Of a stretch of 64,000 nucleotides of DNA, positions 1 through 64,000 are shown one piece after another (the first letter of the stretch is position 1; each line of letters starts with the position of its first letter). The notes under the pieces were generated by a model that saw nothing but the letters and a program-made list of their open reading frames with translations, ran no database searches and was not told where the DNA came from. The translations under genes were made by a program, and so were the position numbers. The DNA comes from an uncultured Lachnospiraceae bacterium (GTDB lineage: Bacteria > Bacillota > Clostridia > Lachnospirales > Lachnospiraceae): positions 62,001 through 126,000 of the forward strand of contig CAMWJF010000001.1 of NCBI GenBank assembly GCA_947174505.1. The letters run 5' to 3'.

Positions 1-597
1 ACAGCCTGTCATACCGAGGATATTATGTACAGAGGGTGCAGGGTAGGGAGGTATACATATGGATATCGGGAATTACTAGAATATTATCCCATTGCAGAGT
101 CGATTGGGAGATACTGTTCCATTAACGGAACTGCTAAAATTTGGAATAACCATTCATTAGACTGTGTAACGACGAGCCCATTTCTGGATAATTTAAGCTT
201 TTATGCATGGGAACAACATGACATACGATGGGGATATATAAAAAAATATGGTAGACACAGAGACAATGCAGCATTTGAGAATAGCGAGTTAAGGGATAAC
301 AGACCGGTGGTTATTGGAAATGATGTTTGGATCGGGGCAAATGTCTGTATTCTTCCAGGGGTTCGTGTCGGGGATGGGGCCGTGATCGCTGCGGGCGCAG
401 TAGTAACGAAAGATGTCGCACCGTATGCAATTGTGGGAGGCGTTCCGGCTAAGGTGATTCGATATCGGTTTAGTCCGGAGGAGATACATACACTTCTTAA
501 AATCAGGTGGTGGGACTGGTCGGTTGAAAAGGTGGAAAGAAATATTGAATTATTATATGATCCAGTCAGATTTATGACTACGTTTTTAAATGTGTAG
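1..597 (+). CDS. Hexapeptide-repeat O-acetyltransferase (CatB/XAT-like), 5' truncated
   Basis: The reading frame is open from the first base of the window, so the true start lies upstream and the N-terminus is missing. The visible 198 codons show a left-handed beta-helix acyltransferase of the xenobiotic/CatB type. There is an early NNHSLD segment with the likely catalytic histidine. Hexapeptide repeats follow ([20 protein letters not shown], then [12 protein letters not shown]), ending in the family-typical [17 protein letters not shown]. Such enzymes use acetyl-CoA to O- or N-acetylate sugars in surface-glycan loci. The acceptor cannot be read from sequence. The gene is AT-rich like those that follow and lies 60 bases upstream of the WbsX-like gene, so the two are probably co-transcribed. 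Confidence 0.85.
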
Positions 598-657
598 TAG
601 AGCAGGGGGAGAATAATTATGAGTGGAAGCATCCCCAAATAGCGGAGGAGATATCAG

Positions 658-2166
658 TTGCAAAAAGGAATTAGGACATTAGCTTTTTATTTGCCACAGT
701 TTCACAGAGTTACGGAAAATGACGAGTGGTGGGGAGAGGGATTTACAGAATGGACTGCGCTTCGTAAAGCAGAGCCTTTGTATGTAGGACATAAACAGCC
801 TATAAGACCTCTTAATAATAATTATTACAATTTATTAGAGAAAAGTACGATGGAATGGCAGTCGTCATTGATGAAAAAATATGGGATCGATGGACAATGT
901 TTTTATCACTATTATTTTAAAGATGGACGAAAAATCTTAGAGAAACCGGCGGAAAATCTTTTGCAGTGGAAAGAAATCGATATGCCGTTTTGCTTCTGCT
1001 GGGCAAATGGAAGATGGGCAAGGACATGGAGCAATCTTCAGGGAAATTCGTGGGCGGATAAATTTGAAAAAAAATCGAAATCAACCGACGGTGGCGTTTT
1101 GATTGAACAAAGCTATGGGAGAGAAGAGGAGTGGAAAGCACACTTTGAATATTTGCTGCCCTTTTTGTTGGATGAACGTTATATAAAAATAAATGGTTCC
1201 CCTGTTTTTTTGTTTTATCACCCGGATACAATCCCTTGCCTGCCACAGATGATAGATTATTGGAACAAATTGGCACAGGAAAACCAGTTGCAGACTTTCT
1301 ATTTTATTGGAATGCACAGCTATAAGAATCTGCACGGATTAGATGCGTTGGTATTGCAGGCTCCGCATATGGTTTGGAAATTTGAACCAGCAATAGACGG
1401 CATACATTTCATTGATTATGACTTGTTATGGGAAAACATTTGCAGGCAATCCTTGATTAATGGCAATAAGACTTATTACTGTGGAGTCCCGAACCTGGAT
1501 GATACGCCAAGACGGGGGAGACATGATGGCGTTTTATTTAAAAATTTTTCCATTGATTCCTTTTATAAGGGAATGTGTGAAATTTATAAAAAGAGTTTAA
1601 AGGTAAATAACGAATTCGTGTTTATTAATTCCTGGAATGAGTGGGGAGAGGGCATGCAGTTGGAACCGGATGAAGAATACGGATACGGGAAATTGGAGGC
1701 TGTCCTCAGAGCACAAAAAGATGTTTTGGGAACAGATGATGGTTTCGTTTGCATGGATAACCGGGAAGCAAGTGAAGAATATGGAGGGAACAACGAAATA
1801 AATAGTTATTTAGCAACAGCACAATGTTTTGACCGATGGATGGAACTGCGCGAAAAAAACATATGCATATCCGATTATTTAAAACGGTATGACATAACAC
1901 AGCTTGCCGTTTATGGATATGGCATGTTGGGAAAGCATTTAATCGGGGAATTAGAGGAACAGAATATCAAAATAGCTTATATTATTGACAGAGATTATAG
2001 AAAACAGTCATTGAGATATGAGATAAGAAATCCACAGGATGATTTGCCTCAGGTTGATGCGATTATAGTAACTGTTGTGGATGAATTTGATAATATTTAC
2101 CAGAGTCTAAAAAACAAAGTAAACAGCAAATTTTTTTCGCTATTTGAAATTGTCAGTGAATTATAA
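658..2166 (+). CDS. WbsX-type glycosyltransferase with C-terminal Rossmann-like module
   Basis: 502 aa. The start is a TTG preceded by GGAGGAG seven bases upstream; no nearby ATG fits. Residues 1 to about 370 match the WbsX family (a GH99-like fold found in O-antigen and capsule loci). They open with TLAFYLPQFH and carry EWWGEGFTEW, then FCFCWANGRW, and end with INSWNEWGEGMQLEPD. The family is predicted to be a transferase, but few members have been characterised. The last ~90 residues form a separate module with VYGYGMLGK, an IIDRDY turn and DAIIVTV. The same module recurs in the next seven genes. The role of the module is unknown; binding a nucleotide or assembling a complex are both possible. 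Confidence 0.82.
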   Translation: MQKGIRTLAFYLPQFHRVTENDEWWGEGFTEWTALRKAEPLYVGHKQPIRPLNNNYYNLLEKSTMEWQSSLMKKYGIDGQCFYHYYFKDGRKILEKPAENLLQWKEIDMPFCFCWANGRWARTWSNLQGNSWADKFEKKSKSTDGGVLIEQSYGREEEWKAHFEYLLPFLLDERYIKINGSPVFLFYHPDTIPCLPQMIDYWNKLAQENQLQTFYFIGMHSYKNLHGLDALVLQAPHMVWKFEPAIDGIHFIDYDLLWENICRQSLINGNKTYYCGVPNLDDTPRRGRHDGVLFKNFSIDSFYKGMCEIYKKSLKVNNEFVFINSWNEWGEGMQLEPDEEYGYGKLEAVLRAQKDVLGTDDGFVCMDNREASEEYGGNNEINSYLATAQCFDRWMELREKNICISDYLKRYDITQLAVYGYGMLGKHLIGELEEQNIKIAYIIDRDYRKQSLRYEIRNPQDDLPQVDAIIVTVVDEFDNIYQSLKNKVNSKFFSLFEIVSEL

Positions 2167-2209
2167 ATGGGAGTATTCACTTTAAAATGGGAAACCGGGA
2201 GATCGAAAA

Positions 2210-3268
2210 ATGAAGCTTTTAGTTTGGGGAACAGGCGGTATTGCCAAACAATTTATAGAAAACGGATATGCAGGTGAAATCATTGGATTTATTGAAACAA
2301 AGAAGTCCAAAACGGAGTTTATGAATAAACCGGTTTATCAAATTGAAGAGTTGCCGTCTCCTAAACAATATGATTATATTATCGTGGCAAATAAAAGTGT
2401 GGATGCTGTTTATAAAGTCTGTCATGAAAAAGCAATTGATTTGGGAAAATGTATTTTCCTGTTCCCTGTAAGAAAGGAATGCGGGAATACAGACAAGGAA
2501 AAAATACGGGCAATTTTGGGAGAGAAAAATTATACGAAGTATTGTGCGGCTTTAGGTGAGTATCGCGGTACCTTTTTCGAACAGGACTTGGCAGCTTACA
2601 AGCGTCTTAATAAAAGGGAAACTTTTGCGGTAGAGGAACAGTATCTATGGCCTGTCATTTCTGACAAATATGCAGATGCTGGGACAATAGAAAATTATTT
2701 CTGGCAGGATTTGTGGGCTGCGAAGTTGATCGCTAAATCCGGGCAGAAGGAACATTTTGATATCGGATCCAGGGTGGATGGATTTATAGGGCATCTGTTG
2801 GCTATGGGGATCGATGTTACCATGATAGATGTGCGGGATTTCCCGAAACAGATTGAGGGACTACACACAATTATAGATGATGCGACAACGTTAAGACAGG
2901 TTTCAGATGAAAGTATAGAGAGCCTTTCTGCGCTGTGTTCCTTGGAGCATTTTGGGCTGGGCAGATACGGGGATCCGATAGATCCGGAGGCGTGTTTTAA
3001 ATGCTTTGCTAATATACAGAAAAAGCTAAAAAAGGGAGGGCACCTTTATATTTCCGTGCCTATTGGAAAAGAGAGGATAGAGTTTAACGCGCACAGGATT
3101 TTTTACCCTGCAACAGTGATAAATTCGTTTGCTGATATGGAATTACTTGAGTTTTCATGTGCGACGGAAGCGGAGATTGAGTATAACGCCAGCATATATA
3201 AATATGATGATGATACGCATAACGGGAGCTACAGGTTTGGGTTGTTTCATTTTAGAAAAAAGGTGTGA
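2210..3268 (+). CDS. DUF268 methyltransferase-like protein with N-terminal Rossmann-like module
   Basis: 352 aa. The first ~90 residues are the shared module (LVWGTGGIAKQF, then GFIETKK, then YDYIIVANK). The C-terminal ~200 residues resemble DUF268, a family with a methyltransferase-like fold. Visible pieces are FWQDLWAAKLI, HFDIGSRVDGF, LSALCSLEHFGLGRYGDPID and KKGGHLYISVPIG. The HFDIGSR segment sits where class I methyltransferases bind S-adenosylmethionine, but DUF268 activity is not established. The gene overlaps no neighbour; the next gene starts 26 bases later. It is AT-rich and likely part of an imported block. A role in modifying a glycan residue is inferred from context only. Confidence 0.72.
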   Translation: MKLLVWGTGGIAKQFIENGYAGEIIGFIETKKSKTEFMNKPVYQIEELPSPKQYDYIIVANKSVDAVYKVCHEKAIDLGKCIFLFPVRKECGNTDKEKIRAILGEKNYTKYCAALGEYRGTFFEQDLAAYKRLNKRETFAVEEQYLWPVISDKYADAGTIENYFWQDLWAAKLIAKSGQKEHFDIGSRVDGFIGHLLAMGIDVTMIDVRDFPKQIEGLHTIIDDATTLRQVSDESIESLSALCSLEHFGLGRYGDPIDPEACFKCFANIQKKLKKGGHLYISVPIGKERIEFNAHRIFYPATVINSFADMELLEFSCATEAEIEYNASIYKYDDDTHNGSYRFGLFHFRKKV

Positions 3269-3293
3269 TGGGAATGCAGTGGAGACTAGACAA

Positions 3294-4472
3294 ATGAAAA
3301 TAATGATTTGGGGATGTGGCAGATTTGGTAAACAAGCGTATTATTATTACAATCAATATACGGACATAGTTGGTTTTGTTGACAGCGATAAAAATAAATG
3401 GGGTACATGGTTTTTTGATAAGGAAATATATCCGCCGAAAGCGCTTGAGGGATTTAAGGGAAAAGTAGTAATTGCGGTTAAAAACAATTATGAGGATATT
3501 CAGAAAACATTACAAAACACCTATGGGATTTACGATATTGTATTATTCAAAGTAGAGGAACAGCCATTAAAGGCTCTGGAGTATTCAGACGAATGCGAAA
3601 AAATAGATGAAAATACAATAATGGTATATTTTTTGGGCGGTTTAGGGAATCAGATGTTTCAATATGCTTTAGCTAAAAATTATTTGCGACAGGGAAAGCA
3701 TGTAATTGCAAACATAGAAACATATCTTACACCGGGCAATAGGGAGTTTGTTTTATGTGACGTCTTTAATAATATAGCTCTAAATTTTGGAGGCGATATT
3801 CAGAAAAATAGAATAATAGAGAAAAATTCGAAAATAGATGCGGGTTATAAGAACTTTAGAATACATGTTGAAGATATCCGTGAAAATAGGGATAAAACCG
3901 TGAATATGGCATTGCTGAATATAACAAGCGGTATTTTATGTGGGTATTATCAAAATTATTATTTTGTACAGCAGGTAGCAAATGAATTAAGGAAAGACTT
4001 TACATTTAATACTAATAATGATGAAAAATTAGTTGAGGTGAAAAAAAGGATACAGGAAGTAAATTGCGTAGGTGTCCATATACGAAGGGGAGACTATGTA
4101 ACAAAAGAGGTGCAGCCTATATATGGTGGTATATGTACGCAGCAATATTATGATAGAGCTATAAAAATAATGAAAGATAAACTTGGGGCATGTACATTCT
4201 GTTTTTTCTCTAATGATATGGGGTGGGTAAAGGAATGCTTTAAAATACCTGATGCAATATTTATAGAGAGCAATATGTTTGAAAACTATCAGGATTGGTA
4301 TGACATGTATCTTATGAGCTGCTGCAAACATAATATTATTGCTAACAGTTCGTTTAGCTGGTGGGGAGCATGGCTGAATCAAAATGATAATAAGATTGTG
4401 ATTGCACCAAAAAGATGGATTAATTTATATGAACAGACGGATATATGTGCGCCCGATTGGATTTTGATTTAA
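3294..4472 (+). CDS. GT11 alpha-1,2-fucosyltransferase with N-terminal Rossmann-like module
   Basis: 392 aa from the ATG at 3294, which has GTGGAG eight bases upstream. The frame is open further upstream, but that stretch overlaps the previous gene out of phase. Residues 1 to about 105 are the shared module (MIWGCGRFGKQA, then GFVDSDKNKWG, then KVVIAVK). From about residue 115 the protein is a GT11 fucosyl- or galactoside 2-L-fucosyltransferase. Evidence is FLGGLGNQMFQYALA near the start of the domain, HIRRGDY for GDP-sugar binding, and NSSFSWWGAWL near the end. It would move L-fucose from GDP-fucose onto a growing glycan. No GDP-fucose synthesis gene lies in this window, so the donor must come from elsewhere. 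Confidence 0.88.
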   Translation: MKIMIWGCGRFGKQAYYYYNQYTDIVGFVDSDKNKWGTWFFDKEIYPPKALEGFKGKVVIAVKNNYEDIQKTLQNTYGIYDIVLFKVEEQPLKALEYSDECEKIDENTIMVYFLGGLGNQMFQYALAKNYLRQGKHVIANIETYLTPGNREFVLCDVFNNIALNFGGDIQKNRIIEKNSKIDAGYKNFRIHVEDIRENRDKTVNMALLNITSGILCGYYQNYYFVQQVANELRKDFTFNTNNDEKLVEVKKRIQEVNCVGVHIRRGDYVTKEVQPIYGGICTQQYYDRAIKIMKDKLGACTFCFFSNDMGWVKECFKIPDAIFIESNMFENYQDWYDMYLMSCCKHNIIANSSFSWWGAWLNQNDNKIVIAPKRWINLYEQTDICAPDWILI

Positions 4473-4500
4473 TGATTCTATTTTATAATTCGGAGGAAAA

Positions 4501-5457
4501 ATGAAAAAGATTATTGTATATGGGCTTGGCGAAAGCTATAAAAAGGTGAAGGAATATCTTGAGGCTAAATTTGATGTAATTGGGTATAGCGACAGCATTA
4601 ATTCGAATGAGACTGGGTATATAGAACCGAAAAATATAGGGAAATATGATTATGATTACATATGTATAACAAGCACAAAGCATTTTGATGAGATAAAGGC
4701 AGAGCTGACAGCGCTGTTGGGAAATAGTGGGGATGGAATTATATCCATATATGATATTTTAGGAGATTTTAGAAATGAAGAAGTGAGGGATAAATGGGTT
4801 ATAGAACATTTAAGCAGATTGTCTTCTGGGAAAATACTGTTGGATGCAGGGGCAGGAGAGCAAAAATATGCACCTTATTGTAGGCATTTAAAATATATCG
4901 CGCAGGATTTTGGGGAATATATTCCTAATGATTTTATGGCAGGACTCCAAAGTAATTCGTGGGATTATTCTGGGCTGAATATGAAATGTGACATTATTGA
5001 TATGCCTTTAGACGATGAAGCCATAGATGTAATTTTATGCACGGAAGTATTTGAGCATTTGAAAAATCCTATATTAGCGGTAAAAGAGTTTTCCAGAGTG
5101 CTGAAACCGGGTGGAACTCTAATTTTAACTGTTCCGTGCTGCTGTTTGACACATATGGCGCCATATTTTTATTACAATGGGTTTAGCGAATATTGGTATA
5201 AGGAACATTTGTATGATAATGGGTTTGAGATTAAAGAATTTGTAAGTAATGGCAGTTATTTTAAATATATGAGTCAAGAGTTATTCCGTGCCGCCAATAT
5301 GGCGGAGCGGTATTGTGAAACTAAATTAACACCAGAAGAACAAAAAACACTTATTGACAGTATAGAAATAATGACGCGGCTGTCGAAGAGAGACAAAGGG
5401 TCTGATGAAACACTGTGCTTTGGAAAGATGCTGGTGGCTGAAAAGAATGAAGGGTAA
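4501..5457 (+). CDS. Class I SAM-dependent methyltransferase with N-terminal Rossmann-like module
   Basis: 318 aa, ATG right after GGAGGAAAA. Residues 1 to about 80 are a degenerate copy of the shared module (IIVYGLGESYKKV, then GYSDSIN, then YDYICITS). Residues from about 100 form a Methyltransf_11-type domain. It shows motif I LLDAGAGEQKYAP, acidic motif II at YIAQDFGEY, an ILCTEVFEHLKNP segment, and the post-motif RVLKPGGTLILTVPCCC. Substrate is unknown; an O-methylated sugar in the same glycan is the simplest reading given the transferases on both sides. The gene is AT-rich like its neighbours. Confidence 0.85.
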   Translation: MKKIIVYGLGESYKKVKEYLEAKFDVIGYSDSINSNETGYIEPKNIGKYDYDYICITSTKHFDEIKAELTALLGNSGDGIISIYDILGDFRNEEVRDKWVIEHLSRLSSGKILLDAGAGEQKYAPYCRHLKYIAQDFGEYIPNDFMAGLQSNSWDYSGLNMKCDIIDMPLDDEAIDVILCTEVFEHLKNPILAVKEFSRVLKPGGTLILTVPCCCLTHMAPYFYYNGFSEYWYKEHLYDNGFEIKEFVSNGSYFKYMSQELFRAANMAERYCETKLTPEEQKTLIDSIEIMTRLSKRDKGSDETLCFGKMLVAEKNEG

Positions 5458-5512
5458 AGGCAACTGTAGATATTTTAATTTTGGGCAGAAGTATACTACG
5501 AGGATATTTTAA

Positions 5513-6667
5513 ATGAATTTTTTGATTAGTGTTATTGTACCGATTTACAACGTGGAACAGTATTTACCTAAGTGTGTTTCCAGTATTTTAGATCAGACTT
5601 ATCATAATATTCAAATCATATTGGTTGACGACGGATCAACTGATAATTCCGGGAGAATATGTGATGAATATGTCAAAAAGGACACCCGTATTGAGGTGAT
5701 TCATAAAAAGAATGGGGGACTTGTTAGCGCAAGGAAAGCAGGTTTGCTGAAAGCAACAGGGCAGTACATAGGTTTTGTAGACGGGGATGATTATATTGAT
5801 GGAAATATGTATGAGAGATTGTTAGAGAATCTTACTATTACGGAAGCAGATTTTGTACATATGGGGTACTATAAAGGGAAAATGATATTGTCCCGGTTAA
5901 GTGAAAAAGTGATAGATATTCGACAAAACAAGAGTTGGTTTATCGAAAACTATATATTGTCATCTGTCAATGATGAATATGTGAGTCCTTCAATTTGGTC
6001 AAAGCTTTTTAAAGCGGATTTTATCAAAGAATGCTATTTAGAAGTTCCGGATTCTCAGTCGCTGGGAGAAGATTTAATAAATTTAATCGTCTGTATCTTA
6101 AAAGGAACCAAGTTATCAATTATGGATTCCTCATATTATCATTATTGTGTCAGGCATACCTCAATCACGCAGGCTCAAAATGACAAGGCATTTTTAGAGA
6201 CCATTAAGGCGTTTCAAACAATAGAAAGTATACTGAAGAGGTATGGCTGTTATAATGAAATTGAAGATATACTCATAAAGGATTGGCTGAGGGTATCCTT
6301 ATGTGCTGCATTAACACGGGCAAGTCATGACAGTTTCACAATACAATGCTACGGATTCAGAAATATGCAAATGCTATTTGGGAAAAAAATAGTAATTTAT
6401 GGGGCGGGTGAAATAGGAAAGGATTATTATTGTCAAATCCGTCGATATCCTAAATGTGAAATAGTAGCTTGGATTGATAGAAATTATCAAAATATTCATT
6501 ATGACTGTTTTGAAGTGACTGGACCAAGGCAGTTAAAACAGTTGGAATTTGATATTTTGATAGTGGCTGTAAAATATGAGAACAATGCGATGGAGATAAG
6601 GAAGTATTTAGTTGATCAGGGGATTAAGGAAACAAAAATTTTATGGATAAAACCAGAGCTGAATTAA
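5513..6667 (+). CDS. GT2 family glycosyltransferase with C-terminal Rossmann-like module
   Basis: 384 aa. The GT-A domain occupies the first ~230 residues: ISVIVPIYNVEQYLPKCVSS, ILVDDGSTDNSG (nucleotide site), FVDGDDYID (DXD-like metal site) and SLGEDLINL (probable catalytic acid region). The last ~95 residues carry the shared module (KIVIYGAGEIGKDY, then WIDRNY, then FDILIVAVK) in its clearest form. The downstream gene at 6754 has the same layout and similar sequence, so the pair probably arose by tandem duplication. It is probably a cytoplasmic or membrane-associated transferase; the donor sugar cannot be predicted. Confidence 0.88.
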   Translation: MNFLISVIVPIYNVEQYLPKCVSSILDQTYHNIQIILVDDGSTDNSGRICDEYVKKDTRIEVIHKKNGGLVSARKAGLLKATGQYIGFVDGDDYIDGNMYERLLENLTITEADFVHMGYYKGKMILSRLSEKVIDIRQNKSWFIENYILSSVNDEYVSPSIWSKLFKADFIKECYLEVPDSQSLGEDLINLIVCILKGTKLSIMDSSYYHYCVRHTSITQAQNDKAFLETIKAFQTIESILKRYGCYNEIEDILIKDWLRVSLCAALTRASHDSFTIQCYGFRNMQMLFGKKIVIYGAGEIGKDYYCQIRRYPKCEIVAWIDRNYQNIHYDCFEVTGPRQLKQLEFDILIVAVKYENNAMEIRKYLVDQGIKETKILWIKPELN

Positions 6668-6753
6668 TTTGAATTGTTAATCGGAATTTTACGAGACTGA
6701 CTTTGAGGGACTTTATCCTGTTATAGCGGCAGAACAATAGAGGTGATAACGAT

Positions 6754-7902
6754 ATGATCAGTGTAATCGTACCAATCTATAATACGTCAGAGTATTTAGA
6801 ACAGTGTGTTGGGAGTATTTTAAATCAGACCTACAGTGACTTGGAAATTATTCTTGTGGATGATGGTTCTTCATATCTTTGCGGTAAAGCCTGCGACGAA
6901 TATGCGCTTCGGGATAGCAGGATAAAAGTGATACATAAGGAGAACGGCGGTTCTACAAGCGCCAGAAAAGCGGGATTGAAAATTGCTAATGGGGATTTTG
7001 TCAGCTACGTGGATGGGGATGACTGGATTGAACCTGACTATTATGAAAGGATGGTAGCGACGCAGAAGGAAACCGGCGTTGATATTGTGTCATCAGGACA
7101 TTTTCATGATATTGGAACTGATAGCAGACAAGTGAAAGATAATTTCCCAATAGGGATATATACAAGGGAACAGCTTCTTCCGGCATTACTTTACTCAGGG
7201 CGTTTTTTTGAATATGGCATTCAGCCCCATATGGTTACCAAGTTGTTTAAAAAGGATATTGTGGAAAAAGCGCAGATGTGTGTTGATAACTGCATTGTTA
7301 TCGGGGAGGACGCGGCGGTTGTTTATCAGAGCGTCTTGGAGGCAGAAAAAATATGTGTGACGGACATCTGCGGTTACCACTATGTGCAGAATGAGGAAAG
7401 CATGACCAAAAGAGAGCAGAGTGATGAGGTGAAACAGTATCGGCTCCTGTTTGAGTATCTGGAGTGTTCCTTCAAGAGAAAAGGTGTGTGGGATATCATG
7501 GCTCCGCAGCTGGAGCAGTATAAAAAATATCTTATATTTATGAGGGACATGTCAGAGTTTGATAGAAAGGTTCTTTGGCCATATGGAGGGATATCAAAAA
7601 CGAGTAAGGTTGCCATTTATGGGGCAGGCGTCTTAGGGCAGAAGATTTATAAATATCTTTCGGAGTTTGACGATATGAGCATTATTTTATGGGTAGACAG
7701 AAACTACAAGGCTTATTTGGAAAAAGGGATGAATGTCAGGAATCCGGCGGATATATTGGAGATTGAAAACTATGATTATGTATTGATTGCTAATACAGTA
7801 CAGCAGACAGCGGACGCGATAAAATGTGATTTGGTTGATATGGGGATTGAAGACAAAAAGATTCTGTGGTTTTCGGAGGAATTTATGAGGCAAAACGGTT
7901 GA
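6754..7902 (+). CDS. GT2 family glycosyltransferase with C-terminal Rossmann-like module (paralogue of previous gene)
   Basis: 382 aa, ATG preceded by AGAGGTG. The GT-A domain shows MISVIVPIYNTSEYLEQCVG, LVDDGSS, YVDGDDWIEPDYYERM and VIGEDAAVV. The C-terminal module reads VAIYGAGVLGQKIY, WVDRNYK and YDYVLIAN, then ends in KKILWFSEE; the preceding paralogue ends in the similar TKILWIKPE. An 86-base AT-rich spacer separates the two paralogues, with no convincing promoter in it. Likely a second sugar-adding step in the same glycan. Confidence 0.88.
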   Translation: MISVIVPIYNTSEYLEQCVGSILNQTYSDLEIILVDDGSSYLCGKACDEYALRDSRIKVIHKENGGSTSARKAGLKIANGDFVSYVDGDDWIEPDYYERMVATQKETGVDIVSSGHFHDIGTDSRQVKDNFPIGIYTREQLLPALLYSGRFFEYGIQPHMVTKLFKKDIVEKAQMCVDNCIVIGEDAAVVYQSVLEAEKICVTDICGYHYVQNEESMTKREQSDEVKQYRLLFEYLECSFKRKGVWDIMAPQLEQYKKYLIFMRDMSEFDRKVLWPYGGISKTSKVAIYGAGVLGQKIYKYLSEFDDMSIILWVDRNYKAYLEKGMNVRNPADILEIENYDYVLIANTVQQTADAIKCDLVDMGIEDKKILWFSEEFMRQNG

Positions 7903-7960
7903 GAGGATCGGCATCGAATAAATTGTCTTTTTGGGAGACAGGAGGTCTGAAGAGAACACT

Positions 7961-8842
7961 ATGAAAGTAATTATATGGGGATGCGGTGATTTTGGCAGAC
8001 GTGTATTGCCAAATTTAATATCGTCAGGCCGATATGAGGCCGTAGCGTATACGGATAACAACGAGAGATTATGGGGACAGTGCTTGTCATCGATTCCGAT
8101 CATTGCTCCGGGGCAGATTATGAATAAAGACTTTGACATGTTGCTGATTGTGGTCAGCAGTCCGTCAGCAGCAGAACGGATCAAAGCGCAATCGGTGCAG
8201 TTAGGGGTATCATGGGATAAAGTGGCAAATGCGTTCTTGGATTTACAATTTATGGATTTGTTTTTAGACCAGAGGATCTGCTTTATCAGAGGGTATGCTG
8301 ACTGGGTCAGAAGTAAAGAAATAGAGGGAAATGTGGCAGAATGCGGAGTATTCCGAGGTGATAGCGCAAAATTCATTAATTATTATTTCCCAGACAGGAA
8401 GCTGTATCTGTGCGATACGTTTGAGGGGTTTGACAGTAATGACATGCAGCATGAAAAAGCCTATAGCGAAAGCTTTGAAAAGAGTCGTTTCTCAGATCAG
8501 GCTTTTTTTCTGGAGACAGGGGGAGACTTTGTTATGAGGAAAATGACTTATCCGAAAAACGTTTTGATAAAGAAGGGCTATTTTCCAGAGAGCATGCTGG
8601 ACGTGGAGGACAGATTCTGTTTTGTGAATCTTGATATGGATCTGTATGTTCCGATGCTGAATGGTCTGCGGTTTTTCTGGGACAGGATGGTGAGTGGTGG
8701 CTGTATTTTACTGCACGACTATTTTTCGGATGTCTTTCAAGGCGTAAAGCAGGCTGTGGATACATTTGAGAGAGAACGGGAAATTCAGATTACAAAAACG
8801 CCGATAGGGGATGGATGCAGCATGGCTCTGCTGAAAGATTAG
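7961..8842 (+). CDS. TylF/MycF-type O-methyltransferase with N-terminal Rossmann-like module
   Basis: 293 aa from the ATG at 7961; an in-frame TTG ten codons upstream is possible but starts inside the GGAGGT region. Residues 1 to about 95 are the shared module (VIIWGCGDFGRRV, then YTDNNERLWG, then FDMLLIVV). The rest is a macrocin-O-methyltransferase (TylF) domain. It has GNVAECGVFRGDSAKFI as the SAM-binding segment, LYLCDTFEGFD, NLDMDLYVPMLNGL with likely metal-binding acids, and GGCILLHDYFSD. TylF enzymes methylate sugar hydroxyls. This is the last clearly AT-rich gene of the block. Confidence 0.85.
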   Translation: MKVIIWGCGDFGRRVLPNLISSGRYEAVAYTDNNERLWGQCLSSIPIIAPGQIMNKDFDMLLIVVSSPSAAERIKAQSVQLGVSWDKVANAFLDLQFMDLFLDQRICFIRGYADWVRSKEIEGNVAECGVFRGDSAKFINYYFPDRKLYLCDTFEGFDSNDMQHEKAYSESFEKSRFSDQAFFLETGGDFVMRKMTYPKNVLIKKGYFPESMLDVEDRFCFVNLDMDLYVPMLNGLRFFWDRMVSGGCILLHDYFSDVFQGVKQAVDTFEREREIQITKTPIGDGCSMALLKD

Positions 8843-8881
8843 GGAACAGGAATACTCTGTTATCAAATTATAAGGAAGATA

Positions 8882-9979
8882 ATGAAAATGAATCTGGCAA
8901 TCTACGGCGCCCAGGGCTACGCCCTCGGCACCTGTGAAGCAATCAGAACTTTATATCCGAAGCGGGAGATTTCCTGCTTTCTTGTGACGCATATGGACGG
9001 TAATGCCTCTGTTCTCGGCGGTATTCCGGTGCAGGAGCTCTCTGCCTATGCGGAGGGGATGGGCGGAGAGGAAAAACGGGAGATCGAAGTCCTTATTGCC
9101 ACTCCGGAACAGGTGCAGCCGGATATTGAGGAGACGCTGGAAAACTATGGATTCCGCCACTACAGGAGGCTTACTTTTGCCCGCTGGGCAGAGCTGATAA
9201 AGCTGTTCCATGCGAGGCTGGGGAAATTTCTGCCCCTTTCCGCGCTGCCGGTAGGATGCCATATGCCTTTTGTCAGAATGTACATGGCGAAATCTCATGT
9301 GGACAGGCCTCTCAGGGACGGCGGCGGGCTGCCGGATTACGTGTTTCCGATCCAGGCAGGGGCGGCATGCTGTGATGTGCGGGTGGCGGATCTGGCGGAT
9401 AATACGGGGGAGCATATTTCTGACAGGAATGGTAATTACTGTGAGCTGACGGCACTTTACTGGATGTGGAAAAATAAGATGGGAGCGGGCGGTTCTACAG
9501 GCGGAGAGGAAGGGCAGTATTACGGACTGTGCCAGTACCGGCGGGGATTTGCGTTTGAAGAGGACGACCTTCTGCGGCTGGCGGACAATGATGTGGACGC
9601 GGTGCTGCCTTATCCCCTTCCGTATGAGCCGGACATCCATGCCCACCATGAGAGGTACATAAAGGAAGGGGACTGGAGGGCGCTGCTGCAGGCACTTTCC
9701 GAGCAGCAGCCGGAGTATGCGGAGGCTTTCCCGGAGATTCTGAAGCAGCGGTATCTGTATAATTACAATGTGATTCTTGCGAAAAAGAGCGTGCTGCGGG
9801 ATTACTGTGCGTGGCTGTTCCCGATCCTTATGCGGACGGAGGAACTGAGTGTTCCGAAGGGGAGTGAGAGGAGCGACAGGTATCTCGGTTATATGGGGGA
9901 GACGCTGGAGACGCTCTATTTTATGAGGAACGCCGAAAGGCTGAATATAGTGCATACAGAGTGTCGGCTGAGGGTATAA
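8882..9979 (+). CDS. DUF4422 glycosyltransferase-like protein with N-terminal Rossmann-like module
   Basis: 365 aa, ATG after AAGGAAG. Residues 1 to about 95 are a divergent form of the shared module (LAIYGAQGYALGT, then VLIATPEQV). The C-terminal domain matches DUF4422, a GT-like family common in capsule loci: HISDRNGNYCELTALYWMWKN, then YYGLCQYRRGF, then DVDAVLPYP and RYLYNYNVILAKK. Codon use is GC-rich, unlike the seven module-bearing genes before it. It therefore links the imported block by architecture but not by composition. The sugar transferred is unknown. Confidence 0.8.
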   Translation: MKMNLAIYGAQGYALGTCEAIRTLYPKREISCFLVTHMDGNASVLGGIPVQELSAYAEGMGGEEKREIEVLIATPEQVQPDIEETLENYGFRHYRRLTFARWAELIKLFHARLGKFLPLSALPVGCHMPFVRMYMAKSHVDRPLRDGGGLPDYVFPIQAGAACCDVRVADLADNTGEHISDRNGNYCELTALYWMWKNKMGAGGSTGGEEGQYYGLCQYRRGFAFEEDDLLRLADNDVDAVLPYPLPYEPDIHAHHERYIKEGDWRALLQALSEQQPEYAEAFPEILKQRYLYNYNVILAKKSVLRDYCAWLFPILMRTEELSVPKGSERSDRYLGYMGETLETLYFMRNAERLNIVHTECRLRV

Positions 9980-10004
9980 AACGTTATTCCGTCTATAAGT
10001 TCCA

Positions 10005-10033
10005 TTGACATCTGCAACATAATTCTATACAAT
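10005..10033 (+). promoter_or_regulatory. Sigma-A-type promoter upstream of Rpn-like gene
   Basis: A perfect -35 TTGACA at 10005-10010 and -10 TACAAT at 10028-10033 are separated by exactly 17 bases, in an AT-rich patch just after the DUF4422 gene. The start codon of the next gene is about 200 bases further on, giving a long leader. That leader contains GCATGGC/GCCATGC and GGACAG/CTGTC inverted repeats but no clear terminator. It separates transcription of the 10-13 kb genes from the imported block. Confidence 0.72.
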
Positions 10034-10242
10034 AAATCCATCAGGGAAATTCTAACAGAGGTGCATTCCGCACGTTCAGGACAGTTTCTGTCGGATTTTT
10101 CTATTACACTGACAACAGAAGATGCGGCAGGAACTGGGGCGTGTGCCCCTAAACGCGCATGGCCTTTGGGCGGACAGCCGGATGCCATGCCTGTTATAGA
10201 GGAATGGGTCTCTTTCCTGCCAGAGCACAGGAAGGAGAAAGC

Positions 10243-11208
10243 ATGACACGGAGAAGACATGCATGGAGACTATGGAAAATTTTGAGGTTTGGGCACAGGG
10301 GAAAGGTGAAGAGAAATGTAAAGGACAGGCTGTTCCGCTTCCTGTTTGAGAAAGACAGGGAAGCGCTTTTGGAGCTGTACAACGCACTGAACGAAACGGA
10401 CTACAGAGATGCTTCGCAGCTTGAGATTGTGACGATTGAGAGCGCAGTTTATGTGGTGATGAAAAACGACCTTGCATTTATACTGGCGGGGACGCTAAAC
10501 ATGTACGAACACCAGAGCACTTACAGTCCGAATCTGCCGGTGCGGTTTCTGATGTATCTGGCGCAGGAATACCAAATGGTAATTGAACGGGCGGAAAAGA
10601 GCCTGTACGGTGCGGGACTGATTTCTTTGCCGACACCTAAGTGTGTGGTGTTCTATAATGGTACAAAGGAGATGCCGGAGGAGCAAACGCTCAGGCTTTC
10701 TGATGCCTTTGAGGATACGGCTGTCAAAGCAGACGTGGAGCTGACGGTGCGAATGCTTAATATCAACCACGGACATAACAGCCTGTTGATGGAAAAGTGC
10801 GGGGTATTGAAGGAATACGCAGAATTTGTGGATATAATGAGAACATGTATGCGAGAAGGGAAGCGTGCGGAAACGGCGCTGGCGGATGCAGTAGATTATT
10901 GTATAGAAAACGGGATTCTTGAGAAAGTTTTGAGGGAAAACCGCGCGGAGGTGCTTGGTATGCTGCTGGAAGAGTTTGATGTGGAGAAATATGAGCGGAC
11001 CTTGAAAAGTGAGGGGCGTGAAGAGGGCATGGAGCTTGGAAGAAAACAGGGAATAGAACAAGGAATAGAACAGGGTATTCGCTGCATGGTGGAGGCTTTG
11101 CAGGAGACTGGGCAGCCGAGAGATTGTGTTGCGGTTAAGATCGCAGAAAAATACGCGCTGTTAGAGAAAGAGGCGGAAGAGAAGCTTTTATTGTATTGGA
11201 AGGGTTAG
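10243..11208 (+). CDS. Rpn-like PD-(D/E)XK nuclease family protein
   Basis: 321 aa from the ATG at 10243 with AAGGAG five bases upstream; the frame stays open above but lacks a ribosome site. The N-terminal ~200 residues resemble the recombination-promoting nuclease/PDDEXK_2 family abundant in Clostridia: VKDRLFRFLFEKD, then NDLAFILAGTLNMYEHQST (candidate D and ExQ active-site residues), then PVRFLMYLAQEYQ. The C-terminus has a charged REEGMELGRKQ run and GIEQ repeats, a common tail in this family. Such genes spread horizontally, and it has no obvious role in glycan synthesis. It lies between the imported block and pseF and may mark a past recombination point. Confidence 0.75.
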   Translation: MTRRRHAWRLWKILRFGHRGKVKRNVKDRLFRFLFEKDREALLELYNALNETDYRDASQLEIVTIESAVYVVMKNDLAFILAGTLNMYEHQSTYSPNLPVRFLMYLAQEYQMVIERAEKSLYGAGLISLPTPKCVVFYNGTKEMPEEQTLRLSDAFEDTAVKADVELTVRMLNINHGHNSLLMEKCGVLKEYAEFVDIMRTCMREGKRAETALADAVDYCIENGILEKVLRENRAEVLGMLLEEFDVEKYERTLKSEGREEGMELGRKQGIEQGIEQGIRCMVEALQETGQPRDCVAVKIAEKYALLEKEAEEKLLLYWKG

Positions 11209-11351
11209 CCGGTCAGGGTCTTTTATCTACTTCCGGATATCCGGTGCTGGTTTCCTCCATTTGTAAATGCCTGGATGAGGAGCTGGCCGAGTATGATAGA
11301 TAAAGGCGGGGAACAAGACAATCGTGGAGGGTGTAGTGTGAGGTACATGGA

Positions 11352-12071
11352 ATGGGAAAAGAATTAAATGCGGTGGCAATCATCACTGCCCGGGGAGGCA
11401 GCAAGCGGATTCCCGGGAAAAATATCAAAGAATTTATGGGAAAGCCGATGCTGGTTTACGGTATTGAGGCGGCGCTACAGTCAGGGATATTCCGTGAGGT
11501 CATGGTTTCTACCGACGACGAGGAGATTGCCCGGATTGCGCGGGAAGCGGGGGCGGCGGTTCCCTTTATGAGAAGCGGGGAGACGTCGGGTGACTTCGCC
11601 ACCACAGATGATGTGCTCATGGAGGTGATCCGGGTTTATGAGGAGCGGGGAGAACAGTTTGATTACATGGCCTGTATTTATCCGACCGCGCCTTTTGTGA
11701 CGGCCGGGAAGCTTGCGGAGGCCATGAAACTTTTGGTGGAGCGGGACGCGTCCGGGGTGATGCCGGTGGTCCGCTATTCGTTTCCGCCCCAGCGCGGCAT
11801 GGCGATCCGGGAGGGAAAGCTTGTGTACTGCTATCCCGAAAACGCCATGAAACGGTCTCAGGATTTAGAGCCGGTGTACCATGACAGCGGTCAGTTTTAC
11901 TGCTATCATGTGAAGCGGTATCTGGCATGTAAGGGAGATCTGCCGGACGGCTATCTGCCTATTATAGTGCCGGAGACGGAGGTGCAGGATATTGATAACC
12001 CGTCGGATCTGGCGCTGGCGGAGCTGAAATTTCGGAGGATGAGGGAAAGTGGTGCGCAGGCGGATGTCTGA
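11352..12071 (+). CDS. pseF: Pseudaminic acid cytidylyltransferase
   Basis: 239 aa. Activates a nonulosonic acid with CTP to give the CMP-sugar used by sialyltransferase-like enzymes. The N-terminal AIITARGGSKRIPGKNIK is the CTP-binding signature of the acylneuraminate cytidylyltransferase family. IYPTAPFVT and YHDSGQFYCY are closer to PseF than to NeuA. VQDIDNPSD closes the family core. The gene is 60 bases before pseI, so substrate and product fit a pseudaminic-type pathway. CMP-legionaminic acid synthetase is the main alternative. Confidence 0.85.
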   Translation: MGKELNAVAIITARGGSKRIPGKNIKEFMGKPMLVYGIEAALQSGIFREVMVSTDDEEIARIAREAGAAVPFMRSGETSGDFATTDDVLMEVIRVYEERGEQFDYMACIYPTAPFVTAGKLAEAMKLLVERDASGVMPVVRYSFPPQRGMAIREGKLVYCYPENAMKRSQDLEPVYHDSGQFYCYHVKRYLACKGDLPDGYLPIIVPETEVQDIDNPSDLALAELKFRRMRESGAQADV

Positions 12072-12131
12072 ACGGCGTAACAGTGCTGTGAAAACGGACA
12101 AGGGATAGCCGCAAAGGAAAGGGAAGAACTT

Positions 12132-13187
12132 ATGGCACAGCAGAAAATAAAGATCGGCAGTCGATTGATCGGGGAGGATGAACCGACTTATATCGTGGCG
12201 GAGATGTCGGCCAACCACTTACAGGACTATGACAGGGCCGAGGCGATTATACGGGCGGCGAAGGAGGCGGGTGCGGACGCGGTTAAGCTCCAGACTTACA
12301 CGGCTGACACCATCACGATGGATTGTGACAACGAATACTTTCAGATTACCCAAGGAACGATCTGGGACGGACAGACATGCTATGAGCTGTTTCGGGAGGC
12401 TTATACGCCCTGGGAGTGGCAGCCGAAGCTCATGAAGCTGGCAAACGATCTGGGGATGGACTGTTTTTCTTCTCCGTTTGACTTCACGTCGGTGGATTTT
12501 ATGGAGGAGATGGGGATGCCTGCCTATAAGGTTGCTTCCCCTGAAATCTGGGATATTCCCCTGCTCCGTAAGATTGCGGGGCAGGGAAAACCTGTGATCA
12601 TGGCGACAGGACTCGCGCATTTGGAGGATATTGATAGGGCGGTGAAGACATGCAGGGAGGAGGGGAATGAGCAGATTATACTCCTGAAATGCGTGGCTAC
12701 TTATCCGACGCCCTATGAGGATATGAATATCAAAGTCATTCCCCACATGGCTGAGACTTTTGATTGTCTGACGGGACTTTCCGATCACAGCATGGGTTCC
12801 GCTGTAGCGGTGGCTGCGGTGGCTCTCGGTGCGCGGATGGTGGAAAAGCACTTTACGCTGTCACGGGCGGACGGCGGGCCGGATGGAGCCTTTTCCATGG
12901 AGCCTGCGGAGTTTAAAAAGATGGTGGATGAAATCCGCATTGTGGAGAAAGCGCTGGGGAAGGTGACCTACCGTCTGACGGAAAAGCAGGAGAGAAGCAG
13001 GGAGGAAGGGCGTTCCCTGTTTGTCACGGAAGATATGAAAAAGGGAGAAATTTTTACAGAGAAAAATATGCGTTCTATACGGCCGGCGTTCGGTATGGCG
13101 CCCAGATATTATGAGGAGGTGCTGGGAAAACGGGCACGATGCGATATTTCCAGGGGGACGCCGATGGATTGGAAGTATGTAGAGTAG
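12132..13187 (+). CDS. pseI: Pseudaminic acid synthase
   Basis: 351 aa. Condenses a 6-deoxy-di-acetamido-altrose with phosphoenolpyruvate to give pseudaminic acid. The NeuB-like TIM barrel occupies about residues 1 to 280, with IVAEMSANH, VKLQTYTADTIT, YTPWEW, FSSPFDFTSVDF, GLSDHSMG and MVEKHFTL. A C-terminal SAF domain (GRSLFVTEDMKKGEIF to GTPMDWKYVE) completes the enzyme. The EMSANH and GTIWDG motifs point to PseI rather than NeuB or LegI. The earlier pathway enzymes pseB, pseC and pseG are not in this window, so they must lie elsewhere. The stop codon touches the first structured intergenic repeat. Confidence 0.9.
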   Translation: MAQQKIKIGSRLIGEDEPTYIVAEMSANHLQDYDRAEAIIRAAKEAGADAVKLQTYTADTITMDCDNEYFQITQGTIWDGQTCYELFREAYTPWEWQPKLMKLANDLGMDCFSSPFDFTSVDFMEEMGMPAYKVASPEIWDIPLLRKIAGQGKPVIMATGLAHLEDIDRAVKTCREEGNEQIILLKCVATYPTPYEDMNIKVIPHMAETFDCLTGLSDHSMGSAVAVAAVALGARMVEKHFTLSRADGGPDGAFSMEPAEFKKMVDEIRIVEKALGKVTYRLTEKQERSREEGRSLFVTEDMKKGEIFTEKNMRSIRPAFGMAPRYYEEVLGKRARCDISRGTPMDWKYVE

Positions 13188-13280
13188 AGCGAAAAGAACT
13201 TCTAAAGACATCCCGCCATTGGACGGGACGCCAGGAAGTTCTATGTTTCACTCAGAAGAATGCCTGAAAAACGGCATTCT
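13187..13280 (+). repeat. Structured intergenic repeat, copy 1 (type 1)
   Basis: Outer arm 13187-13194 pairs with 13246-13253 (one mismatch). The continuous inner arm 13195-13202 (AGAACTTC) pairs perfectly with 13235-13242, leaving an ATG bulge on the 3' side. Inside is a TCCCGCC/GG-A-CGGGA hairpin (13211-13228). A separate hairpin follows: AGAATGCC at 13257-13264 and GGCATTCT at 13273-13280. The conserved unpaired stretches are CTAAAGAC before and GCCAGGAA after the inner hairpin. The same architecture recurs at 37450, 41761, 47760 and 59081 with compensatory changes. Function unknown. Confidence 0.75.
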
Positions 13281-13306
13281 CCGCATATTAGCAGAAAAGT
13301 GCTTGG

Positions 13307-14719
13307 ATGGAGAAAGGCGAAGTGGAAGAAAAGCAGAAAAAAATGATGATTCTGGGAGCAAGCGCGCTGCAGGTTCCCGCCATAAAAAAGGCGAAAGAGT
13401 TAGGATATCAGATTATTTTGGTGGATTATGACGAAAACGCGGTGGGGTTTGCGTTGGCTGACGTGAGACTGGTGGTCAGCACGTTGGACCAGGAGGAGGT
13501 TTACCGGCAGGCACTTATTTACCGGCCTGATGTGGTGATCACTTCCACCAGCGACGGTCCTGTGCGGACGGCGGCTTATGTCAATGAAAAATTGGGGAAA
13601 CGGCCGGATCTGTCCTATGAGAGCGCGCTCTGCGCTACCATAAAGAGTAAAATGAGAGACCGTTTAAGAGAATGCGGCGTACCGATACCGAAATACTATG
13701 CGGCAAAAGATTATGCGGCGTTTTCGGAAGCGGTGGACAGGCTGGGCGGGAACTGTATTGTAAAGCCTGCGGATAATGCGGGGAGCCGGGGCGTGATTCT
13801 GTTCGAGTGGGCGAGTGCCGGCATGACGCTTCCGGAAACGGAAAACCGTGATGGCATACGGACGGAGGGTGTGAAGCCGAAGTCATTTCAGGAAATGCAG
13901 GAAGAAAGGTTCGGGGTATATCTAAAATTCTATAATGAAATGAAAAACCGGACATACCAATACAGTCTGGGCAATTCCCGAAACGGCACGGTGATGGTGG
14001 AGGAATACATGCAGGGCCCGGAGGTCAGCGTGGAAATCATGGTGGTAGAGGGAGAACCGCATATCCTCACGATCACGGATAAATATATTACGCCGCCGCC
14101 CTATTTTGTGGAACTGGCGCACTGCGAACCGAGTAGGCTGGATGCAGGGACACAGGAGGAGATACGGAAGGTGGCCGCGCAGGCGGTCAGGGCGGTCGGT
14201 ATTGAAAATGCGCCCGCTCATGTGGAGATAAAGGTGACGGAGGAAGGGCCGAAGATCGTGGAGCTGGCGGCGAGACTCGGCGGCGACTTTATTACTTCCA
14301 GGCTGGTGCCGCTTTCGACGGGAATTGATATGGTGGGAGCTTCGGTACTTTTGGCGACGGGAGAGGCGCCTGACCTGACTCCGAAGCGGAACCGCGGCGC
14401 GGCGATTCATTTTATTTCTGTGAACGGCGGGTCGGGCGGCTGCCGTGAGAGCCGGATACCCTGCCCATCGGGGACTTTGGCGGGCACGGAACAGGAGCAG
14501 GAGGGTGTGCTTGTCCGGATCACTGTGCCGGAAACTCTTTATGGACGGGCGGGGGTGGAGGAAATCTGTCTCTATAAAAAGCCCGGCAACCATGTGCAGG
14601 GGACATATTCCAGCAATGACAGGCTGGGGCATGTGATCACGACGGGAGAGACACCGGAGCAGGCCATGGAGCTGGGAAAGCAGGTAATGGCGCAGATTGA
14701 TGTGGAGATATCATATTGA
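13307..14719 (+). CDS. ATP-grasp ligase
   Basis: 470 aa from the ATG at 13307; ATG 13343 is an alternative, and neither has a strong ribosome site. The N-terminal pre-ATP-grasp fold starts MMILGASALQVPAIKKAKEL. The ATP-grasp core includes CIVKPADNAGSRGVILF (P-loop-like strand), VMVEEYMQGPEVSVEIM, HVEIKVTEEGPKIVELAARL (metal-binding acids) and GGDFIT. The ~150-residue C-terminal part resembles the tail of carbamoyl-phosphate-synthase- and BacD-like ligases. These enzymes join a carboxylate to an amine through an acyl-phosphate. Sitting between pseI and a sialyltransferase-like gene, it may attach an amino acid or amidate the nonulosonic acid carboxylate. That role is inference. Confidence 0.8.
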   Translation: MEKGEVEEKQKKMMILGASALQVPAIKKAKELGYQIILVDYDENAVGFALADVRLVVSTLDQEEVYRQALIYRPDVVITSTSDGPVRTAAYVNEKLGKRPDLSYESALCATIKSKMRDRLRECGVPIPKYYAAKDYAAFSEAVDRLGGNCIVKPADNAGSRGVILFEWASAGMTLPETENRDGIRTEGVKPKSFQEMQEERFGVYLKFYNEMKNRTYQYSLGNSRNGTVMVEEYMQGPEVSVEIMVVEGEPHILTITDKYITPPPYFVELAHCEPSRLDAGTQEEIRKVAAQAVRAVGIENAPAHVEIKVTEEGPKIVELAARLGGDFITSRLVPLSTGIDMVGASVLLATGEAPDLTPKRNRGAAIHFISVNGGSGGCRESRIPCPSGTLAGTEQEQEGVLVRITVPETLYGRAGVEEICLYKKPGNHVQGTYSSNDRLGHVITTGETPEQAMELGKQVMAQIDVEISY

Positions 14720-14810
14720 CGGGCAGATGCGGATGATACCATAGGCTGTGCAAAACCGGGTGAACGGACAGGCTTACAGATATTGAATGAGGAGAGGTAT
14801 GGGAACGTAA

Positions 14811-15887
14811 GTGCTTATGAAAGATAGAATTTACGTCTGCCACACGTACTATCATGTGTATGTGGCATGTTTAAAAGAACTGAATCTGGAACGGGAAAAG
14901 CGGGGGAACGCCACCCTCGTTATGAGTACCATGTCCAATGATTTCGGGGATCTGGAAGAGAGGGCGAAGGCCTGCGGGCTCTTTGAAGCGGTGTACATGT
15001 TCGACGAGAAAGAGGACGTTAATTTCCCCGAAATCATGAAGTACCATGTGGACAGGGGAAACCTTCTTTTCAATCTCCTTGCCCGTATCCGTTACACAAA
15101 GCTTCTGGGAAAGGCGCAGAAGCCTTATGTGCCGGTGGACTTTAAAGAATATAAAGATATTTACGTGTTCTGCGATTCCGATCCGATCGGTTATTATCTG
15201 AGTTATAAAAAAATACATTATCATGCGCTGGAGGACGGACTGGACTGTATCAGCACCTACGATACCGCGCGCTATGACAACAGGGGGCATTTTAAGCTGA
15301 AAGCGTTTCTTGCCGCCCTGAACCTTATTTTTATCCAGAACGGGTGGGGAAAGTACTGTCTGGACATGGAGGTCAATGATATCTCCGTTTTGCCCTATCC
15401 CTGCCCCAAATATATTGAACAGTCCAGGCAGGAGCTGGCGGATGCGCTTACGAAGGCGGATCAGGCACTGCTGGTGCGGCTGTTTATTGCCAATATAGAG
15501 GAGATACAGGAAAAACTGTCGGTAGGAAAGGATAAAATTCTTCTTTTGACGGAACCTCTCTGTGAGCTGCGTGTGCGTGAGCAGATTTTCAGGGATTGCA
15601 TTAACTTATATGGTCAAAAGGAAGGGGCGGAATCCGTGATCCTGATTAAGCCCCATCCCAGAGACCTTTTAGACTATGAAGAAAAATTTTCAGAGCATAT
15701 TGTGCTTGACCGGAAATTCCCGATGGAGGTGCTGAATTATATCGAGGGACTGACCTTTAGCCGGGTGATCTCTGTCTTTACGGTGGTGCGGAATATCCGC
15801 TTTGCGGAGGAGATTATTTATCTGGGGGAGGATTTTATGGACAAATATGAAGATCCCAGACTGCACAGGCAGAACGAGGAGATTTAA
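14811..15887 (+). CDS. GT52 sialyltransferase-like glycosyltransferase
   Basis: 358 aa from a GTG at 14811; an in-frame ATG lies two codons later. It opens with YVCHTYYHVYVACLKEL, as in the GT52 lipooligosaccharide sialyltransferase family. It carries the two bacterial sialyltransferase motifs: D/E-D/E-G in HALEDGLD and the HP motif in LIKPHPRD, used for catalysis and CMP binding. Lying directly after pseF, pseI and the ATP-grasp gene, it is the obvious transferase for the CMP-nonulosonic acid. Whether the donor is CMP-pseudaminic acid or a ligase-modified form is open. Confidence 0.8.
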   Translation: MLMKDRIYVCHTYYHVYVACLKELNLEREKRGNATLVMSTMSNDFGDLEERAKACGLFEAVYMFDEKEDVNFPEIMKYHVDRGNLLFNLLARIRYTKLLGKAQKPYVPVDFKEYKDIYVFCDSDPIGYYLSYKKIHYHALEDGLDCISTYDTARYDNRGHFKLKAFLAALNLIFIQNGWGKYCLDMEVNDISVLPYPCPKYIEQSRQELADALTKADQALLVRLFIANIEEIQEKLSVGKDKILLLTEPLCELRVREQIFRDCINLYGQKEGAESVILIKPHPRDLLDYEEKFSEHIVLDRKFPMEVLNYIEGLTFSRVISVFTVVRNIRFAEEIIYLGEDFMDKYEDPRLHRQNEEI

Positions 15888-15981
15888 TGTCTGATCGCAT
15901 CGGGTATTCAGACAGAATCCCTAAAATTTTAAGAGGCCGGGAAATAACGGCAGCTTAAACCGGCGAAAGAGAGTGCGGAAT

Positions 15982-16010
15982 TTGCGCACAGTACGTACTT
16001 GTGGTATACT
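15982..16010 (+). promoter_or_regulatory. Extended -10 promoter for the flippase segment
   Basis: TTGCGC at 15982-15987 and TATACT at 16005-16010 with a 17-base spacer; TGG directly before the -10 makes an extended -10 element. It lies in the 190-base gap after the GT52 gene, about 68 bases ahead of the ABC transporter start. The same gap holds a TGTCTGA/TCAGACA inverted repeat just after the previous stop. This suggests the genes from 16.1 kb have at least one promoter of their own. Confidence 0.62.
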
Positions 16011-16077
16011 CGATAACAGTTTAGCCTGGGAATGGGTATGAACCGTACGCTTATGGGCTGGGAAAAGGAAACACATT

Positions 16078-17832
16078 ATGCTGAAAATCTTGAAGAAAAT
16101 GAATATTCTGCTGGATGGCAGGCAGAAACGTGCCATGATAGCGCTTATCATTATGATGCTCATTGGCGGTGTGCTGGAGAGCCTAGGCGTTTCCATGCTG
16201 GTGCCCATTGTGACCGTAGTGATGGATCCAGAGGCGGTTGGGGAGAGCGGTCTCCTCTCTTCGGTTTACGATACGCTGGGAATGGAGAGCAACGCCCAGT
16301 TTGCCATGTTTCTTTTGCTGGCATTTGTAGGAATGACAGTCATAAAAAATATTTACCTTTTCTTTCAGCAGAAAGCGCAGTTGAAGTTCGTCTATACGAA
16401 CCAGTTTGCGACATCGAGACGCATGATGATCAATTTTATGCAGCGTCCTTATGAATATTATCTGAATGCGGACACGTCTGTTATTCAGCGCAATATCACA
16501 TCCGACGTAAACAATATGTATGGTCTGATCCTAAGCTGTCTGCAGCTTTTCAGCGAGTGCATTGTCTTTGTCTGTCTGGTAGTGGCGCTGTTTCTCTATT
16601 CTGACGCAATGATGATTGTGACGGTGGCGGCGCTCATGGTTGCGCTCCTGTTTGTGATAAAAAAGGTGCTTAAGCCTATTATGATTAAGGCAGGACAGGA
16701 CAATCAGGACTATTACAGCGGGCTGTATAAATGGATCGAACAGTCGGTGATGGGGATTAAGGAAATCAAGATCGGCTGTAAAGAAAATTATTTCATCAAC
16801 GAATATGCAAAGTGCGGGGCGGGGTATGTCAGCTCTGTGCAGAAATATAATCTCTTTAACGCGACCCCGAGGCTTCTGATCGAGACGGTATGCATCGCGG
16901 GTATGGTGGGCTATTTTGTACTGTCCATCGGGCAGGGGACACAGATGAAAGAGCTTCTGCCGCAGCTTTCGGCTCTGGCAGCGGCTGCCATGCGCCTGCT
17001 TCCCAGCGTGAACAGGATTAATAATTATCAGACCTCTATTTCCTATTTCGAGCCGTTCTTTATGGGAGTCAGTGATAATCTGCAGGAAGAGATTCATGAC
17101 GGCAGTGTGACCTATGACGCAGAGGCTTATAAGCAGCGGGAGAGCGTGGAAAAACTTCCGCTGGAAAAACTGATCCGGCTGGAGGATATCACTTATAAAT
17201 ATCCGAATACGGAGACGCTGATTTTTAACCATGCAGACATGGAGATCCCGATCGGCGCTTCGGTGGGCATCGTGGGCGTCACGGGCGCGGGGAAAACGAC
17301 GATTGTGGATATTCTGCTGGGGCTTTTGCAGATGGAGAGCGGACGGATTCTGGCGGACGGCACGGACGTCAGTGGGCATTATGCCGCCTGGCTTAAGAAC
17401 ATCGGATATATTCCCCAGACCATTTTTATGATAGACGATTCCATCCGCAAGAATGTGGCTTTCGGCGTGCCGGAGGAGGAAATCGATGACGAGAAGGTCT
17501 GGCGCGCTTTGAAGGAGGCAGCTCTGGATGACTTTGTAAAGAGTCTGCCAGAGGGTGTGGAAACCGGGATCGGCGAGCGGGGTATCCGCATATCCGGCGG
17601 GCAGAGGCAGCGGATCAGTATTGCCAGGGCGCTCTATGAAGACCCGGAGGTACTTGTGCTGGATGAGGCGACTTCCGCGCTGGACAATGAGACGGAGGCG
17701 GCCATTATGGATTCCATCAACAGGCTGCACGGGAGAAAGACGCTTGTTATTATAGCGCACAGACTGCAGACCATTGAGAAGTGTGATATGGTGTACCGGG
17801 TTGCGGCGGGCGCCATTTCCAGGGAGAGATAA
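16078..17832 (+). CDS. ABC transporter with fused permease and ATPase (PglK/MsbA-like flippase)
   Basis: 584 aa half-transporter. About six membrane helices occupy residues 20-330 (first: MIALIIMMLIGGVLESLGVS). The ATPase domain covers residues 360-584: Walker A GVTGAGKTT, Q-loop IPQTIF, signature SGGQRQR, Walker B VLVLDEATSALD and switch AHRLQTIE. The arrangement matches PglK, which flips lipid-linked oligosaccharides, and lipid A exporters of the MsbA type. In a locus with a PglC-like initiating transferase, the likely cargo is an undecaprenyl-diphosphate glycan crossing the cytoplasmic membrane. It would act as a homodimer. Confidence 0.88.
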   Translation: MLKILKKMNILLDGRQKRAMIALIIMMLIGGVLESLGVSMLVPIVTVVMDPEAVGESGLLSSVYDTLGMESNAQFAMFLLLAFVGMTVIKNIYLFFQQKAQLKFVYTNQFATSRRMMINFMQRPYEYYLNADTSVIQRNITSDVNNMYGLILSCLQLFSECIVFVCLVVALFLYSDAMMIVTVAALMVALLFVIKKVLKPIMIKAGQDNQDYYSGLYKWIEQSVMGIKEIKIGCKENYFINEYAKCGAGYVSSVQKYNLFNATPRLLIETVCIAGMVGYFVLSIGQGTQMKELLPQLSALAAAAMRLLPSVNRINNYQTSISYFEPFFMGVSDNLQEEIHDGSVTYDAEAYKQRESVEKLPLEKLIRLEDITYKYPNTETLIFNHADMEIPIGASVGIVGVTGAGKTTIVDILLGLLQMESGRILADGTDVSGHYAAWLKNIGYIPQTIFMIDDSIRKNVAFGVPEEEIDDEKVWRALKEAALDDFVKSLPEGVETGIGERGIRISGGQRQRISIARALYEDPEVLVLDEATSALDNETEAAIMDSINRLHGRKTLVIIAHRLQTIEKCDMVYRVAAGAISRER

Positions 17833-17892
17833 ATGGAGTGCGTACGATAGGGAAGCTGTTCCGGAGAATTTTTGGGTGAGAGGTAAGAGAGC

Positions 17893-18336
17893 ATGATAAG
17901 AAAGTTATGGGATTTCGGATGGGGACTGTATAAGAAACATGAGGAGGGGATCAATTACCTGATCTTTGGATTTCTGGCGTTTGTATTGAATTATATTCTG
18001 TATTTTATCTTTGCAGACGCCATTGCCATGCACTATATGGCGGCTACGGGAGTGTCCTGGGTACTGACGGTTGTGTTTGCCTACTGGACGAACAGAACCT
18101 TCGTCTTTAAGAGCCAGAATAAGGAAACGGCCTCCGTTGTGAGGGAGTTTGCGTCCTTTATCGGCGCGAGAGTGGCCACGGAGGTGCTGGAGCTTGTACT
18201 GATGTATGTGCTGGTGGATCTTTTGACAGTAAATGACAAGATTTCCAAGCTGGCCTGTCAGGTGATCGTGATTCTGGCCAACTATGTGCTCAGCAAGATC
18301 TGGATATTTAGGGATACATCCGAAAAAACGGACTGA
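17893..18336 (+). CDS. GtrA family membrane protein
   Basis: 147 aa with four predicted membrane helices. It matches the GtrA family: YLIFGFLAFVLNYILYFIFAD, ATGVSWVLTVVFAYWTNRTFVFKS, a third helix around LELVLMYVLVD, and ILANYVLSKIWIFRD near the end. GtrA proteins are thought to help flip or transfer polyprenyl-phosphate-linked sugars, often paired with a GtrB-type GT2 enzyme. No GtrB-like gene is adjacent here. It follows the ABC transporter by 60 bases. Confidence 0.85.
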   Translation: MIRKLWDFGWGLYKKHEEGINYLIFGFLAFVLNYILYFIFADAIAMHYMAATGVSWVLTVVFAYWTNRTFVFKSQNKETASVVREFASFIGARVATEVLELVLMYVLVDLLTVNDKISKLACQVIVILANYVLSKIWIFRDTSEKTD

Positions 18337-18446
18337 TGTGCCGGTTTTCCGTGTTTCACGATAATGATCGGACAACGTACACTTACCGGGAGGCGTAGGG
18401 CTGTGCCAAATGGAGAAAGGGACTGAGAAAAGAAGAGGCAGGGCGT

Positions 18447-19529
18447 ATGGGTGTGGGAAGTAGGAGACAGGCTAATTTCGAGCTGCTGCGCATCGTGGCG
18501 ATGCTTATGATTATCTCGCTTCATTATCTGGTGAAGGGTGGAATTGCTGCGTCTTTTCCCTTTGCGGTAAAGGAAAATCCTGTCGGCGTTTTTGCATGGC
18601 TGCTCGAGGCCTTCTGTATTGTGGCGGTGAACTGCTATGTGCTGCTCTCGGGATATTTTCTGGCGGAACCGGGATGGAAGCCGGGGAGAATAGGGACGCT
18701 GCTTTGTCAGGTTCTTTTCTATTCCCTGCTGATTCCAGTTTTTCTTTTTGTGCTTGGCGCTGTGTCTGTTTCACAGCTTGGCGTTTATGACTGGATCGGC
18801 TTCATATTCCCGCTGGGGACGGAGCATTATTGGTTTGCGACGGCTTATCTTTTCATGTATCTGTTTGCGCCGTTTCTCGCGGCGGGTATAGAAAAAATGG
18901 ACAGGCGGGAACTGCAGATAGCGCTCATATTTCTTCTGATGTTCTTTTCTCTGGAAAAGACCATTCTTCCCATGCGACTTGTCACAGATCACTACGGTTA
19001 TGATTTCGGGTGGTTCCTGTGTCTGTTTGTCGTAGCGGGTTATATAAGGAAATACGGCATTAGGCTGTTGGAAAAGCAGTCGCATGCGGTGGCAGGGTAT
19101 CTTATTTCCTGCCTGTGTATATGGCTGCTGGCACTTTTTTCCAATGTGATTGGCTTTAGCGGGCGTGCCGCTTTTACCTATTATGCGGACATGCCCTATT
19201 CATACAATCATCTGCTCTGTCTTGCGGGCGCGGTTTCCTTTTTCTATGTATTTAAAAATCTGCGCGTCGGGGAAGGGTACTTTGCCGGGGCGGTGAGAAA
19301 GCTTGCGCCTTATACGTTCGGCGTGTATCTTCTGCATGAGCATATTCTGGTGCGGTATGAGTGGATGAGGTGGCTTGGTGTGGAGAAGACGGCGGAAAGC
19401 TTTCTCTTTGTGCCCCATATGATTGTATGTGTACTGACTGTGTATGCGGTCGGGACGGCAGTGGATTTTGTCCGGGCCTGGATGTTTGCACGGGTGGCGG
19501 AGACGGTGGGGAGAGTACGGCGTAGGTGA
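18447..19529 (+). CDS. Acyltransferase 3 family membrane O-acyltransferase
   Basis: 360 aa, about ten membrane helices. The start carries the family signature: RRQANFELLRIVAMLMIISLHYLVKGG, with the conserved H of SLHY. Further support comes from HYWFATAYLFMYLFAP and the late APYTFGVYLLHEHILVRYEWM. These enzymes (OatA N-terminal domain, WecH and similar) move acetyl groups across the membrane onto sugars. Lying between GtrA and a GNAT gene, it probably O-acetylates the surface glycan. The residue acylated cannot be predicted. Confidence 0.85.
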   Translation: MGVGSRRQANFELLRIVAMLMIISLHYLVKGGIAASFPFAVKENPVGVFAWLLEAFCIVAVNCYVLLSGYFLAEPGWKPGRIGTLLCQVLFYSLLIPVFLFVLGAVSVSQLGVYDWIGFIFPLGTEHYWFATAYLFMYLFAPFLAAGIEKMDRRELQIALIFLLMFFSLEKTILPMRLVTDHYGYDFGWFLCLFVVAGYIRKYGIRLLEKQSHAVAGYLISCLCIWLLALFSNVIGFSGRAAFTYYADMPYSYNHLLCLAGAVSFFYVFKNLRVGEGYFAGAVRKLAPYTFGVYLLHEHILVRYEWMRWLGVEKTAESFLFVPHMIVCVLTVYAVGTAVDFVRAWMFARVAETVGRVRRR

Positions 19530-19643
19530 ATTACGCAGACTACGGATTGACGTCTGTTTTATAAACATAGAATGATTCTTTTAACATACTTGAGAATCTG
19601 GAATGTATTACGTGAGCAGGATGCTCTGACAGGGGGTGAGATG

Positions 19644-20156
19644 ATGATTGTGAGAGAATATCAGGAAAGGGATCTTCCGGCAATGATTGCTGTTTGGAAC
19701 GAGGTGGTGGAGGAAGGCATCGCCTTTCCGCAGGAAGATTTGCTGGGAGAGCAGACGGGAGCCGCGTTTTTTGGAGAACAGAGCTACTGCGGGGTTGCGG
19801 AACAGGAAGAGAGCGGGGAAATTTTGGGATTATATATCCTGCACCCCAATAATGTGGGCAGATGCGGGCATATATGCAATGCAAGCTACGCCGTGGCGTC
19901 GCAGAGAAGAGGACAGCATATCGGGGAAAAGCTGGTACTCGACTGCATCAGGCAGGCAGGGCGGATCGGGTTCCGGGTCCTGCAGTTTAATGCAGTCGTC
20001 GCGTCAAATATCCATGCCAGACATTTGTATGAGAGAGTCGGGTTTACGCAGCTTGGCACGATCCCGGGCGGCTTTCGGATGAAAGACGGGCGCTATGAGG
20101 ACATCTGTCCATATTATATCATGCTGGCAGGAAATCAGGCGGCTGCGAAAAAATAA
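19644..20156 (+). CDS. GNAT family N-acetyltransferase
   Basis: 170 aa from the ATG at 19644, set by the GGGGGTGAG ribosome site; ATG 19641 is equally in frame. The acetyl-CoA pyrophosphate loop is SQRRGQHIGEKL, preceded by CNASYAVA. The C-terminal NIHARHLYERVGFTQLGTIPGGF is typical of GNAT enzymes of the phosphinothricin/RimI group. It may acetylate an amino sugar such as the WecE product made 2.3 kb downstream, but it could also be a general small-molecule acetyltransferase. Confidence 0.82.
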   Translation: MIVREYQERDLPAMIAVWNEVVEEGIAFPQEDLLGEQTGAAFFGEQSYCGVAEQEESGEILGLYILHPNNVGRCGHICNASYAVASQRRGQHIGEKLVLDCIRQAGRIGFRVLQFNAVVASNIHARHLYERVGFTQLGTIPGGFRMKDGRYEDICPYYIMLAGNQAAAKK

Positions 20157-20174
20157 ATTAAAGGGGAACCAATT

Positions 20175-22262
20175 GTGCGGCTTTATCGGAAATACCAGAA
20201 CTTCATAGAAAAATGGCTGTTCCCGGCCATTCTTTTGCTGTATCCGTTTCTGGTTGTCAATCAAGGACTGGATGTGGCAGACTCGACTTACAGTCTGACT
20301 AATTTTCAGTATTTTGATTCCATGGAAGGGACATGGATGGTGGCGACCTTTTTCTCCAATGCTGTCGGATGGCTCTTTATGCACCTTCCTTTCGGGGGAA
20401 CGCTGCTTGGCATGAAATGTTATACCACGCTTGTGCAGTCGGCGACGGCGCTTATGGTTTATTTCGGATTGAGAAAGCAAATAGCCGCGCCGCTATTGTT
20501 TTTTGGGGAATTCCTTGCCCTAGGGCTTTGCTGGTGCCCGTCCACGATCCTGTACAATTATCTGACCTATTTTTTCATGACGGCGGCGGTTCTGCTCCTT
20601 TATCGTGGACTTGTGCCCGCTGGGACATCGGTTTCCGGCAAAAAGCAGCGGCTTTGTTTTGCGGCGGCGGGCATCTGCCTCGGCGCCAATGTGTCGGTGC
20701 GGATGCCGAATGTGGTGCAGGCGGCCTTTATTCTGGCGGTGTGGTACGGGACTGTGCTGACCTTTAGGCGAAGAGTCGGGAAGGCTGGTGGATCACTGGG
20801 GGCAGGGGTGACGGCAGATGCGGAAAATCGAAACGCCGGACAGGAGGGCACAGGGAAACGACCGCTTCCCGGGCGGGAGCTTGCGGTCATCACGGGATGG
20901 TGTCTGTTGGGTTATGCCGCTGGCTTTGGCGTGCCCCTGGCAGTAATTTGTGTCCGGTACGGCGTGTCGGCCTACCCGGATATGGTGCGGACCATGTTTG
21001 CCATGACGGAGCAGGCGGCAGACTACAAACCATCATCCATGCTGAGCGGTATGTTTGCGGATTATATAAAGGGGCTGTACTGGCTGACATTCGCAGGGGT
21101 ATGTGCGTCGGCGGCAGGACTTGCGCTTAGGGTGCGGGAACGGCTGTACGGTGCAGGGACGAGCACCGGGCAGCAGGACAGCGGAAAAAACGATGTGTGC
21201 GCCAAAGAACAGACAGGAGAATTATCCCGAAAATGGGATGTGTATAGGATCACGGGGATCATAATAAAGACGGCATATGTTCTTCTGCTTTTGGTGCTGC
21301 TCCGCTTCTATTGGGGAAGGGGAATGTTTCATTTCAGATATTATCAGTACGGCAACGGCTGTATTTACTATCCAACGGTGCTGCTGCTTTTGGTGATGAT
21401 CGCGGTGGCGGTATTCTGCCTGATTGAAAAAAGGGTGTGCGCGGAGCAGAAAATACTGGCGGCGTTTGTGCTGCTGCAGATCTTTTTGACGCCGCTGGGA
21501 AGCAACACTGATTTGTATCCAATCATCAATAATCTGTTTGTGGCAGCGCCCTTTTTGCTGTGGGTGATGTGGAGCCGCTTCACGTGTTGGCGCGTAGAAG
21601 GCGGGGAAACCGGTTTGACGACGGCGAAAGACGCCGCTAATCCGGGAACGTCTGTGCGTTTGGTGCGGCAAAGGTGGATGGGGCAATATCGGTTCCTGTG
21701 GACGGCGCCGTTTTGTGGGCTGTTAGTCTTTGTTCTGGTTCAGAGTGTCGGTTCCCATGCCAATTTCGTTTTTCAGGACGGTATCTATGGCGAAACGCGG
21801 GATATGCGTGTAAAGATGCCGGAGAAAGCAGTGGGTATTTATACAAATTTGGAAAACGGCGCACTATTGGAAGAACTGTCGGTTTTCATAAAGGAGGAAG
21901 GACTGACGGGCAGGGAAATGATTACCTATGGTGAGCTGCCCGGGCTTTATTATCTGCTGGATATGCCGCCGGCGCTGTCTACGGGCTGGCCCGATCTGGA
22001 ATCCTACCGCATGACGGAGTATATGCGGGATCTGGCGGAGCTGGAAAAGGAGATCGTGGCAGGCGGGGAAATGCCGGTTATTATAGTATCTTCCTCTGTG
22101 GCGGCTTACTGGAGCGACGATGGCGAGGCCATCAGCTGGTTCGGTGTGGACGTGGAGAAGATGGCCGAAGACAAAAAACAGCGGATTCTGGGGGAGTGGA
22201 TTGGAAATTATGGCTACACGGAGCGCTTTGGAAATATGCGGTATGTGGTTTATGTGCAGTGA
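20175..22262 (+). CDS. Large multi-pass membrane protein, possible GT-C glycosyltransferase
   Basis: 695 aa from a GTG preceded by AAGGGGA, 19 bases after the GNAT gene. About ten or more hydrophobic helices are visible, starting FLFPAILLLYPFLVV-like at residues 14-30. A soluble C-terminal domain of ~150 residues follows (from about NFVFQDGIYG). The first extracytoplasmic loop has NQGLDVADSTYSLTNFQYF, with acidic residues where GT-C enzymes place their catalytic Asp. I do not recognise a named family. GT-C type polyprenyl-phosphate-sugar transferases have this topology. The gene ends 208 bases before wecE. Confidence 0.7.
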   Translation: MRLYRKYQNFIEKWLFPAILLLYPFLVVNQGLDVADSTYSLTNFQYFDSMEGTWMVATFFSNAVGWLFMHLPFGGTLLGMKCYTTLVQSATALMVYFGLRKQIAAPLLFFGEFLALGLCWCPSTILYNYLTYFFMTAAVLLLYRGLVPAGTSVSGKKQRLCFAAAGICLGANVSVRMPNVVQAAFILAVWYGTVLTFRRRVGKAGGSLGAGVTADAENRNAGQEGTGKRPLPGRELAVITGWCLLGYAAGFGVPLAVICVRYGVSAYPDMVRTMFAMTEQAADYKPSSMLSGMFADYIKGLYWLTFAGVCASAAGLALRVRERLYGAGTSTGQQDSGKNDVCAKEQTGELSRKWDVYRITGIIIKTAYVLLLLVLLRFYWGRGMFHFRYYQYGNGCIYYPTVLLLLVMIAVAVFCLIEKRVCAEQKILAAFVLLQIFLTPLGSNTDLYPIINNLFVAAPFLLWVMWSRFTCWRVEGGETGLTTAKDAANPGTSVRLVRQRWMGQYRFLWTAPFCGLLVFVLVQSVGSHANFVFQDGIYGETRDMRVKMPEKAVGIYTNLENGALLEELSVFIKEEGLTGREMITYGELPGLYYLLDMPPALSTGWPDLESYRMTEYMRDLAELEKEIVAGGEMPVIIVSSSVAAYWSDDGEAISWFGVDVEKMAEDKKQRILGEWIGNYGYTERFGNMRYVVYVQ

Positions 22263-22298
22263 TAGATTTTTGTCGGAGTAGGAAAATATATCATATTA

Positions 22299-22351
22299 TG
22301 ATATACTAGACGCAAGAAAAACAGGCCATGTGAAGCGGCACTTGTTTTTCT
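22299..22351 (+). promoter_or_regulatory. Extended -10 promoter and leader hairpin before wecE
   Basis: TGATATACT at 22299-22307 is an extended -10; the best -35 in register (22279-22284) is weak. The presumed leader then folds into a hairpin with AGAAAAACA at 22315-22323 and TGTTTTTCT at 22343-22351, nine perfect pairs around a 19-base loop. No T-run follows the stem, so it is not a plain terminator. It may stabilise the leader. The wecE start lies about 120 bases downstream. Confidence 0.45.
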
Positions 22352-22470
22352 CGCGCCGGTAACGGGCAAACGTCAGATAAAATCGGACAAAAAGCACTGG
22401 AAGCACGTATTCGCGAATAAGAATGGCAGAGGCAGAAGAAGCGGGCTGCTGCATTGAAAGTGAGGAAAAT

Positions 22471-23604
22471 ATGATCAATTTCAACGTACCCCCCTTCACG
22501 GGGAAAGAACTTGAATATATGAGAGAGGCGGTGGAGAACCAGAAGATCTGCGGGGACGGACCTTTTACAAAAAAATGCAGCCAGTGGATTGAGATGCAGA
22601 CCGGCACAGCCAAGTGTCTGCTTACCACTTCCTGCACCCATGCCACGGAGCTTGCGGCGCTTCTGGCAAAGATCAAACCGGGGGATGAGGTCATCCTGCC
22701 CTCCTACACGTTTGTATCTACGGCGGACGCGTTTGTACTGCGGGGCGCCACGGCAGTGTTTGTGGATATCAGGCCGGATACCATGAATATGGATGAAAAA
22801 CTGATTGAGGACGCGGTCACGGAGCGCACAAAGGTGATTGTGCCTGTACACTATGCGGGTGTGGGATGCGAGATGGACGATATCATGAAAATCGCGGAGA
22901 GACATCATCTGATGGTGGTGGAGGATGCCGCACAGGGTATCATGGCGTCTTATAAGGGAAAGCCGCTGGGAACCTTTGGCGAGTTTGGGTGCTTCAGCTT
23001 CCATGAAACGAAAAACCTCAGCATGGGAGAGGGCGGGGCGTTACTGATCCGTGATGAGAAGTATATTGAGGACGCAGAGATTTATAGGGAAAAGGGAACG
23101 GACCGAAGCAAGTATTATAGAGGGCAGGTGGACAAGTACCGCTGGCAGGAGTACGGCTCCTCCTATCTGCCCAGCGATATGAATGCGGCTTATCTGTATG
23201 CGCAGTTAGAGCTTGCAAAGGAGATTACACAGGCGAGAATGGACAGGTGGAACCAGTATCTGGAGTTGCTTACGCCTCTGGCGGAGGCCGGAAGGATTGA
23301 GCTGCCCCATATTCCCGAGCATTGTACACACAATGCCCATATGTTTTATATAAAGACAAAGGATATGGAGGAGAGAAGCCGCCTGATTGCGTATTTAAAA
23401 GAGAAAGATATTTTGGCGGTGTTTCATTATGTGCCGCTGCATTCTGCGCCTGCGGGGAGGAAGTATGGCAGATTCCACGGGGAGGACAGGTATACGACGA
23501 AGGAGAGCGAGAGATTGCTGCGTCTGCCTTTGTTTTACAGGTTGACGGCGGATGAGGTGGCGTATATTGCGGAGCAGCTAAAGGCATTTTATGCTTCAAA
23601 CTGA
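22471..23604 (+). CDS. wecE: dTDP-4-amino-4,6-dideoxygalactose transaminase
   Basis: 377 aa from the ATG at 22471 after TGAGGA. It matches enterobacterial WecE/RffA closely along its length: INFNVPPFTGKELEYM, KLCGDG-like KICGDGPFTKK, LPSYTFVSTADAFVLRGA, IVPVHYAGVGCEMD, SFHETKN (PLP lysine), YREKGTDRS, FRGQVDK-like YRGQVDKY and FHGEDRYTTKESERLLRLPLF. It aminates dTDP-4-keto-6-deoxyglucose using glutamate to give dTDP-thomosamine (Fuc4N). A dTDP-glucose dehydratase is not present here, so its substrate comes from genes outside the window. The GNAT genes at 19644 and 25716 are candidates for the following N-acetylation. Confidence 0.9.
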   Translation: MINFNVPPFTGKELEYMREAVENQKICGDGPFTKKCSQWIEMQTGTAKCLLTTSCTHATELAALLAKIKPGDEVILPSYTFVSTADAFVLRGATAVFVDIRPDTMNMDEKLIEDAVTERTKVIVPVHYAGVGCEMDDIMKIAERHHLMVVEDAAQGIMASYKGKPLGTFGEFGCFSFHETKNLSMGEGGALLIRDEKYIEDAEIYREKGTDRSKYYRGQVDKYRWQEYGSSYLPSDMNAAYLYAQLELAKEITQARMDRWNQYLELLTPLAEAGRIELPHIPEHCTHNAHMFYIKTKDMEERSRLIAYLKEKDILAVFHYVPLHSAPAGRKYGRFHGEDRYTTKESERLLRLPLFYRLTADEVAYIAEQLKAFYASN

Positions 23605-23669
23605 TGCGGCCCACAAACGGGCGGGGATCATGCCGGGAGGTATGAAAGAGAATCGGGACGGCTTGGAGT

Positions 23670-25652
23670 ATGTGGTTAATGGAAGAGGACAGGAAACAGG
23701 GATATAGCAACTGCATATTGGCGTTTGCCGTCATGGGAGCCAGCGCGCTCCTGATGGGTCTGTTTTTTGATTTCTATTATGATTTAAACGACGATACGAT
23801 GATGCGGGATATTATGTCCGGGGTCTACAGTGGTACGCCGGACGGGCACAATATGCAGACGCTTTATCCATTAGGCGCGGTAATTGCGCTGTGCTACCGG
23901 ATGTGTAGACCGTTTCCGTGGTACGGGGCATTTCTGTTTTTATGTCAATTCGGCTGTTTTTTTCTGGTAGGTGTCAGGATGTGTACGCTGACGGACGTTT
24001 TCCGTGTACAGAGGGGGGCGTTCCGAAAGGGCAGCGGCGTAGGGGGCGGCGGAATACGAAGGAGCTTCGCAGGAAAACTACTCTGTCTTCTGGTGCTGGT
24101 GTTTTTCCAATGGGGCATATGGTTGACCCATATGGTCAATGTGCAATACACAATTACCTGTGGCATGCTTGTAGGGACGGCTGTTTTTCTTTTTCTGACC
24201 GTGCCGGAGATGGCGCATTCTGGGAAGGGATCTGGTGCTCTGTCCGTGAAAGCGTTTCAAATCAAAAGCCTGCCGGCTTTGTTTCTTTTTCTGCTGGCCT
24301 TACATCTCCGGCCGGAGATGGCATTTCTCACACTGCCTTTTTTGGGACTTGCAGGGCTTTTTTGCTGGCAGGCGGACAGGCCTGTTTTTGCTAGAAAAAC
24401 CTTACAAAAATATGTAGGACTGATTCTGCTTCTTTTCGCAGGTATAGGTCTTTCCATAGGGGCGGACAGTCTTGGGTACGGAGGGGACTGGAGGACGTTC
24501 CGGCAGTTTTTTAATGACAGGACAACGGTTTATGATTTTTACCCCGAAGTGCTGACGGAGAAAGCTTTTGATGCGGATTTAGAAAGGCAGGGCGTTTCTT
24601 ATGGCGCCCGGATTCTGCTTGACAACTATAACTTCGGCCTCGATGATAGAATTGATGCGCAGATGCTCTCGGATGTAGCGGATTATGCGAGGGAACATGT
24701 GGGCGGCGCGAGAGACTGGTGCGCGGTTTTTAAGGAAAAACTGCTGCTTTACCGTTACAGAAGCTTTCACGCAGATGACGCGCCGTATAACCTGCTGGTG
24801 ATTTTAGGGTATGGGGCAAATATAACAGCAGTCGTTATATTACTTTGGCGGGATACCCGGAATCTGATCGCGGCAGCTATACAGCTTTTTCTGATATTTT
24901 TGGTGAGAAGCGCGCTGTGGATGTTCATTTTATTACGGGGACGCGATCCCGAGCGGATTACACATCCTCTTTATCTGGTGGAGTTCAGTCTGTTAGCGGG
25001 GCTGTTTTTATGGCGCCTGCGGTGGGGAAGCATGGGTTCTGCGGAGTCTTTACCGGAAACGGCAGTATCGGCACCGGCCGGGGGGATCGCTGTGAGTCGG
25101 TCCGGCGGTTTTGCCGCAGCCCGGTATCTTCTGTTCGGTGCGTCAGCGGCGCTCTTTTTCCTCTCGGCCTGGGGGCTGTGGGAGGGCTTTCCCGCGGTAC
25201 AGGACGATCAGGCAAGACGTCAGGAGATCAACCGGGACTGGGAGGCCATAGACGCATACTGCAGAGCGCGGCCGGATACTTTCTATTTTGAGGATGTCTA
25301 CTCCACTGTAGCATTTTCGGGAAAGCTTTTAGAGTGTAGGGAAAATACGCTCTCGAATTATGACATTGCCGGAGGATGGATGTGTAAGAGCCCATTGTAT
25401 CGTAAGAAACTTGCTGCCTTCGGCATAGAATCGGCGGCGGACGCACTCGTAGAGGGGAAGGCGGATTTTATCATGTCGGATGAGGAAAAGAGGATCCGGG
25501 GACTGACATGGTTTGAAGCTCCTTACAACGAGAATGGTCTGGACGTATATATCGGGGAATATGGCAGGATAGGGGAAAACTATGGCGTGTATCAGGTCAT
25601 TCCTTTTTCGGGGAACGGACAGTTTCTGCGGGCGGTAAAACAGGAGCAGTAA
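23670..25652 (+). CDS. Large multi-pass membrane protein of unknown function
   Basis: 660 aa. ATG 23670 is used; ATG 23679 is also possible. The N-terminal helix is followed by FFDFYYDLNDDTMMRDIMSG in the first outside loop, with several acids, then YPLG and PWYG motifs. About ten helices in total are visible, then a ~140-residue C-terminal soluble domain containing DAYCRARPDTFYFEDVYST. The shape (helix, acidic loop, many helices, soluble tail) recalls GT-C transferases and the 20175 protein, though the two share little visible sequence. No family is recognised. Probably part of glycan assembly at the outer face of the membrane. Confidence 0.7.
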   Translation: MWLMEEDRKQGYSNCILAFAVMGASALLMGLFFDFYYDLNDDTMMRDIMSGVYSGTPDGHNMQTLYPLGAVIALCYRMCRPFPWYGAFLFLCQFGCFFLVGVRMCTLTDVFRVQRGAFRKGSGVGGGGIRRSFAGKLLCLLVLVFFQWGIWLTHMVNVQYTITCGMLVGTAVFLFLTVPEMAHSGKGSGALSVKAFQIKSLPALFLFLLALHLRPEMAFLTLPFLGLAGLFCWQADRPVFARKTLQKYVGLILLLFAGIGLSIGADSLGYGGDWRTFRQFFNDRTTVYDFYPEVLTEKAFDADLERQGVSYGARILLDNYNFGLDDRIDAQMLSDVADYAREHVGGARDWCAVFKEKLLLYRYRSFHADDAPYNLLVILGYGANITAVVILLWRDTRNLIAAAIQLFLIFLVRSALWMFILLRGRDPERITHPLYLVEFSLLAGLFLWRLRWGSMGSAESLPETAVSAPAGGIAVSRSGGFAAARYLLFGASAALFFLSAWGLWEGFPAVQDDQARRQEINRDWEAIDAYCRARPDTFYFEDVYSTVAFSGKLLECRENTLSNYDIAGGWMCKSPLYRKKLAAFGIESAADALVEGKADFIMSDEEKRIRGLTWFEAPYNENGLDVYIGEYGRIGENYGVYQVIPFSGNGQFLRAVKQEQ

Positions 25653-25715
25653 ACGAAGCGCCATAACCTTGAAAGTATGAAATATAGTTGTGATGAAGTA
25701 CATGGGGAGAGGCAG

Positions 25716-26306
25716 ATGAGTGCGGACATGGTATATCTGAGGCCCATAACGGCAGCAGACACAGCGAATATTGTGGCCTGGCGGAATAAAGATTTTGTGA
25801 GGGGGAATTTTGTTTACCAGAAGCTTTTTACGCAGGAGGGGCATATGACCTGGCTCAGGGAACAGGTGGAGCCGGGTCATGTGGCGCAGTTTATCATTTG
25901 CGTGAGGGATGCAGAAGCCGGTATAGCACAGGAGCGTCCGGTAGAAACGGAAGGTGTTTGCAGGGAAATCGGCAGCGTCTATCTGCGGGACATTGACAGG
26001 GAGAAAAAAACGGCAGAGTACGGCATTTTTATCGGGGAAGAGGATGCATTGGGCCATGGTTATGGTGTCCGTGCGGCGGAACTCATGCTGGAATACGGAT
26101 TTGAAACATTGCATCTGGAAAAAGTATTCCTGCGTGTCCTGGAGGACAATGCGATAGCAAGAAAAAGTTATACAAAAGCCGGATTTCAGCTAATAGAGGG
26201 CAGGAAGGAAAGCGTGAAATTGGAACAGGGCGTGCGGAACATTCTCTTTATGGAGCTTGCGCGCTGCACGTGGGAGAGGACAAAAAGAAATTCCTGCGGG
26301 ATGTAA
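25716..26306 (+). CDS. GNAT family N-acetyltransferase (RimJ/RimL type)
   Basis: 196 aa from the ATG at 25716 with GGGAGAGG upstream; the frame above lacks a ribosome site. The fold starts VYLRPITAADTANIVAWRN, has an EYGIFIGEEDALGHGYGVRAAEL acetyl-CoA loop and ends HLEKVFLRVLEDNAIARKSYTKAGF. The VAWRN opening is also seen in PseH, the acetyltransferase of pseudaminic acid synthesis. WecD, which acetylates dTDP-Fuc4N, belongs to the same superfamily. With pseI/pseF upstream and wecE nearby, either role is possible and sequence alone does not decide. Confidence 0.82.
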   Translation: MSADMVYLRPITAADTANIVAWRNKDFVRGNFVYQKLFTQEGHMTWLREQVEPGHVAQFIICVRDAEAGIAQERPVETEGVCREIGSVYLRDIDREKKTAEYGIFIGEEDALGHGYGVRAAELMLEYGFETLHLEKVFLRVLEDNAIARKSYTKAGFQLIEGRKESVKLEQGVRNILFMELARCTWERTKRNSCGM

Positions 26307-26321
26307 CCGGGGAGTGTGTGG

Positions 26322-27998
26322 ATGTGTAAGATGCAGAGTGAAAAGAGACGGAATGAAAACAGGAGCCTTCTGATTGCGGGCATTTTTTCCCTTATGTTTT
26401 CGGCGGCAATTCTGTTTGGGGCACGGCTGGACAGTGTGGAGAATGTGGACGTGAGGGATGTAGCGCTCTGGCTTCAACTGGCGGCGTTTACCATAATTTT
26501 CACAGCATTTGTGCTGCTTTTATGGTGGTTTTTTGATTGTTTGCAAAAGAGAGGACGAAAAGTAAACAGGAAATATCCAGAAATAATAACGAATGCTATT
26601 AAATGGACGGGCAGACATGCGGACGTCCCTTCGTTTCTCTTCCTGCTTCTGTGCTGGCTGCCCGTATTTTTGGCGGTATATCCGGGCTTTTTTGTATACG
26701 ATGCCCAGGATGAATATATTCAGGTGGCGACAAGGGCATTTTCTACGCATCATCCCCTTGTGCATGTGCTGCTCCTCGGCGGCATGATCTGCGGTATCCA
26801 TAAATTGACGGATTCTTATAATCTGGGTATTGCCTGCTATATGGTTTTTCAGATGGTTCTGGCGGCAGGCGTTTTCACCTTTCTTTTCTCCTATCTCCGG
26901 CGAAAAAGGATTTCCTGTATTCTGTGTCTGTCAGGCCTTGTCTGGATTGGACTGTTTCCAACGGTGGTGATGTTTACCCTGTGCTCCGCAAAGGATGCGC
27001 TGTTTACGCTGTCCCTGCTGCTTTTGCTCGTCTGCCTTCTGGAGATGGGAACGGAGGAGACATTTTTTGGGTCGAAGGGCTGGCAGATTCTCTTTGTAGT
27101 GAGCGGGATGGGGATGATGCTTCTTCGCAACAATGGGTTTTATGCTTTTCTGGTAATGACGCCCCTGCTGCTTCTTGCGCAGAAAAAGAGACGGGGCCGT
27201 CTGTTTCTTCTGGCGGTCTGCGCGGTGGCGGGCTGTGTGTTGGTGAACGGGGGACTGAAAGCGGCGCTCCATGCAGACGACTCCGAATATCAGGAGCTTT
27301 TGACTGTGCCCATCCAGCAGCTTGCCAGAACTTATCAGTATGCGCCGGAGGTTTTTTCCGGGGAGGATCTTGAGACTCTTTACGAAGTTTTGGACGAGGA
27401 GGCGCTTTCCCTGTATACGCCGAGGCTTTCCGACCCGGTTAAATACCGTTTTGACAATGAGGCTTTTGCGCGGGACAAGGGGAAATACGCAAAGCTCTGG
27501 CTGCGCGTCGGTATGAAGAAGCCCCTGATTTATCTGAATGCATGGTGGATGACCTCATACGGATTCTGGTATCCTGACACCGTGATTAATGTGTACGGGG
27601 GAAATACGGTTTTTACCTTTACCTATAAGGATAACTCCTATTTCGGTTACGAGGTGGAACTGCCGGGTGTCAGGGAAAGTAAAATCCCGTGGCTGGCCGA
27701 GGTGTACCGCAGGCTGTCCCTGGAAGTCTGGAAAGAGAAGGTGCCCGTGGTTTCCTGGCTGTTTTCACCGGGAGCGATGTTCTGGCTGTATGCCTTTCTG
27801 TTTGCATGGCTATGGAAGAACAGACGGTATGAATTGCTGTATCCCTTTTTACCGATTTTCATTTTATGGCTGACAGTGCTTCTCGGGCCGACTTATCTGC
27901 CCAGATATGTGCTGTTTTTCTGGTATGCGCTGCCGCTGTTTCTGGCAGTTATGCAGTTGGGGTCCGGCAGAGAAGCAAAATATATTGATACACACTAA
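26322..27998 (+). CDS. Multi-pass membrane protein, DUF6020-like, possible GT-C
   Basis: 558 aa from the ATG at 26322 (GGGGAG seven bases upstream; an in-frame GTG two codons earlier is possible). About 12 membrane helices. Diagnostic pieces are VYPGFFVYDAQDEYIQ, FSTHHPLVHVLLLG and CSAKDALFTLSLLLLL. The same pattern (YP..F..D....Q, then HHP..H, then KDA.FT) occurs in the 49199 protein, so they are distant paralogues. The family name is from memory and tentative. Acidic and HHP motifs in outside loops suggest a polyprenyl-linked sugar transferase. Confidence 0.7.
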   Translation: MCKMQSEKRRNENRSLLIAGIFSLMFSAAILFGARLDSVENVDVRDVALWLQLAAFTIIFTAFVLLLWWFFDCLQKRGRKVNRKYPEIITNAIKWTGRHADVPSFLFLLLCWLPVFLAVYPGFFVYDAQDEYIQVATRAFSTHHPLVHVLLLGGMICGIHKLTDSYNLGIACYMVFQMVLAAGVFTFLFSYLRRKRISCILCLSGLVWIGLFPTVVMFTLCSAKDALFTLSLLLLLVCLLEMGTEETFFGSKGWQILFVVSGMGMMLLRNNGFYAFLVMTPLLLLAQKKRRGRLFLLAVCAVAGCVLVNGGLKAALHADDSEYQELLTVPIQQLARTYQYAPEVFSGEDLETLYEVLDEEALSLYTPRLSDPVKYRFDNEAFARDKGKYAKLWLRVGMKKPLIYLNAWWMTSYGFWYPDTVINVYGGNTVFTFTYKDNSYFGYEVELPGVRESKIPWLAEVYRRLSLEVWKEKVPVVSWLFSPGAMFWLYAFLFAWLWKNRRYELLYPFLPIFILWLTVLLGPTYLPRYVLFFWYALPLFLAVMQLGSGREAKYIDTH

Positions 27999-28013
27999 AA
28001 AACGGTGTACAAT
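27985..28013 (+). promoter_or_regulatory. Promoter of argC
   Basis: TTGATA at 27985-27990 and TACAAT at 28008-28013 with a 17-base spacer. The -35 lies inside the last codons of the preceding membrane-protein gene, and the start codon of argC is 33 bases after the -10. One of the best promoter matches in the window, it shows that argC can be transcribed independently of the glycan genes. Confidence 0.75.
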
Positions 28014-28045
28014 TGACTGAAAAGTATAGAAAGGCAGAGAAATTT

Positions 28046-28993
28046 ATGAGAACAAAAGTTTTTATCGATGGAAGCGAAGGAACGACGGGTTTAAGAATTA
28101 ACGAACGGTTTCAGAAACGTGACGATATAGAGTTATTACAAATTAATCCGGAGCTTAGAAAGGATCCGGAGGAGAGAAGGAAAATGATACATGCTTCGGA
28201 TATCACTTTCCTGTGTCTGCCCGATGAGGCGGCAAGGGAATCCGTTGCACTTGCGGAGGATGAAGATGTGGTAATTATTGACGCATCCACGGCGCACCGG
28301 ACGGAGGAAGGCTGGGCCTATGGATTCCCGGAACTGTCTGACGCCCATAAAACCGCCATTAAGGAGGGAAAGCGTGTGGCGGTTCCCGGATGCTATGCCA
28401 CTGGCTTTATCTCACTGGTGTATCCGCTGGTTTCTGGGGGGATTCTCCCCAAGGACTATCCGGTAAGCAGCTTTGCCATTTCAGGGTACAGCGGAGCCGG
28501 GAAGAGAACCATAGCGGCTTATGAGAGCGCGGACAGGCCGAAGGAATTATCAGCGGGAAGAGAGTACGCATTGACGCAGCAGCACAAGCACCTGAAAGAA
28601 ATGAAGAAAATCACCGGGCTTGCGCGTACGCCCTTATTCTCGCCGATTATTGACGACTATTACAGCGGTATGGTGGTTTCCGTACAGCTTTATGCGGATA
28701 TGCTGTCAAAAAAGATGGCGCCAGAAGCGCTGCTGCATTATTATGCGGAATACTATAAGAACAAGCAGTTTATAGAGGTAAGCGCTGCGGATGATGAGAC
28801 GGCAGCCAGTGGATTTTTAGCAGGGAACGGATTGTCCGGCTGGGACGGATTAAAGATCTATGTGACAGGAAACGAGGAGCGCGTGGTGGTCTCCTCGCAG
28901 TTTGACAATTTAGGAAAAGGCGCGTCCGGCGCGGCTATCCAATGTATGAATATTATTCTGGGGTGTGGCGAGGCGAAGGGGCTTGATTTGTGA
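28046..28993 (+). CDS. argC: N-acetyl-gamma-glutamyl-phosphate reductase, type 2
   Basis: 315 aa from the ATG at 28046; this fits the usual ~310 aa of the short ArgC class, while a TTG at 28013 would overlap the -10. It reduces N-acetyl-glutamyl-phosphate with NADPH in arginine synthesis. The N-terminal VFIDGSEGTTGLRINERF is the nucleotide-binding segment, VPGCYATGFISL holds the catalytic Cys, and QQHKHLKEM and FSPIIDDYYSGMVVSVQL follow as in the family. It is a housekeeping enzyme inside a glycan locus, with its own promoter and no other arginine gene beside it. Confidence 0.9.
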   Translation: MRTKVFIDGSEGTTGLRINERFQKRDDIELLQINPELRKDPEERRKMIHASDITFLCLPDEAARESVALAEDEDVVIIDASTAHRTEEGWAYGFPELSDAHKTAIKEGKRVAVPGCYATGFISLVYPLVSGGILPKDYPVSSFAISGYSGAGKRTIAAYESADRPKELSAGREYALTQQHKHLKEMKKITGLARTPLFSPIIDDYYSGMVVSVQLYADMLSKKMAPEALLHYYAEYYKNKQFIEVSAADDETAASGFLAGNGLSGWDGLKIYVTGNEERVVVSSQFDNLGKGASGAAIQCMNIILGCGEAKGLDL

Positions 28994-29024
28994 TTTATCA
29001 GAATGCCGCAGATGGAGCTGTCAG

Positions 29025-29053
29025 TTGTAAAAACATCCCGAACGTGGTACACT
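29025..29053 (+). promoter_or_regulatory. Extended -10 promoter for the Wzy-like gene
   Basis: TTGTAA at 29025-29030 and TACACT at 29048-29053, spacer 17, with TGG just before the -10 (extended -10). It falls in the 82-base gap after argC; the next start codon is 22 bases beyond the -10. Transcription of the polymerase segment therefore probably restarts here. Confidence 0.65.
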
Positions 29054-29075
29054 ATCTACGCGAGCGAGGAAAATT

Positions 29076-31613
29076 ATGAATCGAATCTTAAATAAAAAAC
29101 AGGCTATCTGTGGCACAGTCTGGATATTGGCAGTGTGTGCGGCGCTTATTCTCTGGCCGCTTAGACTGATTCACGAGGAAGTGTGGGCAGTAAGCGGCAG
29201 ACAGCAGGCGGCGGTTTCTGAGGCGGTTAACGCGGATTGTGTGGTGCAGCAGAGATTCATCGCCCAGTATGACAGGCTGAAAGAAATCGAAATTTATCTG
29301 GCCGACTGGACAGAGGGAGACAAGTTTAATTTTGTGCTGCGGGACGCCTCCATGCGGACGCTGATGCAGCAGGTGATCGACACCGGGGATATGGAGACGA
29401 TTCCCGGTTATTGCCGCGTACAGGTAAATATTGACACGGAAGTAGGGCGGGACTACTATTTTCTGTTACAGGGAGTAGAATCCGAATTTCACGTGGCTTA
29501 TGCCGATAACGCGGGGGAAAATACCAATATTTATATCGGTGCGCTCTACTATGACGGTGTGGAGGACACGGAGCGGTGCATGATCGCGGATTACGTCTAT
29601 GAAGTGCCTCTGCGGAAAGGCAAGACACTCGTTCTGTACATGGCTTTTCTGCTCGTTGGCGTGCTGGTTTCCTTCTTTACAGCGCTTTATTATAAGAAAC
29701 GCCCTGAGCGGAACACCCTGCTTACGGTGGAGCGGGCCATGCGCTTTGTCCTGAATCCGCTGATTGCGGCGGCGGCTGTGGCGGCGGCTGTGGCAATCGG
29801 GCCGTGCCGTCTTTTTACGACAGATATTTATTCCATCCTGTTTTATGAGACAGGCGTGGTTTTTGCGGCTGTGGCGGCGTTTTATGCGGTGAACCATCAC
29901 AGAACCGGGCTTGCTTCTGACAGGACGGTCTTTGCGGTGTTTCGGGAGAGGTGGCAGGATGACCTGCAGTCCGCGATGTTCGCGGGGGCGATCTGGGGCT
30001 GCTGTAATTATATGAACGCGCTGTATGAAATTCACCATACGGTGGCGTACAGACAGGTGCTTATCTTCTTTGCACTGGCATTGATTGTGACGTTTCGGAA
30101 GAAGGAAATTTTCTGCTGGTATCATCTTATCTATGGTGTGGTGGCTGTATTAATTCTGCCTCTGTATTACCGGGATGCGCTGGCGGCGCTGATGGAGAAG
30201 AGCGTGCAGGAGGGTCTGGCGGAGCCGGGAGAGCTGGAGCTTAAGGCATTGAAGCTGACGGTCTGGGCGGGTGTTCTTGCGGGACTTGTGATCCTGAATA
30301 CCCTGAGACTTCTTTTTACTGGGAAAATTAAAAAAATTTCCGCGCCTTACGGCATTCTGGTCGGCGTGTTCTTTGTCCTGCTTATTCTTTACCGGAATAC
30401 AAGGGGATGGCCTGTTTTTCTCGTTTGCTGTTTCACACTTTACTATCTGCGGATGGCTTCGGGGGTAAAACGGACGGTTTTACTGCACAATATAGTTAAC
30501 GGCATCCTGCTGCATTTTGTCCTGACGGTGGGCTACTGCCTGCTGCACAGGCCTTATATGTATTTTCAGTATTACCGCTATCCCTTCCATTTCCATACGG
30601 TGACGATTTCCGCTGTATATCTGGCACTGGCGGTATGTGCGGCGCTGGTTAAATTTCTGGACGCTTACGGGAGGCGGCCTTCTCTGGCAGGGACTTATAA
30701 GGAACTGGCCCTGCTTGGTGTTTCCGCCATGTATCTGCTGTTTACCCTGTCGAGAACCGGGTATCTTGCCATTTTTGTAACGGCGGTTGTGGTGATTCCC
30801 GTGGCTTTTTTTGCAGGGAAGGCGCTTCCGTTTCAGGAAAAATGGCGGCGCTTCCTGCGGGGAATGGGACTGATGATACTTTCCGTTATCATAAGCTTTC
30901 CTGTGATGTTTACGGCACAGAGAACGATTCCCGCGGTGGCGGCCGATATCCGGGCCCACGAGATCGAGGAGTTTCCTTCGGAGCTTGTGCATGGCAGGGA
31001 TATGGATTCCTATTACTATATCACGGTGGAGCGTTTTATCCAGACCTTTCAGATGAAGGTGCTGGGGCTTCCGCAGGAAAAGTGTCTGAATGCTTTTCTC
31101 TATTTCAGCAAAGCGGACGGGGAGTCGACGTACAGAAGCCCTTATCTGGAAAACGGGGGAAGGATACTGCTGGCTTCCGCGGAAGATATGGCGGCAGCCG
31201 CGGAGGCTGAGGAAGAAGAATCTTACACAAACGGCAGATTATATATATTTGGGCGGTATTACGAGAGATTAAACAGGACGGGGCATGACGATATGGGCGT
31301 TATGGAACCTGACGGCAATTATCTGGCCCATGCGCACAATATTTACTTACAGGTGGCCTATGACCACGGCATTTTCGTGGGAGGCGTGTTCCTTCTGTTG
31401 GGAATAGGAACCCTTGTACAGGCGGCGCTTTATTATCGGAGGCACAGGGAGGACAGGGAGTGCGCGCTGTTTCCGCTGGCGCTCCTGCTTCTGTTTGCGG
31501 TGGCGGGGCTGACGGAATGGATTTTCCATCCCTGCTGTCCCATCGCGTACTGTCTGCTTCTCGTGATGGGGCCGCTGCTTACGGATAGTCGACGCGGTTC
31601 GGAAAGGATGTAA
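29076..31613 (+). CDS. O-antigen ligase/Wzy-type polymerase, oversized
   Basis: 845 aa, roughly twice the usual length for the family. A first helix (VWILAVCAALILWPLRLI) is followed by a ~150-residue soluble segment (about 40-190) rich in beta strands, then about 12 further helices. The Wzy_C/ligase core is recognisable by FTLSRTGYLAIFVTA and by the large outside loop ending in HAHNIYLQVAYDHGIFVGG. The loop also holds an acidic AEAEEEES run. Ligases and polymerases of this type join polyprenyl-linked glycans outside the membrane. The extra N-terminal domain is unusual and may bind the acceptor. Confidence 0.8.
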   Translation: MNRILNKKQAICGTVWILAVCAALILWPLRLIHEEVWAVSGRQQAAVSEAVNADCVVQQRFIAQYDRLKEIEIYLADWTEGDKFNFVLRDASMRTLMQQVIDTGDMETIPGYCRVQVNIDTEVGRDYYFLLQGVESEFHVAYADNAGENTNIYIGALYYDGVEDTERCMIADYVYEVPLRKGKTLVLYMAFLLVGVLVSFFTALYYKKRPERNTLLTVERAMRFVLNPLIAAAAVAAAVAIGPCRLFTTDIYSILFYETGVVFAAVAAFYAVNHHRTGLASDRTVFAVFRERWQDDLQSAMFAGAIWGCCNYMNALYEIHHTVAYRQVLIFFALALIVTFRKKEIFCWYHLIYGVVAVLILPLYYRDALAALMEKSVQEGLAEPGELELKALKLTVWAGVLAGLVILNTLRLLFTGKIKKISAPYGILVGVFFVLLILYRNTRGWPVFLVCCFTLYYLRMASGVKRTVLLHNIVNGILLHFVLTVGYCLLHRPYMYFQYYRYPFHFHTVTISAVYLALAVCAALVKFLDAYGRRPSLAGTYKELALLGVSAMYLLFTLSRTGYLAIFVTAVVVIPVAFFAGKALPFQEKWRRFLRGMGLMILSVIISFPVMFTAQRTIPAVAADIRAHEIEEFPSELVHGRDMDSYYYITVERFIQTFQMKVLGLPQEKCLNAFLYFSKADGESTYRSPYLENGGRILLASAEDMAAAAEAEEEESYTNGRLYIFGRYYERLNRTGHDDMGVMEPDGNYLAHAHNIYLQVAYDHGIFVGGVFLLLGIGTLVQAALYYRRHREDRECALFPLALLLLFAVAGLTEWIFHPCCPIAYCLLLVMGPLLTDSRRGSERM

Positions 31614-31646
31614 TACAGGACGAAGTTTAGGAAAACGGATACAGAT

Positions 31647-33512
31647 ATGGAAAAAACAAGAAAACCTTTTAATGCAAAACTGTTTTACAGACGGACATGC
31701 CTGATTATATATGACATTATCAGTATTGTCCTTGCAAGCTATATGGCGATTTTGTGGCGTTACGATTTCCACCTCGACGAAATTCCGAGGCACTTCACGC
31801 AGCCGGTCGAGCGTTTCCTGCCAATCAATATCCTTGTGACGCTGGTTGTCTTTTATCTGATGCGTCTCTACAGCAGCCTGTGGGCCTTTGCGGGAGAGAC
31901 GGAGCTGCAGAATATCGTGGTGGCCTGTGTGCTGTCCACGCTGGCGGATGCGGTCGGCCTGCAGTTTTTTAAGGTGGCGACCCAGGCGGTGCCGAGAAGT
32001 TATTATCCCGCGTATATGGCAGTTCTGGTGGTCTGTATCTTTGCAAGCCGGTTTTCCTATCGGTTTTTCAGGGGATTAAAGCATAAGCAGCAGAACAAAA
32101 AGAACCTGATTTCAGTTATGGTGATCGGTGCGGGCGAAGCTGCCAACCTGATTATCAAGGAGATTGTAAACAGCAATTTTTCCACTATGGTTATTAAATG
32201 TATCATTGATGATGATAAGGGAAAATGGGGGAAATACATTCAGGGTATCAAGGTTGCCGGAGGACGGGACAAGATCGTGGAGTGCGCGGATGTCTATGAT
32301 GTGGACGAGATCATTGTAGCGATGCCCTCCGCACCGAGGACAGAGATCCGGGAGGTTCTGGAAATCTGTAAGGACACAAACTGTAAGCTGCGCTCCCTTC
32401 CGGGTATGTACCAGCTTGTAAACGGTGAGGTCAATGTGAGTAAGCTGCGGGATGTGGAGCTGGAGGACCTGCTTGGCAGGGATCCGATCAGCGTCGACTT
32501 GGATTCCATCCTAGGCTATGTGCAGAGGAAGGTGGTGCTGGTTACCGGTGGTGGCGGTTCTATCGGCAGTGAGCTCTGCAGGCAGATTGCGACCCACAGG
32601 CCGAAACAGCTTGTGATCGTTGATATTTATGAGAACTCGGTCTATGACGTGCAGCAGGAGCTGAAACAGAAATACCCGGAGCTGAATCTGGTTGTGCTCA
32701 TTGCTTCCGTGCGCAATACGAATCGGATGAACTTTATATTTTCTAAGTATAAGCCGGATATCGTTTATCATGCGGCGGCCCACAAGCATGTGCCGCTGAT
32801 GGAGGACAGCCCTACAGAGGCGATCAAGAACAATGTTTTCGGTACCTTTAAGACAGCGCAGGCGGCAGCCATGAGCGGTGTCCAGCGGTTTGTTATGATC
32901 TCCACGGACAAGGCGGTGAATCCCACAAATATCATGGGAGCCAGCAAACGGATCTGTGAAATGATTATTCAGACCTTTGATAAGCACTATGAGACGGAGT
33001 TTGTGGCGGTGCGCTTCGGCAATGTGCTTGGCAGCAACGGCAGTGTGATTCCGCTATTTAGAAAGCAGATTGCGGCGGGCGGTCCGGTGACGGTTACCCA
33101 CCCGGATATCATACGCTACTTTATGACTATTCCCGAGGCGGTGTCGCTGGTACTGCAGGCTGGCGCGTACGCAAAGGGCGGGGAAATTTTTGTCCTTGAT
33201 ATGGGAGAGCCTGTAAAAATCCTCTCTCTGGCGGAAAATCTGATTAAGCTTTCGGGATACCGTGTGGGTGAGGATATCAGGATTGAGTTTACCGGCCTGC
33301 GTCCCGGGGAAAAGCTTTACGAGGAGCTTCTGATGGACGAGGAAGGAATGAAGGATACGGCGAACCGAATGATTCATATCGGAAAGCCGATCGAAGTGGA
33401 TGAGCACAAATTTTTTGCGCAGTTAAAGGAGCTGAAGGACGAGTGTCAGATCGAAAATTCGGATATCAGGCCACTGATTCGGAAAATTGTGCCGACCTAT
33501 CATTACAGCTAA
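31647..33512 (+). CDS. UDP-GlcNAc 4,6-dehydratase, FlaA1/PglF/CapD type
   Basis: 621 aa. Four N-terminal membrane helices lie within residues 12-130, then a CoA_binding_3-like Rossmann domain (VMVIGAGEAANLI, then IIDDDKGKWGKYI, then VDEIIVAMPSA). The SDR domain runs from about residue 290, with VTGGGGSIGSELCRQIA for NAD(P) and ISTDKAVNPTNIMGASKR in the active-site region, lacking the usual YxxxK Tyr as in PglF. It would convert UDP-GlcNAc to the UDP-4-keto-6-deoxy sugar at the membrane, feeding the aminotransferase directly downstream. Its central domain resembles the small module seen in 658-9979. Confidence 0.9.
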   Translation: MEKTRKPFNAKLFYRRTCLIIYDIISIVLASYMAILWRYDFHLDEIPRHFTQPVERFLPINILVTLVVFYLMRLYSSLWAFAGETELQNIVVACVLSTLADAVGLQFFKVATQAVPRSYYPAYMAVLVVCIFASRFSYRFFRGLKHKQQNKKNLISVMVIGAGEAANLIIKEIVNSNFSTMVIKCIIDDDKGKWGKYIQGIKVAGGRDKIVECADVYDVDEIIVAMPSAPRTEIREVLEICKDTNCKLRSLPGMYQLVNGEVNVSKLRDVELEDLLGRDPISVDLDSILGYVQRKVVLVTGGGGSIGSELCRQIATHRPKQLVIVDIYENSVYDVQQELKQKYPELNLVVLIASVRNTNRMNFIFSKYKPDIVYHAAAHKHVPLMEDSPTEAIKNNVFGTFKTAQAAAMSGVQRFVMISTDKAVNPTNIMGASKRICEMIIQTFDKHYETEFVAVRFGNVLGSNGSVIPLFRKQIAAGGPVTVTHPDIIRYFMTIPEAVSLVLQAGAYAKGGEIFVLDMGEPVKILSLAENLIKLSGYRVGEDIRIEFTGLRPGEKLYEELLMDEEGMKDTANRMIHIGKPIEVDEHKFFAQLKELKDECQIENSDIRPLIRKIVPTYHYS

Positions 33513-33530
33513 ACAATTATGGGCAATTTA

Positions 33531-33667
33531 GTTCCACAAACGGAACGAGTTCAGTTAGAGTTTGTGCCGGAGCCACAAACTCGGATTCGCAGCCGAGAAT
33601 AAAAGCATTCCTTCGGAAAACTTTGAAATTCTCGGCGCATGCCTTCGCAAAAAAACGCTCCGGCATG
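33531..33667 (+). other. Structured leader with four hairpins before PglE-like gene
   Basis: The gap between the dehydratase and the aminotransferase is packed with perfect inverted repeats. GTTCC/GGAAC lies at 33531-33546. GAGTTTGTG/CACAAACTC lies at 33558-33566 and 33574-33582. CCGAGAAT/ATTCTCGG lies at 33593-33600 and 33628-33635. CATGCC/GGCATG lies at 33638-33643 and 33662-33667. The last stem ends right at the GGAGG ribosome site, so folding could affect translation. No T-run follows any stem. It differs in sequence from the repeat family at 13187 but also ends in an ATGCC/GGCAT stem. Confidence 0.6.
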
Positions 33668-33678
33668 GAGGAAAAATG

Positions 33679-34809
33679 ATGGATAAGAAAAGAATTTACC
33701 TTTCATCCCCCACAATGCATGGGGATGAGCAGAGATTTGTGCAGGAGGCATTTGACACGAACTGGGTGGCGCCTCTCGGACCGAATGTAAACGCATTTGA
33801 GAAGGAGATTGCTGCATATACGGGATGCGGTCATGCGGCGGCCTTATCCTCCGGCACGGCGGCAATCCATATGGCGCTGAGGCTTCTGGGTGTACGGCAG
33901 GGGGATGTGGTGTTTGTATCGGATCTGACCTTTTCCGCGTCCTGTAACCCGATTGTATATGAAAACGGTACGCCTGTATTTATTGATGCGGAGCCGGATA
34001 CATGGAATATGTCCCCGGAGGCGTTACGACGCGCCTATGAGAAATATCCGGATCCCAAGGCGGTGATCTGCGTACATCTCTACGGCACGCCAGCGAAGCT
34101 TGACGAGATTATGGAAATTTGCGGGGCGCACGGTACGCCGGTGATAGAGGATGCGGCGGAGTCCCTTGGAAGCACTTATCAGGGAAGGCACACAGGTACC
34201 TTTGGAAAATATGGAATCTATTCTTTTAACGGTAATAAGATCATCACCACTTCGGGAGGCGGCATGTTTGTTTCGGCAGAGGAGGAGGCCGCGAAAAAGG
34301 TTACTTTTCTGGCGACGCAGGCAAGAGACCAGGCAAGGCATTACCAGCACTCCCAGATCGGTTATAATTACCGCATGAGTAATGTGACGGCCGGAATCGG
34401 CCGGGGGCAGCTGATGCATCTGGAGGAGCACAAGGCGAAAAAGAAGGCCATTTACGGGCAGTACTGCAGGGAGTTTGCGGATGTGCCCGCGATACAGATG
34501 AATCCGATGAATCCGAAGGGGGATGCGAATAACTGGCTTTCCGGCATGGCTATTGCGGCGGACAGCGGGGTGACGCCGGATATGGTTATGGATGCGCTTG
34601 AGGAAAAGCTGAATGCGGAGTGCAGACCGATCTGGAAACCCATGCATATGCAGCCTGTCTTCGCGGAATGTGATTTCTTTGCGCACAATGATGACGGCAG
34701 CAGCGTAGGTGAGGATATCTTTGCGAGGGGACTGTGTCTGCCAAGCGACATCAAGAACACGGAGGAGGATATGGAGGAGATTATCCACACGGTGAAGGAG
34801 CTGTTTTAA
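33679..34809 (+). CDS. DegT/DnrJ/EryC1 aminotransferase, PglE-like
   Basis: 376 aa from the ATG at 33679 (GGAGG seven bases upstream; ATG 33676 is also in frame). PLP-dependent sugar aminotransferase: RIYLSSPTMHGDEQRFVQEAF, ALSSGTAAIHMALRLLGV, VIEDAAESLGSTY, and YSFNGNKIITTSGGG with the PLP-binding Lys. The late RPIWKPMHMQPVF and GLCLPSDIKN fit PglE/PglC-cluster enzymes. It should aminate the UDP-4-keto sugar made by the upstream dehydratase, giving a UDP-4-amino-4,6-dideoxy-GlcNAc as in bacillosamine synthesis. Confidence 0.88.
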   Translation: MDKKRIYLSSPTMHGDEQRFVQEAFDTNWVAPLGPNVNAFEKEIAAYTGCGHAAALSSGTAAIHMALRLLGVRQGDVVFVSDLTFSASCNPIVYENGTPVFIDAEPDTWNMSPEALRRAYEKYPDPKAVICVHLYGTPAKLDEIMEICGAHGTPVIEDAAESLGSTYQGRHTGTFGKYGIYSFNGNKIITTSGGGMFVSAEEEAAKKVTFLATQARDQARHYQHSQIGYNYRMSNVTAGIGRGQLMHLEEHKAKKKAIYGQYCREFADVPAIQMNPMNPKGDANNWLSGMAIAADSGVTPDMVMDALEEKLNAECRPIWKPMHMQPVFAECDFFAHNDDGSSVGEDIFARGLCLPSDIKNTEEDMEEIIHTVKELF

Positions 34810-34866
34810 ATGTGTGAGACGCCGGCGGGTGTCAATTGCGACGCGGCCGTGTGGAGGGAGAGCGGG

Positions 34867-35109
34867 ATGAAGGATGTATTTGAGGAGAGGGACAAAGCCC
34901 GGATGTGCGACGAGATCGCGGCTTTTTTCAGGGAAGAGCATGAGCTGGAACTGGGCGTGATCGGAACGGGGAAAATACTGGATTTCTTTCAGGAGATGCT
35001 GGGAGACCTTATCTATAATAAGGCGCTGGATGATGCGAAACGGTTTTATGGCACGTATGCGGATAATATGGAGGCAGATTATTACGCACTGTATAAAGAT
35101 ATAAAGTAG
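34867..35109 (+). CDS. Small DUF2164-like protein
   Basis: 80 aa from the ATG at 34867, preceded by GGAGGGAGAGCGGG; the frame is open upstream but without a ribosome site. The sequence FFREEHELELGVIGTGKILDFF, followed by LIYNKALDDAK, matches DUF2164, a family of small soluble proteins of unknown function that keep a FF.eE...lG...a...LdFF pattern. It has no visible link to glycan synthesis. It closes the transcription unit that starts with the Wzy or dehydratase gene, because a terminator follows. Confidence 0.75.
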   Translation: MKDVFEERDKARMCDEIAAFFREEHELELGVIGTGKILDFFQEMLGDLIYNKALDDAKRFYGTYADNMEADYYALYKDIK

Positions 35110-35130
35110 ATAGTAATATGAGGCTGTAAG

Positions 35131-35172
35131 AGTAAAGTTATTTTTGATGTATTAAAATAACTCTGCTTTTTT
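35131..35172 (+). terminator. Rho-independent terminator after DUF2164 gene
   Basis: AGTTATTTT at 35136-35144 pairs with AAAATAACT at 35154-35162 around a nine-base loop, with two more pairs beyond a small bulge. A run of six T (35167-35172) follows. It ends the unit containing the dehydratase and aminotransferase. Confidence 0.75.
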
Positions 35173-35255
35173 ACGAGTGATTCTATTATAAGTATATAGA
35201 TAAAAGGCTATTTTGCGGCTGATCATAGTATGATATGAGAAGAAGGGAGAGCAGG

Positions 35256-35807
35256 ATGACAGAACAGCATACTAAGATATATTATACGGACGAACATATC
35301 ACCATCCGGGACATGCGGCAGGAAGATGCGGCGGTTATCACGCAGGAGGAGATTGCGCAGGGCTGGAACGCGAGCGTCGATAAATACGAGATGCGTCTGC
35401 GGGACAGGCGGGAAAAGAATGCGGTTGTTCTGGTGGCGGAGTACCAGGGGAAGCTGGCAGGATACATTAATGTTTACCCCATATCTGAGTGGGGTGCATA
35501 TGCGGGTAAAGGCTATCCCGAAATTGTGGATTTTGGTGTCCTTGAAAAATACAGGCGCCACGGAATCGGCAGTAAGCTTATGGACGTGGCGGAGCAGATT
35601 GCCGGGGAGTACAGCGATCGGGTATGTCTGGGTGTGGGATTACACAGCGGTTACGGCAGTGCCCAGAGAATGTACGTGAAACGCGGGTACATCCCCGACG
35701 GCAGCGGCGTGTGGTATGACGATAAGGTGTGCGAGCCGAATGCGCCATGTCGTAACGATAATGATCTGGTGCTGTATTTTGGGAAGGAGCTGGAATCGGG
35801 GAACTGA
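35256..35807 (+). CDS. GNAT family N-acetyltransferase
   Basis: 183 aa from the ATG at 35256, with AAGGGAG five bases upstream; ATG 35235 lacks one. GNAT features: IRDMRQEDAAVITQ opening, VLVAEYQGKLAGYINVY strand, IVDFGVLEKYRRHGIGSKLMDVAE (acetyl-CoA loop RRHGIG) and AQRMYVKRGYIPDGSGVWY. It is flanked by terminators on both sides, so it is probably a single-gene unit. It may not belong to the glycan pathway. A possible TTACGA/TATATA promoter at 35171-35198 is weak. Confidence 0.82.
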   Translation: MTEQHTKIYYTDEHITIRDMRQEDAAVITQEEIAQGWNASVDKYEMRLRDRREKNAVVLVAEYQGKLAGYINVYPISEWGAYAGKGYPEIVDFGVLEKYRRHGIGSKLMDVAEQIAGEYSDRVCLGVGLHSGYGSAQRMYVKRGYIPDGSGVWYDDKVCEPNAPCRNDNDLVLYFGKELESGN

Positions 35808-35834
35808 TTTTGCCGCCGCTTGTTTTTGCCATAA

Positions 35835-35897
35835 CAAAACCACAGTTATCAAAGCAGTTTTCCAAAAAGAAAATCTGCAGCAATAACTGTGGCTTTT
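35835..35897. terminator. Bidirectional hairpin terminator
   Basis: CCACAGTTAT at 35840-35849 pairs perfectly with ATAACTGTGG at 35883-35892. The stem continues inward through GCAGTTTTC/GAAAATCTGC. AAAA precedes the stem and CTTTTG follows it, so it can stop transcription from the + strand GNAT gene and from the convergent - strand gene that ends at 36008. Confidence 0.7.
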
Positions 35898-35948
35898 GTA
35901 TGCCGCTTTTTATTCTATAGGAAATTGCGACAGTGTAAACCATTCAAG

Positions 35949-35997
35949 GAGAATGCGGAGCATTCTCTGAATCGTCGCTGCCGAGCGACGATTTTTT
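35949..35997 (+). terminator. GAGAATGC hairpin followed by a strong terminator hairpin
   Basis: First, GAGAATGC at 35949-35956 and GCATTCTC at 35960-35967 form a short stem of the same sequence type as the last hairpin of the structured repeats. Then AATCGTCGCT (35970-35979) and AGCGACGATT (35984-35993) make ten perfect pairs with a GCCG loop, followed by TTTT. It stands between convergent genes and backs up the terminator just before it. Confidence 0.72.
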
Positions 35998-36007
35998 ATC
36001 TGACTGC

Positions 36008-36649
36008 CTACTGGATTGCGGAATATCCAAATGCATTTGCAAAAGCGTCAATAGGCTGTTTTTCTTTGCACAATGCGCATTCCTCCGAGCTGTAAGTCTT
36101 GTATTCGGGAATGTCCGATGTGGTGAACAGGGCATTGACCGGAATGCCTGCCACAGAATTAGCGGCACTGAAGATCGCACTTACGCTGCTGATGGTCGCG
36201 CCATAATAGGTCAGGGTCTGTACCGCCTTGGTGACAGTACGGCCTGTAGTTGCGCTTGCGAGCAGAAGCAGTATATTCTTGTCCCTGATCATGGGCAGAT
36301 AATTATCGCGGAACAACATCTGGCCGGAAGTGGAGTATTCGGGGGTGACAATATAGATCGTCTGGTGGGCATTGCGGGAATAGACGCCGGCTCTTGTCAG
36401 TTCCTCCGCCAGAAATGCGCCAATGATCTCACAGCCGTCAATACAGACGATCGTATCTACCACGGTTGACAGCATGATCTGGCGGCTCAGTTCCTTTGCG
36501 GCGGTAGATGCTTCACTCAATCTTGTTTTCAGCGTAGTCATATCCAAAAAGTAATTGATATGTGAGCTGGGGGTTACAAAATGTCCGTGTATTGCTTTTA
36601 ATTCAATATTGGGATGGCTTTTGGAGTGAATTTTAATAAGTTCCTTCAT
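36008..36649 (-). CDS. Orotate phosphoribosyltransferase-like protein
   Basis: 213 aa on the minus strand, start at 36649 with a perfect AAGGAGGT six bases upstream. The fold looks like a type I PRTase: TIVCIDGCEIIGAFLAEEL in the first half and NILLLLASATTGRTVTKAVQTL at the PRPP-loop position. The usual two acidic residues before TTGRT are replaced by Ala-Ser, so catalysis by the standard route is doubtful. Such proteins are often annotated as orotate phosphoribosyltransferase in Clostridia. It is the only well-supported minus-strand gene and has its own promoter, splitting the glycan locus. Confidence 0.75.
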   Translation of the reverse strand: MKELIKIHSKSHPNIELKAIHGHFVTPSSHINYFLDMTTLKTRLSEASTAAKELSRQIMLSTVVDTIVCIDGCEIIGAFLAEELTRAGVYSRNAHQTIYIVTPEYSTSGQMLFRDNYLPMIRDKNILLLLASATTGRTVTKAVQTLTYYGATISSVSAIFSAANSVAGIPVNALFTTSDIPEYKTYSSEECALCKEKQPIDAFANAFGYSAIQ

Positions 36650-36725
36650 CTGGCTACCTCCTTATTACGATATATTTTGTTTTTTGCACAATTTCTCCGT
36701 GAGGAATCATCGTGTTGTTGTAAAT

Positions 36726-36754
36726 ATTATACAGCCTGTATGGATGTAAATCAA
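36726..36754 (-). promoter_or_regulatory. Promoter of the minus-strand PRTase-like gene
   Basis: Read on the minus strand: TTGATT (36754-36749), 17-base spacer, TATAAT (36731-36726), 77 bases before the start codon. An almost consensus sigma-A promoter. Confidence 0.75.
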
Positions 36755-36774
36755 TGTTGTCTTGGGGAAAAAAG

Positions 36775-36803
36775 GAGACAATTGGTTTTATATATGCTAT
36801 AAT
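36775..36803 (+). promoter_or_regulatory. Promoter of the PglC-like segment
   Basis: GAGACA at 36775-36780, 17-base spacer, TATAAT at 36798-36803 with TGC before it (extended -10). The start codon follows 23 bases later with AGAGGAA between. It is divergent from the minus-strand promoter about 20 bases away, so a regulator binding here could control both directions. Confidence 0.75.
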
Positions 36804-36826
36804 TTATCCGCAGAGAGGAACAATAT

Positions 36827-37468
36827 ATGTATAAGAAATATATCAAGAGATGTCTGGACTTCCTGCTGTCCCTGTGCGGCATTATCGTGCTCAGTCCCAT
36901 ACTGGCCATTCTGGCGGTTCTGGTGCGGGTGAAGCTGGGAAGCCCGGTTCTGTTTAAGCAGGAGAGACCGGGGAAGGATGAGAAAATTTTTACCTTATGT
37001 AAGTTCCGCACGATGACGGATGCGCGGGATGAGAAGGGGGAGCTTCTGCCTGACGCGGTGCGGCTTACGAAGTTCGGGAGGTTTCTGCGGGCCACCAGTC
37101 TGGACGAGCTGCCGGAGCTTTTTAATATTTTGAAGGGCGATATGAGCGTGATCGGGCCAAGACCCCTGCTTGTCTCTTATCTGCCCTATTATACCGAGCG
37201 CGAGCGCCTGAGACACAGCGTACGTCCGGGACTGACGGGGCTTGCGCAGGTCAGCGGGCGCAATTTCCTTGATTGGGACAGACGGTTTCAGAAGGACGTG
37301 GAGTATGTGGAGCATCTGACCTTCGGCATGGATATGAAGGTGCTCTGGATGACGGTGCAGACGGTGCTGGGGCACACCGACGAGGTGGCGGAGGACACCA
37401 GTGCGGCGGAAGGAAATTTTGCGGAGATCAGAAAGAAGCGGCTTGAGGAGAGTGAAAAGAACTTCTAA
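36827..37468 (+). CDS. PglC-like phosphoglycosyl transferase (initiating sugar transferase)
   Basis: 213 aa monotopic bacterial sugar transferase. One re-entrant hydrophobic segment lies near the N-terminus (CLDFLLSLCGIIVLSPILAI), then SPVLFKQERPG, FTLCKFRTM, SLDELPELFNILKGDMSVIGPRP with the catalytic Asp-Glu pair, and VRPGLTGLAQVSGRN. It transfers a phospho-sugar from the UDP form to undecaprenyl phosphate, the first membrane step of glycan assembly. Given the PglF- and PglE-like genes upstream, a 4-amino- or 4-acylamido-dideoxy sugar is the likely donor. Its final codons form the 5' arm of structured repeat copy 2. Confidence 0.9.
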   Translation: MYKKYIKRCLDFLLSLCGIIVLSPILAILAVLVRVKLGSPVLFKQERPGKDEKIFTLCKFRTMTDARDEKGELLPDAVRLTKFGRFLRATSLDELPELFNILKGDMSVIGPRPLLVSYLPYYTERERLRHSVRPGLTGLAQVSGRNFLDWDRRFQKDVEYVEHLTFGMDMKVLWMTVQTVLGHTDEVAEDTSAAEGNFAEIRKKRLEESEKNF

Positions 37469-37539
37469 AGCTCAGCAGCGGAGGCTGCTGCGCTAAGAAG
37501 CGTTTCACTCAGGAGAATGCCTGAATAGCGGCATTCTCC
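37450..37539 (+). repeat. Structured intergenic repeat, copy 2 (type 2)
   Basis: GAGTGAAA (37450-37457) pairs perfectly with TTTCACTC (37503-37510), and CTTC with GAAG. The inner hairpin is CAGCAGC (37473-37479) with GCTGCTG (37484-37490) around GGAG. The last hairpin is GGAGAATGCC (37512-37521) with GGCATTCTCC (37530-37539), ten perfect pairs. The 5' arm lies inside the PglC-like coding sequence, so it also encodes the C-terminal SEKNF residues. Confidence 0.75.
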
Positions 37540-37564
37540 GCACTGTGGCGTCATGGAGGAAAGT

Positions 37565-38548
37565 ATGAATATTCTGATTTTGAGCGCGGGCACCCGCGAC
37601 AAGGTGGTGCAGTATTTTAAGAAGGAGCTGGCGGGAAAGGGCAGAGTGATCGCCACGGACTGCTCCAATCTGGCGCCGGCGGTGTATGAGGCTGACGCCT
37701 TTTATCTGGTGCCCAGGATCACGGAGCCGGGATATCTGGATACGGTTTTGGACATCTGTAAAAAGGAAAAGATAGCGGGCGTATTTTCCCTGATTGACCC
37801 GGAGCTTTCTCTTCTGGCAAAGGAGCGGGAACGATTCCTTGCGGTGGGGGCGACGCCCGTGATTTCCGATTATGAGTTGGTGGAGACATGCTTCGACAAG
37901 TACAGGATGTTTGAAATGCTTCGGAACATGCAGATTCCCACAGCGAAATGCTATATACAGAAGGAAGCCTTCTATCAGGCGGAGAAAGCAGGGGAAATAT
38001 CCTATCCTGTCTTTGTGAAGCCTGTGAGGGGCAGCGCCAGCATCCACATCAACAAGGTGGGGAGTCAAAAAGAGGTGGAAGTGCTCTGCGGTCTCTACGA
38101 CGATCTGATGATGCAGGAGTACATGGACGGTCAGGAATACGGTGCAGACGTGTATGTGGACATGATATCCGGGAAATGCACGGATATTTTCGTGAAAAAG
38201 AAGATCAAGATGCGGGCGGGGGAGACGGACAAGTCCGTGTCCTTCAAAGATGAGAAGCTGTTTGCGCTGATCCGGGATTTTGTGGAGGAATGCGGTTTCC
38301 GCGGTATGATAGATATCGATATATTTGAGATTGACGGCGTTTATTATATATCGGAAGTCAATCCCCGTTTTGGCGGCGGCTATCCCCACGCATACGCCTG
38401 CGGCGTGAATATGCCCGCGGCGGTGATCCGCAATCTGGACGGGCAGGAGAACGAGGTGCGGATCGGGGAATATCAAGAGGGAATCTGTATGATGAAGTTT
38501 AATGAGGTGATGATACGGGATATGTCGGGGGAGGAGATTGTATCGTAG
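37565..38548 (+). CDS. ATP-grasp ligase, carbamoyl-phosphate-synthase-like
   Basis: 327 aa from the ATG at 37565, five bases after GGAGG. N-terminal pre-ATP-grasp domain (MNILILSAGTRDKVVQYF); ATP-grasp core with YPVFVKPVRGSASIHINKV, LMMQEYMDGQEYGADVYVD, FRGMIDIDIFEIDGVYYI and SEVNPRFGGGYPHAY (metal and ATP ligands). Genes of this type often sit next to PglC-like transferases and DegT aminotransferases, but few have been studied. No PglD acetyltransferase is present in this block, so this enzyme may acylate the 4-amino group with an amino acid instead of an acetyl group. That is inference. Confidence 0.82.
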   Translation: MNILILSAGTRDKVVQYFKKELAGKGRVIATDCSNLAPAVYEADAFYLVPRITEPGYLDTVLDICKKEKIAGVFSLIDPELSLLAKERERFLAVGATPVISDYELVETCFDKYRMFEMLRNMQIPTAKCYIQKEAFYQAEKAGEISYPVFVKPVRGSASIHINKVGSQKEVEVLCGLYDDLMMQEYMDGQEYGADVYVDMISGKCTDIFVKKKIKMRAGETDKSVSFKDEKLFALIRDFVEECGFRGMIDIDIFEIDGVYYISEVNPRFGGGYPHAYACGVNMPAAVIRNLDGQENEVRIGEYQEGICMMKFNEVMIRDMSGEEIVS

Positions 38549-38559
38549 TATTTTTCTGT

Positions 38560-38640
38560 ATGAGAAGTGCAAACGACGATGGTATAATGCAAAACAAATT
38601 CATTCGTTTTGTTGACGGTGTTTGCGCTCGGGGATATAAT
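38560..38640 (+). promoter_or_regulatory. Twin promoters with an operator-like palindrome for relB-yafQ
   Basis: P1: ATGAGA at 38560-38565, 17 bases, TATAAT at 38583-38588 with TGG before it. P2: TTGACG at 38612-38617, 17 bases, TATAAT at 38635-38640. Between them, 38590-38611 is a 22-base imperfect palindrome (CAAAAC...GTTTTG arms). AGTGCAAAC (38566-38574) and GTTTGCGCT (38620-38628) form an outer inverted repeat. RelB/DinJ proteins bind palindromes at their own promoters, which fits autoregulation of the toxin-antitoxin pair. Confidence 0.7.
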
Positions 38641-38660
38641 GGTAGTAAAGAGGTGATAGC

Positions 38661-38942
38661 ATGGCTACAACAAATATTAATGTGCGCGTGGATTCCGCGT
38701 TAAAACAGGAGGCGGAGGCGCTTTTTAACGACCTTGGGTTAAATATGTCCTCTGCAATCAATATGTTTTTGCGTTCAGCGGTCAACCATGATGGCATTCC
38801 GTTTGAATTGAAGCGTTCTATACCAAATGCGGAGACCAGAGCGGCGTTGGACGAATATGAGGAGATGAAAAAGAACCCGGGCAGTTACAAGAGGTATCAA
38901 TGTTTTGATGAGCTGGTAGATGAGGTGTTTGCGGATGCTTGA
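38661..38942 (+). CDS. RelB/DinJ family antitoxin
   Basis: 93 aa, start preceded by AGAGGTG. N-terminal ribbon-helix-helix: TTNINVRVDSALKQEAEALF, then LGLNMSSAINMFLRSAV, the standard DinJ pattern. The C-terminal half (from about FELKRSIPN) would wrap the toxin. Its last 8 bases overlap the toxin gene start, giving translational coupling. It would neutralise the YafQ-type ribonuclease and repress the shared promoter. Confidence 0.9.
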   Translation: MATTNINVRVDSALKQEAEALFNDLGLNMSSAINMFLRSAVNHDGIPFELKRSIPNAETRAALDEYEEMKKNPGSYKRYQCFDELVDEVFADA

Positions 38943-39207
38943 GATCGTACCGTCTAATCGGTTCAAAAGAGATTTAAAGCTGGCGAAAAAACGAGGCTGT
39001 AATATGGAGCATCTGCGGGATGTTGTCAATGTGCTGGCGCGTGAGCAGAAACTGGATGAAAAATACCGTGATCATGGATTGACCGGGAATTACAGCGGAT
39101 TTCGTGAATGTCATGTCGAGCCGGATTGGCTTCTTATATACCGCATTAGCCAGGATGCGCTCGAACTATTTCTATTCCGTACCGGAACACATTCAGATTT
39201 ATTTTGA
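38935..39207 (+). CDS. YafQ-type RelE superfamily toxin
   Basis: 90 aa from the ATG at 38935, inside the end of the antitoxin gene. A ribosome-dependent mRNA interferase of the YafQ branch: DHGLTGNYSGFRECHVEPDW carries the His and Asp residues placed as in YafQ, then LLIYRI and FRTGTHSDLF supply the last catalytic His and Phe. The full length and intact motifs suggest an active system. It sits between glycan genes and may stabilise this variable locus. Confidence 0.9.
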   Translation: MLEIVPSNRFKRDLKLAKKRGCNMEHLRDVVNVLAREQKLDEKYRDHGLTGNYSGFRECHVEPDWLLIYRISQDALELFLFRTGTHSDLF

Positions 39208-39233
39208 GATTTGGGAAAGGTGTCATTGTTCTT

Positions 39234-40343
39234 ATGAAAAAGGTCTTGGTTCTGACGAATTCTTCCGGCGGCCTGTATGACTTCCGGGGTGAATTTATAG
39301 AGGTGCTCTGCGCAGAATATGAAGTCTGGGTGAGTGTGCCGGATGACGTGAAAGGCATGGAGCTGGAGGCGGCAGGGTGTCATCTCATAGAGACACCGAT
39401 CAACCGCAGGGGAATCAATCCGCTGGAGGACTTGAAGTTATACCGCGCTTACGTTAAAATGATGAAGGAGATAGGGCCTGATCTGGTGGTGACTTATACC
39501 ATCAAACCCAATGTCTACGGCGGCTTTGCGGCAGGCATGAGGAAGATCCCCTATATTGCCACAATCACGGGGCTGGGGGGCGCTTTTGACAGGACGGGAC
39601 CTCTGCTTAAGCTGATTGTGGGGATGTACCGCGCGGGCCTGAAACGGGCGGCCTGTGTGTTCTTTCAGAATGAGGAGAACAGGGGCATTTTTCGGAGCAT
39701 GGGCATTGCGGGGAAAAAGGAGCGGATGGTCATGGGCTCCGGGGTGAATCTGGAAAAGCATAAGTTTGAACCGTATCCCGTCAGGGAGAAGACGCATTTT
39801 CTCTTTGTGGGACGGGTTATGAAAGAGCGGGGCATCCTTGAGTATATAGAGGCGGCGCAGCATTTACATAGCGACCGGGTATTTTTTGATATCATGGGTT
39901 ACTGTGACGAGGATTATCAGGAGCTTCTGGACGATTTGGACAAAGAGGGCGTGATTACACAGATCGGTTTTCACACGCAGGTGCATGGGTATCTGGCGGC
40001 GGCAGACGCCATTGTGGTGGCTTCTTTCCATGAAGGCATGTCCAACGCGCTGATCGAGGGCGCGGCCACAGGCAGGCCGGTGATTGCATCGGGTATCAGC
40101 GGCTGCCGGGAGGCTTTTGAGGAAGGCGTGACGGGATTTGGTTTTACGCCGGGAAATTCGGAGGAGCTGATTGCCGCGATGGAGAAATTTCTTGCCCTTT
40201 CCACGGAGGAACGGGCGCAGATGGGACGGCGCGGCAGGGAGAAGATGGAGCGGGAATTTGACCGAAAGATGGTGACGGCTGCTTATATGGACGAGGTGGC
40301 ACGGATACTTGAGGGAGTCCGGGAGGCCCCGCAAAGCACATAG
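39234..40343 (+). CDS. GT4 glycosyltransferase, PglA/WbpT-like
   Basis: 369 aa from the ATG at 39234; an in-frame TTG at 39204 overlaps the toxin gene end. GT-B fold. The N-terminal half has LVLTNSSGGLYDFRGEF, VTYTIKPNVYGGFAAG and ATITGLGGAF. The C-terminal half has FLFVGRVMKERGILEYI, VVASFHEGMSNALIEGAATGRPVI and a GCREAF end to the nucleotide site. TIKPNVYG and the ITGLGG motif resemble PglA, which adds GalNAc to lipid-linked bacillosamine. This fits second-sugar addition after the PglC-like enzyme. Confidence 0.85.
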   Translation: MKKVLVLTNSSGGLYDFRGEFIEVLCAEYEVWVSVPDDVKGMELEAAGCHLIETPINRRGINPLEDLKLYRAYVKMMKEIGPDLVVTYTIKPNVYGGFAAGMRKIPYIATITGLGGAFDRTGPLLKLIVGMYRAGLKRAACVFFQNEENRGIFRSMGIAGKKERMVMGSGVNLEKHKFEPYPVREKTHFLFVGRVMKERGILEYIEAAQHLHSDRVFFDIMGYCDEDYQELLDDLDKEGVITQIGFHTQVHGYLAAADAIVVASFHEGMSNALIEGAATGRPVIASGISGCREAFEEGVTGFGFTPGNSEELIAAMEKFLALSTEERAQMGRRGREKMEREFDRKMVTAAYMDEVARILEGVREAPQST

Positions 40344-40441
40344 ATTTTACGCCGCTCTGGCAGCAGGATAAAGAGAGCACCCGGACAGGGATGATAAAGA
40401 GCAGTATGGTGAGGCATAAAAGAAAGGAGAACAGGCGGGAG

Positions 40442-41758
40442 ATGGATTTATATGAAAAAATTGTGAGCGGGGAGGAAAAACTTTCCCTGATAGGACTCGG
40501 CTATGTGGGCATGCCGATTGCGGTGGCATTTGCAAGAAAAATAAAAGTAGTGGGTTTTGATTTAAATGCGGAGAAGATTGCCCTTTACCAGAGCGGTGTC
40601 GATCCGACGAACGAGGTGGGGGACGAGGTGATCCGCAATACAAAAGTGGAATTCACGGCTGATCCTGCAAAGCTGAAGGAGGCTAAGTTCCACATTGTGG
40701 CAGTTCCTACGCCTGTCAATGACGACCATACGCCGGATCTTTCCCCTGTGGAGGGGGCAAGCCGTATTCTGGGGCAGAATCTGACAAAAGGTTCCGTGGT
40801 GGTGTTTGAGTCCACGGTATATCCCGGCGTGACGGAGGATATCTGTGTGCCGATTTTAGAGAAAGAGTCCGGCTTAAAGTGCGGTGTGGACTTTAAGATC
40901 GGCTATTCCCCTGAGCGTATCAATCCGGGTGACAAAGTACACAGGCTGGAGACGATCACGAAGATCGTGTCTGGCATGGACGAGGAAACCCTGGATGCCG
41001 TAGCGCAGGTCTATGAGCTGGTGGTGGAAGCGGGCGTTTACCGGGCCGAGTCCATCAAAGTGGCAGAGGCGGCCAAGGTTATTGAGAACAGCCAGAGAGA
41101 TATCAACATTGCGTTTATGAATGAACTTTCCATCATCTTCCATAAGATGGGAATCGATACCAAATCCGTGCTGGAAGCGGCAGGGACAAAATGGAATTTC
41201 CTGCCTTTTATGCCGGGGCTTGTGGGCGGACACTGTATCGGCGTAGACCCGTACTATCTGACTTACAAGGCGGAGCAGCTTGGGTATCACTCCCAGATTA
41301 TTCTCTCTGGCAGACGGATCAATGACGACATGGGCAAATATGTGGCGGAGAGTCTGGTGAAGGATCTGATTCGGGCGAATATTCCGGTCAAGCATGCGAA
41401 AGTAGCGATTCTGGGCTTTACCTTCAAGGAAAATTGTCCTGACACGAGAAATACGAAAGTGATTGATATTTACAGGGAGCTGGGTGAATATGGCATTGAA
41501 CCGATTGTGGTAGATCCGGCGGCTGATGCGGCTGAGGCGGAGCGGCTTTATGGGATTACCTTCCAGACAATGGATGATATCCGGGAGGTGGACGCACTGA
41601 TTATTGCGGTTTCGCACGAACAGTTCCTGAGCCTTGACAGAGAGAAGATTTCTTCTTTCTATAATCCGGCGCACAGGAGAAAGGTTCTGATGGACCTGAA
41701 GGGGATACTGGACCGCAAAGAATATCTGACAGAGGATTTTCTGTATTGGAGATTGTAG
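40442..41758 (+). CDS. UDP-N-acetylhexosamine 6-dehydrogenase (TviB/WbpO-like)
   Basis: 438 aa from the ATG at 40442. NAD-binding LSLIGLGYVGMPIAVAFARK at the start, VAVPTPVNDDHTPDL, then VFESTVYPGVTEDI, then NSQRDINIAFMNELS, and GLVGGHCIGVDPYYLTY with the catalytic Cys. The C-terminal UDP-binding domain has GFTFKENCPDTRNTKV. It oxidises UDP-GlcNAc or UDP-GalNAc to the uronic acid with two NAD+. With the WbpP-like epimerase at 43294, UDP-GalNAcA is the most likely product. The two AsnB-like genes further downstream could amidate it. Confidence 0.88.
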   Translation: MDLYEKIVSGEEKLSLIGLGYVGMPIAVAFARKIKVVGFDLNAEKIALYQSGVDPTNEVGDEVIRNTKVEFTADPAKLKEAKFHIVAVPTPVNDDHTPDLSPVEGASRILGQNLTKGSVVVFESTVYPGVTEDICVPILEKESGLKCGVDFKIGYSPERINPGDKVHRLETITKIVSGMDEETLDAVAQVYELVVEAGVYRAESIKVAEAAKVIENSQRDINIAFMNELSIIFHKMGIDTKSVLEAAGTKWNFLPFMPGLVGGHCIGVDPYYLTYKAEQLGYHSQIILSGRRINDDMGKYVAESLVKDLIRANIPVKHAKVAILGFTFKENCPDTRNTKVIDIYRELGEYGIEPIVVDPAADAAEAERLYGITFQTMDDIREVDALIIAVSHEQFLSLDREKISSFYNPAHRRKVLMDLKGILDRKEYLTEDFLYWRL

Positions 41759-41760
41759 GC

Positions 41761-41853
41761 GCGCGGGAAGAACTTCTAAATCACTCGCAGCGAAGGCTGC
41801 ATCGCAAAGTAAGCATAGCTGACTTTGAAGTTCTAAGTCTCGCGTCGGAGAAT
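41761..41853 (+). repeat. Structured intergenic repeat, copy 3 (type 2, 3' hairpin degenerate)
   Basis: GCGCGGGA (41761-41768) pairs with TCTCGCGT (41838-41845) with two G-U pairs. AGAACTTC (41769-41776) pairs perfectly with GAAGTTCT (41827-41834), leaving an AAG bulge. Inside are GCAGC/GCTGC (41787-41800) and AAAGT/ACTTT hairpins. Only the 5' half of the final hairpin (GGAGAAT) remains. It begins two bases after the dehydrogenase stop codon. Confidence 0.7.
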
Positions 41854-41866
41854 CGTGGGGGACAAT

Positions 41867-43198
41867 GTGGGTAGAAATAAAAAAAGGGCTCTGTATCTTT
41901 TCACAGGGCTCCTCATCTTTTTTGGGGGGCTGCTTGCAGTCGGCGGAGTCGGGGTTTATAATGATTCCGAACAATATATTACGATGCATATTCACAGGGA
42001 ACCGCTCTATCCGCTCTATCTGGCCGCATTCCGGGTTGTCTGTGGGGAAGGGTATCTGACGGCGGCGATGGCCGGGCAGGGAATACTTACGGCTGTGGGG
42101 ATCACGGCGCTTGCGGAGTATCTGGCAAGGCGGTTTGGCCTGCGGCTGTGGGAGGAACTTCTGATTGTGGCGCTGCAGCTTTTGCCGCATCTGATTACGC
42201 GGTATGTTTCGGCTCTGAAAATTTTTCTGGAAAATTCGGTGATGAGCGAGGGGCTGTGCATTCCGCTGTTTACCATATTCGTATATTTTCTTTTGCGGAT
42301 GCTTTTCGAGGGGAAAGGGCGCGACGCGGTGTTTGCGCTCCTTTTTGCCTATCTGCTCTCCATGACCAGAGGACAGATGATGACCACGATCCTTCTGTGG
42401 GCGCTTCTTTTTGGGATTCGCGTGATAATGCGAAAAAGATATCGTATGTTATTTATGTGTGTGTCGGCTGTGATCTTTGTTTTCCTTTTGCGTGACCTGA
42501 CGGTGCATGTGTATAACTACGGTGTTACGGGGTATTTTATGGGAAATACCTATGGGCAGGTGAATACGCTGACCAATGTGATGTATGCCTGCGACGAGGA
42601 GGACAGGGAGGTTTTTGAGGAGGGGGATCTGGAGCAGGCCTTTTTCGACTGCTTTTACCGTAAGGCCATGGAGCGGCGGCTGAACTATGTATATGCCGGG
42701 GACGGCTTTGACGAGCGGGCGGCCTATCTGGAAGAAAACCATGATATTCTGAAATTCCAGATTCTGGAGGCAGAGCTGTCAGCCTACTATTTCGGCCTGG
42801 GAGAGGTAGACTATTACGAGCAGAGCAGCATGTCCGATGAGATGGCGGGTAAGATGATAAAGAAGCTTCTTCCGGCCTGCTTCGGACAGTGGCTTTACGA
42901 TTATATCCTGCTGTGCCGGAACGGATTTGTCAGGAGCATCGCCGTGGTGCATCCTCTGGTTAATTTTGCCGCGCTTTTTCTGTATGTGCTGGCGGCCGGG
43001 ATGCTGCTGTGGCAGGTCTGCGTCAGGAGACGGTTTCAGGCGGCGGTTATTATGGGTACGGCGTTATTGTTTATTGCGGCGAATGTGTGCGCCACATCGA
43101 TTACGATTATGTGCCTGTCGCGCTATATGATATATGGTTTTTCCCTGTTTTATACCGCGCTGTATTTATTGTCCCGCGAGATGTGGAAAGGCAGATAA
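41867..43198 (+). CDS. Multi-pass membrane protein of unknown function
   Basis: 443 aa from the GTG at 41867, with a GGGGG run upstream; a GTG at 41855 is in frame too. About nine membrane helices. The first outside loop carries YNDSEQYITMHIHREPLYPLY, with acids and His residues like those of GT-C enzymes, then SALKIFLENSVMSEGLCIPLF and LLSMTRGQMMTT. I recognise no named family, although the D-S-E-Q-Y loop and layout resemble membrane sugar transferases. It lies between a UDP-sugar dehydrogenase and an epimerase, so a glycan role is likely. Confidence 0.68.
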   Translation: MGRNKKRALYLFTGLLIFFGGLLAVGGVGVYNDSEQYITMHIHREPLYPLYLAAFRVVCGEGYLTAAMAGQGILTAVGITALAEYLARRFGLRLWEELLIVALQLLPHLITRYVSALKIFLENSVMSEGLCIPLFTIFVYFLLRMLFEGKGRDAVFALLFAYLLSMTRGQMMTTILLWALLFGIRVIMRKRYRMLFMCVSAVIFVFLLRDLTVHVYNYGVTGYFMGNTYGQVNTLTNVMYACDEEDREVFEEGDLEQAFFDCFYRKAMERRLNYVYAGDGFDERAAYLEENHDILKFQILEAELSAYYFGLGEVDYYEQSSMSDEMAGKMIKKLLPACFGQWLYDYILLCRNGFVRSIAVVHPLVNFAALFLYVLAAGMLLWQVCVRRRFQAAVIMGTALLFIAANVCATSITIMCLSRYMIYGFSLFYTALYLLSREMWKGR

Positions 43199-43293
43199 AT
43201 ATCGTGGTGACGTACGATATTTTCATATCATAACCTGCGCGGAATATCATAAGTTGTTTTGAGTGTGATCAATGATTTGACGAGGAGGAAAAA

Positions 43294-44271
43294 ATGGGCT
43301 ATCAGGACATCAGATTTGAGGAAGGAACGGTATTTCTTGTGACAGGCGGTGCGGGCTTTATCGGCTCAAATCTCTGTGAGGCGCTGCTTGACATGGGGTG
43401 TACCGTGCGCTGTCTGGACGATCTTTCCACGGGAAAATATGAAAACATTGAACACTTTATGGGGAAAGACCGCTTTACCTTCATAGAGGGGGATATCCGG
43501 GATTTTGAGACTTGCGAGTCAGCCTGTGAGGGCGTGGAATATGTGCTGCATCAGGCGGCATGGGGGAGCGTGCCGAGAAGTATGGAGATGCCGGTTCTTT
43601 ATGAGGAGATCAATATCCGGGGTACGCTGAATATGATGGAGGCGGCAACACAGTGCGGGGTGAAAAAGTTTGTCTATGCCTCAAGCTCCTCCGTCTACGG
43701 GGATTCCACAGAGCTTCCCAAGAGAGAGGGGAAGGAGGGGCGTGTAATTTCTCCTTATGCCCTGACCAAGAAGACGGATGAGGAGTATGGGAGACTCTAC
43801 AAGGAGCTGTACGGGCTCGACACTTACGGGCTGCGCTATTTCAATGTATTTGGACGCAGGCAGGACCCGGACGGTGCGTATGCGGCAGTGATTCCCAAAT
43901 TTATCAAACAGCTTCTCCACGGCGAGACACCCACCATCAATGGGGACGGAAGGCAGTCCCGTGATTTTACCTACATTGACAATGTGATAGAGGCAAATCT
44001 GCGCGCCTGCAAGGCGGGCAGTGAAGCGGCGGGGGAGGCCTTTAACATCGGCGCGGGTGGACGGCTGTATCTGACTGATATGTACGAACAGCTCTGCAAG
44101 GCGCTGGGCGTCACGGTGGAGCCGAATTTCGGTCCGCCCAGGGCAGGGGATGTGCGGGACTCCAACGCGGATATCAGCAAGGCGAAAAAAATGCTGGGGT
44201 ATGATCCCTCCTATGATTTTGAGAAGGGGATCGGCCTTGCGATTGACTGGTATCGGGAGTATCTTAAGTGA
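43294..44271 (+). CDS. UDP-N-acetylglucosamine 4-epimerase (WbpP/TviC-like)
   Basis: 325 aa, strong AGGAGG site. SDR-type epimerase: VFLVTGGAGFIGSNLCEALL, DDLSTGK, HQAAWGSVPRSMEMP, YASSSSVYGD and SPYALTKK (catalytic Tyr and Lys), then GLRYFNVFGRRQDPDGAYAAV and DGRQSRDFTYIDNVI. The HQAA.GSVPRS and FGRRQDP segments mark the WbpP subfamily, which interconverts UDP-GlcNAc and UDP-GalNAc or their uronic acids. It partners the dehydrogenase at 40442. Confidence 0.88.
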   Translation: MGYQDIRFEEGTVFLVTGGAGFIGSNLCEALLDMGCTVRCLDDLSTGKYENIEHFMGKDRFTFIEGDIRDFETCESACEGVEYVLHQAAWGSVPRSMEMPVLYEEINIRGTLNMMEAATQCGVKKFVYASSSSVYGDSTELPKREGKEGRVISPYALTKKTDEEYGRLYKELYGLDTYGLRYFNVFGRRQDPDGAYAAVIPKFIKQLLHGETPTINGDGRQSRDFTYIDNVIEANLRACKAGSEAAGEAFNIGAGGRLYLTDMYEQLCKALGVTVEPNFGPPRAGDVRDSNADISKAKKMLGYDPSYDFEKGIGLAIDWYREYLK

Positions 44272-44394
44272 TTGCGAAGCAAAAATCCGTTATGCACGGG
44301 CTTTTTTGAAAGTCTGTTTATGGATGATATATGTACGGCTGGAAGAAGGTTAAGGGGCGTTTTGCAAACGCGGAAAGAAGGGAAAGATAAATAA

Positions 44395-45315
44395 ATGAAA
44401 TACAGAGTAGTCGTGTTCGGGGTGAAAGATACATCCGAGAATATCGTGGATTTTATACAGAGGGAAATCTGCCCTGTGGATCTGGTCATTACGATCAGCC
44501 CGGAGGTGACGAAGAAAAATCAGGTTTCGGGATATAAAGGACTGTCTGTGCTGACGGAAAAGTACGGGATTCCCGTACATGAGGCGGACAGTTATTTTCT
44601 GACGGATGAAAAAACGCAGAAGCTGATGCGGGAGAATACGTTTGACATTGGCATTTCCATGGGATGGCAGCGTCTGATCCCGGCATCTGTGCTGGACTGT
44701 TTCAAACATGGTATTTACGGCTTTCATGGCAACTGCGGCTATCTGCCGTTTGGCAGGGGGCGCTCGCCCCTAAACTGGTCGGTGATTCTGGGGGATACCC
44801 GTTTTAACCTGAATCTGTTCCGTTATGACGAGAAGGCAGACAGCCCCAATGTGTTTGCGACAGAGATGTTTTCCATCACGCCCCACGACGATATCCGCAC
44901 GGCGCAGTACAAGAATATGATCTGCTCGAAACGGCTGATCCGTAAGCTACTTACCGCCTATGAGAGCGGGCATATCGAGATCCGCAGGGATTCCAGGGAT
45001 TTCGATTCCTGGTATGAGAAGCGCACGGCGGCGGACGGGAAAATTGATTTTCATAAAAGAACACGCGATATTTATAATCTGATCCGCGGTGTGGCGGCGC
45101 CCTTTCCGGGCGCGTTTGCCTACTGTAGAGAGCAGGAGGTGCGGGTCTGGGAGGCGCATCCTTTTGATGAGATGATTGACTTTTCGGCTTATGCGCCGGG
45201 TGAGGTGATCGATGTATTTGACGGGAGACCCGTGGTGCGCACGGTGGACGGGTCGTTGTTGATCGACCGCTATGAGAGTAGTCTGGTGTTGGAGGCGGGA
45301 GATATTTTGGTGTAG
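44395..45315 (+). CDS. Formyltransferase-like enzyme, atypical active site
   Basis: 306 aa. The fold resembles methionyl-tRNA and sugar formyltransferases: an N-terminal domain with VVVFGVKDTSENIV, catalytic region GFHGNCGYLPFGRGRSPLNW (His at about residue 111), an Asp near residues 145-149, and a C-terminal domain with RDIYNLIRGVAAPFPGAFAY as in sugar formyltransferases. The Asn normally two residues before the His is Gly here. It probably N-formylates an amino sugar using formyl-tetrahydrofolate; the PglE- or WecE-type 4-amino sugar is a natural substrate. The changed residue leaves activity uncertain. Confidence 0.75.
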   Translation: MKYRVVVFGVKDTSENIVDFIQREICPVDLVITISPEVTKKNQVSGYKGLSVLTEKYGIPVHEADSYFLTDEKTQKLMRENTFDIGISMGWQRLIPASVLDCFKHGIYGFHGNCGYLPFGRGRSPLNWSVILGDTRFNLNLFRYDEKADSPNVFATEMFSITPHDDIRTAQYKNMICSKRLIRKLLTAYESGHIEIRRDSRDFDSWYEKRTAADGKIDFHKRTRDIYNLIRGVAAPFPGAFAYCREQEVRVWEAHPFDEMIDFSAYAPGEVIDVFDGRPVVRTVDGSLLIDRYESSLVLEAGDILV

Positions 45316-45386
45316 GCCTACAGACTTAGAGCCGGGCGTTTGGCAGTCTGGTGTGGAAGCGCCCGGAAACTCAGGAAGGACAGGAT

Positions 45387-46604
45387 ATGGCGAAACCGAT
45401 ACATGTGCTGCACGTGCTTGGCGGGGTGGGGCTTGGCGGCGCGGAAAGCCGCATTATGGACCTTTACAGGCAGATGGACCGTGAGGAGATTCAGTTTGAC
45501 TTTTTGATACATGATTCCGATGTGAAGAACGGCTTTCGGGAAGTGGGACAGACTGACGGCGATGCGGCGTCACAGGAAAAAAATGACGGATATGTCAGAA
45601 AACCGCAGTTTTACGATGAGGAAATACAGGCTATGGGAGGACATATTTATGCACTCCCGAAGTTTAAGGTATATAATTATTTCTCTTACAGAAAGGCGGT
45701 AAAGGCCTTTTTTGCGGCGCACAGGGAATTCCGGGTGGTACAGGGGCATATGACCAGTACGGCAGGAATCTATCTGCCTGTTGCGAAGAAGGCCGGAGTG
45801 CCTGTTGTGGCAGCCCATGCCAGAAACGCGGGCGTGGTGAAGGGATTAAAGGGATTTGCAACCCGGTTTTTCAGACGGGGACTTGCGAAAAAGGCGGACT
45901 TTTGTTTTGCCTGTTCCGTGCTTGCGGGGCAGGATGTATTCGGTGAGACGGCCATGAAAGCGGGGCAGGTCAAAGTTATTTACAATGCCATTGACGTGGG
46001 CAGATTTACCTATGATGAGAAAGTGCGGCAGGAGGTGCGGGCGCAGCTCGGTATCGGAGGGGAGCTTGTGCTCGGGCATGTGGGCAGGTTTGAATATCAG
46101 AAAAATCACCCCTATCTGCTGGATGTCTTTGCAGCGGTATGTAGGGAAAAGCCGGACGCCCGTCTGCTTCTTCTGGGAGAAGGAGAGGACAGGCCAGCCA
46201 TGGAGGAAAAATGCAGGCGGCTTGGCATTGCGGACCGGGTGAGCTTTCTGGGAAACCGCAGGGACGCCGAGCGGTTTTATCAGGCGATGGATTGTTTTCT
46301 TCTGCCGTCCTTTTTCGAGGGACTGCCGGGTGTGCTGGTAGAAGCGCAGGCGGCGGGACTTTGCTGCATGGTGTCGGATACCGTCACAAGGGAAGCGAAA
46401 GCCACGGATCTGGTCACTTATCTGAGCATAGAGGAGCCTCCCGCGCGCTGGGCGGAGGAAATCTTAAAGCGGGCAGCGTATACCCGCAGGGATACGGCGC
46501 AGGAGCTGCGGGAAGCGGGCTTTGACGTGCGCACACAGGCGCAGGGGTACAGGCGGTTTTATCTGGGCGAAGGTGCGGCGTCCAAAAGAAGCGGGGAGCT
46601 GTAG
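45387..46604 (+). CDS. GT4 family glycosyltransferase
   Basis: 405 aa from the ATG at 45387 (AGGAAGGA upstream). GT-B enzyme: HVLHVLGGVGLGGAESRIMDLY at the start, QGHMTSTAGIYLPVAKKAGV, a VIYNAIDVGRF linker, and GHVGRFEYQKNHPYLLDVF with PSFFEGLPGVLVEAQAAGL in the C-terminal donor-binding domain. Members of this branch act in exopolysaccharide synthesis (EpsF-like). The donor is not predictable. It starts a run of three GT4 genes. Confidence 0.87.
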   Translation: MAKPIHVLHVLGGVGLGGAESRIMDLYRQMDREEIQFDFLIHDSDVKNGFREVGQTDGDAASQEKNDGYVRKPQFYDEEIQAMGGHIYALPKFKVYNYFSYRKAVKAFFAAHREFRVVQGHMTSTAGIYLPVAKKAGVPVVAAHARNAGVVKGLKGFATRFFRRGLAKKADFCFACSVLAGQDVFGETAMKAGQVKVIYNAIDVGRFTYDEKVRQEVRAQLGIGGELVLGHVGRFEYQKNHPYLLDVFAAVCREKPDARLLLLGEGEDRPAMEEKCRRLGIADRVSFLGNRRDAERFYQAMDCFLLPSFFEGLPGVLVEAQAAGLCCMVSDTVTREAKATDLVTYLSIEEPPARWAEEILKRAAYTRRDTAQELREAGFDVRTQAQGYRRFYLGEGAASKRSGEL

Positions 46605-46649
46605 GGAAGCAAATACCGCGTGAATGCATGAAACGGAGTCGGTAAGTAT

Positions 46650-47765
46650 ATGAAAAAGTTGTTATTAATCGTGCCGTCCCTGCATCAGGGCGGTTCGGAA
46701 AAAGTATGTGCAATGACGGCTGTTATTTTAAAACCTTATTTCGATGTGCAGATTGCCATTTTTGATTCCCAAAACATAGATTTCGACGTGGAGGACATTC
46801 CCGTTGCAGATCTTGGTCTGCCCAGCCGGCCGGGAAAGCTTGCCAAGGTTCTCAATGTGTGCAGGCGGGGGTGGCGGCTTTACCGCCTGAAGAAAAAGGA
46901 GCAGATTGATATCGCCTACAGTATGGGTCCTACGGCCAACTTGGCTCATGTGTTTTCGCGGCTGTTTCCGCAGGGAAAGAGAGCAAAATGCTGGCTCGGC
47001 GTGATGAGTTATATGGATATGGACAGCTCCTGGCTGGGGCTTTTCTGTAAAAAGTCCGACAGACTTCTGTGCTGTTCGGAGACGCTGCGGGGGATGATCG
47101 AAAAGAAGTATGGCTGCGACCATACATACACCCTGCAAGGGTTTTTTGATATCGCGCAGATTCGGGCGCGCGCGGAGGAGGGGGAGGCGCAGCTTCCCTG
47201 GCAGGACGGCCGCGTTATTGTCTCCATGGGCAGGGAGGATGTGGTCAAGGGCTTCTGGCATCTGCTGAAAATCTTTTCGCTGGTGCACAGGGAGCTTCCC
47301 GATACGAAGCTGCTCATTATCGGCAAGGGGGAATTTACGGCGTATCGGAAACTGGCGGCCGATCTGGGCATTGCGGAGGCAGTGCATTTTGCAGGATTGC
47401 AGAAAAATCCGTATCCGTACTTGAAGAAGGGCGCACTCTATCTGCTGACTTCCTATTGGGAGGGATTTCCCAATGCGCTGGTGGAGGCGATGGCGATGGG
47501 GCTTCCAGCGGTAGCCACGGACTGTATGACCGGACCTGCGGAGATTTTTGACGGAAAATACGGCGTTCTGGTGCCGAATATGGGAAAGGACCCGGATATG
47601 GACGCTTCCCATATAGAGGAGGAAGAGAAAAATACGGCAGCCCGGGTGGCTTCGCTTTTGGAAAATGAGGAGGAGCTGGCGCGCTACAGCAAACTGTCGG
47701 TGGAGCGGGCGGGCGTCTTTTCCAAGGAGACATATATCCGCAAGATTCGGGAATGGTCAGAGTGA
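46650..47765 (+). CDS. GT4 family glycosyltransferase
   Basis: 371 aa. LLLIVPSLHQGGSEKVCAM opening, VSMGREDVVKGFWHLLKIF, LYLLTSYWEGFPNALVEAMA and TDCMTGPAEIF. The layout and the SYWEGFPNALVEAM segment resemble PglH/PglJ-type GalNAc transferases. The stop codon is part of the 5' arm of the next structured repeat. Related to the genes at 47895 and 61316 but not a recent copy. Confidence 0.87.
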   Translation: MKKLLLIVPSLHQGGSEKVCAMTAVILKPYFDVQIAIFDSQNIDFDVEDIPVADLGLPSRPGKLAKVLNVCRRGWRLYRLKKKEQIDIAYSMGPTANLAHVFSRLFPQGKRAKCWLGVMSYMDMDSSWLGLFCKKSDRLLCCSETLRGMIEKKYGCDHTYTLQGFFDIAQIRARAEEGEAQLPWQDGRVIVSMGREDVVKGFWHLLKIFSLVHRELPDTKLLIIGKGEFTAYRKLAADLGIAEAVHFAGLQKNPYPYLKKGALYLLTSYWEGFPNALVEAMAMGLPAVATDCMTGPAEIFDGKYGVLVPNMGKDPDMDASHIEEEEKNTAARVASLLENEEELARYSKLSVERAGVFSKETYIRKIREWSE

Positions 47766-47855
47766 GACGTACTTCTAAAGACGCCCCGCCATAGGACGGG
47801 GCGCCGGGAAGTACTAAGGCTCACTCGGGAGAATGCCGGGAAATCGGCATTCTCC
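47760..47855 (+). repeat. Structured intergenic repeat, copy 4 (type 1)
   Basis: GAGTGAG (47760-47766, including the TGA stop) pairs with CTCACTC (47820-47826). GTACTTC (47769-47775) pairs with GAAGTAC (47808-47814). The inner hairpin is GCCCCG-CC/GG-A-CGGGGC (47783-47802). The final hairpin is GGAGAATGCC/GGCATTCTCC (47828-47855), ten perfect pairs. Relative to copy 1 both arms change together (AGAACTTC to GTACTTC, with matching partners), which is covariation. Confidence 0.78.
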
Positions 47856-47894
47856 GCGATTAAAATTTCGCGTAACTGTGGTGTGGAGGTAAAT

Positions 47895-49019
47895 ATGACA
47901 CGGAAGATTGCGTTTCACTTGAATTGTCTGGAACAGGGCGGTGCGGAGCGGGTGGTGTCGAATCTGTCCAACCGCTTTGTGCAGAACGGATATGAGGTGC
48001 TTGTCGCTACGGAGTGGCAGGGCGAGGACGAATTTTGGATCGACGAGAGGGTGCGGCGTGTGCATGTGGGGCTGCGGCCCGGGGACGAGAAGAAAAACCG
48101 CCTGACCCAGTTTTTCCTGCGGATCCGCTATTTGAAGCAGTTTTTAAAGAAGGAAAAGCCGGATATTCTGATACCGTTTGCCAGAAAGGCGCTGTATCGG
48201 GGGCTGACCGCAGCTTTTTTTATGAAGATCCCGGTGCTGATTTCCATACGCACAGACCCGGTGGGACATTATGACAGACCCTTTGATAAGGTGCAGATTC
48301 CCTTTTTGTTTCCGAGAGCGGACGGCTGTGTTTTCCAGACGGAAGGGGCGAGGGAGTTCTTCGCGCCCAGACTACAGAAAAATTCGCGCATTATCCTAAA
48401 TCCGCTGAATCCCAAATACATCGGCGTGCCGGAGCCGGAGAAACGGACGAAAACGGTGGTGCAGTCGGGGCGGCTGGTGGATTTCAAAAATCAGGTCATG
48501 CTGATCCGGGCTTTCCATGAAGTGCATAAAAAGCACCCGGACTATGATCTGAAAATATACGGCAGGGATACGGAGGATGGCACGAAGGAGCTTCTGGAGA
48601 AAACGATAGAGGAGCTGCGGGCGCAGGATTATGTGCATCTGATGGGCGCCAGCGACAGTCTGGAAAAACAGCTTCCGGATGCGGCGCTCTTTGCTTTCAG
48701 CTCGGACTGGGAGGGACTGCCGAATGCCCTGATGGAGGCGATGGCGCTGGGACTGCCTATTGTGGCGACGGACTGCCCCTGCGGTGGCCCCCGCACGATT
48801 ATGACCAATGAGGTAGACGGTCTGCTGATTCCCATCAAGAACCAGAAGGCGATGGAGGAGGGCATCAACCGGCTGATCGAGGATCCGGCGCTGGCCGAAA
48901 GACTTGGGCGGAATGCCAGAAAGATCGCGGAAAGAGCCAACGATGAGGCAATCTACGGACAGTGGCGGGATTATATTGAGGAAGTGTGTGAAGAATACAG
49001 CAGGAAGCATAAGGGCTGA
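47895..49019 (+). CDS. GT4 family glycosyltransferase
   Basis: 374 aa from the ATG at 47895 (GGAGGT upstream; GTG 47883 also in frame). IAFHLNCLEQGGAERVVSNLSN opening, SIRTDPVGHYDRPFDKVQ, GCVFQTEGAREFF, VQSGRLVDFKNQVMLIRAF, and SSDWEGLPNALMEAMALGLP with ATDCPCGGPRTI. This branch (QTEGAREFF plus TDCPCGGPR) is common in Firmicute capsule loci. The gene at 61316 has the same plan (GGAERVFVNLA, QTERSRSFF). Donor unknown. Confidence 0.88.
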   Translation: MTRKIAFHLNCLEQGGAERVVSNLSNRFVQNGYEVLVATEWQGEDEFWIDERVRRVHVGLRPGDEKKNRLTQFFLRIRYLKQFLKKEKPDILIPFARKALYRGLTAAFFMKIPVLISIRTDPVGHYDRPFDKVQIPFLFPRADGCVFQTEGAREFFAPRLQKNSRIILNPLNPKYIGVPEPEKRTKTVVQSGRLVDFKNQVMLIRAFHEVHKKHPDYDLKIYGRDTEDGTKELLEKTIEELRAQDYVHLMGASDSLEKQLPDAALFAFSSDWEGLPNALMEAMALGLPIVATDCPCGGPRTIMTNEVDGLLIPIKNQKAMEEGINRLIEDPALAERLGRNARKIAERANDEAIYGQWRDYIEEVCEEYSRKHKG

Positions 49020-49198
49020 CGGTGGTTGCCTGAGCGGCTGATGGAAGAGCAGGATGGCAGAGGAAACGAGGCGGTCATTCGGCGCGGGATGCTGCTTCAA
49101 AAGCAGATGCCGGCAGGAGCGGGAAGAGAAGCCGCAGCCGGAAAAAGGATGACAGGGAATGCGAAGCGCGGAGAGCGGTGGAGCATGGAGGATAACGC

Positions 49199-50959
49199 AT
49201 GGGACTTAATCGGGATATAAAAATACAACGCCCCACGGGACGCAGGCTCCTGCTTCTGGTTCCCTTTGCCCTCTGTTATGCCTGTTTTGTCGTGCTGGGG
49301 GACTGGCAGGGCTCAGTGGATTACAGCAATGCGCAGAATCTGGGACGCCTTGTGCTCTGGGCGGCGGGAAGCTTTGCCGTGCTGCTTGCGGCGGGCTTTC
49401 TTCTGGAGAACTGGGCGGTTCTGGCGGAGTGTCTGCCGTCTGGTGTGCAGGCACTTTATAACAGACTGTTTCCGCCGAGGAAGAGCCGACAGGGACACTG
49501 GTGGATCTGGCTTCTCTTTTCCCTGCTGTGTCTTTTGAGTTATCTGCCATACTATCTTATGTATTATCCGACATGGTTTAACAACGATGCGGTGTGGCAG
49601 ATGGAGCAGGCGCTTGGCATGGCGGCAAAGTCCAATCATCACCCCTATTTCCACACGCTCATCATCAAAGTGTTCCTGACAGTGGGCTATGGTCTTTTTC
49701 ATGACTATACGGCGGCGGTGGCTCTCTATACGTATTTTCAGATGGCGCTCACGGCGGCGGTATTCGGGTTTTATCTGTATCTTTTGTACCGGCGGGGCAC
49801 AAGACTTCTTTGGCTTGTCCTTGCGGTATTTTTCTATGCCCTTCTTCCCATCAACGGGATGTTCAGTATCTGCATGGGCAAGGACGCCTGGTTTACGGCG
49901 GCTTTTCTCCTATTCATATGGGCGGTAAAAAACTGTGACGGACGGACAACGGCTTTGATCCGTGCTGATGAGCAGGAGAAGGATTCAGGGACGTCCGGCG
50001 GACGACGGTGGCTCCTGCTTTTTGGTACGGGGCTGTCGGTCTGCCTGCTTCGGAGCAATGGTATTTTTGTCTTTTTGGGGACTGCTTTTCTGCTGATCCT
50101 GCGGCAGCTTCTGGCAGGAAGAAAGACAGGCGGAGCCGGCGGGCTCAGCGTGGGGGGCGGGAAAAGCGGCGGAAAATATCAGGCCTATGAGTCCCGGGAG
50201 AGACAGGGCATGTATTTGGCGGTGGCATCGGTGCTGGCCTGCTATCTGCTCTGGCAGGGGCCGGTTTTGAGTGCGCTCCGTGTGGCGCCGCCGGATACCA
50301 TCGAGAGCCTGACCATGCCAACCCAGCATCTGCTCTGTACCTATGTCAGAGGCGGAAATCTCAGGGAGGAGGAAGTGGAGATGCTGGAAGCGGTAGTACC
50401 GCTGGAGCAGATTGACGACTATTACAATCCCTACTTGTTTGATATGACAAAAAATTATATACGCGAGCACGGCCGCCAGCAGATCATTGCGGATAACAAG
50501 GGGGCGTATGCAGAGCTCTGGCTGAAAGCGGGGCTTCGCAATCCCATGCTTTATCTGGAGGCGGAGATCAGGCAGACGGCAGGATATTACGCGTTACATA
50601 TTCCCCATGACCAGATTCTTTACAGCGAATATTTTATGGTAGATAATCCCTTTGGCATTGAGAATGAGAGGAAGGTTTTCAGCTATGACATGGGTCTGGC
50701 CATGGGCGAGTTCCTGCAGTGGTTTCAGACGTTTTACAACAGGGTATGGAGTCTGGGAATGAATACGTGGCTGCTGCTGTTCGCGCTTGCGTGCGCGCTT
50801 TACAGGAAGCGGCGGGCGATTGCGTTTGCGCCCTGTGTGATGCTTCTGGGGAGTCTGCTGTTGGCGACGCCTGTGTACAATGAGTTCCGCTATGCGTACG
50901 GGGTGTTTGTGGCGCTGCCGTTTTTGTTCAGTGTCGCGTTTGGGCGGGAGGCTGGATGA
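49199..50959 (+). CDS. Multi-pass membrane protein, DUF6020-like, paralogue of 26322 protein
   Basis: 586 aa, ATG after GGAGG. About 12 helices. Shared motifs with the 26322 protein: YYPTWFNNDAVWQME, then SNHHPYFHTLIIKV, then CMGKDAWFTAAFLLF, in the same order and spacing. The ~100 residues between helices in the middle contain a glycine-rich cytoplasmic stretch (GGAGGLSVGGGKSGG). The 179-base gap before it shows no promoter, terminator or repeat that I can support. Probably a GT-C-like enzyme or glycan-assembly protein. Confidence 0.72.
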   Translation: MGLNRDIKIQRPTGRRLLLLVPFALCYACFVVLGDWQGSVDYSNAQNLGRLVLWAAGSFAVLLAAGFLLENWAVLAECLPSGVQALYNRLFPPRKSRQGHWWIWLLFSLLCLLSYLPYYLMYYPTWFNNDAVWQMEQALGMAAKSNHHPYFHTLIIKVFLTVGYGLFHDYTAAVALYTYFQMALTAAVFGFYLYLLYRRGTRLLWLVLAVFFYALLPINGMFSICMGKDAWFTAAFLLFIWAVKNCDGRTTALIRADEQEKDSGTSGGRRWLLLFGTGLSVCLLRSNGIFVFLGTAFLLILRQLLAGRKTGGAGGLSVGGGKSGGKYQAYESRERQGMYLAVASVLACYLLWQGPVLSALRVAPPDTIESLTMPTQHLLCTYVRGGNLREEEVEMLEAVVPLEQIDDYYNPYLFDMTKNYIREHGRQQIIADNKGAYAELWLKAGLRNPMLYLEAEIRQTAGYYALHIPHDQILYSEYFMVDNPFGIENERKVFSYDMGLAMGEFLQWFQTFYNRVWSLGMNTWLLLFALACALYRKRRAIAFAPCVMLLGSLLLATPVYNEFRYAYGVFVALPFLFSVAFGREAG

Positions 50960-51034
50960 AAAGTTGACATGAAATATGCTGACGAACAGGATATGAATAT
51001 AGGGGAAGTAGAAATTTAATAATTTAAGGGTATA

Positions 51035-51063
51035 TTGTTCATTTGATATAGACGTAGTATGAT
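51035..51063 (+). promoter_or_regulatory. Promoter of the dlt-like operon
   Basis: TTGTTC at 51035-51040, 17-base spacer, TATGAT at 51058-51063, in an AT-rich gap between the membrane-protein gene and the SGNH gene. The start codon follows 21 bases after the -10. It suggests the 51.1-56.6 kb genes form an operon of their own. Confidence 0.6.
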
Positions 51064-51084
51064 AAAAAACTTGCGAGGTTACGA

Positions 51085-52164
51085 ATGATTAAGAAATGGC
51101 TCAAGGCGGCGCTCTTTCTCCTGCCGCTTTTCATTTTCATAGGATGGGTCAACTGGTATGTGGATTCGTACGCTCTTCTGCGCGTCACCTACGACGACAT
51201 TGCGGCGCAGATGGCGGCGGGGAAGCATGTGGAGGGGCTGGAGGACTCTGACTACAACGACAGGAATCTGCTGGCGGCGCGGCTGAAAGATATGGAGGAG
51301 GCGCCGCAGATTATGGTTCTTGGCTCCAGCCGGGTGTATACCTTTGACCATACCATGTTCGGAACGGATTCCTTTTACAACGCGGGGCTATCCGAGGCCA
51401 CGATCTATGATCTGCTGGCGGTGGCGGGCATAGGGGCATCGCAGGACAAGCTGCCGGAGACCGCGGTGATCGGCGTGGACGCCTTTCTGTTTAACAAAAG
51501 CCATGACAACGAGAAGTGGAAGGAACTGGAAAGTTATGCCAATTATATGGCGCTGACCCTGGATGGAAAACTGTCGCCGGAGCTGGCGCGTCCGCGGAAA
51601 GATACGGACCGGGACTGGGGGAAAACGTTCTCTTTAGACTATTTCCGCTATAACGTCACCCTGCTTCCCGACAGAAAGCGGTTTACCGTTTCCTACACGG
51701 AGGAGTGGGAGACGGAAGGATATCTCAAGCATTATGACGGAAGCGTCAGCTATCAGCGGGAGCTGCGGGAGGTAGACCCTGTGGACGTGGAGGAGATGAC
51801 AAGACAGGCTATGGAGGAGCATGTGGTCTATCGGATGACGGATTATGCAGAGATTGACGAGGGGCATTTTTCACGGCTTTCCGAACTGGCGGACTATCTG
51901 CTGGAGGCGGGCGTGGAGGTCATTTTATACTTGCCACCCTATTCGCCCATGATGTATAATTACATAGAATCTGAGGAGGCCTTCCAGATCACGCTGGAGG
52001 TGGAGGAAAAGGTGAAGAATCTGGCGGTAGAGAAGGGGATTGCGCTCTACGGCTCCTACGACCCGGCGGGATGCGGTCTTGAGATGGCGGATTTGTACGA
52101 TGTTTATCATGTAAAGACAGAGAAGACGGCGGATACCTACTATCCCGTGATCCCGGCAAGGTGA
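51085..52164 (+). CDS. Membrane-anchored SGNH-fold protein, DltD/AlgJ-like
   Basis: 359 aa. One N-terminal membrane helix (AALFLLPLFIFIGWVNWYV) then an outside domain. The SGNH core is seen as IMVLGSSRVYTFD (nucleophile Ser in GSSR), SFYNAGLSEATIYDLLA and, near the C-terminus, DLYDVYHVK with an Asp-x-x-His pair. DltD and AlgJ-type proteins of this fold help transfer or release acyl groups onto surface polymers. It lies first in an operon with an adenylation enzyme, carrier protein and MBOAT, so it is the likely DltD equivalent. Confidence 0.75.
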   Translation: MIKKWLKAALFLLPLFIFIGWVNWYVDSYALLRVTYDDIAAQMAAGKHVEGLEDSDYNDRNLLAARLKDMEEAPQIMVLGSSRVYTFDHTMFGTDSFYNAGLSEATIYDLLAVAGIGASQDKLPETAVIGVDAFLFNKSHDNEKWKELESYANYMALTLDGKLSPELARPRKDTDRDWGKTFSLDYFRYNVTLLPDRKRFTVSYTEEWETEGYLKHYDGSVSYQRELREVDPVDVEEMTRQAMEEHVVYRMTDYAEIDEGHFSRLSELADYLLEAGVEVILYLPPYSPMMYNYIESEEAFQITLEVEEKVKNLAVEKGIALYGSYDPAGCGLEMADLYDVYHVKTEKTADTYYPVIPAR

Positions 52165-52276
52165 GGCGGCAGCAGGGTGTAATGTGCGCCTGGTTGAAGA
52201 AAAGCGGGCGGTTTTGTCGTTGGCGGATTTTGGAAAGGGTGTCGGCGGCCACATAGATTTATGAAACGAGGACAGG

Positions 52277-53839
52277 ATGAAAGCGAACGTTACTTACTGG
52301 CTGGACGATACGGCGGCGCGTTTCCCGGATAAGACAGCCTACGCGGATGAGCATAAAGAAATTACGTTTGGAGAATTGCGGGCGCAGGCCCGGGCCATCG
52401 CCTGTGAGCTGACGGCGCGGGGGCTGTTTAAAAAGCCAGTTGCCGTTTTTCTGGAAAAGGGCGTGGACGTGCTGGTTTCCTTTATGGGAGCGGCCTATAG
52501 CTGTAACTTTTATTCCCCCATCGACGTGGACATGCCGGGGAGCCGTGTCAATAAGATATTGGAGGTTCTGGAGCCTGCCGTGGTTATCACCACAGGGTCT
52601 TTACGGGAAGCTTTTTCCGCTTATGGTTATAAGGGGGATTTTCTTCTGCTTGAGGATGTCCCGGCGCAGGGGGCGGAGACGCTTTCTTCGTCTGCGGGAG
52701 GAAATGACACCGGGGTGGAGAAGGAATCCGCACGGGAGGCGGCTTTGGAGGCGGCGAGAAGGAAGGGGATTGACACCGACCTTCTGTATGTGCTGTTTAC
52801 TTCCGGCTCCACGGGTGTGCCTAAGGGTGTGACGATCAACCACCGGGCGGTGATTGATTACATAGACTGGGTGACGGAAACTTTTTCCATCACAGAGAAG
52901 GACAGCTTCGGCAATCAGGCGCCCTTCTATTTTGACAATTCCATTCTGGATATTTACAGTACCCTGAAAACGGGCGCGACGACTTATATTATCCCGAAAA
53001 CCCTGTTCGCCCAGCCGGTGCCTCTTCTGGAATACTTGAAGGAAAAGAAGATCAATACCATTTTCTGGGTACCCTCGGCGCTGATCGTGGTGGCGAAATT
53101 GAAAGCGTTTTGGAATGTGGATTTATCGGACACGTTGCGGCGGGTGCTGTTCTGCGGCGAGGTCATGCCCAATAAACAGCTCAACGTATGGCGGAAATTC
53201 CTGCCGGAAGTACAGTACGCGAATCTGTACGGCCCCACGGAGATTACGGACGCCTGCACTTATTATATGGTAGACCGCGAATTTTCAGACGAAGAACCGC
53301 TTCCTATCGGATTTCCCATGCCAAACACGGACATTCTTGTGTTAAATGAGAAAAATGAGCCGGTGACGGGGGATGAGCCGGGCGAGCTTTGTGTCAGGGG
53401 CACGTCCCTGTCCATGGGATATTATAAGAACCCGGAGAAGACGAAGGAGGCGTTTGTACAGAATCCTCTGAACCAGGCGGTGCCGGAATTGATCTACCGG
53501 ACGGGGGATGTGGTGAAATATAACGAGCGCGGGGAGCTGGTCTATCTTTCCAGAAAGGATTTCCAGATCAAGCATATGGGGCACAGGATCGAACTGGGAG
53601 AGATTGAGACGGCGGTGTCTTCACTGCCGGAAATGTCCTTAAACTGCTGTCTCTATGACGAGAAGCGGCAGAAAATCGTGCTCTTTATCGAGGAGGAGCT
53701 GGACAAGGCGTACATCAATGAAAAGATTTCCCATCTGGTGCCGGAGTATATGCTGCCGAATAAGGTGGTCCGTGTGGAGAAGATGCCGATTAACGCCAAC
53801 GGTAAGATCGACCGGGTGAAGTTGAAGGAATATATATAA
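52277..53839 (+). CDS. DltA-like amino acid adenylation enzyme
   Basis: 520 aa stand-alone adenylation domain of the DltA/NRPS class, acting in the cytoplasm to charge a carrier protein with an amino acid at the cost of ATP. Core motifs: LFTSGSTGVPKG (about 173-184), NQAPFYFDNSILDIY (213-227), LFCGEVMPN (291-299), YGPTEITDACT, YRTGDVV, then KHMGHRIELGEIE and the C-terminal NANGKIDRVKL lysine. Asp220 and Cys293 match the DltA residues that hold the amino group and favour D-alanine. D-alanine or another small amino acid is therefore the likely substrate. Confidence 0.87.
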   Translation: MKANVTYWLDDTAARFPDKTAYADEHKEITFGELRAQARAIACELTARGLFKKPVAVFLEKGVDVLVSFMGAAYSCNFYSPIDVDMPGSRVNKILEVLEPAVVITTGSLREAFSAYGYKGDFLLLEDVPAQGAETLSSSAGGNDTGVEKESAREAALEAARRKGIDTDLLYVLFTSGSTGVPKGVTINHRAVIDYIDWVTETFSITEKDSFGNQAPFYFDNSILDIYSTLKTGATTYIIPKTLFAQPVPLLEYLKEKKINTIFWVPSALIVVAKLKAFWNVDLSDTLRRVLFCGEVMPNKQLNVWRKFLPEVQYANLYGPTEITDACTYYMVDREFSDEEPLPIGFPMPNTDILVLNEKNEPVTGDEPGELCVRGTSLSMGYYKNPEKTKEAFVQNPLNQAVPELIYRTGDVVKYNERGELVYLSRKDFQIKHMGHRIELGEIETAVSSLPEMSLNCCLYDEKRQKIVLFIEEELDKAYINEKISHLVPEYMLPNKVVRVEKMPINANGKIDRVKLKEYI

Positions 53840-53924
53840 GTAAGCTGCTTTTGATTTCTTTTCCGTCACGGCTGGTTCAGACGTGAACTTTAAATAAAAA
53901 GCATATAATATAAAAAGGAATCCT

Positions 53925-54785
53925 ATGAGGACGAATTTTGAGAGAGTTGTGGTGATCGGATACGGAAAAGCCACGGGAGAGGTACTGAAATATACGGATG
54001 ACAGGCGGGCAGACTATGGCTATGCGCTGGCGTTTATCGAGCACGAGCCGCACGCTCTGAGCATAACGGGGCAGATCTGTAAGGAGAGGGGCATTCCTTT
54101 CGCCTCTATGCCGGACAAGCGGGAGCTTGCCGATTATCTTGGTGAAATACAGGAGAAAACGCTGATTGTCTCCGCCAGCAACAATTTTCTGTTTCCGGCT
54201 GTACTGGTGGAGAAAGAAAATATTACGATCATTAATTTCCACAATGCGCTTTTGCCGGATTATCCCGGAAGGAACGCGCCGAGCTGGGTTATTTACCGGG
54301 GCGAGGAGCGAACTGGCATTACGTGGCATTATGTGACGGCAGGGGTGGATGAGGGAAATATCATCATCCAGAAGAGCTGTGAGATCGGTTCCGACACGAA
54401 GGCCTATGAGCTGACGGAACGGTTGATGGATCTGGCCTGCGAAGGATTTTATGAGTGTTTTGACGGCGTGATGCAGGAGACTGCACAGACGAGGCCGCAG
54501 GGTTTTTCGCCGGAGAGGCGGATGTACCGATCCACCGAGATGCCGGGGGACGGTTTTCTGAATCTGGAGGAGAAGCCTGAGAAACTGTACCGCCTTCTTC
54601 GCAGCGTGGATTACGGGAAAAGCGGAATCTTCCCGCCATTGCAGACGGAAGTCGCGGGAGCGCGGGCGGAGATCCTGCGGTATCGGAAGATTGCCCCTGA
54701 AAAGAGGAAAGAGGAGGCGGACATGCTGTATCTGCCCCTTGCGGACGGGAATCTGCTCAAGATAAAATATAGCAGCCGCAAATGA
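53925..54785 (+). CDS. Formyltransferase inside the dlt-like operon
   Basis: 286 aa. A formyl-tetrahydrofolate-dependent transferase with an intact catalytic triad: Asn104 and His106 in INFHNALLPDYPGRNAPSW, and Asp142 in TAGVDEGNIII, at the family spacing. The N-terminal part (VVVIGYGKATGEVLKY) and the C-terminal part (LEEKPEKLYRLLRSVDYG) complete a sugar- or NRPS-type formyltransferase fold. It sits between the adenylation gene and the carrier-protein gene, as formylation domains do in NRPS initiation modules such as that of linear gramicidin. N-formylation of the carrier-bound aminoacyl group is the favoured inference; a free amino sugar is the alternative. Confidence 0.85.
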   Translation: MRTNFERVVVIGYGKATGEVLKYTDDRRADYGYALAFIEHEPHALSITGQICKERGIPFASMPDKRELADYLGEIQEKTLIVSASNNFLFPAVLVEKENITIINFHNALLPDYPGRNAPSWVIYRGEERTGITWHYVTAGVDEGNIIIQKSCEIGSDTKAYELTERLMDLACEGFYECFDGVMQETAQTRPQGFSPERRMYRSTEMPGDGFLNLEEKPEKLYRLLRSVDYGKSGIFPPLQTEVAGARAEILRYRKIAPEKRKEEADMLYLPLADGNLLKIKYSSRK

Positions 54786-54806
54786 AAAACGGAAAGGACA
54801 TCAGCT

Positions 54807-55037
54807 ATGGAAGAAAAGGTTTTGGAAATACTGGAGGAATACTGTGAGGAAGCCCTCGATTACACAGGCGACAATATGATGGAGGAGGGCGTGATCGATT
54901 CCTTTACGGTGATTAATGTCGTGAGTGAGCTGGAGGACGTTTTTGATATTGAGATCGACGCCAAGTATGTGGTGGCGGAGAATTTCAGGAACAAGGAGGC
55001 GGTCATAGAGCTGGTGAGACGCCTGTTAGATGATTAA
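54807..55037 (+). CDS. DltC-like acyl carrier protein
   Basis: 76 aa. A typical small acidic carrier. The phosphopantetheine attachment Ser is Ser32 in MEEGVIDSFTVINVV (D-S-F in place of the usual D-S-L/M/V, as in many DltC proteins), followed by ELEDVFDIEIDAKYV and a final helix. It would be charged by the upstream adenylation enzyme and present the aminoacyl, perhaps formyl-aminoacyl, thioester to the MBOAT protein. The downstream gene starts 12 bases later. Confidence 0.92.
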   Translation: MEEKVLEILEEYCEEALDYTGDNMMEEGVIDSFTVINVVSELEDVFDIEIDAKYVVAENFRNKEAVIELVRRLLDD

Positions 55038-55049
55038 TGTGAGAAGCGT

Positions 55050-56630
55050 ATGCAATTTTTGTCAATTAATTTCGTGATATTGTGGGTGATTTCCTTTGCC
55101 CTATATTATCTGGCGCCGAAAAAGCGTCAGTGGATGATTCTGGCCGTGGCGAGCGGCCTGTTTTACGTGGCAGGGACGGGGGGAATCCCGGTGGGCATTC
55201 TCCTGACAGGGGCAGGCGCTTACGGCTGCGGCATGTATCTGGCGCGTAGTCTGGAGGCGCAGAAAACGGCACTTTCGGATATTGCGGATAAAGAGCGGAA
55301 AAAGACGGTGAAGCAGGGATTTGAGAGGCGCAGAAGACGCGTTCAAATCCTTTATTTTGTGTTCAGCCTCGGTATACTGCTCTGCACGAAGTACATGGTT
55401 GTGATACTGCCCTTTTTACAGAGGCTGGGGTTGACAACACCCCTGAGCGATGCGTTTTTTGTGCGTGTGGTGATGCCTTTGGGGATATCCTTTTATACGC
55501 TGACGGCCATCGGCTATGTGGTGGATGTGGGGCGGGAACAGTGCAGGGCACAGGAAAATCCCGTCAGACTTTTCCTGTTTCTGGCCTATTTCCCGGCCAT
55601 TACACAGGGACCCTTTAACCGTTATGGGAAATTGCGGGAAGAATTTGAGCGGGAGCATGTCTTCGATTATGAGCGGATGCTTTTCGGCGTGCAGCGGTTT
55701 GTCTGGGGCGCGTTCAAAAAGCTGGTGATTGCGGACAGGATCAATCTCTTCGTGGGAAATGTGTTCGGGAGCGTGGGCGGCGGCCTGCCGGGCAGCATTT
55801 ACGCGCTGGCGGTGGTTCTCTATATGCTGCAGCTTTACGCGGATTTTTCGGGATATATGGATATGGCGCTGGGAATCAGCGAGACTTTTGATATATCGCT
55901 CCCTGAGAACTTCAAAAGGCCCTATTTTTCCAGATCTGTGGCGGAATTTTGGCGCAGATGGCACATTACGCTGGGGACATGGTTCAAGGACTATGTGATG
56001 TTCTCCTTTGTGATGTCCGGGACGGGGCGGAAAATAGGCAAGGCGTCGAAGAAGAGATGGCCGAAGATGGGAAAACATGTGACGGGCGTGATCGGGACAA
56101 TGCTTGTCTGGCTGCTGACGGGTATGTGGCACGGCAGGACCGTGAGTTATATTCTCTGGGGTGTCTATTATGGCGTTATTATGTGCGTCTCGCTCGTGCT
56201 GGAACCGCAGTATGGCATTTGGAAGGATAAGCTTCATATAAAGGAAGGAAAGCTTTACCGTTTCTTCACTATGGCCAGAACCTGGGCGATCGTGTTTGTG
56301 GCGGATGTGCTGATCCGTTCAGAGAGCCTTTCCCAGGCGGGGGAGATTTACCGGGCGCTTTTTACGGACTTCCGCATCAAGGAGGGGATTTTGGGCGTGA
56401 CCTCCTATGGGCTTAGCAAGTATGGATTTTTATTGCTGGCGGCATGCTGCCTGCTTTGGCTTGTGGTTTCGATATGGGAGGAACGTGGTAAAGATGTGCG
56501 TCGCACACTGTCTTCCTGCCCGATGGCAGTGAGGTGGTGCTGTTATTATGGTGTGGCGCTGCTTTTGCTGATTACAGGGATTTATGGCGGCAGTTACGAT
56601 ACGGCAGCGTTTTTATACCAAAGTTTCTAG
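55050..56630 (+). CDS. MBOAT family acyltransferase, DltB/AlgI-like
   Basis: 526 aa, about 11 membrane helices. MBOAT hallmarks: MPLGISFYTLTAIGYVVDV, YFPAITQGPFNRY, LYADFSGYMDMALG, EFWRRWHITLGTWFKDYV, and LTGMWHGRTVSYILWG with the catalytic His. DltB accepts the D-alanyl group from DltC and moves it across the membrane. Here the group may be formylated first. It closes the SGNH, adenylation, formyltransferase, carrier and MBOAT operon. Confidence 0.92.
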   Translation: MQFLSINFVILWVISFALYYLAPKKRQWMILAVASGLFYVAGTGGIPVGILLTGAGAYGCGMYLARSLEAQKTALSDIADKERKKTVKQGFERRRRRVQILYFVFSLGILLCTKYMVVILPFLQRLGLTTPLSDAFFVRVVMPLGISFYTLTAIGYVVDVGREQCRAQENPVRLFLFLAYFPAITQGPFNRYGKLREEFEREHVFDYERMLFGVQRFVWGAFKKLVIADRINLFVGNVFGSVGGGLPGSIYALAVVLYMLQLYADFSGYMDMALGISETFDISLPENFKRPYFSRSVAEFWRRWHITLGTWFKDYVMFSFVMSGTGRKIGKASKKRWPKMGKHVTGVIGTMLVWLLTGMWHGRTVSYILWGVYYGVIMCVSLVLEPQYGIWKDKLHIKEGKLYRFFTMARTWAIVFVADVLIRSESLSQAGEIYRALFTDFRIKEGILGVTSYGLSKYGFLLLAACCLLWLVVSIWEERGKDVRRTLSSCPMAVRWCCYYGVALLLLITGIYGGSYDTAAFLYQSF

Positions 56631-56725
56631 CGTCGCAGGCGCGGCATCAGCGGCCAGAGAACTGCTGTGTGATGCTTTCTTAAATGGTTTACGGTAGGGG
56701 CATATGCCCTGACAGGGAGGTTAGC

Positions 56726-58213
56726 TTGAGAGGAAAAAGGATAGCGGAAATTCTAATTTTGGCAGCATGTCTTATTGTAATTGCGGCTGTGGTGATTCTT
56801 TTTGCGGCGGGCGCAGGCTATACGGTGCTCAGCGGGGATGATTTTACCCACGGCGTGAGGGTGGGGGCGTTTCATGTTTCGCTGCCGCAGTATTTTGCGG
56901 CGTCTCTTCTGTATGTAAAGGATCTGTACATGGACTGGCAGGGGACATGGTTTTCCATGTTTTTACAGGCCTTTCTCTCGCCGATCAATAATTTTGGCCT
57001 GCCCCAGCTTCGGGCGGTGATGGTGGGGAATGCGCTGCTGTTTCTCATATCGCTGGCGGCTCTTTTGTGTGCGGGGCTTTCCTTCTTTCGGATGGAAGAG
57101 GACGCTTTTTCCGGGCAGGCGGTATTCGGAACGAAGAGGCTTATGCCCCTGCGGCTTGTGATCCTTCTGCTTTTCTTCCTGACTGTGGTGGACGCGGACG
57201 TCTATGCGGAGATTTACTTCTGGTTTTCCGGGGCGGTGGCGTACAGTATGCCTTTTTCTCTGCTGCTCATGGCAGGGACGCTGATTCTCCTTATGAATCA
57301 GGAAAAGTGCAGTATCCGTGGGAAAAAAGTCTGTGCGGGAATTGCGGCAGTTCTTTTGTTTCTGTCCTCCGGCGGCTCTTTGGCGGTGGCGGGCGTGGGA
57401 TGTTATATGGCGCTGGCGCTGACGGTGGTATTTTTCCTCTCCACGGGTAAAGTGTCCTGGTATAATCTGACGGTTTTTGCGGCGGGATTCGCGGGCGCGC
57501 TGATCAATGCGGCCGCGCCCGGTAACTTTTCCAGACACGATGGGACGGCGGGAGCAGGCCTGCATTTCGGACAGGCGATAGTCGATAGCGTACGTATGTT
57601 TGCAGAGGAGTCAGGCAGACTGTTTCGGGAGACGATGCTCGGACTGGTATTTCTTCTGCTGATTGCGGCGGGTGTGTATTTGTCGGGAAGATGCCGGATC
57701 GCTTTTCGGGAGTACGGCATTGCCACGGTGCTTGCGCTTCCGGCGGGACTCGTGGCATATTTTCCCGTGGCGCTCGGATATGGCGGGTATTATGTTCCAA
57801 ACAGGTGTTATTTTATAATCGACACAGCGATGGTGATATCGCTATTAAATCTGGCGCTGTTTCTGGGCGTCTGCTGTCACAGGCTCTGTGGTCTGCCGTC
57901 GGATGGGCGCACGGTTACGGTACTGCTCTATATTTGTCTGGCGGCGCTGATTGTCACGCCCCTGTCCATGGAGGAACTGCCTCTTTACCGGGTGGCGCGC
58001 CATGTACACAATGGGAGTTACCGGGAGTATTATGAAAAGTGTGCCGGACTTTATGACTATCTTGAAAACTGTCCGGAGGAGGACGTGGAACTGGAAATGC
58101 CGGAGTATATCGACGATTTTGAGTGCTTCTATTTCGACGAGGATGAGAATGGCTGGGTGAATCAGGGGATTGCCGCATATTACGGAAAACGGTCCGTGCG
58201 TAGGGCGCAGTAG
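56726..58213 (+). CDS. Multi-pass membrane protein, DUF6056-like
   Basis: 495 aa from a TTG at 56726, five bases after AGGGAGG; the ATG at 56684 lacks a ribosome site. About ten helices, with YTVLSGDDFTHGV in the first outside loop, DWQGTWFSMFLQ, and NAAAPGNFSRH later. The SGDD loop, the W-G pair and the PGN motif recall the DUF6056 group (name from memory), suspected membrane glycosyltransferases. A soluble acidic C-terminal stretch ends the protein. It may add sugar branches outside the cell, close to where the acyl group is added. Confidence 0.7.
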   Translation: MRGKRIAEILILAACLIVIAAVVILFAAGAGYTVLSGDDFTHGVRVGAFHVSLPQYFAASLLYVKDLYMDWQGTWFSMFLQAFLSPINNFGLPQLRAVMVGNALLFLISLAALLCAGLSFFRMEEDAFSGQAVFGTKRLMPLRLVILLLFFLTVVDADVYAEIYFWFSGAVAYSMPFSLLLMAGTLILLMNQEKCSIRGKKVCAGIAAVLLFLSSGGSLAVAGVGCYMALALTVVFFLSTGKVSWYNLTVFAAGFAGALINAAAPGNFSRHDGTAGAGLHFGQAIVDSVRMFAEESGRLFRETMLGLVFLLLIAAGVYLSGRCRIAFREYGIATVLALPAGLVAYFPVALGYGGYYVPNRCYFIIDTAMVISLLNLALFLGVCCHRLCGLPSDGRTVTVLLYICLAALIVTPLSMEELPLYRVARHVHNGSYREYYEKCAGLYDYLENCPEEDVELEMPEYIDDFECFYFDEDENGWVNQGIAAYYGKRSVRRAQ

Positions 58214-58219
58214 CGGTTT

Positions 58220-58248
58220 TTGGCAAAGTGTGGTAAACTTATTACAAT
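58220..58248 (+). promoter_or_regulatory. Promoter of the deacetylase-like gene
   Basis: TTGGCA at 58220-58225, 17-base spacer, TACAAT at 58243-58248, with an overlapping TGGTAAACT extended -10 alternative at 58231-58239. It is in the 104-base gap after the membrane-protein gene, which also carries GGCGT/ACGCC arms near the ribosome site. Confidence 0.65.
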
Positions 58249-58317
58249 TTAAATTTAAAACAGCTTTTTATACATTTACGGGCAGAGAGGCGTCAACGCC
58301 CAGGAGCGGAGGGAAAT

Positions 58318-59076
58318 ATGTTTTCATTTGACGATTACAGGGAAATGATCAGAATTATAAAGTCTACGGGCCGTCAGTGCGGTTATGCGGAGGCGCTGAA
58401 CAGAGATTCTTTTATTATAATGCGTCATGATGTGGAGTACAGTGTGGAGAGAGCGTGGCAGCTTTCCAAGGTGGAGCAGAGCATGGATTTTACGTCTACC
58501 TTCTTTTTCCAGTGGACAAACAATTCCTACAATATCCTTTCACGGAAGAATATGGATATCATCAAGGATATGCACGAGAGAGGGCAGCACATCGGTCTGC
58601 ATTTTGCCCTAAACGGCATGACGGATATGGAACAGATTAGAAAGCGCATCCGTATGGAGACTGATATTTTGAGCGAGATGTTTGGCTTTGCCATCACGGA
58701 ATTTTCCGTGCACAGGCCATCCAATGACGTGCTCAGGGAAAATATTAAGCTGGATGGTCTGCTCAACGCGTATCAGGACGAGTTTTTCACCTATGCAGAT
58801 AAAATAACAGATGATACTAAATTGAACGTAAAATACATGTCGGACGCCAACCATATCTGGCGTTACGGATATCCGGACGAGTCAAATATTATGGGTTTTG
58901 ACAAGGTGCAGATTTTAACCCACCCTTTTGCCTGGAGTAAAAAAGGGTGTAACAATTTTGAAAATTATCGGGCGCTCATACAGGAAAAATATGAGGAGCT
59001 TGTGGAGTCCGTCGACAAGGAGTGTAAGGATTTCGGGGAATACAGGGAATATTTTATGGGTAAGGATGTGAGGTAA
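58318..59076 (+). CDS. Polysaccharide deacetylase-like protein
   Basis: 252 aa with a strong GGAGGG site. NodB-like fold in its atypical surface-glycan form: FIIMRHDVEYSVERAWQL (Asp and His of motif 1), HIGLHFALNGM (motif 2), EFSVHRPSNDVL and QILTHPFAWSKKG (motif 5-like). No signal peptide, so it acts in the cytoplasm, probably on a nucleotide- or lipid-linked sugar. The next gene is an AsnB-like amidotransferase, separated only by a structured repeat. Confidence 0.78.
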   Translation: MFSFDDYREMIRIIKSTGRQCGYAEALNRDSFIIMRHDVEYSVERAWQLSKVEQSMDFTSTFFFQWTNNSYNILSRKNMDIIKDMHERGQHIGLHFALNGMTDMEQIRKRIRMETDILSEMFGFAITEFSVHRPSNDVLRENIKLDGLLNAYQDEFFTYADKITDDTKLNVKYMSDANHIWRYGYPDESNIMGFDKVQILTHPFAWSKKGCNNFENYRALIQEKYEELVESVDKECKDFGEYREYFMGKDVR

Positions 59077-59080
59077 CAAC

Positions 59081-59173
59081 GCGAGAAGAGGTTTTAAAGA
59101 CATCGCGTTATGGGGCGCGATGCCAGGAACTTCTAAGACTCGCATGAGAGAATGCCCGAAAACGGCATTCTCT
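59081..59173 (+). repeat. Structured intergenic repeat, copy 5 (type 1)
   Basis: GCGAG (59081-59085) pairs with CTCGC (59139-59143). AGAGGTTTT (59087-59095) pairs with GGAACTTCT (59126-59134) through six Watson-Crick and three G-U pairs. The inner hairpin is CATCGCG/CGCGATG (59101-59122). The final hairpin is AGAGAATGCC/GGCATTCTCT (59147-59173), ten perfect pairs. It begins four bases after the previous stop codon and ends six bases before the ribosome site of the AsnB-like gene. Confidence 0.77.
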
Positions 59174-59193
59174 GTATGAAGGAGTATGGTAGT

Positions 59194-61101
59194 ATGTGCG
59201 GGATATGCGGGTATATAAGGAAACGGGAGGTCACGCCTGAACAGTTAAAGAGAATGAATGATACGATGTATCACAGAGGCCCCGACGACAGCGGGGAGGA
59301 GCGCTATGAGATGGCCGGAGGCTACTTTGTGGGGCTTGCGCAGAGGAGGCTTTCCATTCTTGACCTTTCGGCTTTGGGACATCAGCCCATGCACTCGGCG
59401 GATGAGCGTGTCATTGTGGTTTACAACGGGGAAATTTATAATTTCAGAGAACTGAGAGAAGAACTGGCGGACTATCCCTTTCGGTCGGACTGCGATACGG
59501 AAGTTATCATAGCCGCCTATTTAAAATGGGGCGTTTCCTGCGTGAATCGGTTTAACGGGATGTTTGCCATCGCCCTTTTCGACCGGGAAGAAGAGGCGGT
59601 TTACCTGATCCGCGACCGCATCGGCAAGAAGCCCCTGTATTACTGGTATGAGCGGGAAGAGCTTGTGTTTGCGTCGGAGTTAAAGCCTATTATGGCATGC
59701 CCGGATTTTCAGGCAGAGATCGACAGGGGCGTGCTCTCGCGCTATCTCTATCAGCAGTATATCAATGCGCCTGAAAGCGTCTATGAGAATGTTTATAAGC
59801 TGGCGCCGGGCGCGGTGCTCAGATTTCAGGGCGGACAGATCAGCACATGGAATTACTGGAGCGTGAAGGAGGCTTACGCAGGGGCCTCGAAACAGCCCGT
59901 AAAAAGCTATGAAGAGGCGAAGGAGCAGCTGAAGACGCTTTTGCAGCGCGCCGTGTCGCTTCGCATGATTGCGGATGTGCCGCTCGGAACTTTTTTGAGC
60001 GGCGGTTACGACTCCTCTCTGGTGACGGCGATGGCGCAGGCGCATTCCAGTGAGCCTGTTAAGACCTTTTCTATCGGGTTTTATGAGGAAAACTATAACG
60101 AGGCGCCCTATGCCAGGGCGGTGGCGGATTATCTGGGAACGGACCACACAGAGCTGACGGTCGGTGAGACGGATATGCTGCAGATGGTGGAGAGCATTCC
60201 GAAATATTATGACGAACCTTTTGCCGATCCGTCACAGATTCCGACGATGTTAGTCTGCAGGCTTGCCAGAGAACAGGTGACGGTGGCTCTTTCGGGCGAC
60301 GGCGGGGATGAATTTTACTGCGGTTACAATATTTATGAGAAAGTGGCACAGGCACAGAAGCTGGATGCGCTGGGCGGCATGGTTCATGGCCTGTGCGGTC
60401 TGCCGGGCGTAAGGCGGCTCTTTCCGGTGGAAAAACTGCCCTTTAAGGTACGTGTGATCGCCGGAAACAGAAGCCGGGAGACGAAGACGCAGTTTGGTGC
60501 GGGCAACTATCCCGGGATGGCGCGGGATATGGTGGGCAGCCTGCCTTCAGAAAAACGCGTGCTGCCTGTGCATTATCCCGTGGAGAGCAGTTACCCTGTC
60601 AGGGACTGGCAGATATGCAGGATGCTTCTGGATATGGACACCTATCTGCCGGGGGATATTCTATGCAAAATGGACCGGGCGTCCATGAAGTATTCGCTGG
60701 AGGCGAGATGCCCGATTCTTGACCCGGATGTGATGGATTTCTCCTATCGGATTCCCCATTCCTATAAATACGCGGCGGGGGACAAAAAACATATTTTGAA
60801 AGAGATTGCTTACGATTATATGCCGAGGGAGCTGTTGGAGCGTCCGAAGAAAGGGTTTGGCGTGCCGCTTGATAAATGGCTCAGGGGTCCTCTTAAAGAA
60901 CAATTGTTATGTTATGCGGAGCATGACTTTCTGAAACGTCAAAACCTGTTCGATGAACCGTATGTGTCAAGGATGGTGAAGCGTTACCTTGAAACGGGAG
61001 ACAGGGGGCGTGGGACGGGAGAAAATTATTCCGGGCTGATCTGGGCATTTTTTGTCTTTCAACAGTGGTACACCTGTTTCCACGAGAATAGTAACAATTG
61101 A
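59194..61101 (+). CDS. AsnB-like glutamine amidotransferase (asparagine synthase family)
   Basis: 635 aa from the ATG at 59194, which makes Cys2 (MCGICGYI) the glutaminase nucleophile; AAGGAG lies nine bases upstream. The N-terminal class II amidotransferase has MYHRGPDDSG, RLSILDLS and VYNGEIYNF. The C-terminal synthetase has the PP-loop LSGGYDSSLVTAMA, SIGFYEENYNEAPYA and SGDGGDEFYCGY. In surface-glycan loci this family amidates uronic-acid carboxyls rather than aspartate. With a UDP-sugar dehydrogenase in the locus, a uronamide is a reasonable product. The next ~214 bases are non-coding. Confidence 0.88.
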   Translation: MCGICGYIRKREVTPEQLKRMNDTMYHRGPDDSGEERYEMAGGYFVGLAQRRLSILDLSALGHQPMHSADERVIVVYNGEIYNFRELREELADYPFRSDCDTEVIIAAYLKWGVSCVNRFNGMFAIALFDREEEAVYLIRDRIGKKPLYYWYEREELVFASELKPIMACPDFQAEIDRGVLSRYLYQQYINAPESVYENVYKLAPGAVLRFQGGQISTWNYWSVKEAYAGASKQPVKSYEEAKEQLKTLLQRAVSLRMIADVPLGTFLSGGYDSSLVTAMAQAHSSEPVKTFSIGFYEENYNEAPYARAVADYLGTDHTELTVGETDMLQMVESIPKYYDEPFADPSQIPTMLVCRLAREQVTVALSGDGGDEFYCGYNIYEKVAQAQKLDALGGMVHGLCGLPGVRRLFPVEKLPFKVRVIAGNRSRETKTQFGAGNYPGMARDMVGSLPSEKRVLPVHYPVESSYPVRDWQICRMLLDMDTYLPGDILCKMDRASMKYSLEARCPILDPDVMDFSYRIPHSYKYAAGDKKHILKEIAYDYMPRELLERPKKGFGVPLDKWLRGPLKEQLLCYAEHDFLKRQNLFDEPYVSRMVKRYLETGDRGRGTGENYSGLIWAFFVFQQWYTCFHENSNN

Positions 61102-61245
61102 AATTTTAAAAAGCGAAACAATAGCGAATGTTTTTTTGGAAAAAGAGAAAAAGAATTTTCAGAAAATAAAATGAATTATCAATACTTTTGGAAGGATGAA
61201 AATAAAGGATAATTTAATTAAGGGAGCAATTTCTGCTGAATTTGG

Positions 61246-61306
61246 TCGGAAAATGCAGGAATTTAATCGAGAACAGGTGTAATTAGTCGAAAAATGAAGG
61301 AATTTA
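61246..61306 (+). repeat. Imperfect direct repeat in AT-rich gap
   Basis: The gap 61102-61315 is AT-rich, with A-runs and no clear gene. Two 20-base copies that differ at two positions lie at 61246-61265 and 61287-61306, starting 41 bases apart (about four DNA turns). The core is TCGRAAAATGMAGGAATTTA. The second copy ends eight bases before the GT4 start and includes an AAGGA that could serve as its ribosome site. They may be regulator sites or a small duplication. No convincing -35/-10 pair was found. Confidence 0.5.
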
Positions 61307-61315
61307 TGCAAAGCC

Positions 61316-62425
61316 ATGAATGAAAAGAGAGAGCGGAAAAAGATAGCGTTCTATATTGGCTCGCTTCACAAAGGAGGAGCGGAACGTGTGTTTGTAAATC
61401 TGGCCGAATACTTTCAGACGGAGGGATATCGTGTCGTTATGGTGACACAATATCAGAAGGAGGAGGAGTATGATCTGCCAGATGGAATTGAAAGAATTCT
61501 CTCCGATATCGGGGAAGAAAAAGTGTCCGCAAGCCGGGTAGTCAATTTTCTGAGGCGGCTCAATAAATTACATGCGATATGGAAAAGAGAGAAGCCGGAT
61601 CTTGTGCTGTCCTGTATCGGAAAAAATAATTTTATGGCGGTCGTCACCGCCATAGGGACCAAAACGAAGGCTGTGGTGTCGGTAGTGGGGGAGGCAAAGG
61701 AGGAATATCCCTCAAAGGGGATGCGTCTGCTGGCGGATTTTCTCTTTTCCCGCGCGGCAGGGGTTGTTCTGCAGACGGAGCGCTCCAGAAGCTTCTTTTG
61801 CAGGAAGGTGGGGGAGAAAGCCGTGATTTTGCCCAATTCCCTGAATCCTGCTTTTATCAGGCCGAGATATGAGGGCGTGCGGGAGAAAAGAATCGTGTCT
61901 GTGGGGCGCATGGACGCCAATAAAAACCATGAGATGCAGCTTCGCGCATTCGCCGCCCTGAAGGACAAATACCCGGATTATACGCTTGTGATCTATGGCG
62001 ATGGAGAGCTGCGCTCTCATATAGAAGAAACGGCGGCAGAGCTTGGAATCGGAGGGCGGGTTTTCCTTCCGGGCGTGGTGCAGGACGTGGCGGCACGAAT
62101 TGAGCAGGCATCCCTGTTTCTGCTGACTTCCTATTCGGAAGGCGTTTCCAATGCCCTCATCGAGGCGCTGGCGCTGGGACTGCCCGTGATTGCGACGGAT
62201 GTGCCAAGCGGCGGCACGGAGGAGCTGATGAAGGACGGCGTGAACGGTCTGGTGATTCCGGCGGGAGATCAGGGAGCGTTGGTCCGTGCCATGGACAGGA
62301 TTTTGGGAGATGCGGATTATGCGGACAGGCTTGGCAGGGAGGCGGCGCGGATTCAGGAAAGACTTGCGCCGGAGCGTGTCAATCCGTTATGGAAAAACTA
62401 TTTTGAACAGATTATTCATAAATAA
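61316..62425 (+). CDS. GT4 family glycosyltransferase
   Basis: 369 aa. IAFYIGSLHKGGAERVFVNLAE opening, VLSCIGKNNFMAVVTAIGTK, VLQTERSRSFF, VSVGRMDANKNHEMQLRAFA, and LTSYSEGVSNALIEALALGLP with ATDVPSGGTEELM for donor binding. It follows the plan of the 47895 enzyme. The ATG at 61316 is close behind the AAGGA of the second direct repeat. Donor and acceptor unknown. Confidence 0.87.
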   Translation: MNEKRERKKIAFYIGSLHKGGAERVFVNLAEYFQTEGYRVVMVTQYQKEEEYDLPDGIERILSDIGEEKVSASRVVNFLRRLNKLHAIWKREKPDLVLSCIGKNNFMAVVTAIGTKTKAVVSVVGEAKEEYPSKGMRLLADFLFSRAAGVVLQTERSRSFFCRKVGEKAVILPNSLNPAFIRPRYEGVREKRIVSVGRMDANKNHEMQLRAFAALKDKYPDYTLVIYGDGELRSHIEETAAELGIGGRVFLPGVVQDVAARIEQASLFLLTSYSEGVSNALIEALALGLPVIATDVPSGGTEELMKDGVNGLVIPAGDQGALVRAMDRILGDADYADRLGREAARIQERLAPERVNPLWKNYFEQIIHK

Positions 62426-62451
62426 CAGATGATATATAAAGGAGAGCGTTT

Positions 62452-63606
62452 GTGAATAAGAAAAAGCAAACAGGAGAAGAGAGGTCGCGGATTTCGGCGA
62501 AAAAGGAAAATGACGGGAAGGAACCCGGAAAGGGGCGGCGCGAAGCGCTGCAGGCAGTCGTTTTTGTGCTGCTGTTTCTGGTTATTCTTTGGCCGGTATC
62601 CTATATGGTGAGGACAAACGGCGATGTGAAGGATCGTTTTGCCGGCTTTTATGCGGAAAAGAAGGATTCGCTGGACGTTGTGATCATTGGCTCCAGCCCG
62701 GTATTTCCTTATTATGCGGCGCCAAAGCTGTGGGGGGAGACGGGAATCGCGATGTATCCGCTGTCTACCAATGTACAGCGGCCAGCGGCCATGCGTTATC
62801 TGGCGGAGGAGGCGAAGAAAACCCAGTCGCCTGCGCTCTATATTTTTGAGATGCGCATGTTTACGATGGAAGAGGCGGGACTGATGGAAAATATGGCCTA
62901 TACCCGGGGCGTGACGGACAATCTGCGCTATTCTCCCCAGCGGATCAGGACGATACAGGGGCTGGTGCCTGAGGATGACGAGGAAGGCCGTTTAAGCTAT
63001 TATATAGACATTATGAAGTATCACACGAACTGGAAAATGCTGGCTCTTCCCTCCGAGTGGGCGAATATGTTCTATTGTCACAGGCATCCGTTAAAGGGAT
63101 ATACCTTCCGGGATGAGGTGGGACCGCAGCCCATGCCGGACTGTGGCGGCGCGGAGGGGGTTCTGGCGATGCCAAAGGAACAGGAGGCGTACCTGCGGGA
63201 TCTCATCGCCTATTTGAAGGAGAACGGACAGGAAGCGTTGTTTATCGTCTCTCCCTACGGGGAATCGCTGAAGGAGCAGCAGATGTTCAACTACATGGCG
63301 GGGATCGTGGAAGAAAGCGGCTATGCCTTCCTGAATATGAACGATTATTATGAAGAAATCGGCATTATCTTCGAGGAGGATTTCGCGGATTACGGCAGTC
63401 ATACCAACGCGGCGGGCGCGGAAAAGTGCACGGACTTCCTGAAAGAGTATCTGACGGCCCGCTACGCTTTCCCGGATCATCGAGGAGACACTTCCTACGG
63501 TTCCTGGGACGAGGCCTATGAGCTGTGGCAGATGAGGCAGGAAGAGGCGGTTGAAACGATCAGGGAGCGGATTGCAAATGAGGATTACGCGCAGTACGAA
63601 GAGTAG
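62452..63606 (+). CDS. Membrane-anchored SGNH-fold protein
   Basis: 384 aa from a GTG with AAGGAGAG upstream. A basic N-terminus, one membrane helix (AVVFVLLFLVILWPVSYMV), then an outside domain. VVIIGSSPVFPYY supplies the likely nucleophile Ser and TNVQRPAAMRYLAEEA follows. SPALYIFEMRMFTMEE and a late DYGSHTNAAGAEKCTDF with an Asp-His pair close the SGNH-like core. Similar in plan to the 51085 protein but not a close copy. A role in acyl transfer or removal on the exported glycan is inferred. Confidence 0.72.
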   Translation: MNKKKQTGEERSRISAKKENDGKEPGKGRREALQAVVFVLLFLVILWPVSYMVRTNGDVKDRFAGFYAEKKDSLDVVIIGSSPVFPYYAAPKLWGETGIAMYPLSTNVQRPAAMRYLAEEAKKTQSPALYIFEMRMFTMEEAGLMENMAYTRGVTDNLRYSPQRIRTIQGLVPEDDEEGRLSYYIDIMKYHTNWKMLALPSEWANMFYCHRHPLKGYTFRDEVGPQPMPDCGGAEGVLAMPKEQEAYLRDLIAYLKENGQEALFIVSPYGESLKEQQMFNYMAGIVEESGYAFLNMNDYYEEIGIIFEEDFADYGSHTNAAGAEKCTDFLKEYLTARYAFPDHRGDTSYGSWDEAYELWQMRQEEAVETIRERIANEDYAQYEE

Positions 63607-63613
63607 TCCTGAT

Positions 63614-63655
63614 CTCACAGCAAGGGCTGATTCGCAAAGAGCAACTATGCTCCGT
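63614..63655 (+). repeat. Partial structured repeat, copy 6 (type 2 core)
   Basis: 63614-63639 matches the core of copy 3: CAGC-(R)A(R)G-GCTG followed by WTCGCAAAG, then a GAGCA/TGCTC hairpin at 63640-63653. The outer AGAACTTC arms and the final GAATGCC hairpin are missing. It lies after the SGNH stop codon and before the last gene, as the other copies do between their genes. Confidence 0.5.
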
Positions 63656-63688
63656 ATGTTGGAGGTTTAGAAAGGAATATGGCAGGTT

Positions 63689-64000
63689 ATGTGTGGAATT
63701 GCGGGTTTTTGCAACTTCAAGGGAGACTGGCAGAAGAATATCGGGCGGATGTGCGATAAAATGTACCATCGGGGGCCGGATGCCTCGGGGGTATGGTCTT
63801 CGGAGGATCACAGGGTGGTACTGGGGCACAGGCGGCTTGCAATTGTGGATCTGTCGCCTGCAGGCGCGCAGCCCATGGTGTCCCATGACGGCAGATATGT
63901 GATTGCCTATAACGGGGAGATCTACAATCATACTTCCATTCGGAAAAAGCTGGTGGCGGAGGGAAAAGCGGCGGCTTTCCGGGGCACCTCCGACACGGAA
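63689..64000 (+). CDS. AsnB-like amidotransferase, 3' truncated by the window
   Basis: The open frame runs from the ATG at 63689 to the end (104 codons, no stop). MCGIAGFCNF places the nucleophile Cys2; MYHRGPDASG, GHRRLAIVDLSPAGAQPM and IAYNGEIYNH are the class II glutaminase motifs. It is a second, clearly different copy of the asparagine-synthase family 4.5 kb after the first. The synthetase domain lies beyond the window. It may amidate a second acidic sugar of the same glycan. Confidence 0.85.
   Translation, partial: MCGIAGFCNFKGDWQKNIGRMCDKMYHRGPDASGVWSSEDHRVVLGHRRLAIVDLSPAGAQPMVSHDGRYVIAYNGEIYNHTSIRKKLVAEGKAAAFRGTSDTE

Follow-up and report, generated by a model that had tools for sequence, protein, structure and literature searches.

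The described systems that come closest to the locus analysed here are the Dlt system, sugar formyltransferases and fused formylating modules. D-alanylation is the textbook means by which Gram-positive cells gain positive surface charge. In the Dlt system (DltA, DltB, DltC and DltD), the carrier DltC remains cytoplasmic and does not cross the membrane, according to an excerpt of the literature on it (PMC3783018). In linear gramicidin synthetase, the F domain of LgrA formylates valine while the amino acid is bound to the PCP, as described in an excerpt of PMC5053139. A formylated aminoacyl group is also on record for a polysaccharide: an excerpt of PMC10059132, which cites an earlier structure paper, places an N-formyl-L-alanyl group in the lipopolysaccharide of Vibrio anguillarum O2. 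In the open-licence literature we found no paper on a dlt-like operon that includes a formyltransferase as a free-standing enzyme. The preliminary description of the present locus had stated that its author was aware of no such system; this agrees with our search as far as the gene system is concerned, but the product type has a precedent in the V. anguillarum O2 group reported in that excerpt, so the novelty of the product had been overstated.

We analysed a 64-kb stretch of DNA (the window), whose list of open reading frames (ORFs) contains five consecutive plus-strand genes at 51085-56630 in the order D, A, F, C, B (Table 1). The preliminary description had read these genes as SGNH-like protein, adenylation enzyme, formyltransferase, carrier and MBOAT, and this order was borne out by the ORF coordinates together with the family matches. 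It had also placed a promoter ahead of the operon, but the 7 promoter-like sites that we counted in 50900-56800 are at chance level (4.9, sd 1.9, in shuffled sequences). Judged from the gene content of the window, the five-gene set sits within a long surface-glycan locus. No DltA-equivalog match was obtained at E 1e-100 in 61 genomes (its own and 60 relatives), a search in which the B. subtilis and L. lactis controls were matched; thus, within the reach of that search, the operon is not an extra copy beside a standard dlt operon. We consider it probable that the five genes form a dlt-like operon for surface aminoacylation into which a trans-acting formyltransferase, F, is built; F would cap the carrier-bound amino acid before its MBOAT-dependent transfer to a glycan.

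Table 1. Genes and residues of the five-gene operon in window coordinates (gene ends are longest-ORF calls, so intergenic gaps are approximate)
Feature	Position	Strand	Basis
D: SGNH-type protein, weakly DltD-like, 359 aa	51085..52164	+	ORF and conserved residues
A: stand-alone amino-acid adenylation enzyme, 520 aa	52277..53839	+	AMP-binding; pocket code DNLFLCLDAK
A Asp220, expected ligand of the alpha-amino group	52934..52936	+	Invariant in 16 aligned As
A Cys293	53153..53155	+	Common to DltA and LgrA module 2
F: formyltransferase, proposed aminoacyl-carrier N-formyltransferase, 286 aa	53925..54785	+	Formyl_trans_N, 3e-20
F Asn104, catalytic triad	54234..54236	+	Alignment
F His106, catalytic triad	54240..54242	+	Alignment
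F Asp142, catalytic triad	54348..54350	+	Alignment
C: carrier protein, DltC-like, 76 aa	54807..55037	+	PP-binding, 5e-4
C Ser32, phosphopantetheine site (Asp-Ser)	54900..54902	+	Invariant in 13 aligned Cs
B: MBOAT acyltransferase, DltB-like, 526 aa	55050..56630	+	Pfam MBOAT, 3e-10

The four genes around F had been called DltA-, DltB-, DltC- and DltD-like. A matched the Pfam AMP-binding family (7e-70), the NCBIfam AA-adenyl-dom model (336 bits) and the DltA models, but the scores with the latter were below the equivalog or subfamily cut-offs (TIGR01734, 314.7 of 559.85 bits; NF003417, 319.8 of 476) and its pocket differs from that of DltA. C also stayed below the DltC cut-offs (TIGR01688, 24.2 of 52.35 bits; NF003464, 38.4 of 68), although its best match among solved proteins in the PDB was a D-alanyl carrier protein (7e-5). 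The Asp-Ser of its phosphopantetheine site was present in 54/55 Cs from loci in which A, F and C lie in a row (A-F-C loci, see below), the remaining C having Asn-Ser. B reached 159 of 375 bits (1.7e-46) with the DltB model TIGR04091, which is under the cut-off, but its profile matched solved DltB (2e-35), and His305 and His361, which we take to be the catalytic His residues of an MBOAT, are invariant in 10 aligned Bs. For D, we found no Pfam family at E 0.001, and the D profile did not match solved DltD structures up to E 1. PF04914 reached E 0.001 at best and matched 4/9 members of the D alignment, the window D not being among them, and PF07611 was also weak. What D retains are the SGNH-type residues Gly80, Ser82, Asn99, Asp339 and His342, presumably catalytic, which are invariant in 9 aligned Ds.

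The preliminary description had further pointed to Asp220 and Cys293 of A as the pair of D-alanine-specific DltA. Both residues are present, but they do not indicate D-alanine, as the pocket DNLFLCLDAK departs from DltA at 5/10 positions. The residues read D L M T L C T V A in DltA (3dhv) and D N L F L C L D A in the window A; the numbering of the positions and the tenth Lys of the DltA pocket are as we assume them to be, that Lys having been read in the window A only. When the whole length of A was compared with the PDB, LgrA was the best match, followed by other NRPSs and DltA; with the pocket region alone, a prolyl-carrier ligase came first, then DltA, then LgrA. From work on A domains we take Asp220 to bind the alpha-amino group of the substrate. 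As Asp220 is present, A would load a free amino acid, and formylation would therefore come after loading. The substrate of A is probably a small, free alpha-amino acid.

F has a predicted structure with the formyltransferase fold (mean pLDDT 96.7). The full Asn104-His106-Asp142 triad reported for it in the preliminary description is present, and the same three residues (NHD) were found in 79/80 F proteins when a collection of species genomes was scanned with F alone (80 loci); the sole exception, NHE, is an F fused to a GNAT (L104). The gene is under purifying selection, with a median dN/dS of 0.115 (58 pairs) versus 0.062-0.121 for the other four genes, the pairs coming from 43 loci with all five genes (identity >78%, dS 0.05-1.5). 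Among solved proteins, those nearest F in sequence are sugar formyltransferases, some of which are slightly nearer by fold too, and in the PDB comparison the sequence of F was nearer to them than to the LgrA F domain. This kinship favours a different explanation, which we regard as fairly unlikely: F would be a nucleotide-sugar N-formyltransferase of the glycan locus that lies in the dlt-like operon by chance, and the unformylated amino acid would be exported onto a formamido-sugar polymer. The capacity of the window for amino-sugar synthesis (two DegT genes, ∼19 and 30 kb upstream of F, and a dehydratase of polysaccharide type) speaks for it as well. However, F scored well under the cut-offs of the sugar-formyltransferase equivalogs (PRK06988, 78.5 of 316 bits; ArnA, 62.7 of 777; PRK07579, 40.7 of 238), and the window already has a second, ArnA-like formyltransferase at 44395, though with Gly at the Asn position of its triad.

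If F served a nucleotide sugar, it would be expected beside amino-sugar genes. Within the genus, F was present at E <1e-50 in 36/60 genomes, its own included. Scored against high-scoring A (E <1e-230), both occurred together in 35 of the 60 genomes, F only in one (G014), A only in one (G011) and neither in 23 (Fisher p 2e-14, kinship ignored). The gap between the A and F matches was 2-202 bp in 35/37 cases and 796 and 1024 bp in the other two, and one more F has no A on its contig. The order A-F-C-B was kept in 28/29 loci of the genus (L008-L036). The exception is L026, where the 1.5 kb flank contains neither C nor B; L060 probably represents the same genome, to judge by its coordinates, and there a 506-aa ORF separates F from C. 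The 80 loci found with F alone are mostly from Lachnospiraceae, and the sources of the others include other Bacillota, Methanocorpusculum, Methanomicrobium, Helicobacter, Vibrio and a planctomycete. Here A lay directly before F and C directly after it in 55/80 loci, A and C not having been selected for (the C model behind this count was built with the GNAT-C fusion of L089 and also caught GNATs). The order thus goes beyond chance, and its conservation in other genomes, which the preliminary description had named as a check, was supported both in the genus and more widely. As many genomes occur under two names, the loci found with F alone and those of the genus overlap, and their counts are neither independent nor additive.

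The stop of A and the start of F overlap by four bases (as in ATGA) in 11/55 A-F-C loci. Labels for both B and D were assigned in 42 of these loci and for B without D in 6; the other 7 had neither, three of them with <9 kb of DNA on one side. B and D thus appear dispensable to A-F-C. At the thresholds used, neither A nor C was labelled in two of the loci found with F (L111 and L113). A match to a DegT sugar aminotransferase was obtained in 6/80 F loci (up to 10 kb on each side, a reach that would miss DegT genes as distant as those of the window itself; 23/80 loci have <9 kb on a side). In the same flanks, a GT4-like gene was found in 47/80 loci, which is a point in favour of a sugar substrate. 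Within these flanks, the persistence of A-F-C without nearby amino-sugar genes argues against such a substrate and supports the view that F tracks the genes for A and C and not those of amino-sugar synthesis.

In two Methanocorpusculum loci (L084 and L085), genes for a phosphopantetheinyl transferase, A, F and C lie in a row. We scanned all 20 other listed ORFs of L085: 11 had a family, none of them that of a glycan gene (the families include phosphopantetheinyl transferase, adenine deaminase, class II tRNA synthetase, ERCC4 helicase, Thg1, two PmbA/TldD and glutamine synthetase), and 9 had no family. To judge from these gene neighbourhoods, the sole evident partners of F in Methanocorpusculum are a loader, a carrier and a carrier-arming enzyme, and the occurrence of A-F-C among housekeeping genes argues against F being a sugar formyltransferase. 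The pocket code DNLFLCLDAK accompanies the clade of the window F in bacteria and archaea alike. At E 0.001 we found no MBOAT in the draft genomes G463 (the genome of L084), G665 and G681, all three of which carry the A-F-C trio. Together with the lack of recognised glycan genes near the archaeal trios, this would fit a role of A-F-C in making a small N-formyl-amino-acid product or a peptide starter, B and D being later additions or having another target. We regard such a role as extremely doubtful, as a B label is found in 48/55 A-F-C loci, just as B belongs to dlt operons.

The slot occupied by F varies, and so does the A with which F is paired. The pocket code was DNLFLCLDAK in 50 of the 55 trios; three had one position changed or unread, one was cut off and one read DILFFALVDK. 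F was also seen with A codes DVKIMSLCNK (L119-L122), DVKVLSLCNK (L124, in the order A-C-F), DMKMLSQGAK (L171, with a GNAT) and DIRMLVLGVK (L172, with an Asp/Glu racemase); L123 is not countable in the DVKIMSLCN group, since its A was not seen. In the F tree, the outgroups of which are on very long branches, the Fs of L119-L122 belong to a second, 6-row clade that also holds L125. This pairing of F with differing A codes and MBOAT cassettes is a further argument against the nucleotide-sugar explanation. The exact A code of the window was followed by a GNAT, with no F, in L126/L173 and L127/L174, and it was accompanied by neither F nor GNAT in L129 and L131, the latter having an AAC(3)-like gene adjoining A. 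Both GNAT and F are present in L089 (GNAT fused to C) and L104, and methyltransferases lie beside A or C in L096 (with F) and L169 (without F). The reading of L169 and L171-L174 used a clean C model. Among 30 loci of the A family that were read, with Pfam scans covering part of the neighbour genes, none of the four exact-code As elsewhere had F nearby. These four As, the fact that F is uncommon outside its genus, the kinship of F with sugar formyltransferases and the amino sugars of the window leave some room for the nucleotide-sugar explanation.

As the same A code occurs without F, A does not appear to need a formylated substrate. This bears on the timing of formylation, because F might act after the amino acid has moved to a cytoplasmic acceptor (a nucleotide sugar or a lipid-linked sugar), or on the free amino acid before loading. 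Related cassettes with soluble acyltransferases (AAC(3)-like or GNAT) could make a cytoplasmic aminoacyl sugar, which lends this timing some credit. We nevertheless consider it very improbable, as the transferase of the window operon is an MBOAT, the dlt counterpart of which works across the membrane, and as both Asp220 of A, expected to hold a free amino group, and the identical A codes without F argue against a pre-formylated substrate. The simplest reading of the varied loci is that loader and carrier would form a platform, with F as one optional tailoring enzyme among several. Whether this extends to dlt-like cassettes in general is, in our judgement, evenly balanced: they may be a modular platform for surface aminoacylation in which the N-capping position is exchangeable (F, GNAT, methyltransferase or nothing), so that cells would display aminoacyl groups that are free, N-formylated or possibly N-acetylated or N-methylated. 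The self-contained A-F-C core would then have moved between gut Bacillota and methanogenic archaea. If so, F would represent a new class of stand-alone formyltransferase that works on aminoacyl-carrier proteins.

Taken together, the A-F-C linkage, the archaeal trios, the varied A pockets and the swaps in the slot of F make it most likely that F formylates a carrier-bound amino acid. In the mechanism that we propose, A would adenylate a free alpha-amino acid and then attach it, in thioester linkage, to the phosphopantetheine arm of C. F, with 10-formyl-tetrahydrofolate, would then formylate the alpha-amino group of the amino acid on C in the cytoplasm. Since DltC does not leave the cytoplasm and folate chemistry also takes place there, the cap would naturally be added before the MBOAT transfers the group. 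Finally, B with an SGNH partner such as D would take the N-formyl-aminoacyl group from C and transfer it outside the membrane, where the acceptor would most likely be a hydroxyl group on whichever glycan the surrounding locus produces; the genes of that locus suggest a capsule-like or exopolysaccharide glycan. The preliminary description, which had proposed a dlt-like operon with F acting on an aminoacyl carrier, is thus upheld in the conserved order and in the linkage of F to A and C, but not in D-alanine as the substrate nor in the promoter. The conserved genes suggest that cells with the A-F-C trio decorate their surface sugars with formyl-capped amino acids of their own making.

If this is true, the formyl cap would, by chemical inference, leave the aminoacyl group neutral, and the same machinery would serve another end in this Lachnospiraceae genus than the gain of positive charge. 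N-formyl-aminoacyl groups have been detected chemically on at least one bacterial polysaccharide, and the operon would suggest one way in which such groups might arise. A free-standing enzyme would also be doing the work that, in gramicidin synthetase, has been ascribed to a fused F domain. As A, F and C are three small soluble proteins, they would make a simple in vitro system.

Compared with the Dlt system, the window operon has the same operon logic, with stand-alone A and C, a DltB-type MBOAT and an SGNH-type partner, but it differs in the embedded formyltransferase, in half of the A pocket positions and in the scores of A, B and C, which lie under the Dlt cut-offs. With LgrA it shares, as proposed here for the window, the action of F, A and a carrier on one amino acid, and the formyltransferase triad, the Asp-Ser carrier site and the Asp220 of A expected of an LgrA-type module are all found in the window genes. 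While LgrA is one F-A-PCP chain, A, F and C are separate genes in the window, their product is proposed to go to an MBOAT and the A pocket region is nearer to prolyl-carrier ligase and DltA. The sugar N-formyltransferases (WbkC, ArnA, QdtF, WlaRD and VioF) have the same fold and Asn-His-Asp triad as F, but F is linked to A and C over sugar aminotransferases and does not reach their equivalog scores. The lipopolysaccharide of V. anguillarum O2, as reported in the excerpt cited above, is a Gram-negative O antigen; what it has in common with the product proposed here is a bacterial polysaccharide that carries a formylated aminoacyl group.

Because a NeuB-family synthase gene is present in the window and is preceded by a gene that by eye looked CMP-sugar synthetase-like, a nonulosonic acid may be made by the same locus as the dlt-like operon. 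A second formyltransferase is encoded in the window (see the table), and it carries Gly-Phe-His at the position of the Asn-x-His of the operon enzyme's triad (Asn104-His106-Asp142). A further formyltransferase paralogue from the same genome (L004) had Gly-Val-His at the triad site, as judged by eye. The protein encoded at 62452-63606 of the window had no Pfam match at E 0.001, and its homologues were observed ∼3-8 kb past the MBOAT gene in many loci of the same genus (29 measured).

Features in the window and in the archaeal loci
Locus	Feature	Position	Assignment or setting
Window	NeuB-family synthase	11352-13187	
Window	ATP-grasp enzyme, PylC-like N-terminal domain	37553-38548	adjoins bacterial sugar transferase gene
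Window	Second formyltransferase, ArnA/PRK06988-like, with C-terminal domain	44395-45315	Pfam and NCBIfam
Window	DUF6020 and DUF6056 proteins	49199-50959 and 56684-58213	one each side of operon; Pfam
L084 (Methanocorpusculum)	Operon: phosphopantetheinyl transferase, adenylation enzyme, formyltransferase, carrier	8116-11134	
L085 (Methanocorpusculum)	Same operon	8104-11134	

In the neighbourhoods of the archaeal operon (L084, L085) we recognised no acceptor-transfer gene. Two Vibrio-group loci (L105, L175) contain genes like that of the operon formyltransferase alongside adenylation-enzyme genes with other pocket codes and fatty-acid-type genes (the L105 KAS III was assigned by Pfam, the remaining genes by eye), and with these gene sets a longer formylated acyl group would perhaps be made.

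In three Dlt-like cassettes (L139, L141 and L150, with the codes DVKIMSLCNK, DVKVISVCNK and DVKILSLCNK, respectively) a gene of 396-416 aa separates the adenylation enzyme from the carrier; in L150 it encodes an ornithine/DAP-decarboxylase-fold enzyme. L140, L148 and L149 have a code identical to that of the cassette L142, and neighbours similar in size to those of L142. In L142 and L172, Dlt-like cassettes from family and genus genomes, an Asp/Glu racemase gene (Pfam) adjoins that of the adenylation enzyme, which suggests that these cassettes would provide D-aspartyl or D-glutamyl surface groups.
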